Source: Sedimentisphaera salicampi
Lineage (GTDB): Bacteria; Planctomycetota; Phycisphaerae; Sedimentisphaerales; Sedimentisphaeraceae
Reading direction: 5' to 3'
Length of the DNA stretch: 64,000 bases
NCBI RefSeq assembly: GCF_002117005.1
Contig: NZ_CP021023.1
Span: 2,404,995-2,468,994 of the forward strand
Shown here: positions 1 to 64,000 of the stretch, one piece after another
Position numbering within the stretch: the stretch's first letter is position 1
How the letters are laid out: the number at the start of each line of letters is the position of its first letter
The notes under the pieces: model-generated
Databases searched by the model: none
Told to the model about the DNA's origin: nothing
What the model saw: the letters and a program-made list of their open reading frames with translations, nothing else
Translations under genes and position numbers: made by a program

Positions 1-1470
1 TTTCTTTCTGCGGCTGGAGGCAGTCTTGCGGCAGCATCTTTGGGTTCGGGTTTGCAAGCTGCGAAGAGAGATTCCCGCCCGAACATCCTGCTTATCGTTA
101 CCGATCAGGAAAGCTGGATGGACAGGCAGACAAGAGGTCTGCTTGATATGCCAGCAAACCGCTGGCTCTATGAAAACGGCACCTCATTCTCCAGCTTCTA
201 CTGCACTACAGCACAATGCACCCCCGCAAGAAGCACAATCCAGACCGGTCTCTATCCGCATCAAACGCGGCACGTTGCCAACACCAACAAAAAATACTGC
301 GCACATATCCCCGAAGGCGTGGAATTTCTCGGCAATAAGATGCGGCAAGCTGGATACTTCAACGGTTACGGCGGGAAGTGGCATCTGCTTGAGCCCAAGA
401 AAAGGCTCGGCGTGGGGAGAGTGTTGGGCGGAACAGATGATGCCGCGCAGGATGACTACTTCAAAAGATTTATGAAGATCAGGGATGAATCAAAGCCATG
501 GTTTTATCAGGCGCATTTCCTCAATCCGCACGATATATACCATATGAACTATATCTTCGAGGGTGAAGAGCTTCCCGATCCCGAGAATGCAACAAAGTGG
601 CTCAAAGGTAAAATCAAACGAGTGCCCGGAGAAGAAAAAAGAGCGAAAAGGATATTAAAAAGGCTCGGCGATAAGCTTAGCCCTCCTCCCGGCTGGGATA
701 AAGAGATAGAAGGCATCCCGCCGGCAATAGGAGACTGGGCATACCCTTACGGGAACAGCGGAAAATACAAGGCCCTCTCCCGCAAAGAAAAACTCGAATA
801 CTGGAAGAAATACCGCGCATTGTACTATTCGCTTCATGAGATGGTGGACGAGCAGATAGGCGATCTGCTGAATGTGTTGAAAGAAGATTATCCCGAGCAG
901 TTCAGGAACACAATCATAATTCGCACAGCAGATCACGGAGATATGAGCGGCGAGCATGAAAGCCTGAAGTATAAAGGGCCTGTGCCGTTTGATGCGCAGA
1001 TGCACATACAGCTGATATTGGCAGGCCCAGGAATACCCAAGGGCAAAGAGATTGAAGATATTGCGAGTCAGGCAGACCTTGCTGCAACTATCTGCGAGCT
1101 TGCTGGGGCTGAGAAGCCCAACGAGGGCAGGTCGGATGCGGAGAGCCTCGTAAAGGCGATAAAAACTTCTAAACCTGTGGGAAGGGAATACGTATTCATT
1201 GAATACTACTTCCTCGGGGCTGTTCAGCCTTTGCGGATTATAAGGAGCAAAGACTACAAATACGCAGTGCATTACGCAGAGAACAAAACAGCATTATTCG
1301 ATTACTCCAAAGACCCTTGGGAAAGGAACAACCTCAGCGGAAATCCCGCCTACAGCCGGATTGAAAACAAACTGAAGAATGAGCTTATCGCTTGGCAGAA
1401 AGATATGGACGATCCGGTTACAACGGATAAATACGTTATTCAAGAATGGAAGAATCCAAGGAAAGGTTAA
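1..1470 (+). CDS. Cys-type sulfatase (5' end outside window)
   Basis: Secreted sulfatase that would hydrolyse sulfate esters on a polysaccharide. The reading frame is open from base 1, and the first residues (FLSAAGGSLAAASLGSG) look like the hydrophobic core of a Tat signal, so the true start lies upstream; a TTG at 40 is not a convincing start. The mature part opens with RPNILLIVTDQ, the usual metal-binding N-terminus of the family. The activation motif C-T-P-A-R has its cysteine codon at 217-219, which would become formylglycine by the family rule. A second metal-site segment, TADHGDMSGEH, lies near base 940. The next gene, a second sulfatase, starts 3 bases after the stop, so the two are co-transcribed. 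The exact substrate cannot be read from the sequence; the neighbours suggest a sulfated galactan. Confidence 0.9.
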   Translation, partial: FLSAAGGSLAAASLGSGLQAAKRDSRPNILLIVTDQESWMDRQTRGLLDMPANRWLYENGTSFSSFYCTTAQCTPARSTIQTGLYPHQTRHVANTNKKYCAHIPEGVEFLGNKMRQAGYFNGYGGKWHLLEPKKRLGVGRVLGGTDDAAQDDYFKRFMKIRDESKPWFYQAHFLNPHDIYHMNYIFEGEELPDPENATKWLKGKIKRVPGEEKRAKRILKRLGDKLSPPPGWDKEIEGIPPAIGDWAYPYGNSGKYKALSRKEKLEYWKKYRALYYSLHEMVDEQIGDLLNVLKEDYPEQFRNTIIIRTADHGDMSGEHESLKYKGPVPFDAQMHIQLILAGPGIPKGKEIEDIASQADLAATICELAGAEKPNEGRSDAESLVKAIKTSKPVGREYVFIEYYFLGAVQPLRIIRSKDYKYAVHYAENKTALFDYSKDPWERNNLSGNPAYSRIENKLKNELIAWQKDMDDPVTTDKYVIQEWKNPRKG

Positions 1471-1473
1471 TCA

Positions 1474-2970
1474 GTGAGTAGAGCAAATATTTTATCAAGA
1501 CGTCAATTCATCAGCTCTGCGGCCTGCTCTGCTGCGGCATTAGCACTTGCAGGGGAAACATTAGGAGCAAGAAAAACCGGCCGGCCGAATCTCGTTATAA
1601 TACACACCGACGAACACAATTTCAGAACCCTCGGCTGCTGCCGTGATATGCTCAGTAAAGAACAGGCATATATGTGGGGCGAGGGGCTTAAGGTTGATAC
1701 CCCTCACATAGACTCCATTGCAAAACAAGGCGCAATCGCTACAAGCTGCTATTCGAGCTCGCCGGTATGCTCGCCTTCCCGCTCCTCTCTTCAGACCGGA
1801 CTCTATCCGCAAGCCACAGCGGTAAAAAAGAATGATATTCCCATGCTATCAAGCGTGAAAACATTTGCAGGCGTTCTTCAGGAAAAGGGCTACGCCACAA
1901 CGTATCTGGGTAAATGGCATCTGGACGGCAACGGCAAACCGCAGTGGGATCCAAAACGGAATTTCGGCTATCAGGATAATCGATATATGTACAACCGCGG
2001 CCACTGGAAGATCCTCAAAGATACCCCTGACGGGGCAGAGATTGTGGGTAAATTCAAAGGCGAATGGAACTATAAATATGACATCACGAAGGCAGACGAA
2101 AAATCTTTCACAACAGATTTCCTCTGCGACCGCACAATACAAGCCATAGAGCGCGATAAAGACAGGCCGTTCTGTGTTATGTGTTCAATCCCAGATCCCC
2201 ACGGCCCGAACAAAGTGCGAAGCCCGTACAATAAAATGTTTGATAAGGATAAGTTCGAAGAGCCCCGCACAATGAATACAGGCAAGGAGGTTCCCGGCTG
2301 GGTGAGCAAAGGCAAGCAATGGACAGACGGTTACAATGAGTGGCAGAGAAACGGGCTTGCTGAATATTTCGGTATGGTAAAGTGCATCGATGATAATGTG
2401 GGCAAGATCCTCAGCTTCCTCAAACGCACCGGCCTTGAGGAAAACACGATCGTTATCTTCACCTCAGACCATGGCGATCTGATGGGTGAGCACAACCGCC
2501 ACAACAAAGGCCTGCCATACGAGACATCTGCCCGCATTCCGTTTGTTATCAAATATCCGGACAAAATTAAGCCGGGCAAAATCATCAAGAAGGCAAACAC
2601 CAACACCGACTTTGCACCCACGATCCTTTCGCTGATGGGCTTTGAAGGCGAGCTAAAAGGCTGCCACGGCGAGGACATCTCTAAAGATTTTACAAGCCCC
2701 GAGAAGATTGTCGATTCTGAGAGAATAGTGTATTTCCGCCATGCAGGCGAGAAGTGGGCTGCTGCTGTGAGCAGCAGATACAAGCTCGTTCTCTCTACTG
2801 TTGACAGGCCTTGGCTTTTCGATCTCGAAAAAGACCCCGATGAACTAACAAACTTCTGCAATAAAGAGGAATATGCTGAGGTGTCGAAGAGATTTAAAAA
2901 AGCACTTGTTGAGCAGATGAAAAAATTTGAAGAACCAATGCTCAAAAGCGGCAAATTAAAACTTACTTAA
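1474..2970 (+). CDS. Cys-type sulfatase with Tat signal
   Basis: Second sulfatase of the locus, 498 residues. The GTG start at 1474 is preceded by AGGAAAGG at 1458-1465. The N-terminus has a twin-arginine signal (SRRQFISSAACSAAALALA), so the protein is folded, probably with its formylglycine installed, before export. RPNLVIIHTDEHNFR provides the N-terminal metal ligands, and C-S-P-S-R (Cys99) is the formylglycine motif. FTSDHGDLMGEH near residue 330 is the second metal cluster. Family assignment is firm. The specificity (which sulfate position and which sugar) is unknown. It sits directly between another sulfatase and a secreted beta-helix protein, consistent with stepwise desulfation and depolymerisation of one glycan. 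Confidence 0.93.
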   Translation: MSRANILSRRQFISSAACSAAALALAGETLGARKTGRPNLVIIHTDEHNFRTLGCCRDMLSKEQAYMWGEGLKVDTPHIDSIAKQGAIATSCYSSSPVCSPSRSSLQTGLYPQATAVKKNDIPMLSSVKTFAGVLQEKGYATTYLGKWHLDGNGKPQWDPKRNFGYQDNRYMYNRGHWKILKDTPDGAEIVGKFKGEWNYKYDITKADEKSFTTDFLCDRTIQAIERDKDRPFCVMCSIPDPHGPNKVRSPYNKMFDKDKFEEPRTMNTGKEVPGWVSKGKQWTDGYNEWQRNGLAEYFGMVKCIDDNVGKILSFLKRTGLEENTIVIFTSDHGDLMGEHNRHNKGLPYETSARIPFVIKYPDKIKPGKIIKKANTNTDFAPTILSLMGFEGELKGCHGEDISKDFTSPEKIVDSERIVYFRHAGEKWAAAVSSRYKLVLSTVDRPWLFDLEKDPDELTNFCNKEEYAEVSKRFKKALVEQMKKFEEPMLKSGKLKLT

Positions 2971-2972
2971 AA

Positions 2973-4604
2973 ATGGAGTGCAAATTGAATACCAAAACAG
3001 CTCTAATCGCAGCGGCAGCTTTTATTCTGCCGCTGTTTGTATGCAGTGCATCCGCTGACACGTATTATATAGACAGCCGCGAGGGAAGCGATTCCAATTC
3101 CGGCCTTTCTGAAAGCTCCCCGCTTGCAGGTTTTGAAAAGGTAAACTCGAAATCATTTACCTCAGGCGATAAAATCCTGATTAAGCGGGGCAGCGAAATA
3201 AACGGCTCGCTAAAAATCACCGCAAAGGCATCGGCGGATAATCCGCTTGTTATAGCTTCTTACGGCAAAGGCTCAGAGCCTGTTATAGATGCCGCAGGTT
3301 ACCTCGCCGGCGTACATATCAAAAACTCCAGCGGCGTTGTGCTCAAGGATATCGAAATAACAGGCGACGGGGGCAAGGCAAAGGAAGAATTCAGCCAGAA
3401 ACAGAGATACGCTGTTTTTGTAGAGGCGGATAAGGGGGGCGAGCACAATTTCTTCCGTCTCAAAAACCTCGATATACACGATATATTCGCTGCCAAGCAA
3501 ACCCCGTCAGACGGCAAAAACAAAACCTCAAACAGGGCGGTAGGCATTTATTTAGCCTCAAACGGTAAGGCATATTTATCTGATGCAGTTGTTGAAGGCT
3601 GCCGCATACTTAAAACTGGCTTTACGGGTATAAGGATTAGAAGCGGCAGCAGTAATGAAGAATTCAACAACACCGGCATCCGTATTCTGAACAACAGGCT
3701 TCAGTATATCGGCGGGCCGGGGATCCAGCCCAGCAGGGCAAAGGATATGCTCGTGCGGGGCAATAAGTTGTACCGCTCCGGCTCTACTGCCGATCCAAGG
3801 ATGCACTCACGAGGAAGCGGAATCTGGACGTGGGGCTGCACAGATGTGCTGATTGAGAAGAATAAATTTACCCACGCAGGCGGCAAGGCAGATTCCTGCG
3901 GGATGCACATAGACTTCAACTGCCGGAATGTGGTAATTCAGTACAATTTCAGCGCTGCCAACGCAGGCGGATTCATCGAGATACTCGGGAACAACTACAA
4001 CTGCGCATACCGCTACAACATCAGCGTGAACGACGGCTTCCGCGAGAAAGGCAAAAACGGCGCACATCAGGAAGGCAAGATCCTCTGGACAAGCGGTTAC
4101 GTTGGGCGAAACAGAGAAAAGCACGGGCCGTACAACTCCTATATCTACAACAACACGATCTACACCAAGCCCGGCAGCAGATCCTGCTTCTCGATCTCAC
4201 CAACTACTCAGGGGCTGCTGATTGCCAATAATATATTCTGCCTTAACGGCGAAACGGTAAATGTTTTGGGCGATCAGGATGGCCAGAAAGCCCGCTCAGA
4301 AAATCCCTTTGAGCCGGTAATATTCAAGAACAATCTCTACTGCAGCCCAGATACGCTTCCGAAAGATTTAGGCATCAAAGATTCATCCCCGATTTATGGA
4401 AGCCCTGATTTCCAAAAGCCCCGCGGATGGCTGCCCCAAGATTATATACCCGAAAATAAAGAGCTGATAAAGGATAAGGGAATAGAAATCCCCAAGCTTG
4501 CGGGCGATAAAATCGGCCTTGATATAGGGCTTGAGCCCCCGCACGATTTTGCAGGAAATGAAATAAAAGGAAGGCCGGATATCGGCGCTTTTGAAATCGA
4601 TTAA
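2973..4604 (+). CDS. Secreted right-handed parallel beta-helix protein
   Basis: 543-residue exported protein that is probably a polysaccharide lyase or hydrolase, but no catalytic family could be named. A signal peptide (hydrophobic run followed by CSASA) precedes TYYIDSREGSDSNSG, a common opening of bacterial beta-helix enzymes (DUF1565-like). The rest is a series of short strands with Asn/Gly turns typical of right-handed helices, including GGFIEILGNNYNCAYRYN near residue 330. The start is ambiguous: ATG 2973 lies within a possible Shine-Dalgarno (GGAG at 2976-2979) that would serve TTG 2985, which gives a cleaner signal peptide. It starts 2 bases after the upstream sulfatase. The last 510 residues of the next gene are a clear paralogue. 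Confidence 0.75.
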   Translation: MECKLNTKTALIAAAAFILPLFVCSASADTYYIDSREGSDSNSGLSESSPLAGFEKVNSKSFTSGDKILIKRGSEINGSLKITAKASADNPLVIASYGKGSEPVIDAAGYLAGVHIKNSSGVVLKDIEITGDGGKAKEEFSQKQRYAVFVEADKGGEHNFFRLKNLDIHDIFAAKQTPSDGKNKTSNRAVGIYLASNGKAYLSDAVVEGCRILKTGFTGIRIRSGSSNEEFNNTGIRILNNRLQYIGGPGIQPSRAKDMLVRGNKLYRSGSTADPRMHSRGSGIWTWGCTDVLIEKNKFTHAGGKADSCGMHIDFNCRNVVIQYNFSAANAGGFIEILGNNYNCAYRYNISVNDGFREKGKNGAHQEGKILWTSGYVGRNREKHGPYNSYIYNNTIYTKPGSRSCFSISPTTQGLLIANNIFCLNGETVNVLGDQDGQKARSENPFEPVIFKNNLYCSPDTLPKDLGIKDSSPIYGSPDFQKPRGWLPQDYIPENKELIKDKGIEIPKLAGDKIGLDIGLEPPHDFAGNEIKGRPDIGAFEID

Positions 4605-4632
4605 CGTTATTTATTTGTATTGAGGAATTGCT

Positions 4633-7600
4633 ATGCTCTTGCGTTTTTTAATAAATCAGCGGTTTGTTTTTCTATTGTTGTGCATAATTAGTTTTCAGGC
4701 TTTGGCGCAGTCCGCCTTCCAGCCTTACAATACAGGCGGCGATAACATAATCCACGTTACCGCCGCAGACTTCGATGATGTTGGAGTGAAGGATTACGTT
4801 GTATGTATGTCCGTTCACGGGAAGATCAAGGCCTACGACCGCCCCGCACTTCACCCGCAGGGCGGCAGCCCGCTTCTCTGGGAGTATTCAACGCCCGTGA
4901 GCTTTAACATTATGATAAAGGCAGCGCAGGCAAACACGCAGAGCCCGGGCGAGGAGATACTCATCCCCGGAACCGACGGCAAGCTCAGAATACTCTCAAG
5001 CGAAGGCAGCCTTCTGAGCGAATGGTCTGTGGGTTCTGGGGCTATGTACTGCGCAGATACAGGGCAGACAAGCTCCGGGCAAACCGTTATTATCACAGGC
5101 GGGGTTGACGGGAACGTGTATTTCCTTGATGAGAGCGGAAATCAGCTTGCATCTAAAACGCCCGAGAATAAAGGCGTTGTAAGGCGTGTGGTAACTGGTG
5201 ATTACGACGGCTCAGGAGGTGAGGAGGCTGCGGTTTTCTATGCTAAGAGAGGCTTTGCAGGAAACCGTTATATCGAAATTTACGATCTCGACACGTTTGC
5301 CCGCCCCTCATACTCACAGCTCACAGCCCCGCTCTACGATGATGTAGGCCCTACGGTTGCCTGGGGCTATGTTGGAATGGGCTGGACAGACAAACAAATC
5401 CCCTGGGCTTATGATATGGACGGCGACGGAGATGAGGAAATCGCTGCGCACTGGGGCGTGCTGCATCCCGAATCCGGCTCTGAGGAGACAAGACTCACTG
5501 GATTTGCTAATGACGGCGAGCTTCTCTATCTCGACCAAGACTATGGAAATGCCTTTGAGCAAACACCCACAGGCAGATACCTCCTCCAGCAGGGTATTCC
5601 GGGGGATTTCAAAGATGGAGCTGAGTACCCCGATACCGAGCTTTTCACCGTTTACGGCGATGATCTGTATCTCGTGAATTACGACACCTCTAAAAGTCCA
5701 GAAACAAACAGATGCAAAGTGTCAGATTATACAAACGCCCACCCCCTTTACCACTTCACAGATGCCGCAAGGCTTGAGGACCGCAGCGGCGGGCTCGATA
5801 AAATCGTGCTTGCAGGCCCGATCACGGGAGACGACCATTTCTATGTTGTGGATTTATCAGGCGACGACTGGAAGCAGCAGTCGCAGACAATAGACGGAAG
5901 AGGCGTTCTGGGCGAGGTTGATTCAAATTTAGACCAGCTCTCCAGCAGCCTCGATAATTTCGCCGGCCAGCAGGCTCATTCAGGCAGGCCGATTTGGTTC
6001 ATTCACTACTTCGAAAGCTGGCTCGGCTGGGAGATGACTCCCGAAAACATCCAAGCCCACGGCCAGCAGGTTGAAGATGCGATGCTGCCTTGGAAAAATA
6101 TGCTCGGCGGAGATCCGCAGAGGGTTGTTTTTGCCGCAAGCCATAATCCAAAGGTTATCGGGCCAAACGGCGGCGATCCGGATGTAACGCCCGAAGGTAT
6201 GGTGGCCTACTGCGAAGAGCTGGCATCCAGAGGGGTCCATTTCTGCCTGAAAATCGGTCACGGCGCAAATCTCTATATGTCTGCAGAAAACCTCGCAGAC
6301 TGCTACGAGGCTTCTGTGGTGGACGGCGAATGTTATATGATGGCCAGAACAAAAGAGCTTCATACAACCAACTATATCGACGCATATAAGCCGCATATGG
6401 ATGCTGTGCTTCAAAGGGCTCAGCAGATCGGCGAAGAGCCTGCAAAAATAATGCTCTGCGGAAAAGGGGCAATCTTCTCGGCTATGACGCCCTCTCAGGC
6501 CTCCACTTATTTCCCCGCTTACAAAGACATCCTGATGCCGGGCGTGGAAAATTCCAACGTCAATGCTGTAGATCTAAGCTTCTCCGAACGCGTAGGCTTA
6601 TGGATGTCCGGGCAGGTTGAATCGTGGGGCTGCAATCTCGCTGGAGACTGGCTCGCCTCAAACAGAATAGCAGAATGGGGCGGCATGCGGAACGGCCATA
6701 TCGTTCTGCGTCATCTGCTCTCTCAGCTTGCCATGGGTGCTGAGGTGTTTCGCTTTAATTCAGTTACGGCGTCGGAAAATCCGATTTACAAAAGAGGCAT
6801 AGACCCAAATACGCACTGGTGGAGCGATACATACAGGCAGGGGATGTGGAACTTTCTTAAGATAGTGGAATCAGGGGTGTTCCCCTCAATTCCCTCAAGG
6901 CAGCAGATAAAGGGCATCTCGCCTGTGGCTGCTGCTGCCCCCGAGCCCGATTATGCTCACCTGAGAAAGGAGGATGTAAACCACGATTGGAATAATTACT
7001 CGCCTGACAGCACGGCATACGTTATCAACAACCTTGAATGCTGGAACGCATATAAAGACGTGCCCGAATACGACCTTACCTCAATCTTCTTCAATACAAA
7101 ACGAAGATGGGATAATTTCTTCCCCACATCCGCATCCGGCTTCCCGCTTTTCGTGCCTTACAAAACTAAGCAGCAGCTTGAGGCAATGCCGTGGTGCAGG
7201 AAGGCATACCAGACAGACGGCGTGAGCTGGGATGATTACGACAGGCTTATGCTTGCTGAAACCGAGATAAGCTCCGAGCTTCAGGCTCAGCGAACCAATA
7301 TGCCCTTTTATGTGGAAAATGAATGCTTCTGGCAGGTGATTGAGAGTGAGAGCTCTCCGGATCTCTATTATGCGATGCTTATGGATTCTGCAGCCTTGAG
7401 CCCTGAAGAGCGAGATGTTAAGCTGAAGCTCGGCAGCGAAACCGGAGCTTGGGCAGTTTACGATCAGCTCGGCTCCCAGCAGCAGCCTCTCGGCGAGCTC
7501 AGACGCAGCTCTGATGAAGTACCGATTACTGTGCCCGCAGGCAGCGCAAGGCTTCTGACTATTCAAGCCGATCAGAGCGGCGGAGCTGATATCTACGAAG

Positions 7601-9297
7601 ACGGCTTCGTTGACCATACCGATCTGATGATGATGGTTTATCAGTGGCTCGGGGCTCCAATGAGGCCTTCTGCTGATATAGCTCCGGAAAGCGGAGACGA
7701 TTTTGTGAACCTGCTGGATTTTTCAGCTCTCGCTGAAAGCTGGCTTATCCTCCAGCCCGGCACAGAATACTACTTGGACAGCGAAAACGGAGACGACTCA
7801 AACTCCGGCCTTACTCCGCAGTCCGCTTGGAAAACACTTTCCAAGGCGAGCTCTCAAAGCTATGAGATGGGCGATTCGATCCTGCTTAAATCGGGGCAGA
7901 CATTCGAAGGCTCTCTGCAGATAACCTCCAGCGGCACCGAAAAAGCTCCTATTGTAATCAGCTCTTGGTCTGATGGCGATAAGCCTGTAATTGATTCAGC
8001 AGGCTTCTTTGCCGGCATAGAAATAACTGATTCGAGCTTCGTTGAGGTGAGCGGGATTGAAATCACCTCCGACGGCCAGGAGGCTATAGACCCCCGCGCA
8101 GAAACGCAGCGCTACGGCGTTTACGCCTTCGCTTCAGGTTCGCAGGTGCAGGAGGGAATAAAGCTCTCTGATCTGTATATCCACGATATATTCGCAGAAG
8201 TTGCGGTGAGCTCGGGAGGCAGGAACCCAACATCGAATATGGGCAAAGGAATAGAAGTGTTGGCTCAGGGCTGGGGCGATCCGTATTTCGACGGAATAAC
8301 AATAGAAAACTGCCGCATCGAGACCACCGGCCATTACGCTCTGGGCGTGCATACGCGACAAACCAGCGACCAAAGCCGCTATACAAGGAATGTAGAGATA
8401 TTGAACAATTCGCTCGCTGATATAGGCGGCCCGGGCATCCAGCCGGGAAGGTGCAGAGATGTGCTCGTGCGCGGGAACACCGTTGATGCAAGCGGGGCGT
8501 ACGTTGACCCGAGAATGCACGGCAGGGGCAGCGGGATATGGCCTTGGAGCTGCCATAATGTGCTTATAGAGAAAAACAGCTTTATGCACGCAAGAGGCAA
8601 GGCCGATTCCTGCGGCGCACATATAGACTTCAACTGCTCAGATGTTGTAGTTCAGTATAACTTCAGCATGGACAACGAAGGCGGATTCATCGAGATCCTC
8701 GGCAACAACTACAACTGCGCATACCGCTACAACGTTAGCGTTAATGACGGCTTCAGGGTAAAGGGGCAAAACGGGGCTGTACAGGAAGGGAAAACCATAT
8801 TTGCAGGAGGTTATGTCGGTTCAGGGAATGCAAAGACAGGCCCTTTCAATACTTACATCTATAACAATACGATATACACTAAGGGTGATGGGAGATCCTG
8901 TTTCAGGATTGAAAAAACAACAGACGGGCTTCTTATCGCAAACAACATCTTCTGTATGTATGGGGATACATCTCATGATTCTGGGGATTCAGGGCAGGTG
9001 AGCAATGTGATTTTTGAAAATAATATGTACATCTATCAGGATATCTGGCCTTCAACTATGCCCATTCAAGATTCGGCTCCTATCTACGGCTGGCCTGTAT
9101 TCACTAATCTCGGCGGAACTGACCCGCTTGACTATATCCCAACCAACACATCTGAAGTGCAGGATGCGGGTATCGAAATTCCCAAACTCCCCCAAGACAG
9201 CGTGGGGCTGGAAATCGGCCTTGAGGTTCAGGAAGATTTCAGAGGAAATCCGATTGTCGGCCTGCCCGATTTGGGGGCATTTGAAATTGGTCAGTAA
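4633..9297 (+). CDS. Giant secreted multidomain polysaccharidase: beta-propeller, catalytic-like region, dockerin-like module, beta-helix
   Basis: 1554 residues with a signal peptide ending near SFQALAQ. Residues about 30-430 show repeated FG-GAP/propeller style blades (DFDDVGVKDYVV, DYDGSGGEEAAVF, DMDGDGDEEIAAHWG). About 455-960 is a large region with TIM-barrel-like strands (GRPIWFIHYFESWLGWEM, VHFCLKIGHGANLYM) and several conserved-looking Trp/Glu/Asp clusters. About 985-1042 is a dockerin-type pair of calcium loops (DGFVDHTDL and ADIAPESGDDFVNLLDFS). About 1045-1554 is a beta-helix paralogous to the preceding gene. A propeller joined to a large catalytic module recalls lambda-carrageenases (GH150); that family call is from memory of its architecture and unverified. 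Two sulfatases upstream and a GH2 downstream fit sulfated galactan use. GAGGAA at 4622-4627 is the ribosome site. Confidence 0.7.
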   Translation: MLLRFLINQRFVFLLLCIISFQALAQSAFQPYNTGGDNIIHVTAADFDDVGVKDYVVCMSVHGKIKAYDRPALHPQGGSPLLWEYSTPVSFNIMIKAAQANTQSPGEEILIPGTDGKLRILSSEGSLLSEWSVGSGAMYCADTGQTSSGQTVIITGGVDGNVYFLDESGNQLASKTPENKGVVRRVVTGDYDGSGGEEAAVFYAKRGFAGNRYIEIYDLDTFARPSYSQLTAPLYDDVGPTVAWGYVGMGWTDKQIPWAYDMDGDGDEEIAAHWGVLHPESGSEETRLTGFANDGELLYLDQDYGNAFEQTPTGRYLLQQGIPGDFKDGAEYPDTELFTVYGDDLYLVNYDTSKSPETNRCKVSDYTNAHPLYHFTDAARLEDRSGGLDKIVLAGPITGDDHFYVVDLSGDDWKQQSQTIDGRGVLGEVDSNLDQLSSSLDNFAGQQAHSGRPIWFIHYFESWLGWEMTPENIQAHGQQVEDAMLPWKNMLGGDPQRVVFAASHNPKVIGPNGGDPDVTPEGMVAYCEELASRGVHFCLKIGHGANLYMSAENLADCYEASVVDGECYMMARTKELHTTNYIDAYKPHMDAVLQRAQQIGEEPAKIMLCGKGAIFSAMTPSQASTYFPAYKDILMPGVENSNVNAVDLSFSERVGLWMSGQVESWGCNLAGDWLASNRIAEWGGMRNGHIVLRHLLSQLAMGAEVFRFNSVTASENPIYKRGIDPNTHWWSDTYRQGMWNFLKIVESGVFPSIPSRQQIKGISPVAAAAPEPDYAHLRKEDVNHDWNNYSPDSTAYVINNLECWNAYKDVPEYDLTSIFFNTKRRWDNFFPTSASGFPLFVPYKTKQQLEAMPWCRKAYQTDGVSWDDYDRLMLAETEISSELQAQRTNMPFYVENECFWQVIESESSPDLYYAMLMDSAALSPEERDVKLKLGSETGAWAVYDQLGSQQQPLGELRRSSDEVPITVPAGSARLLTIQADQSGGADIYEDGFVDHTDLMMMVYQWLGAPMRPSADIAPESGDDFVNLLDFSALAESWLILQPGTEYYLDSENGDDSNSGLTPQSAWKTLSKASSQSYEMGDSILLKSGQTFEGSLQITSSGTEKAPIVISSWSDGDKPVIDSAGFFAGIEITDSSFVEVSGIEITSDGQEAIDPRAETQRYGVYAFASGSQVQEGIKLSDLYIHDIFAEVAVSSGGRNPTSNMGKGIEVLAQGWGDPYFDGITIENCRIETTGHYALGVHTRQTSDQSRYTRNVEILNNSLADIGGPGIQPGRCRDVLVRGNTVDASGAYVDPRMHGRGSGIWPWSCHNVLIEKNSFMHARGKADSCGAHIDFNCSDVVVQYNFSMDNEGGFIEILGNNYNCAYRYNVSVNDGFRVKGQNGAVQEGKTIFAGGYVGSGNAKTGPFNTYIYNNTIYTKGDGRSCFRIEKTTDGLLIANNIFCMYGDTSHDSGDSGQVSNVIFENNMYIYQDIWPSTMPIQDSAPIYGWPVFTNLGGTDPLDYIPTNTSEVQDAGIEIPKLPQDSVGLEIGLEVQEDFRGNPIVGLPDLGAFEIGQ

Positions 9298-9469
9298 TGT
9301 TATCCGCCTTTAAGCAATTTGAGGTTTTTCTTGAAATTAATGTCCATTCTGAAATCTGAAATTTATTTTTGTCAGATTTATTCATTGCATAAACATTTAA
9401 CAGTAAGATGAAAATCAGCTATGCAGAAAAGTTAAATGTACATTATAATATCGATTGAGGATTTCAATT

Positions 9470-11845
9470 ATGCCCAAAACTTCTATTTATGCGGCTCTGT
9501 GCCTTATTTTTGCGTTATTTTGCTCTAACACTCTCGCAGATTATCCCGCAAGGCACAATTTCAACAGCGACTGGCGTTTCCACCTCGGAGACGGCGATTT
9601 CAAATCCCCGCAGTACGACTCCAGCTCATGGCGTAAGCTAAGCCTCCCTCACGACTGGAGCGCAGAAGGGGAGTTCAGCAAAGATAACACTGGCCGAAAT
9701 GCCTGCCTTCCGGCTGGTATAGGCTGGTATATCAAGAAATTCTCAATCCCCGCTGAACACGAAGGCAGGCGGGTTGAGCTCCAGTTTGATGGTATTTACC
9801 GCCACAGCGAGCTTTGGATTAACGGCCGCTCGCTCGGAATGCAGTACGACGGATACACAACCTTCTACCACGATATCACAGATTACGTAAAATTTGGTCA
9901 AGAGAATACTGTAGCCGTGCGCGTGGACAATTCCGACCAGCCGAACTGCCGCTGGTATTCCGGCTCCGGGATTTACCGCAATGCGTGGCTTACCTTCAGA
10001 AACCCCCTTCACATAACTAACTGGGGCACGTATATAACCACTCCGCAGGTGAGCAGTGAAAATGCCTCTGTGAAGATTGAAACCACCGTAAAAAATGACG
10101 GGGAAAAGCAGGATTTCACGCTCAAAACAGAAATTTACAGCCCTGATGGCGAGAAAATAAAAGAGGTTTCAACTGAGAAAACCGCCCGCTTCAAGCAGAA
10201 GCTCAAGATAAATCAGCAGCTTGAGATTGATTCGCCAGAGCTCTGGTCAACCACGGCGCCCCATCTCTACAAGGCCGTAAGCATCGTTTCTGCCGGCGGG
10301 AACACCCAAAGCACCCGCGAAACAAGATTCGGCATACGCAGATTGAGGTTTGATGCAGAAGAAGGTTTCTTTCTCAACGGCGAGAATATGGATTTCAAGG
10401 GCGTATGCCTTCATCACGAAGCAGGCACTCTCGGGGCGGCTGTTCCGAAAGGAGTATGGCAGAGGCGGCTTGAAAACCTCAGGCAGATTGGCTGCAACGC
10501 GATAAGAACCGCACATAACCCGCCTTCGCCGGAATTTCTCGATATCTGCGATGAGCTCGGATTTCTCGTGATGGATGAGTTTGTGGATAAATGGGAGAAT
10601 GAGAAATTTGCCGATGAACACTTCCGCGATGAGTGGCGGGATAACTACCTCAGCACCATCAAAAGAGACAGAAATCACCCCTGCGTTGTTATATGGAGCG
10701 TGGGAAATGAGAATCTCCCAGCAGGGAGCAAAGAGCAGAACGGATACCTCAAAATGCTGGGCGGTTTTGTTAGATACCACGACCCCACGAGGCCTGTGGT
10801 TTCGGGTATGCGAAGAGGCGGAGATTACAACGTTGAGAAGAAAGTGCAGAATATTCTAAAGTCTTGCGAGTATATGGATCTTATCGCCCTCAACTACGGC
10901 GAGCAGTGGGCGGATGAGCTGGCAGAGACCAATCCCGATAAGCCGTTTGTGAGCACTGAATCCTACACATATTTCAACAGCAGCGATAAGAGGCGTTATG
11001 CTAAGATTGAGAGCGCACCTTGGCTCGATGCCGCTCGCAGCGATTTTAACACAGGGGTTTTCCTCTGGACAGGTATTGATTATCTGGGCGAATCAGGCTG
11101 GCCGAAAATCGGTTCAAGCGCAGGTCTTTTCGATATCGCAGGCTTCAGAAAGACAAAATCTTACCTTTATGAGGCGTTCTGGTCTGATAATAAGAGCGTA
11201 TATGCAGCGGTTTACCAGCAGGACCCGGACGACTTCTCGAAAATAGGGCAGTGGGGCTGGCCTAATCTCACTGAAAGCTGGAATTTTGAAGGCAAGGAAA
11301 AAGTTGATCTTGCTGTATATTCTAATTGTGAAAAAACAGCGATCTATGTGAACGATAAGAAAATCGAAGAGAAAAAGCTTGCCGATTTTCCGAACGGTAT
11401 AATCAAGTTTAGAGGCGTTCCTTACGAGAAAGGCGTTTTGAGGGCAGAAGGAATCGAAAACGGCAAAGAAGTTTGCAGCTATGAACTGAAAACCACAGGC
11501 GAGCCCGCAGAAATACGGCTTACAGCCGAAGATACCCCCCGTGAAGACGGAATATGCCACATAAAGGCTGAGGTTCTGGATTCTCAGGGCAGGCTTGTAA
11601 AAAATGCCGGAAATGAAATCGAATTCAGCGCAACAGGCGGCGGAGAGGTTCTCTCCCTTTCAAACGGCGATCTGAAGTGCCTCAGAAGCTTTACGGAAAC
11701 AGAGTCTTGGCCGGCATACAAGGGCAGATGCCTTTGTATAGTGCGGATGGAAGGCGGAGAGCCGCTTAAGCTGAAAGCCCGTTCTGAAGGGCTCAAGCCC
11801 GGCGAGATTCAGGTATCTTCCGCCTCTTCCGGCGAGAAGGATTGA
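9470..11845 (+). CDS. GH2 family glycoside hydrolase (beta-galactosidase-like)
   Basis: 791-residue secreted exo-glycosidase, most likely a beta-galactosidase acting on oligosaccharides released by the upstream enzymes. ATG 9470 is preferred over the in-frame TTG at 9455 because TGAGGA (9455-9460) is then well spaced as a ribosome site and the protein begins with a clean signal peptide (MPKTSIYAALCLIFALF). Domains follow the GH2 order: N-terminal jelly-roll (residues ~25-190, with RFHLGDGDF and LPHDW), immunoglobulin-like (~195-300), then a TIM barrel with NAIRTAHNPPSPEFLD. The acid/base is Glu414 in SVGNENL and the nucleophile Glu497 in VSTESYTY. A further Ig-like/DUF4982-type C-terminus is present. 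Beta-glucuronidase or mannosidase activity cannot be excluded. Confidence 0.88.
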   Translation: MPKTSIYAALCLIFALFCSNTLADYPARHNFNSDWRFHLGDGDFKSPQYDSSSWRKLSLPHDWSAEGEFSKDNTGRNACLPAGIGWYIKKFSIPAEHEGRRVELQFDGIYRHSELWINGRSLGMQYDGYTTFYHDITDYVKFGQENTVAVRVDNSDQPNCRWYSGSGIYRNAWLTFRNPLHITNWGTYITTPQVSSENASVKIETTVKNDGEKQDFTLKTEIYSPDGEKIKEVSTEKTARFKQKLKINQQLEIDSPELWSTTAPHLYKAVSIVSAGGNTQSTRETRFGIRRLRFDAEEGFFLNGENMDFKGVCLHHEAGTLGAAVPKGVWQRRLENLRQIGCNAIRTAHNPPSPEFLDICDELGFLVMDEFVDKWENEKFADEHFRDEWRDNYLSTIKRDRNHPCVVIWSVGNENLPAGSKEQNGYLKMLGGFVRYHDPTRPVVSGMRRGGDYNVEKKVQNILKSCEYMDLIALNYGEQWADELAETNPDKPFVSTESYTYFNSSDKRRYAKIESAPWLDAARSDFNTGVFLWTGIDYLGESGWPKIGSSAGLFDIAGFRKTKSYLYEAFWSDNKSVYAAVYQQDPDDFSKIGQWGWPNLTESWNFEGKEKVDLAVYSNCEKTAIYVNDKKIEEKKLADFPNGIIKFRGVPYEKGVLRAEGIENGKEVCSYELKTTGEPAEIRLTAEDTPREDGICHIKAEVLDSQGRLVKNAGNEIEFSATGGGEVLSLSNGDLKCLRSFTETESWPAYKGRCLCIVRMEGGEPLKLKARSEGLKPGEIQVSSASSGEKD

Positions 11846-11881
11846 TATGTGCCCCGACAGCACGTTTTTGGGTTAATCACA

Positions 11882-11919
11882 GAGCGGGAGTTCTTTTATG
11901 CCTCCCGCTCAAGTTTTTT
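11882..11919 (+). terminator. Intrinsic terminator after the GH2 gene
   Basis: GAGCGGGAG (11882-11890) pairs perfectly with CTCCCGCTC (11902-11910) around an 11-nt loop and is followed by a T-run at 11914-11919. It lies 36 bases after the GH2 stop and separates the glycan locus from the ribosomal protein operon. Confidence 0.85.
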
Positions 11920-12149
11920 GCAAAAATAGCAATAAATCTGTTGAAATTTATAATTCATTAACTAACATTACCGTTTCGTGTAATCGTACAGCCAACGCAA
12001 TTGCAGCGATTTCGGCGGCCGTAGGCGGTTCTGCAGATGTCCACAGTTTCGCAGAAAAGCTTATTGCTGTTCCTTGGTTAACCCGTTCATTTAATAGAGG
12101 ACGCTGCGATGAAGGCAGGTTAATAAAATAGATGTGGAGAAAGCTTGAA

Positions 12150-12578
12150 ATGAAAAGTTTTATGGCAAAAGAGGGGCAGGTGGAGCGCAAATGGCTTCTG
12201 ATTGATGCAGAAGACAAGGTGCTCGGCCGTCTGGCAGCAGAGATAGCCCCGATACTGATGGGCAAAAACAAGCCTACATATACCCCCCACGTTGATACAG
12301 GGGATTATGTTGTGGTTGTTAATGCCGATAAGATTAAGCTTACCGGACGCAAGCAGGAAATTAAATTCTACGATCACTACACCAGATATCCGGGCGGCAG
12401 GAAGATCGTTCCTTTCAGCGAAATGATCAGCAAGAAGCCTGATGAGGTGGTTAAGCTTGCTGTAAAAAGGATGCTTCCTAAGAACAATCTCGGCGATGCT
12501 ATGCTTAAGAAGCTGAAAGTTTATGCCGGCAAGGAGCACGGACATGAAGCACAGAAGCCGGAAAAGTTGGAATTATAA
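12150..12578 (+). CDS. rplM: 50S ribosomal protein L13
   Basis: 142-residue large-subunit protein that binds 23S rRNA early in assembly. The start ATG 12150 gives MKSFMAKEGQVERKW, the usual L13 N-terminus, with GGAG at 12136-12139 as ribosome site; an in-frame ATG at 12132 would add six atypical residues. Family signatures visible are WLLIDAEDKVLGRLA, PTYTPHVDTGDYVVVVNA and YDHYTRYPGGRK. It is followed after 19 bases by rpsI, the standard L13-S9 operon. Upstream bases 11920-12149 must hold the operon promoter, but I see no convincing -35/-10 pair there. Confidence 0.97.
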   Translation: MKSFMAKEGQVERKWLLIDAEDKVLGRLAAEIAPILMGKNKPTYTPHVDTGDYVVVVNADKIKLTGRKQEIKFYDHYTRYPGGRKIVPFSEMISKKPDEVVKLAVKRMLPKNNLGDAMLKKLKVYAGKEHGHEAQKPEKLEL

Positions 12579-12597
12579 TTGAAAAGGGTTTTATAAA

Positions 12598-13095
12598 ATG
12601 AATGAAAATACACAAACCCCGCTCATTGATCCATCAATAGCAGGCCAGAGCGATGCTCAGGCAGTGCAGGGTTCTTCTCAGCAGAAGAAGGCAAAGCCGG
12701 ATAAAGGCGGATTTTTCTGGGGCGTAGGGAGAAGAAAAAGCTCTGTAGCCCGCGTAAGGATCAAACCGGGTTCAGGAAAACTTACAATAAACGACAAGAA
12801 GCTCAAAGAATTCTTCAGGCTCCAGCAGGATCAGGAAGCAGTTCTCGCACCGCTGAAAGAATGCGATGCGATGAAGAGCTTTGATGTTTTTATCAATGTC
12901 GAAGGCGGCGGCACTACTGGACAGGCCGGCGCTGCTCTTTTGGGTCTTGCAAGAGCCATGGCAAACTACGACGAATCTTCATTCGCAAAACCTCTGCGTG
13001 ATGCACGCCTGCTCACAAGAGACGGGAGAATGAAAGAACGTAAGAAACCGGGTCAGCCGGGAGCAAGAAGAAGATTCCAGTTCTCAAAACGTTAA
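12598..13095 (+). CDS. rpsI: 30S ribosomal protein S9 with N-terminal extension
   Basis: 165-residue small-subunit protein whose basic C-terminal tail reaches the P-site tRNA. The core begins around residue 40 with FFWGVGRRKSSVARVR and ends with RRRFQFSKR, the conserved S9 tail (canonical end SKR). About 35 extra Gln/Ser/Lys-rich residues precede the core; S9 is usually near 130 residues, so this is a lineage extension or a mis-set start, though no alternative start with a better ribosome site is visible (AAAAGGG at 12582-12588 fits ATG 12598). Second gene of rplM-rpsI, with a terminator right after. Confidence 0.96.
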   Translation: MNENTQTPLIDPSIAGQSDAQAVQGSSQQKKAKPDKGGFFWGVGRRKSSVARVRIKPGSGKLTINDKKLKEFFRLQQDQEAVLAPLKECDAMKSFDVFINVEGGGTTGQAGAALLGLARAMANYDESSFAKPLRDARLLTRDGRMKERKKPGQPGARRRFQFSKR

Positions 13096-13120
13096 TCTTC
13101 TCAAAAAATTGCAATACAAA

Positions 13121-13150
13121 GCCGCATTCGTTATTCGATGCGGCTTTTTT
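13121..13150 (+). terminator. Intrinsic terminator of rplM-rpsI
   Basis: GCCGCAT (13121-13127) pairs with ATGCGGC (13138-13144) and is followed at once by six T. It lies 25 bases after the rpsI stop. Confidence 0.92.
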
Positions 13151-13220
13151 AACGCCTTTCAACCCCATTGTTATTGTTTTTAGCTTCAAAATGTAATCTT
13201 AATCTTATATAATTCCAGCT

Positions 13221-14360
13221 ATGAAGATCTTAGCAGACAAACACATTCCCTTCATTGAGAAGGCACTTGAGGGACTGGGCGAGGCGTTAATCAAACACGG
13301 CCGCGATATGAGCCCTTCAGATTTCAAGGATATCGATGCCTATCTTGGAAGAAGTGTAAGAAAGCTCGGCGAAGAAGAGCTTGCCGCCAGCACTGTCCAA
13401 TTTGCCTCCACGGCTTCCGTTGGCACTGATCACGTAGATAAGGATTACCTCGAATCGCATGGCATAGCGTTCGCCTCTGCCGCAGGCTGCAATGCCGTGA
13501 GCGTAGCCGATTACGTTACTGCTTCGCTTCTCAATCTCGCCTGCACAAGGGGCTTCTCGCTTCAGGGAAAGTCTATCGGGATAGTCGGAGCGGGGAACGT
13601 TGGCTCAAGGGTGGCACGCAGGTGCAGAGGGCTTGGTATGGATGTGATTCTCAACGACCCGCCCCTCAGAAGAGCTTCGGGAGATGAAAAATATCGTCCG
13701 ATAGATGAAATTCTCGGCTGCGATTTTATCTCTTTCCATACCCCGCTTATACGCTCGGGCGTTGATAAAACACTGCATTATTTCAGTAATGATTTTGCAT
13801 CTGAAATACGGCCGGGTGCAGTCCTTATAAACACCTCAAGAGGCGCTGTCGCTGATACCGAGGCAGTATTGAAAGCCCTTGATTCGGGCAGGCTGAGCGA
13901 TGCGGTCATAGATGTGTGGGAAGGCGAGCCGGACATACCTGCAAGGCTTCTGAAAAAGGCCTTTATAGCTACCCCTCATATCGCAGGCCACGCTATTGAG
14001 GCAAAAGTGCGGGCTATGAGGATGGTGGTTAATGCTATGTGCAGCCATTTCCAGCTCTCAAGGAGAGTGGACGAAAAAGACTTCCTTCCGCGTCCAGATG
14101 TGGAGAAGATCAAAATCGGCCGAGCAGGCAGTATAGAATGCCGTCTTAATCAAGCTGTTAAGAAGGTTTATGATATTGAAAAAGATGACAGCTCACTTCG
14201 TGAAATTCTCTCTGTCCATAAGGATAAACGCCCGGAGTTTTTCGACAGGCTCCGCAGGGATTATCCTGTAAGAAGGGAATTCAGCACGGTAAAGAGCGTT
14301 TCAGCACCAGAGGATGCTGCTGCATTGTGCAAAGCGGTTTTCCCGCCGCCTGAGAGATAA
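13221..14360 (+). CDS. pdxB: Erythronate-4-phosphate dehydrogenase
   Basis: 379-residue NAD-dependent 2-hydroxyacid dehydrogenase that oxidises 4-phosphoerythronate in the DXP-dependent pyridoxal phosphate pathway. It matches PdxB in detail: MKILADKHIPF start, GCNAVSVADYV, the Rossmann motif GIVGAGNVGSRVA, NDPPLR, TSRGAVAD (catalytic Arg), VIDVWEGEPDIP (catalytic Glu region) and TPHIAGHAIEAK (catalytic His). The C-terminal dimerisation segment is longer and more divergent than in enterobacterial PdxB. The gene stands alone between a terminator and the galM promoter region. PdxB is patchily distributed outside gammaproteobacteria and Bacteroidetes. Confidence 0.88.
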   Translation: MKILADKHIPFIEKALEGLGEALIKHGRDMSPSDFKDIDAYLGRSVRKLGEEELAASTVQFASTASVGTDHVDKDYLESHGIAFASAAGCNAVSVADYVTASLLNLACTRGFSLQGKSIGIVGAGNVGSRVARRCRGLGMDVILNDPPLRRASGDEKYRPIDEILGCDFISFHTPLIRSGVDKTLHYFSNDFASEIRPGAVLINTSRGAVADTEAVLKALDSGRLSDAVIDVWEGEPDIPARLLKKAFIATPHIAGHAIEAKVRAMRMVVNAMCSHFQLSRRVDEKDFLPRPDVEKIKIGRAGSIECRLNQAVKKVYDIEKDDSSLREILSVHKDKRPEFFDRLRRDYPVRREFSTVKSVSAPEDAAALCKAVFPPPER

Positions 14361-14459
14361 AAAAAGGCATAAAAAAGTGAGGCTTAAAAAAAAGTTTTGT
14401 AAAAACAGCGTTTTTATTGTTATTATACTGACAGTAAAAGCATGCAGACTGTATTTTGC

Positions 14460-14487
14460 TGGACTTAAAGCCGGCAATGTCTATAAT
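14460..14487 (+). promoter_or_regulatory. Putative galM promoter
   Basis: TATAAT at 14482-14487 is a perfect -10 hexamer, 42 bases before the galM start. TGGACT at 14460-14465, 16 bases upstream, is a weak -35. The ribosome site AGGAG lies at 14515-14519. Confidence 0.4.
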
Positions 14488-14528
14488 ACAACTGTTATAT
14501 TGTTAATCAATTTTAGGAGCTTATTAAA

Positions 14529-15698
14529 ATGCTGTTGCGTAAACTTTCAATCTTATCATTAGCGCTTTGCGTTTTAGTGCTTTCATCATGCACTGAAACC
14601 CAGAAGAACGACTCACCCAAGAAATGCCCCAAACAGAGTCTTAAGCCTTCTGTTGAGAAGAGCTTCTTCGGCACCACCAAAGACGGGCAGAAGGTGTACG
14701 AATACGTGCTCGATAACGGCAAAGGTATGGATGCCGGAATTATTACCTACGGCGGGGTAATGACGTATCTCAACGTGCCGGATAAGAACGGCAAAAGCGG
14801 TGATATCCTCTTGGGCTTCGATAATCTCAAGGATTTCGAGGAGAAGAGCGATTACTTCAACGCCCTTATCGGAAGATACGGCAACCGTATTGCCAAGGGC
14901 AAGTTTGAGCTGAACGGCAAAACATACACCCTCGCCACAAACAACGGCGAAAACCACCTCCACGGCGGGGACAGGGGCTTCGATAAGCGTGTGTGGTCTG
15001 CTACGCATTCAGTAACTGAAGATGCTGCAAACCTCACTCTCACCTACCTCAGCAAAGACGGAGAGGAAGGATACCCGGGCAACCTCCGCTGCGTTGTAAC
15101 TTATTCTATCACTACCGGCAATGAGCTGGTAATAGATTACAAGGCCGAAACGGACAAGGCTACGCCTGTGAACCTCACCCAGCATAACTACTACAACCTT
15201 GATGGACAGGGCAGCGGGAAAATCCTCGACCATAAACTTATGATAAATGCTTCACAAATGACGCCTGTGGATGAAGGGCTTATCCCCACCGGCGAGATCG
15301 TGGATGTTTATGGGCCTTTCGATTTTACAGAGCCGAAGAAAATCGGCAAACACATAAACTCTGCTGATATACAGATGAAATACGGCAAAGGCTACGACCA
15401 CAACTTTGTGCTCGATAAAGGCAAGGGTATGGGTCTTGCGGCCAAGGTTTACGAGCCTGACAGCGGCAGAATTATGGAAGTTTGGACAGAAGAGCCAGGC
15501 CTTCAGTTCTACAGCGGCAATTTCCTTGATGGAACAATCGTGGGCAAGGAAGGCAAAAGATACGTTCAGAGATGCGCTTTCTGTCTTGAAACGCAGCACT
15601 TCCCAGACTCACCAAACAAACCTCAGTTCCCCTCAACTATCCTGAAGCCTGGAGAGGTTTACAACACAAAAACTATTTACAAATTCAAAACTAAATAA
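14529..15698 (+). CDS. galM: Aldose 1-epimerase (galactose mutarotase) lipoprotein
   Basis: 389-residue enzyme interconverting alpha and beta anomers of galactose/glucose, here with a lipoprotein signal: MLLRKLSILSLALCVLVLSSC with a lipobox cysteine, so it is membrane anchored on the periplasmic side rather than cytosolic. Signatures are NHLHGGDRGFDKRVW (catalytic His), VNLTQHNYYNLDG (second His) and EVWTEEPGLQFYSGNF (catalytic Glu region). A periplasmic location suits processing of galactose released by the secreted galactan enzymes upstream. Monocistronic: own putative promoter and a strong terminator. Confidence 0.93.
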   Translation: MLLRKLSILSLALCVLVLSSCTETQKNDSPKKCPKQSLKPSVEKSFFGTTKDGQKVYEYVLDNGKGMDAGIITYGGVMTYLNVPDKNGKSGDILLGFDNLKDFEEKSDYFNALIGRYGNRIAKGKFELNGKTYTLATNNGENHLHGGDRGFDKRVWSATHSVTEDAANLTLTYLSKDGEEGYPGNLRCVVTYSITTGNELVIDYKAETDKATPVNLTQHNYYNLDGQGSGKILDHKLMINASQMTPVDEGLIPTGEIVDVYGPFDFTEPKKIGKHINSADIQMKYGKGYDHNFVLDKGKGMGLAAKVYEPDSGRIMEVWTEEPGLQFYSGNFLDGTIVGKEGKRYVQRCAFCLETQHFPDSPNKPQFPSTILKPGEVYNTKTIYKFKTK

Positions 15699-15722
15699 AA
15701 TTAAATAAAAAGCATAAATCAA

Positions 15723-15754
15723 AGCGGCAGAACTTAATTGAACTGCCGCTTTTT
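15723..15754 (+). terminator. Intrinsic terminator after galM
   Basis: AGCGGCAG (15723-15730) pairs perfectly with CTGCCGCT (15743-15750), followed by TTTT. It is 24 bases downstream of the galM stop. Confidence 0.9.
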
Positions 15755-16190
15755 GTGTGCGACAATATTTTTTGGCAAAATGCAAATCATTATGTTGCAA
15801 TGCTTTGTAGAATTTATTGCTATCTATATTACTGAGCCAGTCCGCCTGCGGCGGAAAACTCGCTAAGGATTTTTTGTCTGCTGGTTTTGTTGGCAAGTAG
15901 AGGCGAACCTGCGCGAGCGCCTTGCCTGCGAAGCGTGAAAATTCGGCGGAAAAAACTTATACCTATTGCTTCTCATTGCCTTTTGTCCACTTATTTCGTC
16001 CGCCGTAGGCGGACTTCATGCGTGGCTCTGATTGTCGTTAGTATTCAGCAGCGATTTTACGAGGCGAACATTTAAACCGAGCCGCACGTGGAGGCCCGCC
16101 GAAGGCGGGCCGGAACAAGCGGATAGATTCAGCTTTAAAAAGCTTTGCCCAAAAAATTGTCGCACACCGCTTTTTTAAGTTTGGAAACGG
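15755..16190. repeat. Composite intergenic repeat, copy 1
   Basis: Non-coding stretch between galM and the GH38 gene made of parts that recur at 25655-26040, 53150-53300, 53640-53990 and 54935-55217. It contains short palindromes of the form TCCGCC-nnn-GGCGGA (near 15840 and 16000, and a GCCCGCC/GGCGGGC variant near 16095). A block near 15755-15835 (AATATTTTTTGGCAAAATG, then GCAATGCTTTG) is matched near 25665-25735. No ORF of coding quality lies in it. Confidence 0.75.
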
Positions 16191-16286
16191 TGCTTTAAAA
16201 TAAATCTTTTTTAGTTATAGTTATTTTTATGCATACAGGGGTGTATGCGTTTAAGGATTATTCAGAAACAATTGAAGGGTTTGAAA

Positions 16287-19200
16287 ATGGGTTTTAAATT
16301 AACCGCAGGGATTTTTTTGTCATTTCTGGTTTTTACGGGAGAATTCTGTTTGGCACAGTCGAGAGATTTAAGCGAAGATAAAACACTTTATGCTGTAGGC
16401 TATGCGCACCTTGACACGCAATGGCGCTGGCACTACAAACAAACTATAAACGAATTCATTAAGGCAACTCTCGAAGACAACTTCGAGCTTTTTGAGAAAT
16501 ATCCTGAATACGTTTTCAACTTCACCGGCTCAGTACGCTACAAAATGATGGAAGAGTATTACCCGGATAAATTTGAAAAGCTCAAGGAATATATCGACAA
16601 GGGACGCTGGCATGTGGTTGGCTCATCGGTGGACGAATGCGATGTGCTCGTACCATCGCCGGAATCAATAATTCGCCAAATACTCTACGGCAACGAGTAT
16701 TTCCAGAATGAATTCGGCAAAAAGAGCGAGGACTTCCTCCTGCCGGACTGCTTCGGATTCCCGCACTCTCTGCCTTCGGTATTCGCCCACGCCGGCCTGA
16801 AAGGCTTTTCAACACAGAAGCTTACATGGGGCTCAGCTATTGGCATCCCGTTCCCCGTGGGAGTATGGGAAGGGCCGGACGGAAATTCCGTTATAGCTGC
16901 ACTTAATCCCGGAGCGTATGTTTCGAGTGTGGATAGAAGAATGGATACAGATCAGGAATGGGTAAACCGCATTAACAATACAGGCAGGCTTACCGGAGTT
17001 TATGCCGACTACCGCTACTACGGTGTAGGTGATACGGGCGGTGCTCCCAGAGAGCAAGACGTTAAGAAAGCAGTATCAAGCCTGAACAATGAGGATTCAG
17101 ATGTTGATGTGGTTCTCAGCTCCTCTGAGCAGATCTATCACGATATAACTCCCGCCCAGAAGGAAAGGCTTCCGAAATACAAGGGAGAGATGATGCTCAC
17201 CAGCCATTCCTTCGGCACTCTCACCTCTCAGTGCTACGTAAAGCGGATGAACAGGAAGAATGAGCAGCTCGCAGACGCTGCAGAGAGGGCTGCAAGCGCA
17301 GCAATGCTTTTCGGCGATAAATACCCGTTAGATAAGATTCAGGCCGGCTGGGAACGAGTGCTTGCAAGCCAGATGCACGATATCCTCCCGGGAACATCTA
17401 TTCCCAAGGCCTACGAATATTCTTGGAACGATGAGATAATCGCAGCGAACTACCTTGCTGACGTTCTCACAGATTCGGTTCAGTCTGTGGCTTCAATGCT
17501 TGATACAAGAGCGGCAGGAAAGCCGCTAGTGCTTTATAATCCGCTTGAATTTGAACGCGAGGATTTGGTAACAGCGGAAATTGAATATGCAGGCGAAACG
17601 CCGGAGCATATAAGGGTTTATTCTTCCATCGGCACAGAAGCCCCATCTCAGATATTGGAAAGAACAGATTCCGGCCTGAAAATTGCCTTCTGCGCAAAGA
17701 TGAAGCCTGCAAGCTTTGAGGTGTATGATGTGCAGCCTTCATCCCAGCCCTGCAATCTCAATACAGGTGTTAAGGCTGAAGGGCAAAAGATTGAGAACAC
17801 ATTCTACACTGTAACAATAAACGAGGCGGGCGATATCGCCCAGATCTACGATAAGCTCGCTGATAGGAATATGCTTAAATCTCCTGCAAGGCTCGAATTC
17901 CTCGAGGGTTCTACGGAAGTATGGCCTGCTTGGAATATGGACTGGGAAGACAGGGCTATCCCGCCGCTTGGGTACGTTGACGGGCCTGCTGAAATAGAGG
18001 TCGTTCAGGAAGGACCTGCCTTTGCTGCGATACGGGTAAAACGCAAGGCAAGGAACTCTTTCTTTACTCAGACGATAAGACTTTCTGCCGGCAGTGCAGG
18101 GAGGCGGATTGAAGTGCACAACGATATAGACTGGCAGGAATCTGCAAAGGTGCTCAAGGCCAGCTTCCCGCTTACGGTTAATAATCAGGTTGCCACATAT
18201 ACAGAAGGCGCAGGGACAATACAAAGACCCACAAACAATCCGAATATTTTCGAGATGCTCTCGCATCAATGGTTCGACCTTACCGATGTTTCAGGCGAAT
18301 ATGGTGTTTCAGTGCTTGAAGACTGCAAATTCGGCTCGGACAAACCCTCAGAGGATACGCTTCGTTTGACGCTTCTCTACACCCCTGGAGGCGATGTAGA
18401 TCGCTATCCTGATCAGTTCACGCAGGACTGGGGAAGGCATAATTTCGTGTATGCCCTTTACGGCCATGAAGGTTCATGGCAAAACGGGCTCACCCAGCAG
18501 AAGGCAAGACGGCTCAACCAGCCGATCAGAGCATTCACTGCCGGCCAACACAGCGGCTCCATCGGTAAAGAATTTTCAATGCTGAATATAAACACCAGTC
18601 AGGTTGCCCTCAGGGCAATGAAAAAGGCTGAAAAGGGCGGCTGGACAATCCTCCGCTTCCAAGAGCTTTTCGGGAAGGATACCGGCGAAGCAGTATTCGA
18701 TTCAGCATTGGATATCTCTGATGCACGCGAGGTTGATGGGCAGGAAAACATTATAGGTGATGCGAAGATCAGAGACGGCAAACTTCACTTCAATCTAAAA
18801 AGAAACGGTATCCGCAGCTTTGCTGTTAAATTTGCAAACGCTATGGAAGAGAAAATCCACAGATCCTCCAAGAAAGTTGAGCTTGCCTTCAATACAAAAT
18901 GCGCAACAGAAGACGGCGAGGCCGTAACACAAGGTTTTGCGCCGGATAACAAGGCAATACCGGCGGAAATGCTGCCGGAGAAACTCGTGAGCGGTTCGGT
19001 GGAGTTTGAACTTCCGGCAAACGGGGCTGCGATGGAATGTGCAGGCCAGACAATCAGTCTTCCGGAAGGTGATTACAACAGGGTTTACCTGCTGGCTGCC
19101 GCTGAAGAAGACACCTCAAGCAGTATAAAGATTGCCGGTGAAAGCAGGCCTTTCTCTGTTCAGAAATGGACTGGCTTTATCGGCCAATGGGACAACAGAG

Positions 19201-20123
19201 TATGGCATCCGGAAATTCCGAACGTGGTATCAGGGATAGAGAAGGGGTATATAAAGAGAGATACCCTCGCATGGTTCTGTACGCACCGCCACGATTCTGC
19301 CGGCGAAAACGAGGCCTACGATTTCAGCTACCTATTCAGATACGGCTTCGATCTTCCCCGAGGGTGCAGCGAGATTACGCTTCCAGATTCTCCGGGGATT
19401 AAGGTATTCGCAGTTAGCCTTAGCAAAGAGCCCCAGCCGATTAAACCCGCTGCCTGTCTTTACGATAATTTCGAGGGCAGGGAAGAAATCGAAATACGAA
19501 ATGACAACCCGCGCCTCACCGGCGACTTCAAGGACCCAGTCGAAGGTAAAGAGCCTTTGGGTGATGTGTGGTTTGAGAAAGGCGAGTCTTTCGATGAGCT
19601 GCAAGTTCAGCCAAGCGGTTCGGATTTTGCAGACAGCTCCTCAGGCAGTGAGGTTGAGTTTTCATTTGTGAATGAATTCCGCTTTGATGTTCGCCCGCTG
19701 GACCTTACAGAGGGAACTATGGATATGCTCAACGATTCTGAAGTTCCAGAGGAAATAGACCAGCCTTCAAAGAACGTTTTCTTCGACGGGGGCAGGGGCA
19801 GATTCATCGCAGATTTGAAGCAGAATACTGAGGTGCAGAAGGTTAATACCTTCTCTCGCCACCACTCAGACAGGTCTCCGCAGAGGTTCAGCCTCTGGGC
19901 AGGCTCGCAGGCGGCTTCTCCGAAAGAAGATCTCAGCAAAGAAAACCCGCAGGGCTGGAAGCTTATTGCTGATGTTGATACATCCGAGCTCGGCGAGGGA
20001 GATATCCACGTCAGCTCAATTGATTTTCCCGAAGGTATGGATTGCAGATACTTGATGTGGCTTACCGATTACCGCAATCATGGAACATTCTTCAGCGAGA
20101 TAGATATTATCGCTGAAGACTGA
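16287..20123 (+). CDS. GH38 alpha-mannosidase, secreted
   Basis: 1278-residue retaining alpha-mannosidase. ATG 16287 is chosen over ATG 16245 because AAGGG at about 16275-16279 is well placed and the protein then begins with a signal peptide (MGFKLTAGIFLSFLVFTG). The catalytic domain (residues ~30-330) has AHLDTQWRW with zinc ligands His41 and Asp43, and LPDCFGFPHS with the presumed nucleophile Asp154; the third zinc His is probably in MLTSHSFGT or SQMHDILPG. The alpha-mannosidase middle domain follows (~340-430, AERAASAAMLFGDKYP), then a long beta-sandwich C-terminus to ~930 and an extra region to 1278 that resembles a discoidin-like binding fold. Substrate is probably a mannose-containing glycan. 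It stands alone and ends at a terminator. Confidence 0.9.
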   Translation: MGFKLTAGIFLSFLVFTGEFCLAQSRDLSEDKTLYAVGYAHLDTQWRWHYKQTINEFIKATLEDNFELFEKYPEYVFNFTGSVRYKMMEEYYPDKFEKLKEYIDKGRWHVVGSSVDECDVLVPSPESIIRQILYGNEYFQNEFGKKSEDFLLPDCFGFPHSLPSVFAHAGLKGFSTQKLTWGSAIGIPFPVGVWEGPDGNSVIAALNPGAYVSSVDRRMDTDQEWVNRINNTGRLTGVYADYRYYGVGDTGGAPREQDVKKAVSSLNNEDSDVDVVLSSSEQIYHDITPAQKERLPKYKGEMMLTSHSFGTLTSQCYVKRMNRKNEQLADAAERAASAAMLFGDKYPLDKIQAGWERVLASQMHDILPGTSIPKAYEYSWNDEIIAANYLADVLTDSVQSVASMLDTRAAGKPLVLYNPLEFEREDLVTAEIEYAGETPEHIRVYSSIGTEAPSQILERTDSGLKIAFCAKMKPASFEVYDVQPSSQPCNLNTGVKAEGQKIENTFYTVTINEAGDIAQIYDKLADRNMLKSPARLEFLEGSTEVWPAWNMDWEDRAIPPLGYVDGPAEIEVVQEGPAFAAIRVKRKARNSFFTQTIRLSAGSAGRRIEVHNDIDWQESAKVLKASFPLTVNNQVATYTEGAGTIQRPTNNPNIFEMLSHQWFDLTDVSGEYGVSVLEDCKFGSDKPSEDTLRLTLLYTPGGDVDRYPDQFTQDWGRHNFVYALYGHEGSWQNGLTQQKARRLNQPIRAFTAGQHSGSIGKEFSMLNINTSQVALRAMKKAEKGGWTILRFQELFGKDTGEAVFDSALDISDAREVDGQENIIGDAKIRDGKLHFNLKRNGIRSFAVKFANAMEEKIHRSSKKVELAFNTKCATEDGEAVTQGFAPDNKAIPAEMLPEKLVSGSVEFELPANGAAMECAGQTISLPEGDYNRVYLLAAAEEDTSSSIKIAGESRPFSVQKWTGFIGQWDNRVWHPEIPNVVSGIEKGYIKRDTLAWFCTHRHDSAGENEAYDFSYLFRYGFDLPRGCSEITLPDSPGIKVFAVSLSKEPQPIKPAACLYDNFEGREEIEIRNDNPRLTGDFKDPVEGKEPLGDVWFEKGESFDELQVQPSGSDFADSSSGSEVEFSFVNEFRFDVRPLDLTEGTMDMLNDSEVPEEIDQPSKNVFFDGGRGRFIADLKQNTEVQKVNTFSRHHSDRSPQRFSLWAGSQAASPKEDLSKENPQGWKLIADVDTSELGEGDIHVSSIDFPEGMDCRYLMWLTDYRNHGTFFSEIDIIAED

Positions 20124-20160
20124 TTGCTCAAATTCTAAGGACATAATACGATTAACTGTA

Positions 20161-20190
20161 AGCGCGGCGCATATTTTGCCGCGCTTTTTT
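20161..20190 (+). terminator. Intrinsic terminator of the GH38 gene (also present as a copy at 22078-22107)
   Basis: An 8-bp GC-rich stem, AGCGCGGC/GCCGCGCT, with a 9-nt loop runs directly into TTTTTT at 20185-20190, 37 bases after the GH38 stop. Confidence 0.9.
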
Positions 20191-20203
20191 GATGCCCGTT
20201 TTT
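20161..20203. repeat. Left 43-bp target duplication of the IS1634-type element, carrying a terminator
   Basis: Identical to 22078-22120. The first 30 bases form an intrinsic terminator: AGCGCGGC (20161-20168) pairs with GCCGCGCT (20178-20185), followed by a T-run; it serves the GH38 gene. A following C (20204, and 22121 on the right) is shared, so the duplication could be counted as 44 bp. Confidence 0.93.
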
Positions 20204-20313
20204 CCTGACTTCGGCGGTTGTATTGCGGAAAACTCATCGAAAAGTGCGTTTTGAGGCTGTTACGGGTGGTGTTTTGGGCTGGCTTCCTTGTAGTGCCTAA
20301 TTTTATTTTTATA

Positions 20314-20341
20314 TTGACATAATATTTTTATTTCGTATAAT
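20314..20341 (+). promoter_or_regulatory. Consensus promoter of the IS1634-type transposase
   Basis: TTGACA (20314-20319), a 16-bp spacer and TATAAT (20336-20341): both hexamers are perfect sigma-70 matches. The expected start of transcription (about 20348) is within two bases of the ATG at 20350, so the message would be almost leaderless; no ribosome site is visible upstream of the ATG. Confidence 0.8.
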
Positions 20342-20349
20342 CTGTGTTT

Positions 20350-21972
20350 ATGTTTATACGAGTAAAAAAATCAAAAAACAGCCCAAAGAGATCTGTTCAG
20401 ATTGTTGCGAGCTATCGCAACGAGAAGAATCAGCCTCGCCAGCGTATAGTACGTCATATGGGCACTGCCTTCACAGAAGAGGATGTTACCCGTCTCAAAG
20501 ATCTCGCCGAATTCGAGAAGGCTAAACTTGAGGCGGAGATAACGCCGGCACTTTTCAAGCCTGAGCAGCTTGCAGAGGCTGCTATAGAAGCCCGCAAAAA
20601 GATCGATGATGAGCCTATAAACGTAAATCTGAAGGATATTAAGGAGCAGGCACGCATCACCACCGGCATCCATGAGGTGTTCGGAAGCATCTATGACGAG
20701 CTCGGATTTAACAATCTTTTTGATAAACGCAAAGAGGCTGCTCGCAGAAACCTTCGCCACATTACCATGGCAAGGCTTGCAAATCCGGTCAGCAAGCGCA
20801 ACAGTGTTCAGGATCTCTCCAAAGACTTCGGCATCAGCCTCTCTCTTGACAGTGTTTACAGGATGATGGACGGAATAACAGACGATATTATCAACAAGGC
20901 TCAAAACCACGCTCACAAGGCTGCTAAAGGTCTTCTTGGAGATGAGATTAGCCTTCTGTTTTACGACTGCACCACCCTGTATTTTGAATCATTTACTGAA
21001 GATGAGCTCAAAAAGAACGGCTACAGCAAGGATATGAAGTTCAATCAGCCGCAGGTTGTGCTTGGCCTTCTCTCAACCTCAGAGGGGCTTCCAGTTGGTT
21101 ATGAGGTGTTCCCCGGCAATCAGTATGAAGGGCATACTCTGCATACTGTTATCCCTAAGATCAAAGAGAAATACAACCTCAAACGCGTTATCTTCACCGC
21201 AGACAGCGCGATGCTTAGCAAGCCTAATCTTGACTACCTTCAAGAGCAGGAAGTTGAGTATATCGTAGCAGCGAGGCTTAAAAGCCTCACTGACCAATGG
21301 AAATCAAAGATTACAGAATCCGCTGCTCCGCTGAGAAGCTTTGATTACGGCAAGAACAGAAGGCTAATTGTTACCTACAGCGACAAGCTCGCCAAAAAGA
21401 ATAAACACGACAGGGACGAAGCTATAAGAAAACTTCGTGAGAAGCTTGAAAAGAGCAGTAACCCCAAATCCCTTATAAGCAACTACGGCTACAAGAAATT
21501 TATGCGAGTTACCGGCGATGTAAACTGCGAGATAAATGAAGAGAAATATGCTCAGGCAGCGAAATTTGATGGCCTTCACGGCGTTATAACGAATGTTAAG
21601 GATATGGATGATTCGGCAGTAGTAGAGCATTACAAGCAGCTCTGGCTAATTGAGGAGTGCTTCAGGATCAGCAAGCACGACCTGAAGATACGGCCGATAT
21701 ATCACTGGACGCCGAAACGAATCAAAGCCCATATACTGATATGCTTTATCGCTCTAACCTGCGCGAGGAATCTGGCATACAGGGTTAGGCTAAGATTCGA
21801 GGCGATGTCTGTGGCGAGGATGGTAAATGCGCTAAACCACGTGCAGCTTAGCATCCTCTGGGATAAGAAAAGCGAATGCAAATATGTGCTGCCATCAAAG
21901 ATTAACGAGGACGCAAGGAAACTCTACAAAACAGTTAATCTGAGCACCAATACCACACCCTATAAAATGTAA
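20350..21972 (+). CDS. IS1634-family transposase (DDE type)
   Basis: 540-residue DDE transposase that cuts and joins the element ends. Family signatures are LLFYDCTTLYFESFTEDELK (first catalytic Asp region), GYSKDMKFNQPQVVLGLL, GLPVGYEVFPGNQYEGHTL, VIFTADSAMLS (second Asp) and, near the C-terminus, LWLIEECFRISKHDLKIRP (catalytic Glu). The start is ATG 20350; GTG 20344 is possible but is upstream of the expected transcription start. The frame is intact, so the element is probably active. Confidence 0.93.
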   Translation: MFIRVKKSKNSPKRSVQIVASYRNEKNQPRQRIVRHMGTAFTEEDVTRLKDLAEFEKAKLEAEITPALFKPEQLAEAAIEARKKIDDEPINVNLKDIKEQARITTGIHEVFGSIYDELGFNNLFDKRKEAARRNLRHITMARLANPVSKRNSVQDLSKDFGISLSLDSVYRMMDGITDDIINKAQNHAHKAAKGLLGDEISLLFYDCTTLYFESFTEDELKKNGYSKDMKFNQPQVVLGLLSTSEGLPVGYEVFPGNQYEGHTLHTVIPKIKEKYNLKRVIFTADSAMLSKPNLDYLQEQEVEYIVAARLKSLTDQWKSKITESAAPLRSFDYGKNRRLIVTYSDKLAKKNKHDRDEAIRKLREKLEKSSNPKSLISNYGYKKFMRVTGDVNCEINEEKYAQAAKFDGLHGVITNVKDMDDSAVVEHYKQLWLIEECFRISKHDLKIRPIYHWTPKRIKAHILICFIALTCARNLAYRVRLRFEAMSVARMVNALNHVQLSILWDKKSECKYVLPSKINEDARKLYKTVNLSTNTTPYKM

Positions 21973-22077
21973 CGCAAACCCTGAAAAAAACTCAAAAAAA
22001 ACAGGGTTGTAGTGCCTGCGCAAAAAATCGAGTCCTTTATTGACAAGCACTTATGAAAATTTACCGCCGAAGTCAGG

Positions 22078-22120
22078 AGCGCGGCGCATATTTTGCCGCG
22101 CTTTTTTGATGCCCGTTTTT
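22078..22120. repeat. Right 43-bp target duplication of the IS1634-type element
   Basis: Exact copy of 20161-20203 including the full terminator hairpin and T-run. It terminates transcription leaving the IS toward the GH-A gene at 22275. Confidence 0.93.
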
Positions 22121-22274
22121 CATACCTCCCCGCCGGCAGCAGTAAAAGAGTGTTTTTTTCTTATTTTGCAAAAGAATTCAGGTACACGTTTTTTGAGGAA
22201 AAAAATTAAATTAAATGACATATACATAAGAACATATTATTTTTAAAATGATATCTAATCCTATGAGGACAATT

Positions 22275-24506
22275 ATGAAAAATACATTAACAAAAGCGAT
22301 TTTAATTACAGCAGCTTCTTTTTGTGCAGCAGCCGTTTTCGCAGATGTGAATATCGATTATCTGTCTGCTCCGGACAAAACAGTTAGCGAGCTTCTCTTC
22401 GGCTACAATACTCTTTACTGCGTTCCCGACCAGCCGGAGGACGGCTTCATGCCGGACGAGCGGTGGCAGGCGGAGTATCTGCCTCAAACGATGCAGGAGC
22501 TCGGCGTTACCTCGCTTCGCTATCCGGGCGGGCATATTGTATCCTTCTGGCACTGGGACGACCCCTTCGCCGGCGGATGGGTGGATTTATGGGATCCGTC
22601 AAAAACATTCGACTCAAGGGCGGTAAGAGAGCAGCAGTATTCAGGCTTTATGGATCTGGATGAGTATATCCAGCAATGCAAAACTCTCGATATTGAGCCG
22701 ATTCTCGGGGTAAACGTGCTTGCGGGATACAAATTCGGCCGCGTTCAGGATTCGATAGATGAGGCTGTGGCAATGCTTGATTACTGCGAGCAGAATGATT
22801 TCGATGTAACTTACCTCTATCTTGATAATGAGGTCGGCCATCAGGGAGGACTTCCCAATCATATAGATGCAGGGGCATATCCCGAGCTTGTGAAGCAGTT
22901 TTCGATTGGTATTAAAAACGAATACCCGAACATAAAGCTTATATGCAACTATATACACGGCCTCACGCATTGGACAGTCAAAGATCTTGTCCGAGATTAC
23001 GGGCAGTATTTCGATGTGATAGACAAACACCTGTACTACAATACAGGCGTTTGGGGCGAATATTCGCGAAATGATTGGCTCAATGATTTTACGGTTGACG
23101 GGTACAAATCAGAGATAGACAGCTTCCATCAGTTCTGCAAAGATACCGGTAATGAGCACATCCAGCTTGGATTTATGGAGTGGAATTTCGGCGGCTCAGC
23201 GGGAACCAGCAGCGAGAACGGGAATTTCTTCGATCAGGCTATGGTTATGTCTGAGATTATGATGATGTTCATTGAGAAAAATGTGGATATGGCATGCGTA
23301 TGGCCTATTTACTGGCCCGGGACCGGCAGAAATCTCGTCGAATTCGAACCATACAAACACAGGCCGAGCTTCACTGCGATGCAGATGTTCAAGGAGATTC
23401 AGGGGCAGGAGGTGCTTTCTTTCAGCTCAGATGCTCAGAATGCTATTGTGTTGGGGGCACATGCAAAGAGAAGCGAGACAGCCAAGAATCCGAAAATAGT
23501 AATTCTTGTCCTCAGCAAAGATACCAGCGAGAGCAGGGATTTTACGATAAACCTTGGGGATATCAGCCCGGAGTTTGTTTCCGGAACCTCTATTGCAGAG
23601 GGCGATAACGGCTGGCACAGGTCGGTAAGAATGTCCCCTTCTTTGAATCAGGATAATCAGATCAGCTTTAACGTCCCCGGTCTCTCGCTTACCAAGATAA
23701 CAGCAGTTATGAGCAAGTCGGATATAAATGCTGATTTAGAGGTGGATATCGAAGACTTTATGCTCCTCGGCGACGAATGGCTCTCTTCGCCGGATAATGT
23801 GTTCGCAGACATCGCCCCAGCTCCATCTGGTGATGGATTTGTAGATATGATTGATTTATCCGCATTTTCGGGGCAATGGCCGGGATTTTATAATAACCTG
23901 TTTTGCTGGTGGGAGTTTGAGCAGGCAGCAGGCCAGGAGGCAGGCGATTCAAGCGGGAATTCAAGAATTGGAACTCTTTCAGGTACAAACTTTCAGGATA
24001 GCTCTGTGCGGGGGATTTCCGGCGATGGCCTTTATTTCGACGGAGTTGATGATAAAGTTACATTAGATTTAGCCGGCAGCGAGTGGCCGGAATATACGGT
24101 AAGCTTTTGGGTGAAGACATCGCATTTAGGGCAGGCCAATTACAGCGGCTTATTCAACACAAGCAGCAATAATAACGCAAATACCTTCCAGATTGATGTT
24201 GACGGCGGGAATCCGGGCAGCTACAGGTATCACGGCTCTGCAGACGGGATAATCGGCACGGTGAAAGATGACTGGACGTATATTGCGGTTTCGTTCAGCA
24301 GCGGCTCTGCCGATCTCTACTATAACGGCAGTTTCGTTCGAAGCGTCAGCGCCGGCGATACGCAGATAGACAGGCTCCAGCTTGGCGTTAATCGCAGCGG
24401 GCATTTGCCTTTCGAAGGCATAATTGACGAGTTAAGAGTGTATGATGATGCCTTGAGCAGCGGGGAAATACAAGACTTGTATCTTTCACTACTGCCGCAG
24501 CGATAG
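22275..24506 (+). CDS. Clan GH-A glycoside hydrolase with internal dockerin-like module and C-terminal LamG-like domain
   Basis: 743-residue secreted enzyme. ATG 22275 is preferred over ATG 22248/22263: GAGGA at 22264-22268 is spaced for it and the signal peptide (MKNTLTKAILITAASFCAAAVFA) starts there. Residues ~25-470 resemble GH51/GH39-type alpha-L-arabinofuranosidases or related clan GH-A enzymes: LGVTSLRYPGGHIVSFWHW near the start, acid/base Glu186 in YLDNEVG and nucleophile Glu302 in LGFMEWNFGG. Residues ~482-535 are a dockerin-type double calcium loop (SDINADLEVDIEDFMLL and SGDGFVDMIDLSAF). Residues ~545-740 are a concanavalin-like LamG domain (WWEFEQAAG, YFDGVDDKVTL, IDELRVYDDALS), typical of glycan binding. 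The exact GH family is unsure. Confidence 0.78.
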   Translation: MKNTLTKAILITAASFCAAAVFADVNIDYLSAPDKTVSELLFGYNTLYCVPDQPEDGFMPDERWQAEYLPQTMQELGVTSLRYPGGHIVSFWHWDDPFAGGWVDLWDPSKTFDSRAVREQQYSGFMDLDEYIQQCKTLDIEPILGVNVLAGYKFGRVQDSIDEAVAMLDYCEQNDFDVTYLYLDNEVGHQGGLPNHIDAGAYPELVKQFSIGIKNEYPNIKLICNYIHGLTHWTVKDLVRDYGQYFDVIDKHLYYNTGVWGEYSRNDWLNDFTVDGYKSEIDSFHQFCKDTGNEHIQLGFMEWNFGGSAGTSSENGNFFDQAMVMSEIMMMFIEKNVDMACVWPIYWPGTGRNLVEFEPYKHRPSFTAMQMFKEIQGQEVLSFSSDAQNAIVLGAHAKRSETAKNPKIVILVLSKDTSESRDFTINLGDISPEFVSGTSIAEGDNGWHRSVRMSPSLNQDNQISFNVPGLSLTKITAVMSKSDINADLEVDIEDFMLLGDEWLSSPDNVFADIAPAPSGDGFVDMIDLSAFSGQWPGFYNNLFCWWEFEQAAGQEAGDSSGNSRIGTLSGTNFQDSSVRGISGDGLYFDGVDDKVTLDLAGSEWPEYTVSFWVKTSHLGQANYSGLFNTSSNNNANTFQIDVDGGNPGSYRYHGSADGIIGTVKDDWTYIAVSFSSGSADLYYNGSFVRSVSAGDTQIDRLQLGVNRSGHLPFEGIIDELRVYDDALSSGEIQDLYLSLLPQR

Positions 24507-24514
24507 TTGAAATT

Positions 24515-24608
24515 GGGGACAGTTAACTATTTAAGTAATATAAAATCTTTTACTTAAGCGAGATATGAGATTTGGTGGCTTGGGGAATTAATTTGTAACT
24601 GTGTCCCC
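24515..24608. repeat. 94-bp repeat with inverted ends, copy 1 (REP/MITE-like)
   Basis: Starts GGGGACAGTTA and ends TAACTGTGTCCCC, an imperfect terminal inverted repeat. The interior (ATTTAAGTAATATAAAATC, then AAGCGAGATATGAGATTTGG) is nearly identical to the copy at 31227-31318 in the same orientation. Both copies begin 8 bases after a stop codon. Confidence 0.85.
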
Positions 24609-24620
24609 CTATTTCGTTTC

Positions 24621-25544
24621 CTATTCTCCAAGCCAGTTTTCGCTGAAAATGAGCAAATCTGCGATGTCTATTTTTTCTCCGCTATCGCCTTCAATATCAA
24701 GATTGCAGGCTGCAGTCCAATTTGAACCGCCAAGCTCGCTTAGCCAGCAATCAGCGAAAACAGCAAAATCTTCATAATCAACAACTCCATCGGAATTGAA
24801 ATCTCCGACCAGCTCTTCTGGCTCTTCGCCGATTATAATATCATCATAAAGCACACTGTAATTTCCTACAGAAGAAGGGATGCTGTGCCCAGACAGCCCA
24901 ACACCCTCAAAGTCGTCTCTATTAATTCCGCTTAACCCGTTTTGAGCATCTACGGTAATATCAACTCCGCCTGTACCTTGAATATTTAGCGACGAAGTTT
25001 TTTGCTGCCAATTGATATTGTAGGTGAGGGTATATGTGCCGCCACTTACAAAATTGCCGATTGTAGTGAAGGGGTAAGAATCGTAATTTACGTAAACTAT
25101 CTTGTAATGAGAAGGACTAACCGATGAGCCGTATGGCTTTTGCAAATCAAAATATATGTTTCCAAGCCTGGAACCAATGGCATTAGCTCCTGTAAATCTT
25201 GCCCTGCCCAAACCGACATAGCCATGTCCATAATTACTCGGACTGTATGAAGGCACTCTTAATGTTAAAGTAAAAGTAAACTCATCGCCTTCGGGTAAGT
25301 CAAATGGATATGTGCATATCGTTCCCGAAGTTGTCGAACCGCCGCCGCCCGAATAAAGTGACTGAGTGCCGAAGACAGGACCAACATCTGTGATCCCAGC
25401 ATTTTCCGTTCCAGCAGTCCAAGGCGCCGGCAAGCCTTGAGATGCCGTATAATGCGGCGGCTCAAAGTCTATAATTTCAAAAGAATACGCATTTACCGAA
25501 AGCAGTAAAGCTGCCAAAAACACTGAAATAGTAAAACACCTCAT
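24621..25544 (-). CDS. Secreted protein with C-terminal dockerin-like module
   Basis: 307 residues, read leftward and convergent with the GH-A gene. A signal peptide (MRCFTISVFLAALLLSVNAYS) leads into a ~220-residue beta-rich domain (FEIIDFEPPHYTASQGLPAPW onward) that resembles lectin or PEP-type surface domains but that I cannot place. The end is a dockerin-type calcium-loop pair: DFNSDGVVDYEDFAVFADCWL and GDSGEKIDIADLLIFSENWL. Likely a carbohydrate-binding or adhesive exoprotein. Its own promoter should lie in 25545-25640, where AT-rich sequence is present but no clear pair of hexamers. Confidence 0.7.
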   Translation of the reverse strand: MRCFTISVFLAALLLSVNAYSFEIIDFEPPHYTASQGLPAPWTAGTENAGITDVGPVFGTQSLYSGGGGSTTSGTICTYPFDLPEGDEFTFTLTLRVPSYSPSNYGHGYVGLGRARFTGANAIGSRLGNIYFDLQKPYGSSVSPSHYKIVYVNYDSYPFTTIGNFVSGGTYTLTYNINWQQKTSSLNIQGTGGVDITVDAQNGLSGINRDDFEGVGLSGHSIPSSVGNYSVLYDDIIIGEEPEELVGDFNSDGVVDYEDFAVFADCWLSELGGSNWTAACNLDIEGDSGEKIDIADLLIFSENWLGE

Positions 25545-25654
25545 AACTTACCTTTCGACTTTAATTAATTACTAAAATATACAATTTATCTTATTTTTTA
25601 TTCTACCAAATTTAAAAACGCTTTTCAAGAAAAATTTTGGCTTTTCGCGCATTT

Positions 25655-26040
25655 GTATGCAACAATTTTTTTGGGCAAAATGTAAATCATCATGCTGCAA
25701 TGCTTTGCAGAATTTACTGCTATTTATTTACTGAGCCTGTCCGCCGAAGGCGGATTCATGAGTGGCTCAGTTTAAATATTTCGTATCGTCAAGTCGCTGC
25801 GTAATACTAAAGACAATCAGAGCCGTGCGTTGAGTCCGCCGAAGGCGAAGAGCCTTTCCGCCGGAGGCGGAAAGCAAGCGGATAGATTTTTGGCTCGTGG
25901 CAAGTGGCAGAGTGGCAGAGTGGCAGAGCTGCAAGTCCGCCTGCGGCGGGTTGCTCGTTGCAAAATCATTAGTGAAAAATTAGCGCTGATTAGCGGCTGC
26001 CTCTCATATTCAAAAATCCCTGTGCAATCCGTGTAATCTG
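25655..26040. repeat. Composite intergenic repeat, copy 2
   Basis: The gap 25545-26094 holds no gene. From 25655 it shares the AATTTTTTTGGGCAAAATG ... GCAATGCTTTG block with copy 1. It then carries TCCGCC-nnn-GGCGGA palindromes (25739, 25857, a variant at 25945), a tandem run of AGTGGCAG units at about 25902-25928, and the CAAAATCATTAGTGAAAAAT ... GATTAGCGGCT block from 25961 that recurs at 53241, 53842 and 55071. Confidence 0.8.
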
Positions 26041-26094
26041 TGGATTATATATATTTCCCCTGCGTCTGTCCGCCATTTCCAGATAAATTTTCGT

Positions 26095-27015
26095 CTATTC
26101 ATTTTTGTCCCTTTTGATCTGGTCAAAAGCTTTGGTGATAAAGTCGAGCATTATCGGCATTGCATTTTTTTCAGTTTTCCGGCTCTGATAAAAGAAGCCG
26201 TGTCCCAGCCCTTCGAAAAGTTCGATCTGTACATGGGAGCCCTTTTGCTTTAAGGCTTTTGCAAACCTGACGGCCTGCAGATAATCTATGGTAGTGTCAG
26301 CGGTTCCATGCATAAGCAGAACGCGGGGAGGTTTTTGGGGGATGTTATAAATTGCGGAGGCGTTTTTTTTGTCTTCGAGGGTTTCTATGCCGTAATTTTC
26401 ACATGTTTTGCCGAATCTGCCCTGGCCTACGTCAACCAGATCATAGAGGCCGCAAAGTCCTACGTAAACTTTGATGTCGGGATTTTTCTGGGCAAATGTG
26501 GAGGAAAGCTGCGCGCCGGCCGAAGCCCCTGCCATTGCGATTCTGTTTTTATCGAAACCATAGGTTTGGGCATTATGCTTTACCCATCTAAGAGCGTCGG
26601 CGATATCGGAGGCTGCCCTATCAAACTGGCCTGTTTCGATCTTTTTGGCGTGGCGATCATTTTTCCAGTCGTAGAGCCTGTAGTCGATACTGACTAATGA
26701 GATACCCTTTTTGGCAAGTTCAAGAGCTTTTTGTTTTTCACCTGTGCGTGAGCCTGCAACCCATCCGCCGCCGTGAACCCAGATTATGACGGGTCGTTTA
26801 ATTTGTCTTTTGCCTTTCGGCCAATAGATGTCTGCGGCAAGTTCGAGTGAGCCGATCTTTTTGTAGATAACAGTTTCAAGGCAGACGTTGTCATTTAAAA
26901 CCTGAACGCCTTCAATAACCGGCTGATATTTTAATTTGCGGTCAGGTTTTGAGTAAACCGGCGTCATTAAAAAAAGGATTGTTATAAGGATGAGAGTTTT
27001 ATTGATAATGCCCAT
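26095..27015 (-). CDS. Secreted alpha/beta hydrolase (esterase of the BD-FAE / acetylesterase type)
   Basis: 306 residues with a signal peptide (MGIINKTLILITILFLMTPVYS). The alpha/beta hydrolase core has the oxyanion motif WVHGGGWVAGS (near residue 80), the nucleophile elbow GASAGAQ (Ser near 165), an acid in HGTADTTIDY and the catalytic His in GLGHGFF. These are the hallmarks of small carbohydrate esterases that remove acetyl or feruloyl groups, consistent with the glycan genes to the left, though the substrate is not determinable. Monocistronic on the minus strand; AAGGAAT at about 27019-27025 (read on minus) is the ribosome site. Confidence 0.8.
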   Translation of the reverse strand: MGIINKTLILITILFLMTPVYSKPDRKLKYQPVIEGVQVLNDNVCLETVIYKKIGSLELAADIYWPKGKRQIKRPVIIWVHGGGWVAGSRTGEKQKALELAKKGISLVSIDYRLYDWKNDRHAKKIETGQFDRAASDIADALRWVKHNAQTYGFDKNRIAMAGASAGAQLSSTFAQKNPDIKVYVGLCGLYDLVDVGQGRFGKTCENYGIETLEDKKNASAIYNIPQKPPRVLLMHGTADTTIDYLQAVRFAKALKQKGSHVQIELFEGLGHGFFYQSRKTEKNAMPIMLDFITKAFDQIKRDKNE

Positions 27016-27148
27016 GTGATTCCTTCAAAAAAACTAAACTTGCATATTAAATTTTACAAACATCCCATAGAAGAACAAAATATAAGATGTTTCTTTAAAG
27101 TTAGCGGTGTATGAGCTGCACTAATTTCGACAAAAACAGGAGCAACTC

Positions 27149-27313
27149 ATGACACCCGCCAAACAACAATATACAATTCTCAAGCAAATATGCCAACATA
27201 TTCCTGCTCATCTTGTTTCAAAATTGTCTCGGTCTTTCGGTATTGACAAGCAATCAAGAACATTTTCTTGCTGGTCTCACGTAAGGAAATGGGAGGCGGC
27301 TGCCTATTTTTAA
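27149..27313 (+). pseudogene. Truncated IS4-type transposase remnant (DUF4372-like N-terminus)
   Basis: An ORF with a good ribosome site (AGGAG, 27138-27142) starts MTPAKQQYTILKQICQHIPA and continues to GIDKQSRTFSCWSHV, the conserved opening of IS4 transposases with a DUF4372 domain (typically ...RTFSxWSHV...). Homology stops at about 27281. The sequence then runs into unrelated repeat-like DNA and a stop after 54 residues, whereas intact transposases are near 350-400 residues. It is a 5' fragment left by deletion or by insertion of the following sequence. Confidence 0.65.
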
Positions 27314-27326
27314 CAGTAAAAAGCTC
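27291..27326. repeat. Short palindrome-containing repeat, copy 1
   Basis: GGGAGGCGGCTGCCTATTTTTAACAGTAAAAAGCTC resembles 31413-31446 (GGAGGTAATTACCTG followed by TTTTTAATAGTAAAAAGCTT). The two bracket the accessory genes at 27716-31218. The gene-free stretch 27314-27715 also has GGGGGACTAATTTGCCCCC (about 27360-27378) and nothing else I can name. Confidence 0.5.
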
Positions 27327-27715
27327 TATATAATAATGAGATAGGGAATTGGCCGGCATGGGGGACTAATTTGCCCCCTATTTTTAAGCACCAAAATTGT
27401 TCTAATAGGCTGCAAAATAAAAAAAATTACTTTTTTTCTTGCAATTGCTGTTTTTGGCGTTAAATTGCGATTATTATACCAAGAACAGAAAGAGCCTGTG
27501 CAGGAAATATGTGTTATGATGGTGGGAATATTTTAAGAGAGGCGTGATTATCTTCGTTTAACTGAGATGATAGGCGGTAAGACATTGAAAAACAAGAAAT
27601 TGACGCATTCGGAGCGGCGCAATCAAAGGCGTCTTATATGGCAGAAACAAAGAACTCCGCATATTATGCGGATCTTATGCGGATGAGTCTATTTATTGTT
27701 CGGGGGTATTGAAAA

Positions 27716-28120
27716 ATGATGGAAGTGCTGAAATTGGTCATTCCAGTTGTTATTGCAGTCCTTGGTTGGATCTTGGGGCATTTGCTCAGTTCTATACGTG
27801 AACGTGAGAACAAGAAGCGCGAAATACGCCTAGAAAAGCTCATGGAGGCGTATGATTGGTTTGGCCGGGCGATGATAGAAGGCCAGAATGAGGAAATCAA
27901 CGTACAGTTGTCGATGGCTATTCACAACAGTCAGTGTTACGGAACGTGTCGAGAACAGAAAATGGCAATTGAGTATTGCCAAGCAATAAAAGAAAAAAAA
28001 AGTGCAGACGCATTAGAACTGATTAAAAGCATAAGAAACGTGATAAGAGAAGAACTTGGCCTATCACCTTTTGAAGAACCCGTTTCGTGGGTTGTACATA
28101 GTGCAGATACGGACAAGTAA
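27716..28120 (+). CDS. Small membrane protein of unknown function
   Basis: 134 residues. An N-terminal membrane helix (LKLVIPVVIAVLGWILGHLL, residues ~5-25) is followed by a highly charged, probably coiled segment (SSIRERENKKREIRLEKLMEA) and a helical soluble domain ending in LGLSPFEEPVSWVV. I do not recognise a family. GGGGGT at 27700-27705 is a plausible ribosome site for ATG 27716 (or ATG 27719). The stop codon is immediately followed by an attC-like hairpin, and the low-GC phosphoesterase-NTPase gene starts 92 bases further on in the same direction. It could be an integron-type cassette gene or a membrane partner of the downstream protein. Confidence 0.6.
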   Translation: MMEVLKLVIPVVIAVLGWILGHLLSSIRERENKKREIRLEKLMEAYDWFGRAMIEGQNEEINVQLSMAIHNSQCYGTCREQKMAIEYCQAIKEKKSADALELIKSIRNVIREELGLSPFEEPVSWVVHSADTDK

Positions 28121-28121
28121 G

Positions 28122-28184
28122 CAACTAAAAAGACGATTCACCGGACGGCTAATCGCCGCCGGTGATCTTGACGTTATACATAAA
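28122..28184. other. attC-like hairpin (possible integron recombination site)
   Basis: Directly after the stop at 28120. Arms AAC ... AAGA ... TCACCGG-A-CGGC and GCCG-CCGGTGA ... TCTT ... GTT fold into a long interrupted stem with a TAATC loop, one extra A and an unpaired CGAT on one side. It ends GACGTTATAC, near the GTTRRRY core of attC sites. The left core (AAGCAAC) matches RYYYAAC poorly. No integrase gene or second attC is visible, so this is tentative; it could instead be an attenuating hairpin, but no T-run follows. Confidence 0.35.
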
Positions 28185-28212
28185 ATGATAATTGAACAGT
28201 AATGGAGGTATT

Positions 28213-31200
28213 GTGGAAATAGGGTTGATACACTTAACAGATCTTCACTTGGAAAGTAAAACAGATATTGCAAATAAAATCAAATCGTTATGTTCAGTTA
28301 CAAATAACGAACTATCAACTGCTGGAAAAAGATATCTGGTTATTAGTGGAGATCTTGTCAATCAAGGTAAAGCAGAAGAATATGCTAAAGCAAAAGAAAT
28401 ATTTCAAAATATTTCAGAAAAATGCAATATCGACAATCTAATAATGGTCCCTGGAAATCATGATTGTAATTTTGACCTTAATAACCAGATCAGAAAAAAC
28501 ATTATAAGTAATATTGATTACGATACTATTGGTAATGATGACTCGGTAATAAAACAGGCAACAGAAGTACAAAAAGATTTCTGGGATTTTTATTCTGAAT
28601 TTAATGAGAAGCCAGATAATTATCTTGCATATAAAATCGTTGATAGTTTTAACGGAATTAATATATCCTTTATATGCTTTAATACTTCATGGATGTCTAG
28701 CAAAAATGAGAAAGTTGGAAGTTTATTCTTTCCTACAAAAATAATTGAAAATTTGGGGGATAGTACTGATATTTCAATTTCGGTATTTCACCACCCTTTA
28801 AACTGGTTTTCTCCGAATAAAACAACAAATAATAGAAATGAGTTCCAAGCTTATCTAGATAGAATTTCAAACCTTAAGCTAATTGGGCATGAACATGAGA
28901 ATAAATCAATATCCAGAACAGATTTGGATACAAATATTAATGTCTTGGAGTTTTCAGGTGAAATCTTCAATAAAAACAGTGATTCTCATTCGGGATTCCA
29001 AATATTCAAAATTAAACCTAAAGAGGATAAAATATTATTAAAAAAATATTTTTGGAACGATGATTTATACATCAATGATAATCATGAAAGAGAAATTTCG
29101 ATACAAAAAACATCAAATCGAAAGCTTAATATAAAAAAGCATTTTTTGGACAAACTTGATGACATTGAAATTCCTTTACATATTGAAAAAAGGCAAATTT
29201 CATTATCGCAAGTATATGTATATCCAGATCTTGAAGAAAGAAAGGAAGATTTCAATGAGTTGGATAGTTACATTGATTCCAGGCAACTGTTAGAAAATAC
29301 AAAATTTAGCAAAGTAATTTTAGATGGAGATAGTCAAATAGGAAAGACGTCTTTATTATCAATACTTTTCAAGGAGTTCTATAAATTGGGACATTATCCG
29401 TTTTTATTAAACGGTGAAGATATAAACATTACGAGTATAGATGAATTAATACGAAAACATTTTCATGAAATATATGATAATAATTCTCAGCTTGATAGGT
29501 ATTTACAGATAGAAAATAATAAGAAAGTAATATTGATAGATGATTTTTATAGAAATAAACTAAATGGCGAAAGATTAAAACAATTTATCGAAGAGATTTC
29601 TAATAAATATGCTAAAATTATTATTGTTACAGATTCGTCTGTTGAATTATCAGCAGAAGTTCAATCTGTGTTCAATGACTATGACAAACTGACAATAAAA
29701 CCCCTTGGATATATAAAAACTGATGAATTAATAACCAATTATTTTGAATGCAAAAGTGATTTTTCTACATTAGGAGAGCAGGCAAAATTATCAAAAATAA
29801 AAAGTTCCTTTAATCAGGTCAGGAGCCTGTTAGGGGATAAAATATTACCTTCATATCCTGTGTTTATCTTATCTTTATTAAGAACTTTAGATGAAGCTAC
29901 ATTTAGTTTAAATGAAACATCATATGGTTATTGCTATGAGTCGTTGCTCTACTTTGCATTTAAATCAAAAGCCAAGTTAGAAGAAAATCAATTAAGTTAT
30001 TATTTATCCTTTATAGAACAATTAGCATTTGACTTATTTAAAACAAATAGAACATTTTTTGATGATACTTATTTGTGTTATTTTTATGAGGAATACAAGA
30101 AAAACCATTTTATTGATGATTTTTGTACATTAGAAAAAATTCTTCTGGATTCTTATGTTCTAAAAAAATACGATAATACATATCAATTTGGCTATAAATA
30201 CATCTATTATTTTTTAGCTGCAAAACACATTGCAGGCCTCATTAATACAGAAGAGGGCAAAAAAATAATTAAAGGCTTGTTTGATAAATTATACCTTGAA
30301 GAAAATGCTAATATTCTTGTTTTTGTCACACACCATACAAAAGACAATGATTTTATTGAAAAGTCTGTGATAAAAGCAATGGAGCCTTTTGAATGTATTG
30401 AACCAATAACACTAAAAAAAGATTGTAAATATTACTCTTTGATATCGGGATTAGCGGAAGATATTAAAAAAGAAATTTTAAAAGCTGATATATCACCTAG
30501 TAAAAAAAGGAAAGAAGATTTAGGCGAGGTCGATAATAATTACCAAAAATTAAATGATAATGATTTTACTGAAAATGACGTTGTTAGGCCATATATTACA
30601 GCCTTCAAAGCTATAGATATTGTTTCTCAAATAATAAAAAACCGTGTCGGCTATTTAAAAAAAGATGATTTGGTAACTTACATTAACGAGATATATCTTA
30701 CAGGATTCAGAATGATTGGGGCGATAGGCGAAACCTATAATAATGCTAAAGACGAAATTTTAAACGATCTTGTTAATTCAATCATTGACGATATAGAAAA
30801 AAGGGCTAAAAACAGAGAATACTTGATGGCAGAACCCATAGATCGCTCAGTAATTGAAAAAAAAGTTTATAGATTTTTTGAAATAATTAATCTTCAAATA
30901 TGCTTAAGTATATTTTCTAAATTGGTTGAGTCAGCTGGTATTGACGACTGTAAAGTCAGAGAAATATATTCAAAAGTAGCTAATAATATTAATACCCCTG
31001 CAGCCCAATTAGTAACATTTAGTATTAGGTCATACTACTATGGGGTGTCTGTCAAAGAAATTAAAGATCATGCTGAAAAGTTTTATAACAATCCAGTTGC
31101 ACTGAAAATATTAAAGGCAAGAGTTATATCATATGTTTATAACAACCATTTAGCTTACAAAACGAAACAACAGATTTCTGAAATATTAGGATTACAGCTT

Positions 31201-31218
31201 AGACCAATTCAAAGATAG
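28213..31218 (+). CDS. Calcineurin-like phosphoesterase fused to P-loop NTPase (candidate STAND-type defence protein)
   Basis: 1001 residues. GTG 28213 is chosen because GGAGG (28204-28208) precedes it and the phosphoesterase fold starts at once (MEIGLIHLTDLHL); the TTG at 28192 lies upstream of that site. All five metallophosphoesterase motifs are present: D10-L-H12, SGDL (Asp47), PGNHD (Asn82, His83), FHHP and IGHEH, close to CpdA-type enzymes. A P-loop follows: Walker A GDSQIGKT (372-379) and Walker B KKVILIDDF (437-445). The remaining ~500 residues are charged and alpha-helical, as in NLR-like STAND sensors, without recognisable repeats. GC content is far lower than the neighbours (16 of 60 bases in one sampled line), indicating transfer. 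A phage-sensing nuclease or nucleotide phosphodiesterase role is inference. Confidence 0.75.
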   Translation: MEIGLIHLTDLHLESKTDIANKIKSLCSVTNNELSTAGKRYLVISGDLVNQGKAEEYAKAKEIFQNISEKCNIDNLIMVPGNHDCNFDLNNQIRKNIISNIDYDTIGNDDSVIKQATEVQKDFWDFYSEFNEKPDNYLAYKIVDSFNGINISFICFNTSWMSSKNEKVGSLFFPTKIIENLGDSTDISISVFHHPLNWFSPNKTTNNRNEFQAYLDRISNLKLIGHEHENKSISRTDLDTNINVLEFSGEIFNKNSDSHSGFQIFKIKPKEDKILLKKYFWNDDLYINDNHEREISIQKTSNRKLNIKKHFLDKLDDIEIPLHIEKRQISLSQVYVYPDLEERKEDFNELDSYIDSRQLLENTKFSKVILDGDSQIGKTSLLSILFKEFYKLGHYPFLLNGEDINITSIDELIRKHFHEIYDNNSQLDRYLQIENNKKVILIDDFYRNKLNGERLKQFIEEISNKYAKIIIVTDSSVELSAEVQSVFNDYDKLTIKPLGYIKTDELITNYFECKSDFSTLGEQAKLSKIKSSFNQVRSLLGDKILPSYPVFILSLLRTLDEATFSLNETSYGYCYESLLYFAFKSKAKLEENQLSYYLSFIEQLAFDLFKTNRTFFDDTYLCYFYEEYKKNHFIDDFCTLEKILLDSYVLKKYDNTYQFGYKYIYYFLAAKHIAGLINTEEGKKIIKGLFDKLYLEENANILVFVTHHTKDNDFIEKSVIKAMEPFECIEPITLKKDCKYYSLISGLAEDIKKEILKADISPSKKRKEDLGEVDNNYQKLNDNDFTENDVVRPYITAFKAIDIVSQIIKNRVGYLKKDDLVTYINEIYLTGFRMIGAIGETYNNAKDEILNDLVNSIIDDIEKRAKNREYLMAEPIDRSVIEKKVYRFFEIINLQICLSIFSKLVESAGIDDCKVREIYSKVANNINTPAAQLVTFSIRSYYYGVSVKEIKDHAEKFYNNPVALKILKARVISYVYNNHLAYKTKQQISEILGLQLRPIQR

Positions 31219-31226
31219 GGGGAATA

Positions 31227-31318
31227 GGGGACAGTTACCTATTTAAGTAATATAAAATCTTTTACATAAGCGAGATATGAGATTTGGCGGCATAGAAAAT
31301 TAATTAGTAACTGTCCCC
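31227..31318. repeat. 92-bp repeat with inverted ends, copy 2 (REP/MITE-like)
   Basis: GGGGACAGTTACC at the left and GTAACTGTCCCC at the right form a near-perfect terminal inverted repeat. The interior is almost the same as 24515-24608. It starts 8 bases after the stop of the phosphoesterase-NTPase gene. The ends resemble palindromes spread by REP-associated tyrosine transposases; that link is inference. Confidence 0.85.
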
Positions 31319-31412
31319 TATTTCCGAACCTATATCTGCTGCTTTTTTAGGCATTGGCGGATTAATACTAAGGCGAAGAAAATAACGTATGAGAAATAGG
31401 GGGGGGTAAATA

Positions 31413-31446
31413 GGAGGTAATTACCTGTTTTTAATAGTAAAAAGCT
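31413..31446. repeat. Short palindrome-containing repeat, copy 2
   Basis: AGGTAATTACCT is a perfect 12-bp palindrome, followed by GTTTTTAATAGTAAAAAGCTT as at 27291-27326. The gap 31319-31543 holds no gene. Confidence 0.5.
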
Positions 31447-31543
31447 TGTAGCTCTCCCATCAGCTGAAAACTGCACGGGATGCCGATTGATGCTGTCAAA
31501 GATCAGGGAACAGCAGGGAATCTGCACAATTTTGGCGCAGGAG

Positions 31544-31963
31544 TTAAATTTTTAGCGTTTTGATAAAATCCCTGATCTCATCCCGCACTTTTCTGTAGCA
31601 GTCGAGTTTGAGGTCTTGATAATGATATGCAGATGCCATCTCGGGCGGGTCGTGGAAGCTTTTATGAACCACCTTTTCCGCCCCCGGAAAAACTGGGCAG
31701 CTCTCTTTTGCATTATCGCAGAGCGTTATTATCATATCAAAGGTTTCCTCAAGGAAAACCTCCAGTGATTTCGAGCTGAGCATCTGAGTATCGAGCCCTG
31801 CCTCTTCCATCGCATCAACAGCAAAGGGGTCTATCCCCTTGGGGTTCAGGCCTGCGGAGAAGGGCTCAACAGTTTGAGATTTCAGCTCCCTTGTCCACGC
31901 CTCTGCCATCTGGCTTCGACACGAATTACCCGTACACAGAAAAAGAACTTTCTTTTTCGCCAT
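31544..31963 (-). CDS. arsC: Arsenate reductase, thioredoxin-coupled low-MW phosphatase type
   Basis: 139-residue cytosolic enzyme reducing arsenate to arsenite. The N-terminal P-loop is C10-TGNSC-R16, the phosphotyrosine-phosphatase CX5R loop, followed by S17. The redox cysteines Cys82 and Cys89 in TLCDNAKESCP sit at exactly the positions known for the staphylococcal pI258-type ArsC, and the general acid Asp is in FHDPPE near residue 105. No ars regulator or efflux gene is next to it, so it may act in general detoxification. It reads leftward, 117 bases past the argS stop, so it has either its own promoter or readthrough past a weak hairpin. Confidence 0.9.
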   Translation of the reverse strand: MAKKKVLFLCTGNSCRSQMAEAWTRELKSQTVEPFSAGLNPKGIDPFAVDAMEEAGLDTQMLSSKSLEVFLEETFDMIITLCDNAKESCPVFPGAEKVVHKSFHDPPEMASAYHYQDLKLDCYRKVRDEIRDFIKTLKI

Positions 31964-32012
31964 TGGTTTCTCTCTCTCATTATGTATTTTAAAATCCCAA
32001 AAATGCCTTAAA

Positions 32013-32029
32013 CAGGGCTCTAAGCCCTG
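32013..32029 (-). terminator. Hairpin after argS (weak terminator)
   Basis: CAGGGCT and AGCCCTG form a perfect 7-bp stem with a 3-nt loop. On the minus strand it is followed only by TTTAAGGCATTTTT, so termination may be partial. Confidence 0.45.
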
Positions 32030-32080
32030 AAAAATGCAAAATAAAAGCTGCCCAGCAGCTAAACGCAGCGGCGCCTTCCG

Positions 32081-33835
32081 CTACATCTGCTCAGGAACGT
32101 CTATCCGAAGAATCTCCTCCAAACCGTGCCTGAGGGTCTGGTGGGTGAGCCGGCAGAGGGTAAGCCTTGAGCTTCTGGTAATTCCCTCTGAGCTGAGCAC
32201 AGGGCAGTTAGTGTAGAAGGCGCTGAATTTCTGAGCAAGCTCGTAGAGATAAGCGGTGATGAAGTTCGGCTTGTATTCCGCAAGTGCGCCTCTTATTGCG
32301 AGCCCGTATTTGAGCAGATGAACTGCCAGATCCCTTTCGGCATCTTCCAGCACTTCGAGCCTATCAAGCCCGTCAATTTCGCTCTGAGTATCGATTCCCT
32401 TTTCTTTGGCCTTCTTCTCTATAGATTTAACCCTTGCGCAGGCATACTGCATATATGGTGCTGTATTCCCGTCCATCGAGAGCATCTTATCGAAGCTGAA
32501 GATGTAGTCGGTGGTGCGGTTGTTGGAGTAGTCTGAATACTTTATCGCACCTATGCCCACAGCCTCTGCTATTGATTTCTTCTCATCCTCGCTCAGCCCC
32601 GGGTTCTTCTGATTAACCACAGAATAAGCCCTCTCAACGGCCTCTTCCAGCAGGTCTTTGAGCTTAACGGTATCCCCGGAACGGGTTTTGAAGGGCTTGC
32701 CGTCTTCACCGAGCATTGTGCCGAAGGTTACGTGTCTGAGCTTTTGGTTCTGTGCTATGCCTGCGAGTTTTGCTGTGGCGAAAAGCATCTTGAAATGCAG
32801 GATCTGCCTTGCATCTGTAACGTAAACTATCTCGTCTGCCCCCAGCTTATCAATGCGGTATTTGAGGGCTGCAAGGTCGGTAGTGGCGTAGAGGAATGCC
32901 CCGTCGCTTTTCTGCACTATAAACGGAAGGGGCGAGCCGTCTTTGTTCTTGAACCCTTCCGGAAAAACGCATACCGCTCCATCAGACACCTCTGCGCAGC
33001 CTTTCTCTTTGAGGTGATCTACAATCTCCTGCAGCTGGCCGGCATAGGCGCTTTCGCCCCGCTCATCTTCTCTTGTAAGAGTTGCATTGAGCCTTTGATA
33101 GATCAGTGAATAATGTTTTCTGCTCTCTTCGATTATATCAATCCAGCTCTGCTTCCAGAACTGCTCGCCTCTGTGCAGGCCTGCGATTGCGGCTCTTGCT
33201 GTCTGGGCAAATTTTTCATCCTCATCGTAAAGCTTTTTCGCTTCCCTGTAGAAGGATTCGAGGTCTGAAAGGGCCATTGATACCTTTTCGCCGGATTCCT
33301 TCTTGCGTTCGAGAAGTGCGCAGAGCATACCGAATTGAGTGCCCCAGTCGCCGATATGGTTCTGCCTTACCGCATTATGCCCGGCAAATTCCAGCAGCCT
33401 GCAGATGCAGTCTCCGATTATAGTGCTCCTCAAATGGCCTACGTGCATCTCTTTTGCGATATTCGGGCCGGAATAATCCACCACAACCTTCTCAGGAGAC
33501 TGAACCTTCTCGATACCGAGCCTCTCAGGATCAGATGCAGTTTCTAAAAGGGCCTTGCTGAGGAATTCAGGTTTTATGCGGAAATTTATAAATCCAGGGC
33601 CTGCAATTTCCGGCTCGTCGCATATATCCGATACATCAAGCTTATCTGCAGCCTTCTCAGCGAGCCCTCTTGGATTCTGCTTTGTTTTTTTGGCCGCAGC
33701 CATAACACCGTTAGACTGATAATCGCCGAATTTGGGGTTTGCTGAAGGACGTACTATCGCAGGGAATTCGCTGCCGGTTATCTCTTTCAATACAGAGCTG
33801 AGTCTTTCCTCGAGTATGTCTGCTGTTAGCTTCAT
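32081..33835 (-). CDS. argS: Arginyl-tRNA synthetase
   Basis: 584-residue class I synthetase charging tRNA-Arg. The start ATG at 33835 gives MKLTADILEERLSSVLKEI, the usual Arg-tRNA-synthetase N-terminal domain; the longer frame upstream would overlap rsfS and is rejected. AGGAG lies about 11 bases before it, inside the end of rsfS. The HIGH-type motif is KEMHVGHLRST, and the KMSKS loop is degenerate (GKPFKTRSGDTVKL), as is common in ArgS. The C-terminal DALR anticodon-binding domain ends with GLEEILRIDVPEQM. Last gene of miaA-nadD-rsfS-argS on the minus strand. Confidence 0.96.
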   Translation of the reverse strand: MKLTADILEERLSSVLKEITGSEFPAIVRPSANPKFGDYQSNGVMAAAKKTKQNPRGLAEKAADKLDVSDICDEPEIAGPGFINFRIKPEFLSKALLETASDPERLGIEKVQSPEKVVVDYSGPNIAKEMHVGHLRSTIIGDCICRLLEFAGHNAVRQNHIGDWGTQFGMLCALLERKKESGEKVSMALSDLESFYREAKKLYDEDEKFAQTARAAIAGLHRGEQFWKQSWIDIIEESRKHYSLIYQRLNATLTREDERGESAYAGQLQEIVDHLKEKGCAEVSDGAVCVFPEGFKNKDGSPLPFIVQKSDGAFLYATTDLAALKYRIDKLGADEIVYVTDARQILHFKMLFATAKLAGIAQNQKLRHVTFGTMLGEDGKPFKTRSGDTVKLKDLLEEAVERAYSVVNQKNPGLSEDEKKSIAEAVGIGAIKYSDYSNNRTTDYIFSFDKMLSMDGNTAPYMQYACARVKSIEKKAKEKGIDTQSEIDGLDRLEVLEDAERDLAVHLLKYGLAIRGALAEYKPNFITAYLYELAQKFSAFYTNCPVLSSEGITRSSRLTLCRLTHQTLRHGLEEILRIDVPEQM

Positions 33836-33840
33836 CCGCT

Positions 33841-34224
33841 CTAACTCTCCTGCCACTGAATCTGTTTCGCATCGCCCCAAAGCAGTTCGAGGTCGTAGTA
33901 TTCTCTGAATTCGCTCTCAAACAGATGTACTACCACGTCCACAAAATCAAGCAGTATCCATCTACCCTGTTCGAAGCCGGCTTTTCCAAAGGCCTGAAAG
34001 CCGGTCTGCTTGGCCTCCTTAAGAACTTCCTCTGCAACGCTTCTGGTTTGACGGTCGCTTGTGCCCGTTGCGATTACCAAATACTCAACTGCCGGATTCT
34101 GCCCGCATAAATCAAGCACAACCACATCTGAGAAGTGCCTGTCTGAGACCAGACGAGCCATCTCTACTGCAAAATTCTCAGCTTTTTTCTTTTCTTTTTC
34201 TGGTATCAATACAAGAAGCTCCAA
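33841..34224 (-). CDS. rsfS: Ribosomal silencing factor RsfS
   Basis: 127-residue factor that binds L14 and blocks subunit joining in starvation. Family signatures: VVVLDLCGQNPAVEYLVIATGTSDRQTRSVAEEV, then RWILLDFVDVVVHLFESEFREYYDLELLWGDAK. It lies five bases upstream of argS and 80 bases after nadD, the common nadD-rsfS pairing. Confidence 0.95.
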   Translation of the reverse strand: MELLVLIPEKEKKKAENFAVEMARLVSDRHFSDVVVLDLCGQNPAVEYLVIATGTSDRQTRSVAEEVLKEAKQTGFQAFGKAGFEQGRWILLDFVDVVVHLFESEFREYYDLELLWGDAKQIQWQES

Positions 34225-34304
34225 AAATTTTCTTTTATTATTAGCGTTTCAATCTCTGCCCGAAGCGCTGCCGGCGTATAATTTTACCTTAATAGCAGTT
34301 TATA

Positions 34305-34922
34305 TCAACCTGCTGAGTTAGCGGAGTAAACATTATTTTCCTTTATATACTGCTCCACAGCTTCTGGTACAAGCCCTGAGATTACATTTCCGCTGCTTAG
34401 TCTGCGGCGGATTTCTGTACTGCTTATATCGTAAAGAGGCGAATCTATGATGATATGCGGCAGTTTTTTGCCGAGCTTCGCCTCAATTTCTGCAAAATCA
34501 GGCCGTCTGGCAGAATCCCTCTTAACCACCGCCAGCGAGGCAAGCTCGATAATCTTATCTGCCCTGTACCACATATGGAATTCTTTTATCACATCCGCCC
34601 CGCAGAGCCAGAAGAGCTGGGCAGATGGGCTCTCGCTCTTGAGTTTTTCCAGCGTGTTGACGGTGTAGCTGGGCTGGGGCATATTGAATTCCATATCCGA
34701 AATGCTGCACCATTCTAATCCGGAAAATGCAAGCTCCAGCATCTCAAAACGCTGGGCATTGGAGGCCTCGGGTGAGCCAGTTTTGAGCGGCGATATTGCG
34801 TTGGGCAGAACAATTGCTCTGTCAAATCCGCCTTGCTGGTAGGCAGCCTGAAGGATATTTGTATGGCCTTTATGTACGGGATCGAATGTCCCGCCAAATA
34901 GAAGGAGTTTTTCAGCCATCAT
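34305..34922 (-). CDS. nadD: Nicotinate-nucleotide adenylyltransferase
   Basis: 205-residue enzyme adding AMP to nicotinate mononucleotide in NAD synthesis. GGTFDPVHKGHTN is the HxGH nucleotidyltransferase motif and DISSTEIRRRL is the second conserved motif (ISSTxIR). The start (ATG 34922, or ATG 34919 next to it) overlaps the end of miaA by about 10 bases, indicating translational coupling; GGAAGG precedes it by 8 bases. Confidence 0.95.
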   Translation of the reverse strand: MMAEKLLLFGGTFDPVHKGHTNILQAAYQQGGFDRAIVLPNAISPLKTGSPEASNAQRFEMLELAFSGLEWCSISDMEFNMPQPSYTVNTLEKLKSESPSAQLFWLCGADVIKEFHMWYRADKIIELASLAVVKRDSARRPDFAEIEAKLGKKLPHIIIDSPLYDISSTEIRRRLSSGNVISGLVPEAVEQYIKENNVYSANSAG

Positions 34923-35856
34923 CCAGCCCGCCTTCCTGCTGCAAGATCTTCATTGCCCTGTCCAGAATAGAGACTTCAGATTCGTCCTGCCCTGCATTGA
35001 TCCATTTGATATTATGAAAATTCTTAAACCACGTCCGCTGGGATTTTGCGAATTTGCGGGTGTTAATCTTAATCTGCTCCACAGCCTTTTCAAGCTCCAT
35101 ATTGCCTTTGAACACTTCAAAAAGCTCTGCATAGCCGATCGCAGCGGCGGCCTGTTTGCTGAGCGGTTTGTCGAGGCTGTAGAGCATCTCGGCCTCTTCA
35201 ACGAGCCCCGTCTCTATCATTCGCTTCACCCTTGCATTTATCCGCCGGCTTTCAAGCTCCTTTTCCCGCCGGATACCTATCACAATCCAGCTCGGGTCGG
35301 GCGAGGAATTGAAATGCACCTGAAAAGAACTTATCGGCCTGCCTGTAAGCTCGTAAACCTCCATTGCCCTGATGAGCCTTTTGGTATCGTTTGGGTGAAT
35401 TTTGTCTGCGGCCTGCGGGTCTATCCTGCTTAGCTGCTGGTGGAAGGCCTGTTTGCCTTCAGTTTCGAGCTTCTTTCTGAGCTTGTCTCTTAGCTGATTG
35501 GATGTTCCCGGGCCATCGAAAAGGCCGTAGAGCATATTCTTGAGATACATCGCTGTTCCGCCGACGCCTATAACCCTGTTATTCCTTGAATAAATATCTT
35601 CAAGAGCCTTATCTTTCAGCTCAAGAAAGCTGCTCACGCCAAACTCCTCCCACGGCTCCACAACATCAGTCAGATGGTATTTTACCACGTCTCTTCTTTC
35701 CTGCGGCGGTTTGGCAGTGCCGATATCCATTTTTTTATAAACCTTCATGGAGTCTATGCTTATAATCTCAGCGCCGATTTTCTGCGCAAGACCGTAGGCC
35801 AGCGAGCTCTTTCCGCCTGCTGTAACGCCGGTGATTATGACTTTCTTTTCGCTCAA
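34912..35856 (-). CDS. miaA: tRNA dimethylallyltransferase
   Basis: 314-residue enzyme that transfers dimethylallyl from DMAPP to A37 of UNN-reading tRNAs. The P-loop is GVTAGGKSS (family usual GPTASGKS), then EIISIDSMKVYKKMDIGTAKP with the catalytic Asp, HLTDVVEPWEEFGVSSF and NDTKRLIRAMEVYELTGRP. First gene of the minus-strand miaA-nadD-rsfS-argS run, diverging from ispA across 120 bases. The isoprenoid genes on the other side (ispA, dxs) supply the same C5 pathway. Confidence 0.95.
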   Translation of the reverse strand: MSEKKVIITGVTAGGKSSLAYGLAQKIGAEIISIDSMKVYKKMDIGTAKPPQERRDVVKYHLTDVVEPWEEFGVSSFLELKDKALEDIYSRNNRVIGVGGTAMYLKNMLYGLFDGPGTSNQLRDKLRKKLETEGKQAFHQQLSRIDPQAADKIHPNDTKRLIRAMEVYELTGRPISSFQVHFNSSPDPSWIVIGIRREKELESRRINARVKRMIETGLVEEAEMLYSLDKPLSKQAAAAIGYAELFEVFKGNMELEKAVEQIKINTRKFAKSQRTWFKNFHNIKWINAGQDESEVSILDRAMKILQQEGGLDDG

Positions 35857-35976
35857 TATTGTCCTCTTATTTTAGCCCTCAGCAGAAACATTTTTCGTGA
35901 TATTGCTTCTTGCAGGAATATAATATACTGTTTTGGCAAATATTTTCTACCTCTCATTAAAACAAGAGTTTGATAA

Positions 35977-36876
35977 ATGAAAGCTAATACAGAACAGCAG
36001 CTCCCAAAACAGCTTGAGGCTGCTGCAAAAATAGTAAACCGGAGAATCAGCGAATATCTCGAAAATCGCGATGATATCCATCCCAAGCTCAAGGAGGCTG
36101 TGGTTTATGCCGCAAGCTCTCCGGGCAAGAGGCTTCGGGCAGCGGTTATTCAGATGGTTTGCAGGCTCTTCAGCGGCAGCATAAATCAGGATGCCATTAC
36201 CGCTGCGTGCAGTGTGGAGATGATGCATGCATATTCGCTTGTGCATGATGATTTGCCTTGTATGGATGATGACCAGCTCCGCAGAGGCCAGCCCACTGTG
36301 CATGTAAAATTCGGCGAAGCCTCGGCGGTTCTCGCGGGAGATGCCCTTCAGAGCCTTGCCTTCGAGATCCTCGCAAAGGAAATCAAAGACAGCGAAAAGG
36401 CAATTAAACTGATCGGTATCTTGAGCGGTTTCTCAGGAGCAGGGGGGATGATTTCCGGACAGGCTGCAGATATGGAGGCGGAAAATATGCATTCCGGCAT
36501 TGAAGAAGTGGAATATATCCACAACCACAAAACTGCGATGATGTTTGCAGCCTCAGCCGCTATGGGGGCTGTATGCGGGGATGGAAAATCTGAGGATATT
36601 CACAATATGATGCAGTGGGGAATTTACGCAGGGCTCTGTTTTCAGGTGGTGGATGATTTGCTTGATGAAAGCTCTACCCCCGAAGAGCTCGGTAAATCCA
36701 CTGGAAAAGATCTCCAGCAGGGCAAGGCTACATACCCTGCTGCGGCGGGGAAGGAAGAATCTGAAAAAAGGGCGAAGGCTCTTGCCGGCAAAGCTGCAGA
36801 AATCCTTGAAATATACGGTCAAAGAGCAGACAATATCAAAAGCCTTACTCAATTACTTTATGACAGAAAAAAATGA
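35977..36876 (+). CDS. ispA: Polyprenyl diphosphate synthase (farnesyl/geranylgeranyl type)
   Basis: 299-residue trans-prenyltransferase building C15/C20 diphosphates from IPP. The first Asp-rich motif is HDDLPCMDDDQLRRG (the bacterial DDx4D type) and the second is QVVDDLLDESSTPEELGKSTGKD. SSPGKRLRA is the upstream substrate-binding segment. Chain length cannot be fixed from sequence alone. Its stop overlaps the dxs start by ATGA. A TATAAT at 35919-35924 could be its -10, but no good -35 is seen. Confidence 0.92.
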   Translation: MKANTEQQLPKQLEAAAKIVNRRISEYLENRDDIHPKLKEAVVYAASSPGKRLRAAVIQMVCRLFSGSINQDAITAACSVEMMHAYSLVHDDLPCMDDDQLRRGQPTVHVKFGEASAVLAGDALQSLAFEILAKEIKDSEKAIKLIGILSGFSGAGGMISGQAADMEAENMHSGIEEVEYIHNHKTAMMFAASAAMGAVCGDGKSEDIHNMMQWGIYAGLCFQVVDDLLDESSTPEELGKSTGKDLQQGKATYPAAAGKEESEKRAKALAGKAAEILEIYGQRADNIKSLTQLLYDRKK

Positions 36877-38798
36877 ACGATAGAGAAACTGAAAAACAAA
36901 CGCTGCTTGATGCAATAAACTCCCCTGAGGATATCAGGCAGCTTTCAATACCTCAGCTCGGTGAGCTGGCAGAACAGATCAGGGATTTTATAGTCAGCAC
37001 AGTAAGCGATACAGGCGGGCATCTTGCAAGCAATTTAGGTACAATAGAAGCCACGCTCGCTATGCATTACGTTTTTGATTTCTCTAAAGACTACCTGCTC
37101 TGGGACGTGGGGCATCAGTGCTACGCCCATAAGATAATAACGGGCAGGAAGGACAAATTCAGCCTTCTCCGCAAGGAGGGCGGCGTGAGCGGTTTTCCCG
37201 AGCCTTCAGAGAGCAGCTACGACCGTTTCCGCGTCGGACACGCTGGTACTTCCATAGCAACGGGTCTCGGCATTGGCTGGGGGCTTATGGATCAGGGCAG
37301 GGATGATAAGGTGGTTTCCTTCGTGGGAGACGGGAGCATTGTAAACGGGGCATCATTCGAGGCTCTCAACAATCTGCCCGGTCTGCCGAGGCAGATGCTC
37401 GTTGTGCTCAACGACAACAATATGAGCATCGACGTTACAAGAGGAGCTGTAGCCAAGATTTTTTCCAAAATACGCCTCAACAGCACTTACGAAGAGCTCA
37501 ACAGAACTGCCAAGACTATCATTGAGCATATGCCGCTGATTGGAAAGCAGGTGGAAGGGGCAGTTCAGAGGTTTAAGAAGGCTATCAGGATGCAGCAAAG
37601 CGCCGGCCAGCTCTTTGAAAGCCTGAATCTTTCGTATTTCGGACCGGTAAACGGCCACGACATCGGCTCGCTCATAGAGCTTTTCACCGCCCTGAAAGAC
37701 CTCGATCACCCAGCAGTTCTGCATATATACACAAACAAGGGCAAAGGTTATAAACCTGCCGGGGATAATCCCTCGAAGTACCACTCCACAGGCCCTTTCT
37801 ATATAAACGGCGAATCGAAGAAGTCTGGAAAGAAGAGCTACACAAAGGTGCTCGGCGAAGCGCTCTGCGAGATTGCAGCTGATAAGAATTCCGGTGTTGC
37901 CGCTATAACAGCAGCTATGCCCGAAGGTACGGGGCTCAATATCTTCCGCGATCATTTCCCCGATAAATACTACGATGTGGGGATATGCGAAAGCGCTGCT
38001 GTGGATATGGCCGCCGGCATGGCAAAAACCGGCCTAACGCCTTTTGTGTGCCTATATTCAACATTCCTGCAGAGGGCATTCGATCAGATTGCTCACGATA
38101 TCGCCCAGCAGAATCTGCACGTTGTATTCTGTATCGACAGGGCTGGGGTTGTGGGTGATGACGGCCCAACTCACCACGGTATGCTCGATATTGGTATGCT
38201 CAGAATGCTGCCCAATATGATACTCTGCGCTCCGGCAAGCGGGGAGGAAATGAGAAGCGCTCTTATGTATGCTGAGAAAACGAAGGCCCCTGTAGGAATA
38301 CGCTACCCGCGGGATGTGCTGCCGGAGAACCTCAGCGATATCGAAAGCCTGAGCGAAGATTTCGAAACGGGAAAGAGTGTTTTACTATCGGCAGGTGATG
38401 CTGATGTTGTATTGGTTTCTTATGGGGCAGTGCTTACAGAGGTGGTGGAAGCTGCGAAGATTCTCGAACAGAGCGGGCTGCGATGCGATGTGCTTAATGC
38501 AAGATTCGCCAAGCCCATAGATCCGCAGATCGTGGAGCTTGCAAGAGAGGGGAAAATGCTTTTCTGCCTTGAAGACCACGGAGCGGCAGCAGGATTCTGC
38601 TCGGCTGTGCTGGAGGAGCTTTCCAAGGCGGGCGTTTCTTCGGAAAACGTGTTCTGTCTTGCAGCGCCGGATGAATATATCGATAAGGCCTCGAGAAAAA
38701 CGCAGCTTGAAAGGTGCTGTGTGGGCAGTGAAGAGATCAGCAGACAGGTTCAGGCAAGAATAAGAGATAATAATTTGTATGAAAAAGCACATACCTAA
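36873..38798 (+). CDS. dxs: 1-Deoxy-D-xylulose-5-phosphate synthase
   Basis: 641-residue thiamine-diphosphate enzyme making DXP from pyruvate and glyceraldehyde-3-phosphate, the first step of the MEP pathway and also the source of DXP for pyridoxal phosphate (pdxB is in this window). Visible features: GGHLASNLGTIEATLAMHYVF, WDVGHQCYAHKI, the ThDP motif GDGSIVNGASFEAL with NDNNMSID, and the transketolase central domain (GICESAAVDMAAGMA, DRAGVVGDDGPTHHG). Overlaps ispA by 4 bases and pgsA by 20. Confidence 0.97.
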   Translation: MNDRETEKQTLLDAINSPEDIRQLSIPQLGELAEQIRDFIVSTVSDTGGHLASNLGTIEATLAMHYVFDFSKDYLLWDVGHQCYAHKIITGRKDKFSLLRKEGGVSGFPEPSESSYDRFRVGHAGTSIATGLGIGWGLMDQGRDDKVVSFVGDGSIVNGASFEALNNLPGLPRQMLVVLNDNNMSIDVTRGAVAKIFSKIRLNSTYEELNRTAKTIIEHMPLIGKQVEGAVQRFKKAIRMQQSAGQLFESLNLSYFGPVNGHDIGSLIELFTALKDLDHPAVLHIYTNKGKGYKPAGDNPSKYHSTGPFYINGESKKSGKKSYTKVLGEALCEIAADKNSGVAAITAAMPEGTGLNIFRDHFPDKYYDVGICESAAVDMAAGMAKTGLTPFVCLYSTFLQRAFDQIAHDIAQQNLHVVFCIDRAGVVGDDGPTHHGMLDIGMLRMLPNMILCAPASGEEMRSALMYAEKTKAPVGIRYPRDVLPENLSDIESLSEDFETGKSVLLSAGDADVVLVSYGAVLTEVVEAAKILEQSGLRCDVLNARFAKPIDPQIVELAREGKMLFCLEDHGAAAGFCSAVLEELSKAGVSSENVFCLAAPDEYIDKASRKTQLERCCVGSEEISRQVQARIRDNNLYEKAHT

Positions 38799-39390
38799 CA
38801 TACTCACCATTTCCCGAATAGCTCTCACAATCCTGCTCTTTGCATTGCTGATTGGTATAGACGCCTCTCGGGGCAGTTTGTATTTCTGGGCATTTGTTTT
38901 CTTTGCAGTTATCTCTGCCACAGACTTCCTCGACGGCTTCCTCGCAAGAAGATGGAAGGTGGAATCAAGGTTTGGAAGGGTGGCGGATCCGTTCGCCGAT
39001 AAGATTTTCATAACCGGCTGCTTTATAATCTTCGCATTCCAGCAGATTCCAGTGATGGAGAATCTTCCCCCAGGCGCCGCAGACGCCCTTCGATGGTCGC
39101 TGGCTTTGATAATACTGCTCAGGGAATCCGCTGTTACGATTGTAAGGCAGATTGCCGAGAAGAAGGGCTTTGATTTCTCCGCCTCAAAGTTCGGGAAGAT
39201 TAAGATGTTCTCGCAGTGTATCCTCGGGGCGTATGTGCTTCTGCACTCAGCGATTTTTACAGGCTCAATGCTCTCAGACTGCCTTCTCGCAGCAGGCATC
39301 ATTTTCACCGCTGCTGCCACTGCCGGCTCAGGAATTGAAGCCGCCCTCCGCCTCTATAAGGCATACATAAACCAAAATACCCCGGCCTGA
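38779..39390 (+). CDS. pgsA: CDP-diacylglycerol--glycerol-3-phosphate 3-phosphatidyltransferase
   Basis: 203-residue inner-membrane enzyme making phosphatidylglycerol phosphate. It opens with PNILTISRIALT, typical of PgsA, and carries the complete CDP-alcohol phosphotransferase motif in DFLDGFLARRWKVESRFGRV followed by ADPFADK. Four or more hydrophobic segments follow. Translationally coupled to dxs by a 20-base overlap. Confidence 0.9.
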   Translation: MKKHIPNILTISRIALTILLFALLIGIDASRGSLYFWAFVFFAVISATDFLDGFLARRWKVESRFGRVADPFADKIFITGCFIIFAFQQIPVMENLPPGAADALRWSLALIILLRESAVTIVRQIAEKKGFDFSASKFGKIKMFSQCILGAYVLLHSAIFTGSMLSDCLLAAGIIFTAAATAGSGIEAALRLYKAYINQNTPA

Positions 39391-39538
39391 GACTCACTTT
39401 TTCTGAAATTTAAAAATTTTCTTCATTAACCATTTACATAGTTTATTCCAAGTAATAATTTTTTTATGGAAATCACCCGCTTATTTGATAAGATTTTCAC
39501 TCCCAAACAGATTACATAAACGAGCTCAGAGGAAGTAA

Positions 39539-40804
39539 ATGATTGATATAAAGCTTATTAGAGAAAATCCGGAACATTTTAAGCAGGCTGCTGCGAATAA
39601 GAAGTTTGAAGTGGATATAGACAGGCTCATCGAGCTTGACGAGCTTATCCGCAAAACCAAAACGAATATGCAGGAGCTTACCGCCGAGAAGAACAGGATC
39701 GGCAAAGAGATTCCCAAGCTGGATAAAGACCAGAAGCAAAACGCAATCTCCAAGCTCTCGGAGATCAAGGAATCAGAAGCTGGTTATCAGGAGAAGCTCA
39801 AGGAGCTCCAGCCGGAATTTGATAGGCTTATGCTGCTTGTTCCGCAGCCTCCGGATGAAGATGTGCCGGTAGGCGAGGATGACAGCGAGAATGTGGAATT
39901 GCGTGTTGAAGGTGCTTTGCCGGAATTCGATTTCGAGCCCAAAGACCACGTGGAGCTGGGCAAGGCGCTTGGCATAATAGACCTCGAGAGAGGCGTTAAG
40001 CTCGCAGGCACCCGGAACTACTTCCTCAAGGGTGATGGCGCCCTTCTACACTGGGCTGTGCTTCGTTTTTCGCTGGATTATATGATCAATCAGGGCTACA
40101 CGCCAATGTGCGTTCCTCTTCTGATGCGTGAGGAGGCAATGCGGGGTACCGGCTATTTCCCCGGCGCAGAGGAGCAGACATATATGCTCGAGCGCGATGA
40201 GCTCAGCCTTGCGGGCACGGCGGAGGTGCCGCTAACGGCCTACCGCTCCGGCGAGATCCTCTCAGAGGATGAGCTCCCGCTGAAATACTGCGCAATGAGC
40301 AGCTGTTTCCGGCGAGAGGCCGGCGCTGCGGGCAAAGACACGCACGGGCTCTACCGCATCCATCAGTTCGAGAAGGTTGAGCAGGTTGTAATCTGCAAGA
40401 ATGATGAAGCCGAAAGCCGCAAATTCCACGATGAGATCCTTGCAAACTCTGAGGGCGTTATGAAGGCCTTGGGCATACCATACCGAGTAGTAAGCGTTTG
40501 TACGGGCGATCTGGGCAAGGGGCAGGCTGAGAAGTACGACATTGAAAGCTGGATGCCCTCCAGAAACAGCTACGGCGAAACGCATTCTGCAAGCCGGTTC
40601 TACGAATTTCAGGCACGCAGAATGAACCTGCGATACAAAGACGAAAACAAGAAGAACGTATTCTGCCATACGCTCAACAACACCGTAATAGCTTCGCCGA
40701 GAGTGCTTATTCCGCTTATGGAGCTCAATCAGAATTCCGACGGAACAATCACAATCCCAGAGCCCCTGAGAGCGTATATGGGAGGCAAAGAAAAGATAGG
40801 CTGA
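39539..40804 (+). CDS. serS: Seryl-tRNA synthetase
   Basis: 421-residue class II synthetase. The N-terminal coiled-coil arm (residues ~25-105, TNMQELTAEKNRIGKEIPKL) binds tRNA-Ser. The catalytic core has LAGTAEVPLTAY, motif 2 SSCFRREAGAAGKDTHGLYR, and motif 3 with NNTVIASPRVLIPLMELNQ. GAGGAAGT before ATG 39539 is the ribosome site. It begins a new unit 148 bases after pgsA, with comEC close behind. Confidence 0.97.
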   Translation: MIDIKLIRENPEHFKQAAANKKFEVDIDRLIELDELIRKTKTNMQELTAEKNRIGKEIPKLDKDQKQNAISKLSEIKESEAGYQEKLKELQPEFDRLMLLVPQPPDEDVPVGEDDSENVELRVEGALPEFDFEPKDHVELGKALGIIDLERGVKLAGTRNYFLKGDGALLHWAVLRFSLDYMINQGYTPMCVPLLMREEAMRGTGYFPGAEEQTYMLERDELSLAGTAEVPLTAYRSGEILSEDELPLKYCAMSSCFRREAGAAGKDTHGLYRIHQFEKVEQVVICKNDEAESRKFHDEILANSEGVMKALGIPYRVVSVCTGDLGKGQAEKYDIESWMPSRNSYGETHSASRFYEFQARRMNLRYKDENKKNVFCHTLNNTVIASPRVLIPLMELNQNSDGTITIPEPLRAYMGGKEKIG

Positions 40805-40829
40805 AAACAAACCCTGCGGGGAAGGCTTT

Positions 40830-43241
40830 GTGAACCGTAAACAGATACAGGCCAATCTGGCATTGGCTGAGGTTTCGCTGGTGCCTGCAGCTGAGCTGGC
40901 AGCTCGGAAGGCGAGGCTCTGCCCGCTCTTATTCGCTGCTTCAGGCTTTATTTTCGGCATAATCCTCTCCGGCGCAGCGGTTTTGCCAGCAGCTGTTTTT
41001 CTGTTGCTGTTTTCGGCTTTGCTTGCTTTGGCCGCCTTTCTGCGAAAAAAGGGAGCGGGATTTTGCTGGTTTGCGGCGGTTTTGTTCATAGCTTCATCTC
41101 TTCTGGGCATGCAAAGGGCAGCCAGCTTCCGCAATTTTCCGCCAGATCATATCAATTCGCTTATCTCCAAGAGAACCCTCGCACAGGTTGAGGCTGAATT
41201 CGTTAATAATCCGCGCATCAATGAGCGGGGGGATTTTGCATTCTGTACTGTAAATTTGCTCGCTGTCGAATCTGCCGGCAGGGATTTTATGGCTGTAAAA
41301 GGACGCTCAAACTGCTATATCTCGATAGTAAGCGGTAAAGACAAGCTGCCCGAGGCCGGCGATAAGGCGTTTATGTATGCGGTTTTCAAGCCGATTTCCA
41401 AGGCAAAGAATCCCGGGCAGTTTGACTACGCTGCATACCTTCGCACGAAGGGCATACAAACAAGCCTCAACGTTCGCTCCGACGGGATCGAGATTCTCGA
41501 GCGGGGCAGGCCGTCGCTTTTCGATTCCCTTGAGAGAACTGCCGTTCGCACAGTGATGGGTCCTGAGGAGAGCCCGTCTTCAGGGCTGCTTTCAGCTCTC
41601 TTGATTGGCCGGCGGGAAAACCTCAGCGATGAAACGTATCAGAATTTCAGAACAACCGGCCTTATGCATCTTCTCAGCCTTTCAGGTATGCACATCGGCA
41701 TACTTGCCGGCATCGTCTGGCTGCTGCTAAGCCTCACAGGGCTCGGCACGCGCGGGAAATCTCTAATCACTGCGGCATTTCTCATCCTCTATATGATCGT
41801 TATTCCGTATAGGAGCCCTGCAATGCGGGCAACGCTTATCTGCCTGCTCTATCTCTCTGCGATTGCCTTTGGCAGGAGGGCGAATGCCCTGAATATGCTC
41901 TCCCTTGCCTGCCTCGTTACTCTCGGGCTTCGCCCCCTCGAGCTCTACAGCGCCGGCTGGCAGCTCTCTTTCATCAGCGTTTTCTCTATTATCGTATTCA
42001 CCAAACCCTGCAATCTGCTTTTGAATAAGCTAACCGGTTTTCGGTTTGCCGGCGCTTCGATTGAGATGCCCGGCGGGAAGCGAATTGCTTCTTGGCTTAT
42101 TAAGGCATTCTCTGTGGGCCTTGCGGTGTTTGCAGGCACTGCCCCTGTAATCTGGCAGCATTTTTATGCGGTATATCCGTACTCCACGCTGAATACTATC
42201 CTCCTCTCGCCCCTGCTTACGCTCAATCTCGCCTTCGGGCTGATTTCTGCTGTGGTTTCTGCTGTTTTGCCCGCGTTGGATTTTACGCTCGAGATAAGCA
42301 GGCAGATTACGGGCGTGTTTGCGGAAATTGTGCGGAGGCTATCCCTTCTCCCCGGCTCTGAGCTTGCATTGGCAAGGCCGCCTTCTTATGCGCTTCTGGC
42401 GTATTATCCAGCTATCGGCCTTGCGGCATTCTCGCTTTACCGCGCAGGGAGAAAATGGAAACTTGCAGCCGGCGTGGCAGGGCTTCTTGCTGCTGGCCTG
42501 TTTCTCTTTCCGCTTGCTGAGAGAGCGTTTGAGAGGCCTCTGAAAATGACGGTGCTCTCAGTTGGGGCTGGGCAGGCGATTGTGCTTGAGATGCCCGGCG
42601 GGGAAACTGCAATGCTCGATTGCGGGTCTTCCACATACTCCCGCCCGGGGAAAAAGATTATCCAGCCATTCCTCAAGCAGCAGGGCATAGATTCGCTGGA
42701 ATTCATTTCACTCAGCCATGACGACAGCGACCATTACAGCGGCGTTGACTACCTTGCGGGCAATCTCGAAGTTGGCCGTATATACTCCGCCGATATAATC
42801 AGCTGCAAGAGCCCTCTCGAAACAGCTCCAGAGGCCTATCAGTCAGGCGGATGCAGAATTCTGTTTTGGCAGAATAAGGCAGCGGACGAAGATAACAACC
42901 GCTCGCTCGTTCAGATTATACAATACGCCGGCAAAACGACAGCCGTAACAGCGGACGTGCAGCAGGAAAGCCAGCATTGGCTGCTCAAAAGGCTCGAGGA
43001 CGAGGGGATATCGCCGGATTTCCTCATTCTCCCGCACCACGGTCTGCTCACTACGTTAGATCTGAGCTTCCCCGAGAAGCTCTCGCCTGAGGCCTGCGTA
43101 GCAAGCTGCGGTGAGCTTCAGGATTTCCGGGGCGTTTATGAATCCGATGATTTTCCCGTATATAAAACCGCTCAGGCAGGGGCAGTGCAGATTAAAATTA
43201 CCCGCTCAGGAAAGACCCAAATTGAAACTTTTCTCAAATGA
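40830..43241 (+). CDS. comEC: ComEC/Rec2-type DNA-uptake channel with metallo-beta-lactamase domain
   Basis: 803-residue polytopic membrane protein for import of single-stranded DNA. GTG 40830 follows GGGGAAGG. Two N-terminal membrane helices and a DUF4131-like soluble domain (~residues 90-230) come first. Next is the competence domain with LMHLLSLSGMHIGILAGIVW and many helices (to ~570). The C-terminal metallo-beta-lactamase domain has SLSHDDSDHYSG and LPHHGLLTT. Full-length, so natural competence is possible if pilus genes exist elsewhere. It is convergent with the gamma-CA-like gene, 21 bases apart. Confidence 0.9.
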   Translation: MNRKQIQANLALAEVSLVPAAELAARKARLCPLLFAASGFIFGIILSGAAVLPAAVFLLLFSALLALAAFLRKKGAGFCWFAAVLFIASSLLGMQRAASFRNFPPDHINSLISKRTLAQVEAEFVNNPRINERGDFAFCTVNLLAVESAGRDFMAVKGRSNCYISIVSGKDKLPEAGDKAFMYAVFKPISKAKNPGQFDYAAYLRTKGIQTSLNVRSDGIEILERGRPSLFDSLERTAVRTVMGPEESPSSGLLSALLIGRRENLSDETYQNFRTTGLMHLLSLSGMHIGILAGIVWLLLSLTGLGTRGKSLITAAFLILYMIVIPYRSPAMRATLICLLYLSAIAFGRRANALNMLSLACLVTLGLRPLELYSAGWQLSFISVFSIIVFTKPCNLLLNKLTGFRFAGASIEMPGGKRIASWLIKAFSVGLAVFAGTAPVIWQHFYAVYPYSTLNTILLSPLLTLNLAFGLISAVVSAVLPALDFTLEISRQITGVFAEIVRRLSLLPGSELALARPPSYALLAYYPAIGLAAFSLYRAGRKWKLAAGVAGLLAAGLFLFPLAERAFERPLKMTVLSVGAGQAIVLEMPGGETAMLDCGSSTYSRPGKKIIQPFLKQQGIDSLEFISLSHDDSDHYSGVDYLAGNLEVGRIYSADIISCKSPLETAPEAYQSGGCRILFWQNKAADEDNNRSLVQIIQYAGKTTAVTADVQQESQHWLLKRLEDEGISPDFLILPHHGLLTTLDLSFPEKLSPEACVASCGELQDFRGVYESDDFPVYKTAQAGAVQIKITRSGKTQIETFLK

Positions 43242-43262
43242 AAGATTTCAGCAGCACCTCAA

Positions 43263-43823
43263 TCATTGGTATTTGCTTTGGATCTCAGCTTCTATCTTTT
43301 TATAGCGTTTTGCCAGATCGAGGCAGCATTTCAGCACATCTTCTGCGAATTCCCTGTTTTTCACATCGAGCTCGCGTATCTTATAGATGTCTTTCTCGCC
43401 TCCGATTATCATTCCCGAATCGACGAGGTTGTTGCTGCCGATTTCGATGTTATCAATCGAGCAGTTGTGTTTTATCACCACCTTCGAGCCCACCGTGCAG
43501 TTGAAGAGAATCGAGCCGAAGCCGATAGAGCAGTGCGTTCCGGTTTTGCAGGGGGCGTGGAGGATTACATTATGCCCGAGCGTGCAGTTCTCGCCTACAT
43601 CCACTGAGGAATTCTCAAGGCAGTGCATCACCACGTTATCCTGAATATTTGAATTATTGCCCACAGTAATTGTGCTCTGAGACTCATCGGCCCTGAGCGA
43701 GGCATTCGGCCCAACGAAAACATTTTCGCCAATTTTCACATTCCCGATGATCACTGCGCTGGGGTGAACGAATGCGCTTTGAGCAATTTCCGGCTCACGG
43801 CCGTATGGTCCTTTATGTATCAT
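43263..43823 (-). CDS. Gamma-carbonic-anhydrase-like left-handed beta-helix protein
   Basis: 186-residue hexapeptide-repeat protein of the YrdA/CaiE/gamma-CA group, likely a trimeric zinc enzyme. Three histidines sit at the expected ligand positions: His67 (VVMHC), His84 (LGHN) and His89 (ILHA), with Arg44 and Asp46 (LRAD) as in carbonic anhydrases of this fold. The C-terminal helix packs on the helix. True carbonic anhydrase activity is unproven. Last gene of the minus-strand run below the lipoamide-dehydrogenase-like gene, 21 bases from it. Confidence 0.8.
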   Translation of the reverse strand: MIHKGPYGREPEIAQSAFVHPSAVIIGNVKIGENVFVGPNASLRADESQSTITVGNNSNIQDNVVMHCLENSSVDVGENCTLGHNVILHAPCKTGTHCSIGFGSILFNCTVGSKVVIKHNCSIDNIEIGSNNLVDSGMIIGGEKDIYKIRELDVKNREFAEDVLKCCLDLAKRYKKIEAEIQSKYQ

Positions 43824-43844
43824 TTTGAAGCCTTTCCTGATTTA

Positions 43845-45272
43845 TCAGCATAATGGAGATTCCGGACAGCTCCCGCATACCAGAAGCTCGGGCTGAGTAT
43901 GTTTGTCTTTTAGTTTTGATGCGGCATTTCTGAGAGCCGAACGAAGGCCCTCCTCCAGCACGGGATGATAAAACGGAGACTGAAGCATCTCGAATACAGT
44001 CATCTGATTCTGCGCCGCTACAGCGAGCTGATGGGCGATATGCTCTGCTCCCGGGATAGCCATCTCCGCCCCGAGGAAACGGGCAGTCTGATTGTCTGCA
44101 TAGATATGCAGCAGGCCCTTGTTGTTCTGTTCGAGGGCGGCTCTTGCCTGATCGGAGAAATCCTCCCTGCCCACAACAAACTCCCTGCCGGTTGTTTCGA
44201 GCTCCTCGCGCATATACCCCACAGCAGCAATCTGCGGGTCGCTGAAGACAATCCTCAGCGGGACGCGTCTGCAGAAGCAGTCGTCTTGTCCTGCTGCTGC
44301 ATTTTTGCCTGCTATGAAGCCCTCGTCGAGCGCCTCGTGCAGTATCGGCCTGCAGCCGTTTACATCGCCAGCTATATATACCGGCAGATCGGATATCTGC
44401 GCTGTTTTGGGGTTGAAATTCGGCAGTCCTCTATCATTCAGTTCAACACCAAGATTTTCAAGCCCGAGCCCTTCGATATTCGGGCTCACTCCCATAGCCG
44501 CAAGCACGGCATCGTAGCAGTCGCAGTGGTCGCCGTAGCAGACGGTGATTTTGCAGTCTTTCGTGGATGAAAGCCTTGCAGCCTCGCCGAGATGTATCGG
44601 GAAATCACTGCCAACCGCTTCTATTGCCCTCTTCTTCACAGATTCATCCGTGAGCCCACCGAGGGTTTCCTTCATATCAAAGCCCACTACTTCCGTCCCT
44701 ATTCTGCTAAGCGCCTGTCCGAGCTCGAGCCCTATCACTCCAAGCCCAATCACGGCAATCTTTTTCGGGATGTGTTTCTGTTCGAAGATTGTTTCGCTGG
44801 TGAGGATCCTATCGCCGAATTCCCGCCAAGGGCTCGGGATAAGAGGCGATGCGCCGGTTGCAATCACAATGCTCTTTGTTTTTATCCTTTCGCCGCCTGC
44901 TTCCACCATATCCGGAGCTAAAATCTTTGCCTTCGCCTCAATAAGATTATCGCCTGCGAGCTTTCTGGTAACCTTCTCCATATTCCCTGCAAATTTATCC
45001 CGCATCCCGCGTACATACTCCATCACCGAATCGGGATCTATGCTTAAGCTTTCCGCTCCGCTTATCCCTTCGCTCTGGAATTTATGCCTTCTGTGGAAAT
45101 CGTTTGCAGCCTTTATAAGCGCCTTCGAAGGCATACAGCCCACTCTCGCGCATTTCGTTCCAAGCGGCCCCGGGTCTATCATAAGGTAGTTGTCTGTTGC
45201 GTTTTTGATTTGCCTCAGTGCGGAGAGTCCGCCGCTGCCTGCTCCGATAATTACTGCGTCTTTCTCTGTCAT
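43845..45272 (-). CDS. Dihydrolipoamide-dehydrogenase-like flavoprotein
   Basis: 475-residue FAD/NAD(P) disulfide oxidoreductase. FAD motif GAGSGGLSA, redox pair Cys41/Cys46 in CARVGCMPSK, NAD motif IGLGVIGLELGQAL, second FAD site YIAGDVNG, and the catalytic His-Glu pair in YHPVLEEGLR. These place it with lipoamide dehydrogenases, but no 2-oxoacid dehydrogenase genes are adjacent and the AARVGCMPSK-type variant is usual for stand-alone members. It ends in an unusual cysteine-rich tail, CGSCPESPLC, which could bind metal or act in redox transfer. GGAGG precedes the start. Confidence 0.85.
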   Translation of the reverse strand: MTEKDAVIIGAGSGGLSALRQIKNATDNYLMIDPGPLGTKCARVGCMPSKALIKAANDFHRRHKFQSEGISGAESLSIDPDSVMEYVRGMRDKFAGNMEKVTRKLAGDNLIEAKAKILAPDMVEAGGERIKTKSIVIATGASPLIPSPWREFGDRILTSETIFEQKHIPKKIAVIGLGVIGLELGQALSRIGTEVVGFDMKETLGGLTDESVKKRAIEAVGSDFPIHLGEAARLSSTKDCKITVCYGDHCDCYDAVLAAMGVSPNIEGLGLENLGVELNDRGLPNFNPKTAQISDLPVYIAGDVNGCRPILHEALDEGFIAGKNAAAGQDDCFCRRVPLRIVFSDPQIAAVGYMREELETTGREFVVGREDFSDQARAALEQNNKGLLHIYADNQTARFLGAEMAIPGAEHIAHQLAVAAQNQMTVFEMLQSPFYHPVLEEGLRSALRNAASKLKDKHTQPELLVCGSCPESPLC

Positions 45273-45298
45273 ACAATCCTCCGATATCTAAAACAAAT

Positions 45299-46699
45299 TT
45301 ATTCTTCAGGTTTATTCGTACTTTTCTTTTCTCTTTTTGTCCTGCTTTTTTTGGCCTTGTTTTCTGCCTCTTCAAGGAAGGCCTTTCTTCTGAGTATGTG
45401 GTGGTAGTGCTGGGCGAATCTGTGGGATTCGTCGCGTATATACTGGAAGAGCTTTCTTACCGGCGAATTTGCCGGCAGGCGCAGGGGTTTGTCTTTGCCC
45501 GATACGTATATGATCTCTTCCTTTTTTGCCAGCGAGGCGAGATAGGGCTTTTGCCCCTCAAATTCGTTGAGCACATTCTCCACTGCGTGAAGCTGGCCGA
45601 GCCCGCCGTCGATGAGCAGCATATCAGGCAAAAGCTCGCGGCCGTCTAAAGCGCGTTTGTATCTTCGCCTTATCACCTCCTGCATTGAGGCGTAGTCGTC
45701 TATTCCTTCAACTGTTTTGATCTTGAATCTGCGGTAGCCGTGTTTGAAGGGGCTTCCATCTATGAATTTCACCAGCGAGCCCACCGTTTCCGAACCGCCC
45801 AGATGGGCGATATCAAATCCTTCAATAGTCCTTATCGGATCGGCAGAGCCCAGCATCTCGGCGAGTTTCTGATTTGCCGCAGAGAGATTATGAACAAACA
45901 GCTCAGGCTGCACATTCTCGCTTACAGTTCCACGGCTCTCAAGCTTGGAGATTAGATTTATCTTATCGCGGTATTCAGCGGCCTCTTCAAACCGCAGCTC
46001 GGAGGAGGCCTTCTGCATCTTCTCTTTGAGCTCCCTGAGAACCACGCTCCTTTTTGAGCGGAGAAATCTTGTGAGCTCTTCGATTATCTCGCGGTATTCT
46101 TCCTTGCTGATTCTTGCAGCGCACGGGGCGGTGCATTGATTAATGCTGTGCAGAAGGCAGGGGCGAAAGAATCTTCGTTTCTCGTCGTTTTCTGAGATTT
46201 CCAGCCTGCAAGTTCTGAATTTGAATATCTTCTGCAATAGCACCAAAACCCCCCTGAGCTCTCTGATTGCCGTAAACGGCCCGAACAGCCGGCAGCGTTT
46301 CTCGCCCGGATTGCGGGTGATATAAACGCCCGGGAAGTCTTCGTATGTGGTAATCTGGAGGTACGGGAAGGTCTTGTCGTCGAGCAGGTTGGTGTTGTAG
46401 GGCGGTCTTATGTCTTTTATCAGCCGCGCCTCCTGAAGTATTGCATCAACTTCGCTCTCAGTTTCCAGAAAGCTCACAGAGCACACCTGCTCAAGCATTT
46501 CTGCAATCTTCGGGCCTCGGGATGAATGGATGTCTGAGCTGGGCAGGAAGTAGCTCGAGACTCTGGAACGAAGGTTCTTCGCCTTCCCGATATACAGCAC
46601 AGCGTCTTTGCTGTCTCTCATGAAGTACAGCCCGGGGGCGGTTGGGAACTGCCTTATCTGCTCGCGAATCTGCTCAATTTTGCCTTTATCTTCTGCCAT
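45299..46699 (-). CDS. uvrC: Excinuclease ABC subunit C without the C-terminal HhH domain
   Basis: 466-residue nuclease of nucleotide excision repair. It has the GIY-YIG domain (PGLYFMRDSKDAVLYIGKAK, residues ~20-105), the CX-type cluster (CLLHSINQCTAPC), a UVR motif (SSELRFEEAAEYRDKI) that binds UvrB, and the RNase H-like endonuclease domain (IEGFDIAHLGG and LLIDGGLGQL, RDESHRFAQ). It then ends with a Lys-rich tail (RTKREKKSTNKPEE); the tandem helix-hairpin-helix of ~600-residue UvrC proteins is absent. The next gene starts 26 bases further, so no frameshifted remainder is present. Confidence 0.9.
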   Translation of the reverse strand: MAEDKGKIEQIREQIRQFPTAPGLYFMRDSKDAVLYIGKAKNLRSRVSSYFLPSSDIHSSRGPKIAEMLEQVCSVSFLETESEVDAILQEARLIKDIRPPYNTNLLDDKTFPYLQITTYEDFPGVYITRNPGEKRCRLFGPFTAIRELRGVLVLLQKIFKFRTCRLEISENDEKRRFFRPCLLHSINQCTAPCAARISKEEYREIIEELTRFLRSKRSVVLRELKEKMQKASSELRFEEAAEYRDKINLISKLESRGTVSENVQPELFVHNLSAANQKLAEMLGSADPIRTIEGFDIAHLGGSETVGSLVKFIDGSPFKHGYRRFKIKTVEGIDDYASMQEVIRRRYKRALDGRELLPDMLLIDGGLGQLHAVENVLNEFEGQKPYLASLAKKEEIIYVSGKDKPLRLPANSPVRKLFQYIRDESHRFAQHYHHILRRKAFLEEAENKAKKSRTKREKKSTNKPEE

Positions 46700-46705
46700 T
46701 GCGTA

Positions 46706-48055
46706 TTAATCATAAACTAAAAGGCAGGATGCTGCAATGTGCTGGGCATGGTATCCTCTGCCTTGGGAGTCTTTTTTGAAGTTTGCTGAGTACGGCTCGG
46801 CGGCGTAATCTAATTTCAGCTTTTTGCCGCCTTCGGCTGGAACGCTCACTATCCAAGGCCTCACAAGGCATCCGGGACGCCAGCCGGCTCTGTCTATATG
46901 CCATGTCCCGCCCTGATGGTCTATTGGGTTGAATTCGTTGTTGCTCTGCCAGAGATAGCTCATAAACTCTTTCCCGCCTGCGCTGAGCTTGCGCCATTTC
47001 CTTATAAATTCAGCGCCGTGGCCTTTATTTCCTTTCCAGCCGTGGCCTGTGAATATGCTGAAAAATTCTGCTCTCTCTGCCCAGTCCGGAAGCTTTATTT
47101 CTTTAGGCTCTATGCCCTCAAGCCCTTTCACCTCGGGCGTGCCGTAGCGGAATTTCCCGTTCCATAGCGGGAAGATCTTGCGGGGAATCTCCCTTCCTTG
47201 GCCTTTGTAGTACCGCAAAGTGATTTCCCAGCCGAAATTTCCGTCAACCTGCATGGCAAGCTTTCTTTCGCCTGTGAGCAGCTTGGCAAGAGGTGTTATA
47301 TCCTGCTTCCACCTGCCCCCGGCTTCATTGTAGCTTGTGATGATGCGGGCAATCTCAAAATCCTGCCCTTTCTCTTCTGCGAAGAGCCTGTTCACCCTGT
47401 CCCACGGGTCGTTTTTCGGGATAAGCCTCCAGTCGAGAGTAACCCTGCCGATGCCTTCGAGGCTTTCAGGGAGGCTGAGGGTTTTTGAGCTCCTGTTCCA
47501 GTATCCTGAGCCCTCCCAGCGCAGCTCTTTCGGCTTTGAATTCTGAAAGCCCTCGCCTGTTTTCTCTACTGATAAATCCATAACCTCGGCCTTCTCGCTG
47601 AAATATAACCGGCTGAGCGGATAGACCGCATCCGGCAGGAAATAATCACTGTAAAAGCTGTGCTTGATGCCGTCAGTCCAGAGAGTTAATTCCCGCCCGC
47701 CGCATACGGGCGTAAGCTTTATTTTAATCTCCCGCCTGCCTTCAAATTTAAGCGTGCTCGGCTTGTTCTCGAGTATCAGTCCGCTGCTTGTGAGAAAGAT
47801 TGATGAGCGTTTCTTTTTGTCATCTTTTTCCTCGTATTGAAGGCCTATGCCCAGGGCTTTTTCTGCGGCTGGTTTAGTGCTGGAGAAGGAGAATGGATTT
47901 TCCCTGCTGCACATAATCAGCCCGATATCACTTCCTTTTTCAAAATCCGCCTTGAAGCTTATCTCAAATCCGCCGGCTTCAGGCAGCTTCAGGCTTTCTG
48001 CAAAACAGATTGAGCCTATCAGGGTGATTGCGGCTGCTGTAACAAACCTTTTCAT
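46706..48055 (-). CDS. Secreted PNGase F-like protein
   Basis: 449 residues with a signal peptide (MKRFVTAAAITLIGSICFAES). The first ~170 residues form a beta-rich domain of unknown kind (LamG-like in style). From ~190 onward it resembles the two-domain jelly-roll of peptide-N-glycosidase F: FSIFTGHGWKGNKGHGAEFIRKWRKL and GGTWHIDRAGWRPGCLVRPW are close to the PNGase F C-terminal segments. It would remove N-linked or similar glycans from proteins, but activity is not assured. It overlaps the O-antigen-ligase-like gene by ATGA and lies just before uvrC. Confidence 0.65.
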   Translation of the reverse strand: MKRFVTAAAITLIGSICFAESLKLPEAGGFEISFKADFEKGSDIGLIMCSRENPFSFSSTKPAAEKALGIGLQYEEKDDKKKRSSIFLTSSGLILENKPSTLKFEGRREIKIKLTPVCGGRELTLWTDGIKHSFYSDYFLPDAVYPLSRLYFSEKAEVMDLSVEKTGEGFQNSKPKELRWEGSGYWNRSSKTLSLPESLEGIGRVTLDWRLIPKNDPWDRVNRLFAEEKGQDFEIARIITSYNEAGGRWKQDITPLAKLLTGERKLAMQVDGNFGWEITLRYYKGQGREIPRKIFPLWNGKFRYGTPEVKGLEGIEPKEIKLPDWAERAEFFSIFTGHGWKGNKGHGAEFIRKWRKLSAGGKEFMSYLWQSNNEFNPIDHQGGTWHIDRAGWRPGCLVRPWIVSVPAEGGKKLKLDYAAEPYSANFKKDSQGRGYHAQHIAASCLLVYD

Positions 48056-50292
48056 TTATCTGTTTCCGTGCTTAATTCAAGGGTTTCGCTGAGCTTGCTT
48101 ATATTTTCTTCAATTATATTGAATTTTTCTTTGCCTATTCTTGAGATAAGCTCCTCTTCGGGGTAGTTTCTCCTGAATTCTTCCCTGAACATCAGCTCAA
48201 TTTTTTTTGCCGCCTTGAATTCTCTCAGAGCCTGCTCATCCTTGCCGAGTTTTTTTAGTGCCAGAGCGTATTTCAGGTGAATTTCGCCCTTGCCCGGGTA
48301 TCGCATAATTGCCATCTGGTAGTAGCTGCACGCATCCTTCAGGTTGTCTTTTTTGCCTCTGCTGATTGAATTTTCCGCCTGCAGCTCGCTCACCTCAGCC
48401 AGCCTGAGGTACGGCTTGAAGCTCGCTCTGTTCAGCATAGCCTGTTTTGTGAACATCTGTTCTGCCTTTTCGAGCAGTTTTTCGTTTTGGTTTTCTCTGA
48501 AATTTCTCAGATAGGCCTTCCCTGTAAGCGATGCCGGCCAACTGCTGAGCGGATCAGAATTTGCGAATCTGTTCAAAGCCGCATCATTCTGGAATCGTGT
48601 CTGCATTGCTGCGAGGAAGGTGTTTTTCATTTTCCAAGCTGGGATTGCAGCGAAAAATATAACCCCTGCCATAATAGCGGCTGCTGAAGAAAACATTAGC
48701 GTTTTAGGGATTAGTCCTTTAACGGGTTCAGTTTTCTGCTGTCTGCTTATTACAAAAAGCAGCCCGCAGGCAGCGGAGAATGCGAGGAAATTGCCCGTTT
48801 CGAAGATTGCAAAGTCTATAGTGTTGTGGATTAGTAAGGCGGCGATCCCGCAGAGCAGACCTGTTTTAAGGTTTGAGAAATTCAGTTTCTTCACGCCGTG
48901 CTTGGAGAGGAAAAACGCCCAGCCGAAGAATACAACTGCAGGAAAGATGAACATAATAGCCGCTGCATAGCTGTTCGCCCCTGAATTTTCGCTGTACTGC
49001 ACAGGGATAAGCAGTGGGCGGAGAATAATCATAGCCAATGCCCCTGCGCCTGCCAGTAAGGCAGCTGGTTTGTAGCTCTCAGCCTGAAGCGATTGATTGT
49101 CTGAATCATTCTTGAAGCTCTTCCAGATTGGCAACACGTATGCTGCCAGAATAGCTGCAAGCCCTAAAATCCCGAATTGGCAGGCGAGGCTGAGAATGAA
49201 GTTGTGCGGGTCTGTAACGGTTTCCATAGCCTCAGGCAGCTTGAAATGGGGATAGAAGAAGCGGAAGTTGTCTGCACCAACCCCCCAGATATTATCAGCG
49301 AGCATTCTAACCCCTGCAAACCAGTACTGCCCGCGAACGTGCATTGAGCCTCCGCCCGGGAGGGTTTGATTGAGCCCTGCATAAGCTGCTGCAGTCAAAA
49401 CTGCCAAAAGCCCCGCTGCTGCAATGCCCCAGAAGGCCAAAGACTTTTTTCTTCCTGCGGCTTTGAAAAGGAAGCAGGCCCCAAACAAAACCAGCCCTCC
49501 AATAAGGGCAAGAAAGCAGCCTTTACTCGAGGCAAGAACAACCATTGCGAGTATGCAGATTGTCTGAACGCCGAGAAGCAGGCGTGATTTGGCTTCGCTC
49601 TTCTCACGAAAGCTTGAGAGAAACAAAGCAAGCGACGGGAAAAAGCAAAGCAGAGCCAAAGAGCCCATCGCATTGCTGTTTGTGAAGAATCCCTTGATTT
49701 CGTTTGAATAAAGCCTGTGTTCATACATAAACTCATCAAGAGTTCCCGGGGTGATCGAAAGGGCTTCAAGCTGAGCCTGCGGGTTCTCTTCGTAGGCCTT
49801 GATAATATATTCATTGCTCTGAGAGAGCTGGAAGATCCCCTCCGCAAAATTCACCGCGCACGCCCCGAAAAGCAAAGCGAGAATGAGTTTGCTTGCGAGT
49901 TTTCTGTCTTCAAGCTGGGTTATAAGCTGAAAAAGACACAGCCCCGAGATGAGCATAAGGCTGTGGTTGACAGCAGCCCTTTTCTCAGATGCAAAAAAGC
50001 AGAGCAGCCCTGCGATTGCCGCAAAGATCAAGGCCGGAATCTCCGAGCCGTTTTTCGCCCAGCCGGGGCTCGAAGAACGCAGGCGGGAGAAAAGATAAAT
50101 GCAGAATGCAATGAGGCACGATACGGTAATCATCAGGAATCTGAAATTTACCGGTATATCAGATAAGGGGTCTATTCTGTTTATCCCTAAGGCTTCAACG
50201 GTAGTAAGCCTCACTCCGGCCATAGCAAGGAAAAAGCCGCAGCACAGGAGGAGCATTTTTTTAGTTGTCTTTTTCTTCTTTTTCGCTGCCAT
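48052..50292 (-). CDS. O-antigen ligase/polymerase-like membrane protein with TPR tail
   Basis: 746 residues. About 12 hydrophobic helices (residues ~12-560) with the large periplasmic loop typical of Wzy/WaaL proteins, containing GGGSMHVRGQYWFAGVRMLADNIWGVGADNFRFF, a region related to the Wzy_C motif. The C-terminal ~150 residues are TPR-like helices (AEQMFTKQAMLNRASFKPYLRLAEV, YALALKKLGKDEQALREF). It likely joins or polymerises undecaprenyl-linked glycans. The Lys-rich start (MAAKKKKKTTKK) overlaps the upstream transferase gene by 32 bases. Confidence 0.8.
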   Translation of the reverse strand: MAAKKKKKTTKKMLLLCCGFFLAMAGVRLTTVEALGINRIDPLSDIPVNFRFLMITVSCLIAFCIYLFSRLRSSSPGWAKNGSEIPALIFAAIAGLLCFFASEKRAAVNHSLMLISGLCLFQLITQLEDRKLASKLILALLFGACAVNFAEGIFQLSQSNEYIIKAYEENPQAQLEALSITPGTLDEFMYEHRLYSNEIKGFFTNSNAMGSLALLCFFPSLALFLSSFREKSEAKSRLLLGVQTICILAMVVLASSKGCFLALIGGLVLFGACFLFKAAGRKKSLAFWGIAAAGLLAVLTAAAYAGLNQTLPGGGSMHVRGQYWFAGVRMLADNIWGVGADNFRFFYPHFKLPEAMETVTDPHNFILSLACQFGILGLAAILAAYVLPIWKSFKNDSDNQSLQAESYKPAALLAGAGALAMIILRPLLIPVQYSENSGANSYAAAIMFIFPAVVFFGWAFFLSKHGVKKLNFSNLKTGLLCGIAALLIHNTIDFAIFETGNFLAFSAACGLLFVISRQQKTEPVKGLIPKTLMFSSAAAIMAGVIFFAAIPAWKMKNTFLAAMQTRFQNDAALNRFANSDPLSSWPASLTGKAYLRNFRENQNEKLLEKAEQMFTKQAMLNRASFKPYLRLAEVSELQAENSISRGKKDNLKDACSYYQMAIMRYPGKGEIHLKYALALKKLGKDEQALREFKAAKKIELMFREEFRRNYPEEELISRIGKEKFNIIEENISKLSETLELSTETDK

Positions 50293-51325
50293 TTATTATG
50301 GTTTCTTTGTTTATATTGTTTTTTTCGAGTATTGCTATTATACCAAGAATCATCAGAGTTTGAGTGAAAATCACGCCCGCCTGAATGAGAGTTGCCCTGC
50401 TGAGAAATACCGCCCCGAGCCCAGTGCATATCGTGGCCAGATAGAGCGTAAGCGCTGCCTGCCTCTCGCTAAGTCCTCTGCGTTTGAGGCGATGGGAGAA
50501 GTGCTGAGTGTCTCCGAGAAAAGGGCTTCTTCCTTGGCTTAGCCTCAGAAGCGTAACGCTTATAAAATCATACAGCGGCACTGCCACTGCAATTAGCGGA
50601 ACGAATACCGCTGCCCGGCTGTCTATGGCGGATGTTTCATTGTAGTATGTGATTCGGAGCGTGAGAAGAGCAATAAGAAACCCTATCACCAAAGACCCCG
50701 CATCGCCCATAAATATCTTGGCGGGGGGAAAGTTGAATATCAGAAAGCCTGCAAGGGTTCCGCAGATAACTGCCGCAAAGACAGCGTTTTCCAAATCTCC
50801 GCTTATGCAGGCCGCACTGCCCAAAACAGCGGATACGATAATCGCTATCCCGGCGCTCGCCCCGTCCATATTATCAAGAAAATTAAATGAATTTATAAGC
50901 AGGACAATCCAGAAAATGCTCATCGCGGCTGTGATCAGTCTGCTTTCGATAAACAGCTCAACCCTGCCGCCTCCAAAAAATGCGGCAAGAGTTGCTGCTG
51001 CAGTCTGGAATATGAGCTTTTGGAGGGGTGAAAGGTTTTTAATGTCGTCCGTAAGGCCTGCTGCGAACAGAAAAACTGCCAAAAGAGAAATAGCCATAAG
51101 CTCGGGATTAAAAACATTTGCAAGCGGGAAAAATATCGCAAAACTGAGTATTATTGATATAATTATGGCAATCCCGCCCCCGAGGGCTATTGAATGAGGA
51201 TTGTATCTGTCTTCTGACGGGATAGACCGAAAGTCCTTTTTAAGGGATATATTTCTTACCAGTAGGGTGAGTATTGCAGAGGAAAAAGCGGAAACCAAGA
51301 ATGCGGGGATTAAAAATCTGCTCAT
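50261..51325 (-). CDS. Polyprenyl-phosphate N-acetylhexosamine-1-phosphate transferase (WecA/TagO/MraY family)
   Basis: 354-residue polytopic enzyme that starts a surface glycan by moving a sugar-1-phosphate from UDP-sugar to undecaprenyl phosphate. All family motifs are visible: LTDDIKNLSPLQK, NFLDNMDGASAG, KIFMGDAGSLVIGF and the HIHH-type segment DTQHFSHRLKRRGLSERQA, which groups it with WecA/TagO rather than MraY. Together with the ligase-like gene that it overlaps, it forms a glycan assembly pair. Confidence 0.88.
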   Translation of the reverse strand: MSRFLIPAFLVSAFSSAILTLLVRNISLKKDFRSIPSEDRYNPHSIALGGGIAIIISIILSFAIFFPLANVFNPELMAISLLAVFLFAAGLTDDIKNLSPLQKLIFQTAAATLAAFFGGGRVELFIESRLITAAMSIFWIVLLINSFNFLDNMDGASAGIAIIVSAVLGSAACISGDLENAVFAAVICGTLAGFLIFNFPPAKIFMGDAGSLVIGFLIALLTLRITYYNETSAIDSRAAVFVPLIAVAVPLYDFISVTLLRLSQGRSPFLGDTQHFSHRLKRRGLSERQAALTLYLATICTGLGAVFLSRATLIQAGVIFTQTLMILGIIAILEKNNINKETIINGSEKEEKDN

Positions 51326-51370
51326 TTTAAAACCGCTAATAAAAAATTAACTAATTTTGTATAAACTTAT

Positions 51371-51403
51371 TTTCGGCCTTTGGGTAAATTATGCAGGCCG
51401 AAA
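51371..51403. promoter_or_regulatory. 9-bp inverted repeat upstream of the alkaline phosphatase gene
   Basis: TTTCGGCCT (51371-51379) and AGGCCGAAA (51395-51403) are perfect inverted repeats with a 15-nt loop, about 95 bases before the start codon. AT-rich sequence follows but no T-run, so an operator or leader structure is more likely than a terminator. Confidence 0.4.
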
Positions 51404-51497
51404 TACTATATATTTTACTAAGCTGAAGGGTAAAAATATTTCGCTGAATGTCAACAATCTTGCTATGAGCAGGATTTCAGCAGTCGAGGAGATTATA

Positions 51498-53051
51498 ATG
51501 AAAAAAATAATGCTTTTTCTTTTCATCGTTTCGTTTGCAGCTTCAGGATTCCCCGCCTCGCAAACCTGCCCTGATTCCAAGTTGCAGGCAAAATATATCT
51601 TTTACTTCATTGGAGACGGAATGGCCAGCACTCAGGTGTATGCAGCTGAAGCTATGGTTGAAAACGGACGTATTGAGGATTCCAGCGGCTCAAGGATGAA
51701 AAAGCTCGCTATGAGCAATCTTGATACTGCCGGTTCTCACAGGAACTACGCCACAAACAGGCTCATCACCGATTCCGCAGCAGCGGGCACTGCAATGTCC
51801 TGCGGCGAGAAGACTTCAGTTGGAACAATCTCCATGGGTCCTCAGCGGGAAAGAAGGCTGCCTTTAATTACAAACGCTCTGAAGGAAAAGGGATTGAAAA
51901 TCGGAATTGTTTCCACTGTTTCAATAGACCACGCAACACCAGCCTGCTTTTATGCAAATCAGCCCTCACGAAACAGCTATTGGCATATAGCAAACCAGCT
52001 TTCAGACAGCGGTTATGATTATTTCGCCGGCGGCGGAATGAAAGGGGCGAGGGTGGAAGACGGAAAACGCGTCTTTATGCCGGGGAAGAAAAAGGCAGCG
52101 CCGGAAAATGACCCTGTGGAGAAGGCCAGAAGGGCGGGCTACAAGATTGCCTGCAGCAAAGAAGAGCTTCAGGAGGTGAGCCCGGGCCGGAAAGTTTATG
52201 CCTTCGAGCCGGACACGCTGGACAGCAGTATGGCGATGCCCTATGAGATCGACAGGCCGGCAGATTCAATGTCTTTAGCTGATTATACAAGAGAAGGGAT
52301 TCGCCTTCTCGATAATCCGGAAGGCTTTTTTATGATGGTGGAGGGCGGAAAAATAGACTGGGCTTGCCATGCCAACGATGCCTTTACAGCCCTCAGGGAT
52401 GTGATTGCCTTGGATGAGGCAATCAGTGAGGCGGTTGAGTTTATGAATGAACATCCCGAAGAAACGCTTATTGTTGTAACAGGAGACCACGAAACAGGCG
52501 GTATGACTATGGGCTGGGCAGGCACGGGCTACAAAACAGCTTGCACTATGCTAAACTCCCAGACGGCCTCATACCAAATGTTCAACAAGTCGTTCCTTGA
52601 TGAGCATAAGAGCAAAAGGCTTGAAGAGGTTGGCGGCGAGTGGGATACTTCCATTGATATGAACGGCTCCGTGAAGGATGCCTTGAAGGATGTATTCGGG
52701 CTCGAATATGCCAAGCTCTCCGATTACGATAAACAAAGGCTCGAAGATGCATATGATGCAACGATGGGCGAAAGCGGTCTTCACAGGCAGGAAGCCAGAC
52801 TCCGCTTTGGCGGATACAAACCGATTACCGTAGCGGCTACCCATATGTTCAACCAGAAGGCCGGGCTCACATGGACAACATTCAGCCATACGGCGATTCC
52901 GGTTCCGATATATGCTTCCGGAGCGGGCGCAGAGAAATTCGGCGAGTATATGGATAATACTGATCTGCCCTTAAAGATTGCTGAGGCTGCGGGTATCGAA
53001 GATTTTCCCGCTTCCCGCAAAAAGCTTGCTGCAAACAGCGACGCCCGCTAA
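51498..53051 (+). CDS. Alkaline phosphatase, secreted
   Basis: 517-residue zinc/magnesium phosphomonoesterase. ATG 51498 is chosen: GAGGAG (51486-51491) precedes it and the protein begins with a signal peptide (MKKIMLFLFIVSFAASGFPAS); an upstream in-frame ATG at 51357 would add 47 non-family residues. Motifs are FIGDGMASTQ (metal Asp), TDSAAAGTAMSCG with nucleophile Ser93, MVEGGKIDWACHANDA, VTGDHETGGM and a C-terminal FSHTAIPVPIYASG. It is divergent from the glycan-transferase gene and has its own terminator-like hairpin. Confidence 0.93.
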   Translation: MKKIMLFLFIVSFAASGFPASQTCPDSKLQAKYIFYFIGDGMASTQVYAAEAMVENGRIEDSSGSRMKKLAMSNLDTAGSHRNYATNRLITDSAAAGTAMSCGEKTSVGTISMGPQRERRLPLITNALKEKGLKIGIVSTVSIDHATPACFYANQPSRNSYWHIANQLSDSGYDYFAGGGMKGARVEDGKRVFMPGKKKAAPENDPVEKARRAGYKIACSKEELQEVSPGRKVYAFEPDTLDSSMAMPYEIDRPADSMSLADYTREGIRLLDNPEGFFMMVEGGKIDWACHANDAFTALRDVIALDEAISEAVEFMNEHPEETLIVVTGDHETGGMTMGWAGTGYKTACTMLNSQTASYQMFNKSFLDEHKSKRLEEVGGEWDTSIDMNGSVKDALKDVFGLEYAKLSDYDKQRLEDAYDATMGESGLHRQEARLRFGGYKPITVAATHMFNQKAGLTWTTFSHTAIPVPIYASGAGAEKFGEYMDNTDLPLKIAEAAGIEDFPASRKKLAANSDAR

Positions 53052-53060
53052 CGGCGGAAA

Positions 53061-53096
53061 CCGCTGCAGACTGTAGGCTTTTTGCAGCGGAATTTT
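53061..53096 (+). terminator. Terminator-like hairpin after the alkaline phosphatase gene
   Basis: CCGCTGCA (53061-53068) pairs with TGCAGCGG (53083-53090), followed by AATTTT; the tail is modest. It lies 9 bases after the stop. Confidence 0.7.
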
Positions 53097-54215
53097 AATA
53101 GGGACAGTTACCCATTTATTGTTGATTAAATATTTTTCCCCTGCGTCCTATTGTCCACTTATTTTCCGCCTAAGGCGGAGAACAAGTCCGCCTGCGGCGG
53201 ATGGCTCGTGGCAAGTGGCAGAGTTGCAAGTGGCTCGTGGCAAAATCATTAGAGAAAAATCAGCGATGATTAGCGGCTGAAAAATTTTCTCTCCGCCTTT
53301 TCCTATATTAAATATTTATCCTGTAAATCCTTGCCCCGCAGCAAAAGAGGTTCGGGGCTGTAAATCCTGTCAAAAATATATCCCCTCCGTTTCCTCCGAT
53401 AACTCTCCGCCACAGGCGGACTGGCTCTGTCAAAAAAACTGTCCACATCAGAGCAGGATTATGTATTGCGGTAGCAGCGTACTTGCCGGCAGAGAGCTTC
53501 TCCCCTCATTTATGAAAATGTTTTCTCTGATGTAAATTTGATTTAAAACATCGAAGTAATCGGAGGGAGAGAATGATATATTTATTTAATAACCTCTGTG
53601 TGCCTCTGACTCAGTCCGTAATTGCTGCGGCCAGTCTGTGATGAACGTCTATTGTCCACTTATTCCGTCCCGCCTGCGGCGGGCCTACATGCGTGGCTCG
53701 GTTTAAATATCTCTTTTTGTGAAATCGCTGCGTAATACTAAAGACAATCAGAGCCGCACGTGGAGTCCGCCGCAGGCAGAGAGCCTGTCCGCCGGAGGCG
53801 GATGGCTCGTGGCGAGTAGCAGAGTTGCAAGTGGCTCGTAGCAAAATCATTAGTGAAAAATTAGTGCTGATTAGCGGCTAATCTTGCATTAAAAAACCTT
53901 AGCGTATCTTAGAGCTGCTCAGTGGCTTATAAATCTCAGCGCCGATTAGCGGCTTAAAATCTCATAGCTCAAGAGCTGCGAAAAACAAAAATTTTTCAAT
54001 TTTTCTTACTCATTATCTCGCAGGGTTTTATGGGATTGCCTCCATTCATTCAGTCCGGATTTTTCGCGCAAACCCTTAACATCTCGCCAAGGGTGAGAGT
54101 CATTTTTATTTTATAGGCTATGGCAGATTGAGAAAATTCTGTTTTTTTTTGGCCTCGTTTCCGATCTGCCCTAAACCGCCAGAAAATCGAAAAATTCGTT
54201 AATGAGGAGAAGGAA
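53097..54215. repeat. Gene-free repeat cluster (composite repeat copies 3 and 4)
   Basis: No coding-quality ORF in about 1.1 kb. At 53100 GGGACAGTTACC is a half copy of the 92-bp element. 53160-53285 and 53640-53990 are composite repeats: TCCGCC-nnn-GGCGGA palindromes (about 53165, 53190, 53408, 53787), GGCTCGTGGCAAGTGGCAG and the CAAAATCATTAG ... GATTAGCGGCT block at 53241 and 53842. The 53842-53930 segment (continuing CTTGCATTAAAAAACCTTAG) is nearly the same as 55071-55160. Confidence 0.8.
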
Positions 54216-54902
54216 ATGATCGACTATATCAAGATCGATTCAGACATTTTGAACCTGCCGTTGACCGGTGCTGAGAAGCTCGTGCTCGCCGCTGGAAGGC
54301 TGCCGAAGGGCTGCAGAATGAGCAACGCCCAGCTCGCCGGAATCTGCGGCGTCTCGCTGAGAACTCTGATAAGGATTGTGATGGAGCTCAAGAATTCGGG
54401 ATTGATCAGAGTCCACAAATCCGGCAGCAATCGAACCATATTCACAGCAGACAACCGCCTTGCAGGGTATGACAGATTGACACAGCGACAAAATGACACG
54501 TGTCAGGATGGCGTTAAGTCGTGTCAGAATGTCACTAAGGGGTGTCAGGCTGTCACTGAAAAGTGTCAGATTGACACACATAATTTAAAAAATAAAAGAA
54601 ATAAAAAAGAAAAGGCGGCGTCTCGAACAAAAGAGCCTTCCGGAGGGGCTCTTTGTTCTTCGCCTTCGGAAGAAAAAACTTCCGGCCATGGCGGGAGAGA
54701 GAAAACTCGCGGGGATATCGGGGATTTCACTATGAAGGAGTTTCGTGAGTATATTGCCGATAGGCTCGGGATGAAGCCGGGCGGGGAGAACTACGCCAGC
54801 AGGGCATACGAGCTTCGGATTGCGATCTTCACCGCAGGCAGCAGGGAAAACGCCGAATTCCTCGAATGGGTGCGAAAGCGGCGAGAAGGGTTAATTGAAT
54901 GA
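54216..54902 (+). CDS. Winged-helix replication-initiator-like protein with intragenic iterons
   Basis: 228 residues. The N-terminus (MIDYIKIDSDILNLPLTG) leads into a helix-turn-helix/winged-helix (MSNAQLAGICGVSLRTLIRIVMELKNSGLIRVH, ~30-70). A linker of four 7-residue repeats (CQDGVKS, CQNVTKG, CQAVTEK, CQIDTHN; ~97-124) is encoded by a 21-bp DNA iteron array. A Lys/Glu-rich stretch follows, then a helical C-terminal domain (DFTMKEFREYIADRL to the end). The layout (N-terminal DNA-binding fold, iterons in mid-gene) is that of lambda O-type phage initiators. GAGGAGAAGG precedes ATG. It is surrounded by repeats, suggesting a phage or plasmid relic. Function is inference. Confidence 0.6.
   Translation: MIDYIKIDSDILNLPLTGAEKLVLAAGRLPKGCRMSNAQLAGICGVSLRTLIRIVMELKNSGLIRVHKSGSNRTIFTADNRLAGYDRLTQRQNDTCQDGVKSCQNVTKGCQAVTEKCQIDTHNLKNKRNKKEKAASRTKEPSGGALCSSPSEEKTSGHGGREKTRGDIGDFTMKEFREYIADRLGMKPGGENYASRAYELRIAIFTAGSRENAEFLEWVRKRREGLIE
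54494..54584 (+). repeat. Four 21-bp iterons inside the winged-helix gene
   Basis: TGTCAG recurs at 54501, 54522, 54543 and 54564, exactly 21 bases apart, with TG(T/A)CAC in the second half of three units. The array is entered by the palindrome TGACACGTGTCA (54494-54505) and closed by GTGTCA-GAT-TGACAC (54563-54577). Twenty-one bases is two helical turns and seven codons. Confidence 0.9.
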
Positions 54903-54934
54903 GACCAGCGCACCTTTACCCCGCAGCTTTGATG

Positions 54935-55217
54935 TTTTTTCCCGAGCCTGTCCGCCGAAGGCGGAGAACAATCGGATAGATTCGTGGCTCGTGGCAGAGC
55001 TGCAAGTCCGCCTGAGGCAGAGTGGCAGAGCTGCAAGTCCGCCTGAGGCGGATGGCAGGGTAGCGAGTGGCAAAATCATTAGAGAAAAATCAGCGCTGAT
55101 TAGCGGCTAATCTTGCATTAAAAAACCTTAGCGTATCTTAGAGCTGCTCAGCGGCTAATAAATCTAAGCGGAGATTAGCGGCTGAAAACGGCTTTGCCAA
55201 AAAATAATGTCGCACAC
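54935..55217. repeat. Composite intergenic repeat, copy 5
   Basis: TCCGCCGAAGGCGGA near 54950, tandem GAGTGGCAGAGCTGCAAGTCC GCC-type units at about 55005-55055, and the CAAAATCATTAG ... CTGCTCAGCGGCT block at 55071-55160. It ends next to the IS target duplication. Confidence 0.8.
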
Positions 55218-55226
55218 TTTGGGGGA
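55218..55226. repeat. Left 9-bp target duplication (TTTGGGGGA)
   Basis: Identical to 56930-56938 and directly abuts the left inverted repeat of the insertion sequence. Confidence 0.9.
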
Positions 55227-55378
55227 GCCTTTCGGTTTGCACGTAAGTTATTGAATTTAAAGGCTTAGTATTTGGCTTAAAAACATTTTTATCCATTTTT
55301 TGAATGCTTCAGGCCTAAAGTTTCGTCGCATAGTCAAAAAAAAGTTAAATTTTACCCCATCAAACAGCAAAAAAAAGT

Positions 55379-55443
55379 GGTAAGTCCCCTGCGTATATTT
55401 TAAAATATACAATTCACAAGTAATTAAAACAGAAGGACTTACC
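55379..55443 (+). promoter_or_regulatory. Stem that would sequester the transposase ribosome site
   Basis: GGTAAGTCC (55379-55387) is the exact reverse complement of GGACTTACC (55435-55443). The right arm overlaps the Shine-Dalgarno AGAAGGA (55431-55437) and touches the ATG at 55445. Between the arms lies an 18-bp perfect palindrome, GTATATTTTAAAATATAC (55393-55410). A transcript entering from outside the element would fold and hide the ribosome site. Confidence 0.7.
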
Positions 55444-55444
55444 A

Positions 55445-56740
55445 ATGGCTATTATACAAAACAAATATTTATTTTCATGGGAAAATTTAGAAAATTCCAA
55501 AGATTTAGAACGCCTTGAGTTTGTGCTTTCTCATCTGCCGGATGAAAAATTAATGCGTTCACTGGAGAAAGTTCGAGGCAGGGGCAGAAATGACTATCCC
55601 ATCCGGGCAGTTTGGAATTCACTTCTGGCAGGATTTGTCTTTGAGCATAACAGCATAGCTTCCCTTCGCAGGGAGCTCAGCCGCAATCCCTTGCTCCGCC
55701 AGCTTTGCGGTTTCAATCCGGCATTGGGGCAATCGGCAGTTCCTTCAGATGATGCATACACAAACTTCTTTAAGCTGCTTTCAAAACACGAAAATAAGCT
55801 TTCAAATATTTTTGAAAATCTTGTATCCAAGCTTTCTGAAAAGCTTCCTAATTTTGGAAAAGATGTCGCTATTGACGGCAAAACAATTCCAAGTCTTGCA
55901 ATCAAGGAAACAGATAAATCTTCTGATGACGGGCGAAGAGACACCGATGCCGACTGGTCAGTAAAGAGTTACACTAACAAAGAAGGCAAGGTTACTAAAA
56001 AGGTAAGCGTTTTTGGCTATACTTTGCATCTACTCGTAGATGCAAAGTACGAGCTTCCTATTCAGCGAAAGGTAACTCCAGGAAATGAATCAGAAGTAAA
56101 ACAGGTAGAAGAAATTGTTGGCAGCTGCAACCCCAAGGTCAAAGATAAAATTGAACACTTAATTGCAGATAAAGGCTATGACTCTGGAGATCTTAATAAA
56201 AAGCTTTTACGCAAAGATGGTATTAAGGCAGTGATCGACTCCCGGGAAATGGGAAAGGCTGACTACTGGCCTGTAGATGATTCCTTTACTGTTTTTTACG
56301 ATCAGAAGGGCAGAGTTTACTGCCGCCAAAAAGGCAACTTAAAACTGAAAAATATGCCATTTGCTGGCTTTGAAAAGAACAGAGAGACCCTCAAATACCG
56401 CTGTCCCGTAAAACATTACGGGATTGGCTGCCCTAATGCCGAGAATTGCAGTATAGCTTCGAGTATCAGAATCCCCTTAGCCCTTAATCCCCGCATATTT
56501 ACAGCCGTAGCCAGGGGCAGCCTGAAATGGGAAAGGCTTTATAAAAAACGCTCCTCAGTAGAGCGTACATTCAGCAGGCTTGATGTATCTTTTGGATTTG
56601 AAAATCACTACATAAGGGGGCTGGAGAAGATGAGGACTCGTGTAGATATGGCACTGATAACTATGCTTGGCATAGCTTACGGCAGTGTTATGGAAAATAA
56701 GCATAAAAAAATGCGATCACTTGTAAACTGCAGAGCCTGA
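55445..56740 (+). CDS. DDE transposase
   Basis: 431-residue transposase of the DDE_Tnp_1 type. The N-terminal DUF772-like region includes RNDYPIRAVWNSLLAGFVFEH. The first catalytic Asp is in DVAIDGKTIPS, the second in HLIADKGYDSGDL and the Glu in KKRSSVERTFSRLDVSFGFE. A Cys-rich insertion (YRCPVKHYGIGCPNAENC) lies before the Glu and probably binds zinc. The frame is intact. Confidence 0.92.
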   Translation: MAIIQNKYLFSWENLENSKDLERLEFVLSHLPDEKLMRSLEKVRGRGRNDYPIRAVWNSLLAGFVFEHNSIASLRRELSRNPLLRQLCGFNPALGQSAVPSDDAYTNFFKLLSKHENKLSNIFENLVSKLSEKLPNFGKDVAIDGKTIPSLAIKETDKSSDDGRRDTDADWSVKSYTNKEGKVTKKVSVFGYTLHLLVDAKYELPIQRKVTPGNESEVKQVEEIVGSCNPKVKDKIEHLIADKGYDSGDLNKKLLRKDGIKAVIDSREMGKADYWPVDDSFTVFYDQKGRVYCRQKGNLKLKNMPFAGFEKNRETLKYRCPVKHYGIGCPNAENCSIASSIRIPLALNPRIFTAVARGSLKWERLYKKRSSVERTFSRLDVSFGFENHYIRGLEKMRTRVDMALITMLGIAYGSVMENKHKKMRSLVNCRA

Positions 56741-56929
56741 AAAATCTAAAATTCAAGCATCTTAAAATACAACTGCGGGAGAAGTGCATCCAAATACCCG
56801 CGTTAAAAGTAAAATAACTGTAATTGCAACACAAATAAAACAAATTGCCGTTAAATCAGAATGAATGTCAACCAGAAATGTCTAAATAGTCCGTGAAAAA
56901 ACTGCCGAAAAATGCACAAACCGAAAGGC

Positions 56930-56938
56930 TTTGGGGGA
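56930..56938. repeat. Right 9-bp target duplication (TTTGGGGGA)
   Basis: Copy of 55218-55226 at the right end of the insertion sequence. Confidence 0.9.
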
Positions 56939-56947
56939 ATTGGGGAG

Positions 56948-56977
56948 CGTTTTTTGTTGACTAAAAAACGTTTTTTT
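56948..56977 (+). terminator. AT-rich hairpin with T-run upstream of pheA
   Basis: CGTTTTTT (56948-56955) pairs with AAAAAACG (56963-56970) around GTTGACT, followed by seven T. It would stop transcripts coming from the left; its loop contains the -35 of the pheA promoter. Confidence 0.55.
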
Positions 56978-56985
56978 GTTATAAG
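56957..56985 (+). promoter_or_regulatory. Putative pheA promoter
   Basis: TTGACT (56957-56962), 17-bp spacer, TATAAG (56980-56985). This predicts a leader of roughly 115 bases before the pheA ATG at 57109. The leader has no evident Phe-rich peptide or attenuator. Confidence 0.55.
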
Positions 56986-57108
56986 TCCGTGGTTTGCTGG
57001 GGACATTTTGCGCTTTATGCTCAGGATCCCCTGCTATTTAGTATGTTTTATTCGCAGAAGTACTGTATATAGAAGCTTCCGGCAGGCTGCAAAGCCCGCA
57101 GGTGTATT

Positions 57109-58185
57109 ATGGAACTTGAAGAGCTCAGAAAAAAAATAGATCAGATAGATGCCCGTCTCGTGGAGCTAATCAACGAGCGTGCGGAGGTAGTCGTTGAGGT
57201 AGGCAAGTTTAAGCGCCGCAGCGGCAGCGTGCCTGTGTATGCGCCTGACAGGGAAACGCAGGTTCTATCGAAGATATGCGAGCTGAATAAGGGGCCTCTG
57301 CCGGATAAAACTCTCGTGGCAGTATGGCGTGAGCTTATGAGCGGGTCTTTCTTCATTGAAAGGCCTCTGAGGATATCGTTTCTCGGTCCGGAAGGGAGCT
57401 ATTCGCATCAGGCTTCGATGAAGAAATTCGGGCAGAGCGTGGATTATCTGCCGCTTGCAGATATCAGGGGTGTTTTTGATGAGGTTGCCCGCGGTCAGTG
57501 CGATTTCGGTATGGTGCCTGTGGAGAATTCCTCGGGCGGAGGCGTTGTGGAAACGCTTGATGCCTTCCTCGAAACCCGCATTATGATCTGCGCAGAGATG
57601 GAAATGCCCATACACCACAACCTGCTCGCAAAATGCAGGCTTGAAGAGATCGAAAAGATATACTCAAAGCCCGAGGTGTTTGCCCAATGCCGCAACTGGA
57701 TTACAGAAAACCACTTTGAGGGCAAAATAATCACCGAGGCCTCTACCGCCAGGGCAGCAGAGCTTGCCGCACAATCAGATAATTGCGCAGCTATAGGCTC
57801 TTCGCTGGCCGGCAGGATATACGGGCTGAACGTGCTTTACGAGAAAATCGAGGACAAACCGGATAACGTAACCCGCTTTTTGATTATCTCGAGCCGAGAT
57901 ACGCCCAAAACAGGCGACGATAAAACGGCGATAGTTTTTACAACGCCTCACAAACCCGGGGCATTATTTGATGTGCTCGGTGTGTTCGATAAATACGACA
58001 TAAACCTGACAAGAATAGAATCTCGCCCGAATAAAACGAGGAACTGGGAATACCATTTCTTTGCAGATATAAACGGGCATAAGACCGATGAGAATATTAT
58101 CAAGGCGCTTGAAAAACTTCACGACAGGACTATACAGGTTCAGATACTCGGCAGTTTCCCGAGGTATACAGGTGAGACGGATTAG
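57109..58185 (+). CDS. pheA: Bifunctional chorismate mutase / prephenate dehydratase
   Basis: 358-residue enzyme converting chorismate to phenylpyruvate for phenylalanine. Chorismate mutase (AroQ type) is at residues ~1-85 (LRKKIDQIDARLVELINERAEVV, RETQVLSKI). Prephenate dehydratase is at ~90-270 (FLGPEGSYSHQA, VPVENSSGGGVVETLD, NVTRFLIIS). A regulatory ACT domain is at ~275-350 (KPGALFDVLGVF, LTRIESRP), so feedback inhibition by Phe is expected. First gene of a plus-strand core operon; 54 bases separate it from tpiA. Confidence 0.97.
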   Translation: MELEELRKKIDQIDARLVELINERAEVVVEVGKFKRRSGSVPVYAPDRETQVLSKICELNKGPLPDKTLVAVWRELMSGSFFIERPLRISFLGPEGSYSHQASMKKFGQSVDYLPLADIRGVFDEVARGQCDFGMVPVENSSGGGVVETLDAFLETRIMICAEMEMPIHHNLLAKCRLEEIEKIYSKPEVFAQCRNWITENHFEGKIITEASTARAAELAAQSDNCAAIGSSLAGRIYGLNVLYEKIEDKPDNVTRFLIISSRDTPKTGDDKTAIVFTTPHKPGALFDVLGVFDKYDINLTRIESRPNKTRNWEYHFFADINGHKTDENIIKALEKLHDRTIQVQILGSFPRYTGETD

Positions 58186-58239
58186 TAAACAAAACTTTAC
58201 AGATATGAATTTTAAAATAGATAAATGGAGCAAATTATA

Positions 58240-59010
58240 ATGAGAAAACCATTCATAGCAGCCAACTGGAAGATGAATACAGACAGCCAGTATGCAGTGG
58301 AGCTCGCTTCAGGGCTTGAGAAGGCAATCGCAGATGTGAAGGGCGTGAACGTAGCGGTATGCCCGCCTTTTGTTTACCTTCAGTCTGTTGCGAAAAGCCT
58401 CTCTGTTGATGGAAACGTTGCAGTTGGATCGCAGGACGTATATTTCGAGAGCAACGGGGCATTCACAGGCGAGATAAGCTGCGAGATGCTCAAGGATGTA
58501 TGCTGCTCATACGTTATCACAGGCCACTCAGAGAGAAGGCACGTAATCGGCGAGAGCGATGAGCTTATCAACAAGAAAACCATAGCCGCTCTTGAGGCAG
58601 GCATCAAGCCTATCCTCTGCATCGGCGAGCTTCTGGAAGAAAGAGAAGCCGATAAAACCAGTCAGGTGTGCGAGAGGCAGCTTCGTGAAGGGCTCAAGGG
58701 CATCAGCGAAGAGCAGCTTGCAGAGGTAACCATAGCATACGAACCGGTTTGGGCTATCGGCACCGGCAAAACCGCCACCTCGCAGCAGGCTCAGGAAGTT
58801 CACGAGTTTGTAAGAGGCGTTATCGCAGACCTTTACAGCAAGAATGCAGCGGATAATATCATCATTCAGTACGGCGGATCTGCCAAGCCTAAGAACACAA
58901 AAGAGCTTATGAGCTGCAAGGATGTTGACGGCCTTCTCGTAGGCGGGGCAGGGCTCAAGGTTGACAGCTTCTCGGAAATGGTGAAAATAACCGAAGAGCT
59001 CTATAAGTAA
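58240..59010 (+). CDS. tpiA: Triosephosphate isomerase
   Basis: 256-residue glycolytic TIM-barrel enzyme. ATG 58240 gives MRKPFIAANWKMNT with the catalytic Lys; the in-frame ATG at 58225 is part of the ribosome site (ATGGAG). The electrophile His is in VITGHSERRHVIG, the catalytic Glu in IAYEPVWAIGTGK and the phosphate loop is IQYGGSAKPKN. Second gene of the operon, followed by secG as in many bacteria. Confidence 0.98.
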   Translation: MRKPFIAANWKMNTDSQYAVELASGLEKAIADVKGVNVAVCPPFVYLQSVAKSLSVDGNVAVGSQDVYFESNGAFTGEISCEMLKDVCCSYVITGHSERRHVIGESDELINKKTIAALEAGIKPILCIGELLEEREADKTSQVCERQLREGLKGISEEQLAEVTIAYEPVWAIGTGKTATSQQAQEVHEFVRGVIADLYSKNAADNIIIQYGGSAKPKNTKELMSCKDVDGLLVGGAGLKVDSFSEMVKITEELYK

Positions 59011-59132
59011 GTATAAGGGGATTCTGCCTTTATACGCTTTCAGTTAGTATTTTAATGATATAATAATAGCCTTGCGAACTGCACTTAACAGGTTGTTCGC
59101 CGGCCTTTGAAGGAAATTTTAAAGGATAACAA

Positions 59133-59660
59133 ATGCTTCTACCATTTGCCAAAGTACCGGTAATAATGAGTATCATTGCGGTGATATGGGCTCTCTCGGG
59201 TCTTCTGCTGATACTTATCATCCTTATCCAGAAGGGTAAAGGCGGAGGGCTTGGTTCTGCCTTTGGCGGGGCTGGTTCGACGAGCCTGCTCGGAACTAAA
59301 ACCGGAGACTTCCTTACGTGGGTAACGATAGGGCTTGTCTCGGTGTTCCTTATTTTCAGTGTGGTGATGGCCAAATATTACCGCCCGACGGATCTGGAAC
59401 AGCTCAAGCAGGAACAGCCTGACATTGAGGCTGTGGATGAGTCTATGCTTATAGATGAAGAGGCTGAAGAGTCCGGCCAAACGGAAACTGGCGAAAATGC
59501 TGAGCAAACTGGTCAGGAGCTTCAGAGCGAGCTTGAAAGTACGGCTGATGATGTTCAGCAGTCTGCAGAGCAGTCTGCCGGCGAGGCAGAAGAGCAGCTC
59601 AAATCCATTTCCGGCGAGGCCGCTGAAGAGGCGGCAGAGCAGCAGGATAATACTGAATAA
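59133..59660 (+). CDS. secG: Protein translocase subunit SecG with long acidic tail
   Basis: 175 residues. The SecG core (residues ~1-85) has two membrane helices and the conserved loop LIQKGKGGGLGSAFGGAG between them. SecG usually ends near 75-110 residues; here about 90 extra residues rich in Glu, Gln, Ser and Ala (for example SGEAAEEAAEQQDN at the end) extend into the cytoplasm. That tail is probably disordered. It may be a lineage trait; no frameshift is apparent. Confidence 0.92.
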   Translation: MLLPFAKVPVIMSIIAVIWALSGLLLILIILIQKGKGGGLGSAFGGAGSTSLLGTKTGDFLTWVTIGLVSVFLIFSVVMAKYYRPTDLEQLKQEQPDIEAVDESMLIDEEAEESGQTETGENAEQTGQELQSELESTADDVQQSAEQSAGEAEEQLKSISGEAAEEAAEQQDNTE

Positions 59661-59763
59661 AGCTGCTTAAAAGTGAAAAAAACAATTACAGGGGCAGCAG
59701 TGAGAAAACTCTCTGCTGCTCGTGTAGTTTGAAATAAGCATTCATTGATTTAAAGGTTCTGAA

Positions 59764-60645
59764 ATGCTTTACAGTATGACAGGTTACGGCGAGGCCTATC
59801 TTGAGAGCTGCGGGATGGCTTTTTCCGTGCAGGTTCGGGCGGTAAACAATAAATTTCTCAAAACCAGCCTGAAGCTCCCGGAAACTCTTTGCTTTCTGGA
59901 AGAACGGATTGACAAACTGCTCAGGGGGCATTTTACAAGAGGCTATATAACCCTCACGCTCTCTGTTAAATCACTCGAAGAAAAGCCCCTTATAGATTTC
60001 AATCAATCTGCCCTGAACTACTATATAAAGCAGCTCAGCAGCTATTCTGATAAGAGCAGTATGCTCAGGATCAACGCCGCAAATCTGCTCCATCTCCCGG
60101 GCGTGATAGAGCCTTATGAGATTGATGATGAGCAGAAGGCGAAAATCAATGAAGCCGCAGCGGAGCTTGTAGCAAAGGCCTGCGATAAACTCACAGCTAT
60201 GCGAGGCGAAGAGGGCGCAGAGCTGAAAAAGGATCTGCTGAAAAACTGCGATGAAATCGAGTCTTTCCTGAATGATATTGCAGGGAAGGTATCTATAGTG
60301 GTTAAGGAATACACAGAGAGGCTCAGGAAAAGAATCAATGAGCTTATGAAGGATGCCAAGATAAGCGTTGATGAGAATACTCTCATCCGTGAAACGGCAG
60401 TCTTTGCAGACCGCTCTGATATCTCGGAAGAGGTTTCAAGGCTCAAATCACATATAAAGCAGTTTCGTGATATCTGCCAGAAGGGCGGGGGCGTTGGCAA
60501 ACGTCTGGACTTCCTTGCTCAAGAGATGTTTCGTGAGGCAAATACGATAGGCAGCAAGGCCTCGGATGCGGGGATATGCCAGCTTGTTGTGGATGTAAAA
60601 AGCCGGATAGACAGAATTAAAGAACAGGTTCAGAATGTCGAGTAA
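59764..60645 (+). CDS. yicC: YicC-family endoribonuclease
   Basis: 293 residues with the YicC opening YSMTGYGEAYLESCGMAFSVQVRAVNNKFLK and the C-terminal DUF1732 signature GGVGKRLDFLAQEMFREANTIGSKA. E. coli YicC is a stress-related endoribonuclease that acts on RyhB; the role here is unknown. It sits before gmk as in many genomes, overlapping it by 11 bases. Confidence 0.94.
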   Translation: MLYSMTGYGEAYLESCGMAFSVQVRAVNNKFLKTSLKLPETLCFLEERIDKLLRGHFTRGYITLTLSVKSLEEKPLIDFNQSALNYYIKQLSSYSDKSSMLRINAANLLHLPGVIEPYEIDDEQKAKINEAAAELVAKACDKLTAMRGEEGAELKKDLLKNCDEIESFLNDIAGKVSIVVKEYTERLRKRINELMKDAKISVDENTLIRETAVFADRSDISEEVSRLKSHIKQFRDICQKGGGVGKRLDFLAQEMFREANTIGSKASDAGICQLVVDVKSRIDRIKEQVQNVE

Positions 60646-61189
60646 GGGTAAACTGTTTGTAGTCAGCGGACCGAGCGGGGTAGGTAAGGGCACTATCGTA
60701 AGAAGGCTCGATAAAACTGACGCTGTTCTGAGCGTATCAGCTACCACAAGACAGCCCGGCAAGGGCGAGAAAGACGGCATTGATTACTGGTTCATTTCCC
60801 GCAGCGAATTCGAAGAACGCATCGAAAAGGGGATGTTCCTTGAATATGCCGAGGTGTTCGGGAATCTTTACGGAACCCCCACAGACAAAACGCAGGAGGC
60901 CGTGGAGAGCGGGAAAAACGTTATTCTCGAGATAGATGTTCAGGGCGGACTGCAGGTAAAGAAAAAGTGGCCGGAGGCGGGGATGATCTTTATAATGCCG
61001 CCCGATATGCTGGAGCTGGAAAAAAGAATAAGAAACAGGGCCAGAGACAGCGAAGAAACTATAAGAAAAAGGCTCGAAGAGGCAGAGAAAGAGATTGAAA
61101 TCGGTAAAAAAAATTACCAGCATTTTGTAGTTAATAACGTGCTGGATGAAGCCGTAAGCGAAGTACAGGAAATAATAAACTCACATTAA
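60635..61189 (+). CDS. gmk: Guanylate kinase
   Basis: 184-residue GMP kinase. The P-loop is [31 protein letters not shown] and [13 protein letters not shown] are the GMP-binding segments; [15 protein letters not shown] is the Walker B region; the lid contains [15 protein letters not shown]. Translationally coupled with yicC and followed 16 bases later by rpoZ. Confidence 0.97.
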
Positions 61190-61205
61190 ATCAGAGGTCT
61201 TTATT

Positions 61206-61409
61206 ATGATTGAAGCACTGAAACGGGATGAAATATATCGCAAGGTAGGCGGGAGCTTTAAGCTTTCAGCTCTTATTCAGAAGAGGATGCGGGAGCTTAT
61301 GGACGGCGCCCGCCCGCTTATCGAGGATACTGTAGACAAAACAATGATAGAGATCGTTGTGGAGGAGATCCTCGAAGATAAAATTACATACGAGATAGAA
61401 GAAGATTAG
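61206..61409 (+). CDS. rpoZ: RNA polymerase omega subunit
   Basis: 67-residue assembly subunit of RNA polymerase. [25 protein letters not shown] matches the conserved omega core (family: ...FxLvxlaakRarqL...). It lies directly behind gmk, the classical gmk-rpoZ order, with AGAGG before ATG 61206. Confidence 0.88.
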
Positions 61410-61420
61410 CAGGCAGTTTT

Positions 61421-61969
61421 ATGCAGGGCAAAAACATACTTCTCGGAATAACAGGCGGTATTGCGGCTTACAAATCAGCGGACATCGCTTCTCGCCTCAG
61501 GAAAAAAGGTGCATTGCTGAAAACGATTATGACTGAAAACGCCTGCAAACTTATCCAGCCCAAACTCATTGAGGCTGTAAGCGCAGGAGCTGTTTATACC
61601 TCCATGTGGGATTCAAAAGAAAATATTATAACCCATCTGGACCCTGTAAACAGCAGTGATTTGATTCTTGTGGCCCCTGCTACTGCAAATATTATCGGCA
61701 AAATGGCCTCCGGCATCTGCGATGATCTGCTCAGCTCGGCCTTATGTGCAGGCTGGGAGAGGAATCTTTTTATCGCTCCTGCCATGAACAATAATATGTG
61801 GAGCAATCCCGCAACTCAGAGGAATATAAAGCTCTTGAAGGATGCCGGAGTAAGAACTATAGGTCCTCAATCCGGCCACCTTGCCTGCGGGACAAGCAAT
61901 ATAGGCAGAATGTCAGAGCCTGAAGAGATTGTAGAAGAGCTTTGCAGATTCTTTGGTGAAGATGAGTAA
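61421..61969 (+). CDS. coaC: Phosphopantothenoylcysteine decarboxylase (stand-alone CoaC flavoprotein)
   Basis: 182-residue FMN enzyme of coenzyme A synthesis. GITGGIAAYKSADIASRLRKKG is the flavoprotein start; the catalytic His is in ITHLDPVNSSDLILVAPATAN; IAPAMNNNMWSNPATQRN is the substrate motif PxMNxxMW; the active Cys is in GHLACGTSNIGRM. It ends after the CoaC half, whereas most bacteria have a fused CoaBC of ~400 residues; no CoaB frame follows, so CoaB must be elsewhere. Last gene of the operon. Confidence 0.9.
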   Translation: MQGKNILLGITGGIAAYKSADIASRLRKKGALLKTIMTENACKLIQPKLIEAVSAGAVYTSMWDSKENIITHLDPVNSSDLILVAPATANIIGKMASGICDDLLSSALCAGWERNLFIAPAMNNNMWSNPATQRNIKLLKDAGVRTIGPQSGHLACGTSNIGRMSEPEEIVEELCRFFGEDE

Positions 61970-62132
61970 AGCCCGGCCGGAAATTTGTCTGTTTCTTAAA
62001 GCTTGATATGAATCATACCATAATTATCTGCACAATACTAAGGCTTATAAGCTGATTTCTGCCGGAAGAATTTCAAAAAGCTGCGAACTGAGAGGAAAAA
62101 TCGGCATAGATAATAGGAATACTTATTATGAG

Positions 62133-62154
62133 TCTGCCGAAGGCAGATTTTTTT
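62133..62154 (+). terminator. Intrinsic terminator of the pheA-to-coaC run
   Basis: TCTGCC-GAA-GGCAGA (62133-62147) followed by seven T (62148-62154). It is about 165 bases after the coaC stop. Confidence 0.8.
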
Positions 62155-62236
62155 AAAGTCCAAAAAGCTGATTGTCATAAACAGCTCTATCTGTAGAATA
62201 CTCTGTAAAATGTTAACATTAATTTCGGGTTTTATC

Positions 62237-64000
62237 GTGAGAAACAGACTAAGCATAATTGCTGCAAGCATCCTTATTGCCTTTACTGCTGCGATGGCCG
62301 GCGAAGACTTAAACTCAGCCTGCATCGCAATTTCAGAAGGAAACTTCAGCAAGGCGGAGAAAATAGCCCAGAACAGCTCTGAAGATGGTATTGCCAAAGT
62401 TCAAACGCTCCTGAGCAGCTACGAAGAGTTTTCCGGCAGGCGTGAGAAATTTCGTAAAGATAAGTACGAAGAAAAGCAGAAAGAGCTTCAGGAACTCATT
62501 GACGACTGCCTCAAGGGCGAGCTGTCCAATATGCTTAAGCTTGAGGAATTTGCAGAGCAGTACGTTGAGAATAAAGAAAAAGAGCAGGAATCTCAAGAGG
62601 AGCAGGATTCTGAGAACCCTGAAAACATAGCGCCTCCCGCAGCGCAGAACAGCACTGATGAAGAGGAAAAAGACAGCGAAACAGAAGCGCTTATCGATTT
62701 CTTTGTGGCTGTAAGCAATATCAAAGAATACGCCACAGAAGCCCAGCAGAAAAAGCTGCTAAGCAGTGAGCTGATGGAAAATCTCAAGGAAGCATCAGTT
62801 TCAAAGGCTATGGAGCTGGAGGATGAAGGCAAGTGGGCAGAGTCTTACACCGGCTGCTACTACTGGCTGAACACCCTCTACGAAGAAAATGAGGAGTATG
62901 AGAATAAGGCAGATAACCTGCTTGAGAAAATGACAGTGAAAAGCAGCTTCATTGATTCCCCCTGCGAGACAGCCGAAAACAGGGCAGAGGGCATTGAGCT
63001 TATTATGCTCAAACGCACGATCAAAGTGCTTACATACACCTACATCACCCCGCTCGATTTCGAAAAAATGCTTCATACAGGGCTGGACAGATGTATCACG
63101 GTTGCAGAGGTGCTTTCTTTCCCCGATGAAGATATTGCTGTGAGTTTTGATAAAAGCGGGATCAATGATTACGTTGCAGGAGTGCGGAAGATAAAGGATA
63201 AGTACACCTCCTCCATACTCGAGAATTATTACCATACGCAGGTTTTTCAGGCATTCAATGAAGTGCTGGCTTTGAACAAGAAAACTCTTAAGCTCCCTTC
63301 TGAAGTTTTGATAATGCAATTCACCGAATCGGTTCTCAGTGAGCTTGACCCATACACAAATATTGTATGGCCTTTCTTCGTGAAGGAGTTCCAGAAATCG
63401 ATCACTCAGGAATTTTCCGGCATCGGCGTGGAGATAAGCAAGGAAGGCGGAAGGCTTATAGTAAACAGCCTGCTTCCAAACACGCCGGCATTCGGTTCCG
63501 GCCTTGATGCAGAAGACGTAATACTTGAGGTGGACGGCGTGTCCACTGAGGGAATGAGCATAAACTGCGCTGTTTCGAAGATAAGCGGCCCCGAAGGCAC
63601 TGCCGTGAGCCTCAAAGTGCGGCACAAGGGTTCGGACAAAACCGAAATCATAGAGATTGAGAGAGGCAGAATTGTTGTTCCAACGGTTAAGGGCTGGAAG
63701 AGACAGAAAGAGGAAGACTGGTCTTACCTGATAGACGAGGAAAATAATATAGGCCTCATCCGCCTTACGAGCTTCTCAGAAGCAACAACCGAGCAGATGA
63801 AAAAGGCTATTAAAAATATGCGGAAAGACGCCCTCAACGGCTTGATATTAGACCTCAGATACAATTCCGGCGGGCTTCTTTCCACAGCGGTTGACATCGT
63901 TGATATGTTCATTGAAAAAGGGCCTGTCGTGAGCACAAAGCCGCGAATGGGGCTTCCCGAGGAGCATTTTGCACAGCACGAGACATTCCTGCCGGACTGC
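62237..64000 (+). CDS. S41 carboxyl-terminal processing protease with PDZ domain (3' end outside window)
   Basis: Open to the window end, at least 588 residues. GTG 62237 gives a signal peptide (RLSIIAASILIAFTAAMA), so it is exported. Residues ~20-200 are helical, Glu/Lys-rich and probably coiled. About 200-380 holds an N-terminal domain of unknown kind. About 392-480 is a PDZ domain (FSGIGVEISKEGGRLIVNSL, GLDAEDVILEVDGV) and the S41 protease core begins about 490 (IGLIRLTSFSEATTEQM, GLILDLRYNSGGLLSTAVDIVDMF). The catalytic Ser-Lys pair lies beyond the window. It would trim periplasmic or exported proteins. Own unit behind a terminator. Confidence 0.88.
   Translation, partial: MRNRLSIIAASILIAFTAAMAGEDLNSACIAISEGNFSKAEKIAQNSSEDGIAKVQTLLSSYEEFSGRREKFRKDKYEEKQKELQELIDDCLKGELSNMLKLEEFAEQYVENKEKEQESQEEQDSENPENIAPPAAQNSTDEEEKDSETEALIDFFVAVSNIKEYATEAQQKKLLSSELMENLKEASVSKAMELEDEGKWAESYTGCYYWLNTLYEENEEYENKADNLLEKMTVKSSFIDSPCETAENRAEGIELIMLKRTIKVLTYTYITPLDFEKMLHTGLDRCITVAEVLSFPDEDIAVSFDKSGINDYVAGVRKIKDKYTSSILENYYHTQVFQAFNEVLALNKKTLKLPSEVLIMQFTESVLSELDPYTNIVWPFFVKEFQKSITQEFSGIGVEISKEGGRLIVNSLLPNTPAFGSGLDAEDVILEVDGVSTEGMSINCAVSKISGPEGTAVSLKVRHKGSDKTEIIEIERGRIVVPTVKGWKRQKEEDWSYLIDEENNIGLIRLTSFSEATTEQMKKAIKNMRKDALNGLILDLRYNSGGLLSTAVDIVDMFIEKGPVVSTKPRMGLPEEHFAQHETFLPDC

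Follow-up and report, generated by a model that had tools for sequence, protein, structure and literature searches.

The gene at positions 28213–31218 (+) of the 64,000-nucleotide stretch of the Sedimentisphaera salicampi genome analysed here (the window) is an intact open reading frame encoding a protein of 1001 aa, which by sequence is a distant, well-formed and horizontally acquired member of the DS-8 family, a family that is already known. The protein is composed of an N-terminal calcineurin-like metallophosphoesterase (MPP) domain, a Walker A/B NTPase and a long helical C-terminus, and it probably acts as a one-protein STAND (NLR-like) immune receptor, the assembly of which would activate the phosphoesterase effector. 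The gene starts with GTG (28213–31218, +), and a ribosome-binding site, GGAGG (28204–28208, +), is positioned 4 nt 5′ of the GTG; a TTG at 28192 is a possible alternative in-frame start upstream.

The 1001-aa protein matches the DS-8 family

DS-8 is a single protein with a metallophosphatase domain and a NACHT domain that protects E. coli against phages (DefensePredictor, Science April 2026, PMC13092281), and its defence is completely lost on mutating either of two MPP catalytic residues or one NACHT ATPase residue (PMC13092281). Using the NCBIfam release of June 2026, we found that the 1001-aa protein matches the equivalog DS8_antiphage (NF053861) over model positions 1–994 of 994 at 859.1 bits versus a cut-off of 790, which the score exceeds by only 69 bits. 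Two models of PADLOC PDC-S60 also match the protein (182 and 114 bits; E 3.8e-54). PDC-S60 is a candidate family of PADLOC (2023) without a published mechanism, and the name is used in no paper found by our literature search. The sequence-only reading of this DNA had proposed an undescribed defence protein. Its inference of phage defence is supported by the equivalog-level match to a family with a validated role in defence and by the NLR-like predicted structure, but the protein is not undescribed: PADLOC had listed PDC-S60 in 2023, and the DS-8 publication of April 2026 already includes mutants of the very kind that the reading had proposed. Earlier work had named calcineurin-like phosphoesterases among the effectors of STAND-type conflict systems and systems related to them (PMC7159879, PMC8195603).

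Like DS-8, the protein carries everything on one chain, with the MPP domain first, then a NACHT-type NTPase and then a helical C-terminus, and its MPP catalytic and Walker residues are intact, both domains being needed in E. coli DS-8. It differs from DS-8 in its distance, with an identity of at most ~33% to any homologue retrieved (a figure that covers these homologues and not the E. coli DS-8 sequence itself), and in its clade, which includes TIR-bearing forms and is separate from the main Proteobacteria clade. DNA searches of E. coli genomes gave no match, whether the query was this gene or a homologue from a betaproteobacterium. DS-8 function may be retained in this distant member.

Two further antiphage groups were compared. 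DS-9A (NCBIfam NF053862) matches the protein at 49 bits, far under the cut-off of 420; it has a homologous MPP domain, the catalytic residues of which are required for defence (PMC13092281), but it consists of two genes, includes a HAD phosphatase and lacks NACHT. Profile searches do not support membership in Avs1–4: PADLOC at E values up to 1 gives only PDC-S60 and PDC-S10, and no PADLOC Avs model matches the protein, the domain order of which the sequence-only reading had likened to that of STAND/Avs-type proteins.

The N-terminal segment is a phosphoesterase domain nearest to YydB

The metallophosphoesterase effector domain, residues 1–300 (28213–29112, +), is defined by Pfam Metallophos (PF00149; residues 6–229, E 8.5e-11, passing the cut-off) and by structural alignment of model residues 1–302. 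All five MPP motifs read from the sequence are present on the + strand: motif I, D10-x-H12 (28240–28248); motif II, G46-D47 (28348–28353); motif III, G81-N82-H83-D84 (GNHD, 28453–28464); motif IV, H193-H194 (28789–28794); and motif V, G225-H226-E227-H228 (28885–28896). None of the catalytic residues varies in the MPP homologues compared (36/36, from many phyla), the full set of invariant positions being D10, H12, G46, D47, G81, N82, H83, D84, R94, N157, H193, H194, W198, G225, H226 and H228.

The nearest structure to the MPP model, by a wide margin, is B. subtilis YydB (9a6c_B; Z 29.6 over 286 residues, 21% identity), with the next structure at 21.2. Further Z scores for residues 1–302 are 21 for purple acid phosphatase, 20 for Rv0805, 19.5 for GpdQ, 18.8 for SMPDL3A and 16.8 for Mre11. 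YydB differs from the 1001-aa protein in that it has 481 aa, is modelled with a separate protein, YydD, and lacks NACHT; we take it to be part of an ABC-ATPase three-gene conflict system. As a side observation, the nearness of YydB to the DS-8 effector domain hints at one effector type common to different defence-like systems.

The structural matches also bear on whether the effector of the same receptor is an Mre11/SbcD-like nuclease acting on DNA or RNA of the phage or of the cell. STAND defence proteins (Avs) usually have nuclease effectors, Mre11/SbcD structures match the MPP domain (Z 15.5–16.8), and three homologues give weak matches to TIGR00619 SbcD. However, YydB, purple acid phosphatase, Rv0805, GpdQ and SMPDL3A fit better and over more residues (Z 18–30 versus at most 16.8), and an Mre11-type capping domain was not identified. 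We regard a nuclease as rather unlikely, though it is the most probable of the alternatives to the mechanism proposed below.

The NTPase and helical region are predicted to form a STAND chassis

The STAND/NACHT NTPase core, residues 304–499 (29122–29709, +), is recognised from Pfam nSTAND3 (residues 349–473, 28.2 bits versus a cut-off of 27.2), from nSTAND_NTPase4, which matches 34/36 homologues but not the 1001-aa protein at E 0.01, and from the predicted NLR fold. The Walker A motif GDSQIGKTS, residues 372–380 (29326–29352, +), and the Walker B motif KVILIDDF, residues 438–445 (29524–29547, +), that the sequence-only reading had pointed out are conserved among the homologues at G377 (40/40), K378 (36/40) and D443 (39/40). 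Residues 500–660 (29710–30192, +), in the position of HD1-WHD, are predicted to comprise a helical domain and a winged helix on the basis of AlphaFold2 (AF2) and of alignment with NLRP3, NOD2 and NLRC4, their boundaries being putative. The helical C-terminal region, residues 662–1001 (30196–31215, +), is recognised from AF2 helices and is proposed as the phage sensor, a role suggested by its position. In the AF2 secondary structure, a helix-helix-beta-hairpin follows the NTPase at 618–659, and the C-terminus is, as had been claimed, almost wholly helical, with the winged-helix beta-hairpin at ~650–659 as the exception.

The full-length AlphaFold2 model, built with 36 homologues, has a pLDDT of 84 and a pTM of 0.70, and the model of the NTPase and C-terminus alone (the chassis) has a pLDDT of 87 and a pTM of 0.83. 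The chassis model fits NLRP3, NOD2 and NLRC4 with Z ~14.5 over 374–400 residues at a high rmsd of 5.6–10.5 Å, and DnaA/Hda with Z ~10. Foldseek aligns it with portal-bound Avs4 at E 1.7e-4 but with an rmsd of 22 Å, and a PDB search by sequence profile returned mostly P-loop noise. The predicted structure supports the order effector, NACHT, HD1, winged helix and helical region, which is the STAND organisation; the profile search for STAND subdomains and the structure prediction that had been suggested as checks both agree with the effector-NTPase-sensor order proposed from the sequence. The likeness to the animal NLRs (NLRC4, NLRP3 and NOD2) lies in the predicted NACHT-HD1-WHD-HD2-like order, while animal NLRs and Avs4 have another effector and another sensor, and no membership by sequence connects them with the protein.

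MPP and TIR are exchanged on one chassis

The chassis, ~700 residues in length, also occurs with a TIR domain in front of it, on plasmids of Vibrio parahaemolyticus, Streptococcus and Lactococcus, and TIR-chassis forms are present in two genomes from the host's own order as well. For example, the TIR-nSTAND protein of V. parahaemolyticus pVPHB2014-1 (WP_159404407.1) shares a ~700-residue homologous chassis with 23–26% identity, but its N-terminal domain is TIR and not a phosphoesterase; the DS-8 model scores 480–604 bits with such proteins, which are chassis-only matches under the cut-off. The TIR parts match TIR_2, in three cases also PADLOC ThsB models, and the TIR forms match the PADLOC PDC-S60 model PDLC05050 too. 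A variable N-terminal effector, MPP or TIR, upon a conserved NTPase-sensor chassis is a likeness to STAND/NLR ATPases. A relative that seemed to be without an effector (L007 in genome G116) is cut off by a contig end and does not enter the count of effector types.

A maximum-likelihood tree built on the chassis places the five TIR forms, the Bacteroidota-type clade with the 1001-aa protein and one viral-contig form together on one side of a branch supported at 100/99. Since TIR and MPP forms lie in one well-supported clade, the tree, as reconstructed from sequence, needs at least one exchange of effector on the chassis. The DS-8 paper does not use the word TIR in its main text (PMC13092281).

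The exchange bears on what the phosphoesterase does. The authors of the DS-8 paper (PMC13092281) favour a regulatory role, in which the phosphoesterase of the same receptor would clear a cyclic-nucleotide signal, as SMPDL3A does with cGAMP or CpdA with cAMP. SMPDL3A and Rv0805 are indeed structurally similar to the MPP domain; they share its fold, but SMPDL3A and CpdA (Rv0805) are stand-alone enzymes, unlike the 1001-aa protein. Purple acid phosphatases and YydB fit as well or better, so cyclic nucleotides are not singled out by the fold, and CpdA-type models stay far under their cut-off: membership among CpdA / cAMP phosphodiesterases was rejected on the equivalog PRK11148.1, at 13 bits versus a cut-off of 225. 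TIR domains are typically NAD-consuming or signal-making, not signal-removing. An MPP that TIR can replace on the same chassis is more simply read as a harmful output in the infected cell than as a means of signal clearance, which suggests that the MPP is an interchangeable lethal effector. We thus consider a signal-clearing role unlikely, slightly more so than a nuclease.

Homologues are sporadic, AT-rich and in part near defence genes

When 84,980 species genomes were scanned with an alignment of two homologues, 40 loci were found, most of them full-length; a scan of genome contigs with the 1001-aa sequence alone gave no relatives. The hosts include Bacillota, Bacteroidota, Pseudomonadota, Verrucomicrobiota, Planctomycetota, Acidobacteriota, Gemmatimonadota and Nitrospirota, and additional homologues come from viral contigs and plasmids, while the phage records searched gave no match. 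Within the host's class, 9/397 genomes match at all, three of them with the full-length MPP form. The sequences that cluster with the 1001-aa protein are flavobacterial and from Bacteroidales (support 100/100, ~32% identity), and homologues from the host's own family and class (G018 and G264) branch away from it. This grouping with Bacteroidota, apart from the own-family and own-class homologues, suggests transfer between phyla. DS-8-type genes at four loci (L062, L075, L076 and L078) seem split in two frames and are possibly decayed.

The gene has a GC content of 28.0% (22.1% at third codon positions), and 3-kb stretches in the rest of the window have a mean of 48.2% (sd 2.3, minimum 42.3%), a deficit far beyond chance. 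The sequence-only reading had called attention to this difference, and the numbers uphold it; as evidence specific to this host it does not stand, because GC is lower than in the flanks at 40/40 homologue loci (L002, L039, L048–L050 and L052–L086, with hosts from many phyla), by a mean of 11 points (Wilcoxon p 2e-12). The family as a whole has low GC, which perhaps stems in part from a composition rich in lysine, asparagine and isoleucine.

The clustering of homologues in defence islands, which had been suggested as a check, is seen in part. A relative on a Paenisporosarcina plasmid adjoins restriction-modification (R-M) genes and a Pycsar effector, DNA methylases are adjacent to the Lactococcus TIR form, and other relatives have a helicase and a methyltransferase (L050) or serine integrases (L048) nearby. 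In a PADLOC scan, 108 neighbours matched 316 models, with type I R-M leading, versus 117 models, with housekeeping cross-matches leading, for 101 control genes of the same genomes; the neighbour counts are of families and not of members, and the enrichment is thus qualitative only. The three closest relatives, from flavobacteria, have ordinary metabolic neighbours and no defence genes.

These metabolic neighbours, and the abundance of MPP superfamily enzymes in metabolism, are what speaks for a housekeeping fusion of a metabolic phosphodiesterase with a regulatory ATPase, unrelated to defence. The sporadic distribution within the class, the match at equivalog level to a family with proven defence activity, the mobile and R-M neighbours in other genomes and the TIR exchange on the chassis all argue against such a fusion, and we hold it to be very improbable.

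The gene lies in a segment absent from the sister species

Flank alignment to another species of the genus (G063, hereafter the sister species) reveals a ~4.2-kb insertion at 27360–31543, a segment absent at the same place in that species. The flanks, 26066–27238 (93%) and 31544–39392 (85%), align to adjacent positions of its genome, where an esterase (window 26095–27015) and a low-molecular-weight phosphatase-like gene (31544–31963) adjoin; a DS-8-type gene is absent between these two neighbours and elsewhere in the genome.

Directly after the stop codon of the DS-8-family gene there is a REP/MITE-like hairpin of the GGGGACAGTTACC...GGTAACTGTCCCC type (31220–31325; inverted repeat 88%, fold z −4.7), and sequence comparison places a copy of the same dispersed repeat left of the insertion (27303–27359). 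Further copies, with GGGGACAGTTACC arms, lie at 31408–31447 of the window and at 19349–19422 of locus L037. The sister genome has one copy in the empty site and at least five elsewhere (at least six close copies in all), and the host genome has only one close copy.

The insertion also contains an open reading frame (27716–28120, +) for a hypothetical protein of 134 aa with a hydrophobic segment near its N-terminus, the product of which has no Pfam or PHROG match and a single plasmid relative, a hypothetical protein of Burkholderia ubonensis (32%). A role as obligatory partner is not supported, since the 134-aa protein has almost no relatives and DS-8 is a one-protein system (PMC13092281). Between this frame and the DS-8-family gene, an attC-like imperfect hairpin, recognised by eye, occupies 28115–28190 (z −4.2) and ends in GACGTTATAC. 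The gene cassette that the sequence-only reading considered possible remains putative, as no integron integrase in the host genome exceeds the cut-off (best TIGR02249 match 77 bits, cut-off 265). No tRNA that could mark an insertion site lies within the window, and an Rfam search of 24.5–34.5 kb found nothing. Farther upstream, a DDE transposase at 20202–22076 is intact and is present in the sister species too (~87% DNA identity); if this is the IS remnant mentioned in the sequence-only reading, that term does not fit its 542-aa open frame (20344–21972), which is common to both species. Two genes at 22248–25544, between the transposase and the esterase, are missing from that place in the sister species.

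An acquired gene could also be decaying cargo that no longer works as defence in this host. The strong compositional mismatch, the lack of the gene in the sister species and the frame-broken relatives at the four loci named above are consistent with decay, but the 1001-codon frame is intact, a ribosome-binding site is present and every catalytic residue is retained, which makes decay improbable.

Proposed mechanism

As a one-protein receptor of the DS-8 family, the protein would rest in an inactive state maintained by its NACHT/nSTAND NTPase. The helical C-terminus may recognise a phage-made molecule, upon which ATP binding would drive assembly of the receptor, and assembly would switch on the N-terminal binuclear-metal phosphoesterase. 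The phosphoesterase would then cut a phosphodiester or phosphoanhydride bond; its substrate would most likely be a small nucleotide or a molecule derived from one, less likely nucleic acid, and the infected cell would no longer support phage growth, presumably through cell suicide. More tentatively, and with somewhat less than even confidence, we propose that the MPP of this subclade is directly lethal, is activated by NLR-type assembly and is interchangeable with TIR; its target would be an essential metabolite of nucleotide type, one that the known defence phosphoesterases are not known to attack, and it would not be a regulator that degrades cyclic nucleotides.

Significance

Eukaryotic innate immune receptors are considered to derive from NLR-like receptors of prokaryotes, and MPP is the newest validated effector of the prokaryotic forms. 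With the 1001-aa protein, the DS-8 family reaches a host that is distant from E. coli. That MPP-NACHT and TIR-NACHT proteins have a chassis in common goes beyond what the DS-8 paper states in its main text, and one chassis with either MPP or TIR gives a direct test of the role of the phosphoesterase: if TIR and MPP are interchangeable, both should bring the same kind of infected-cell shutdown.
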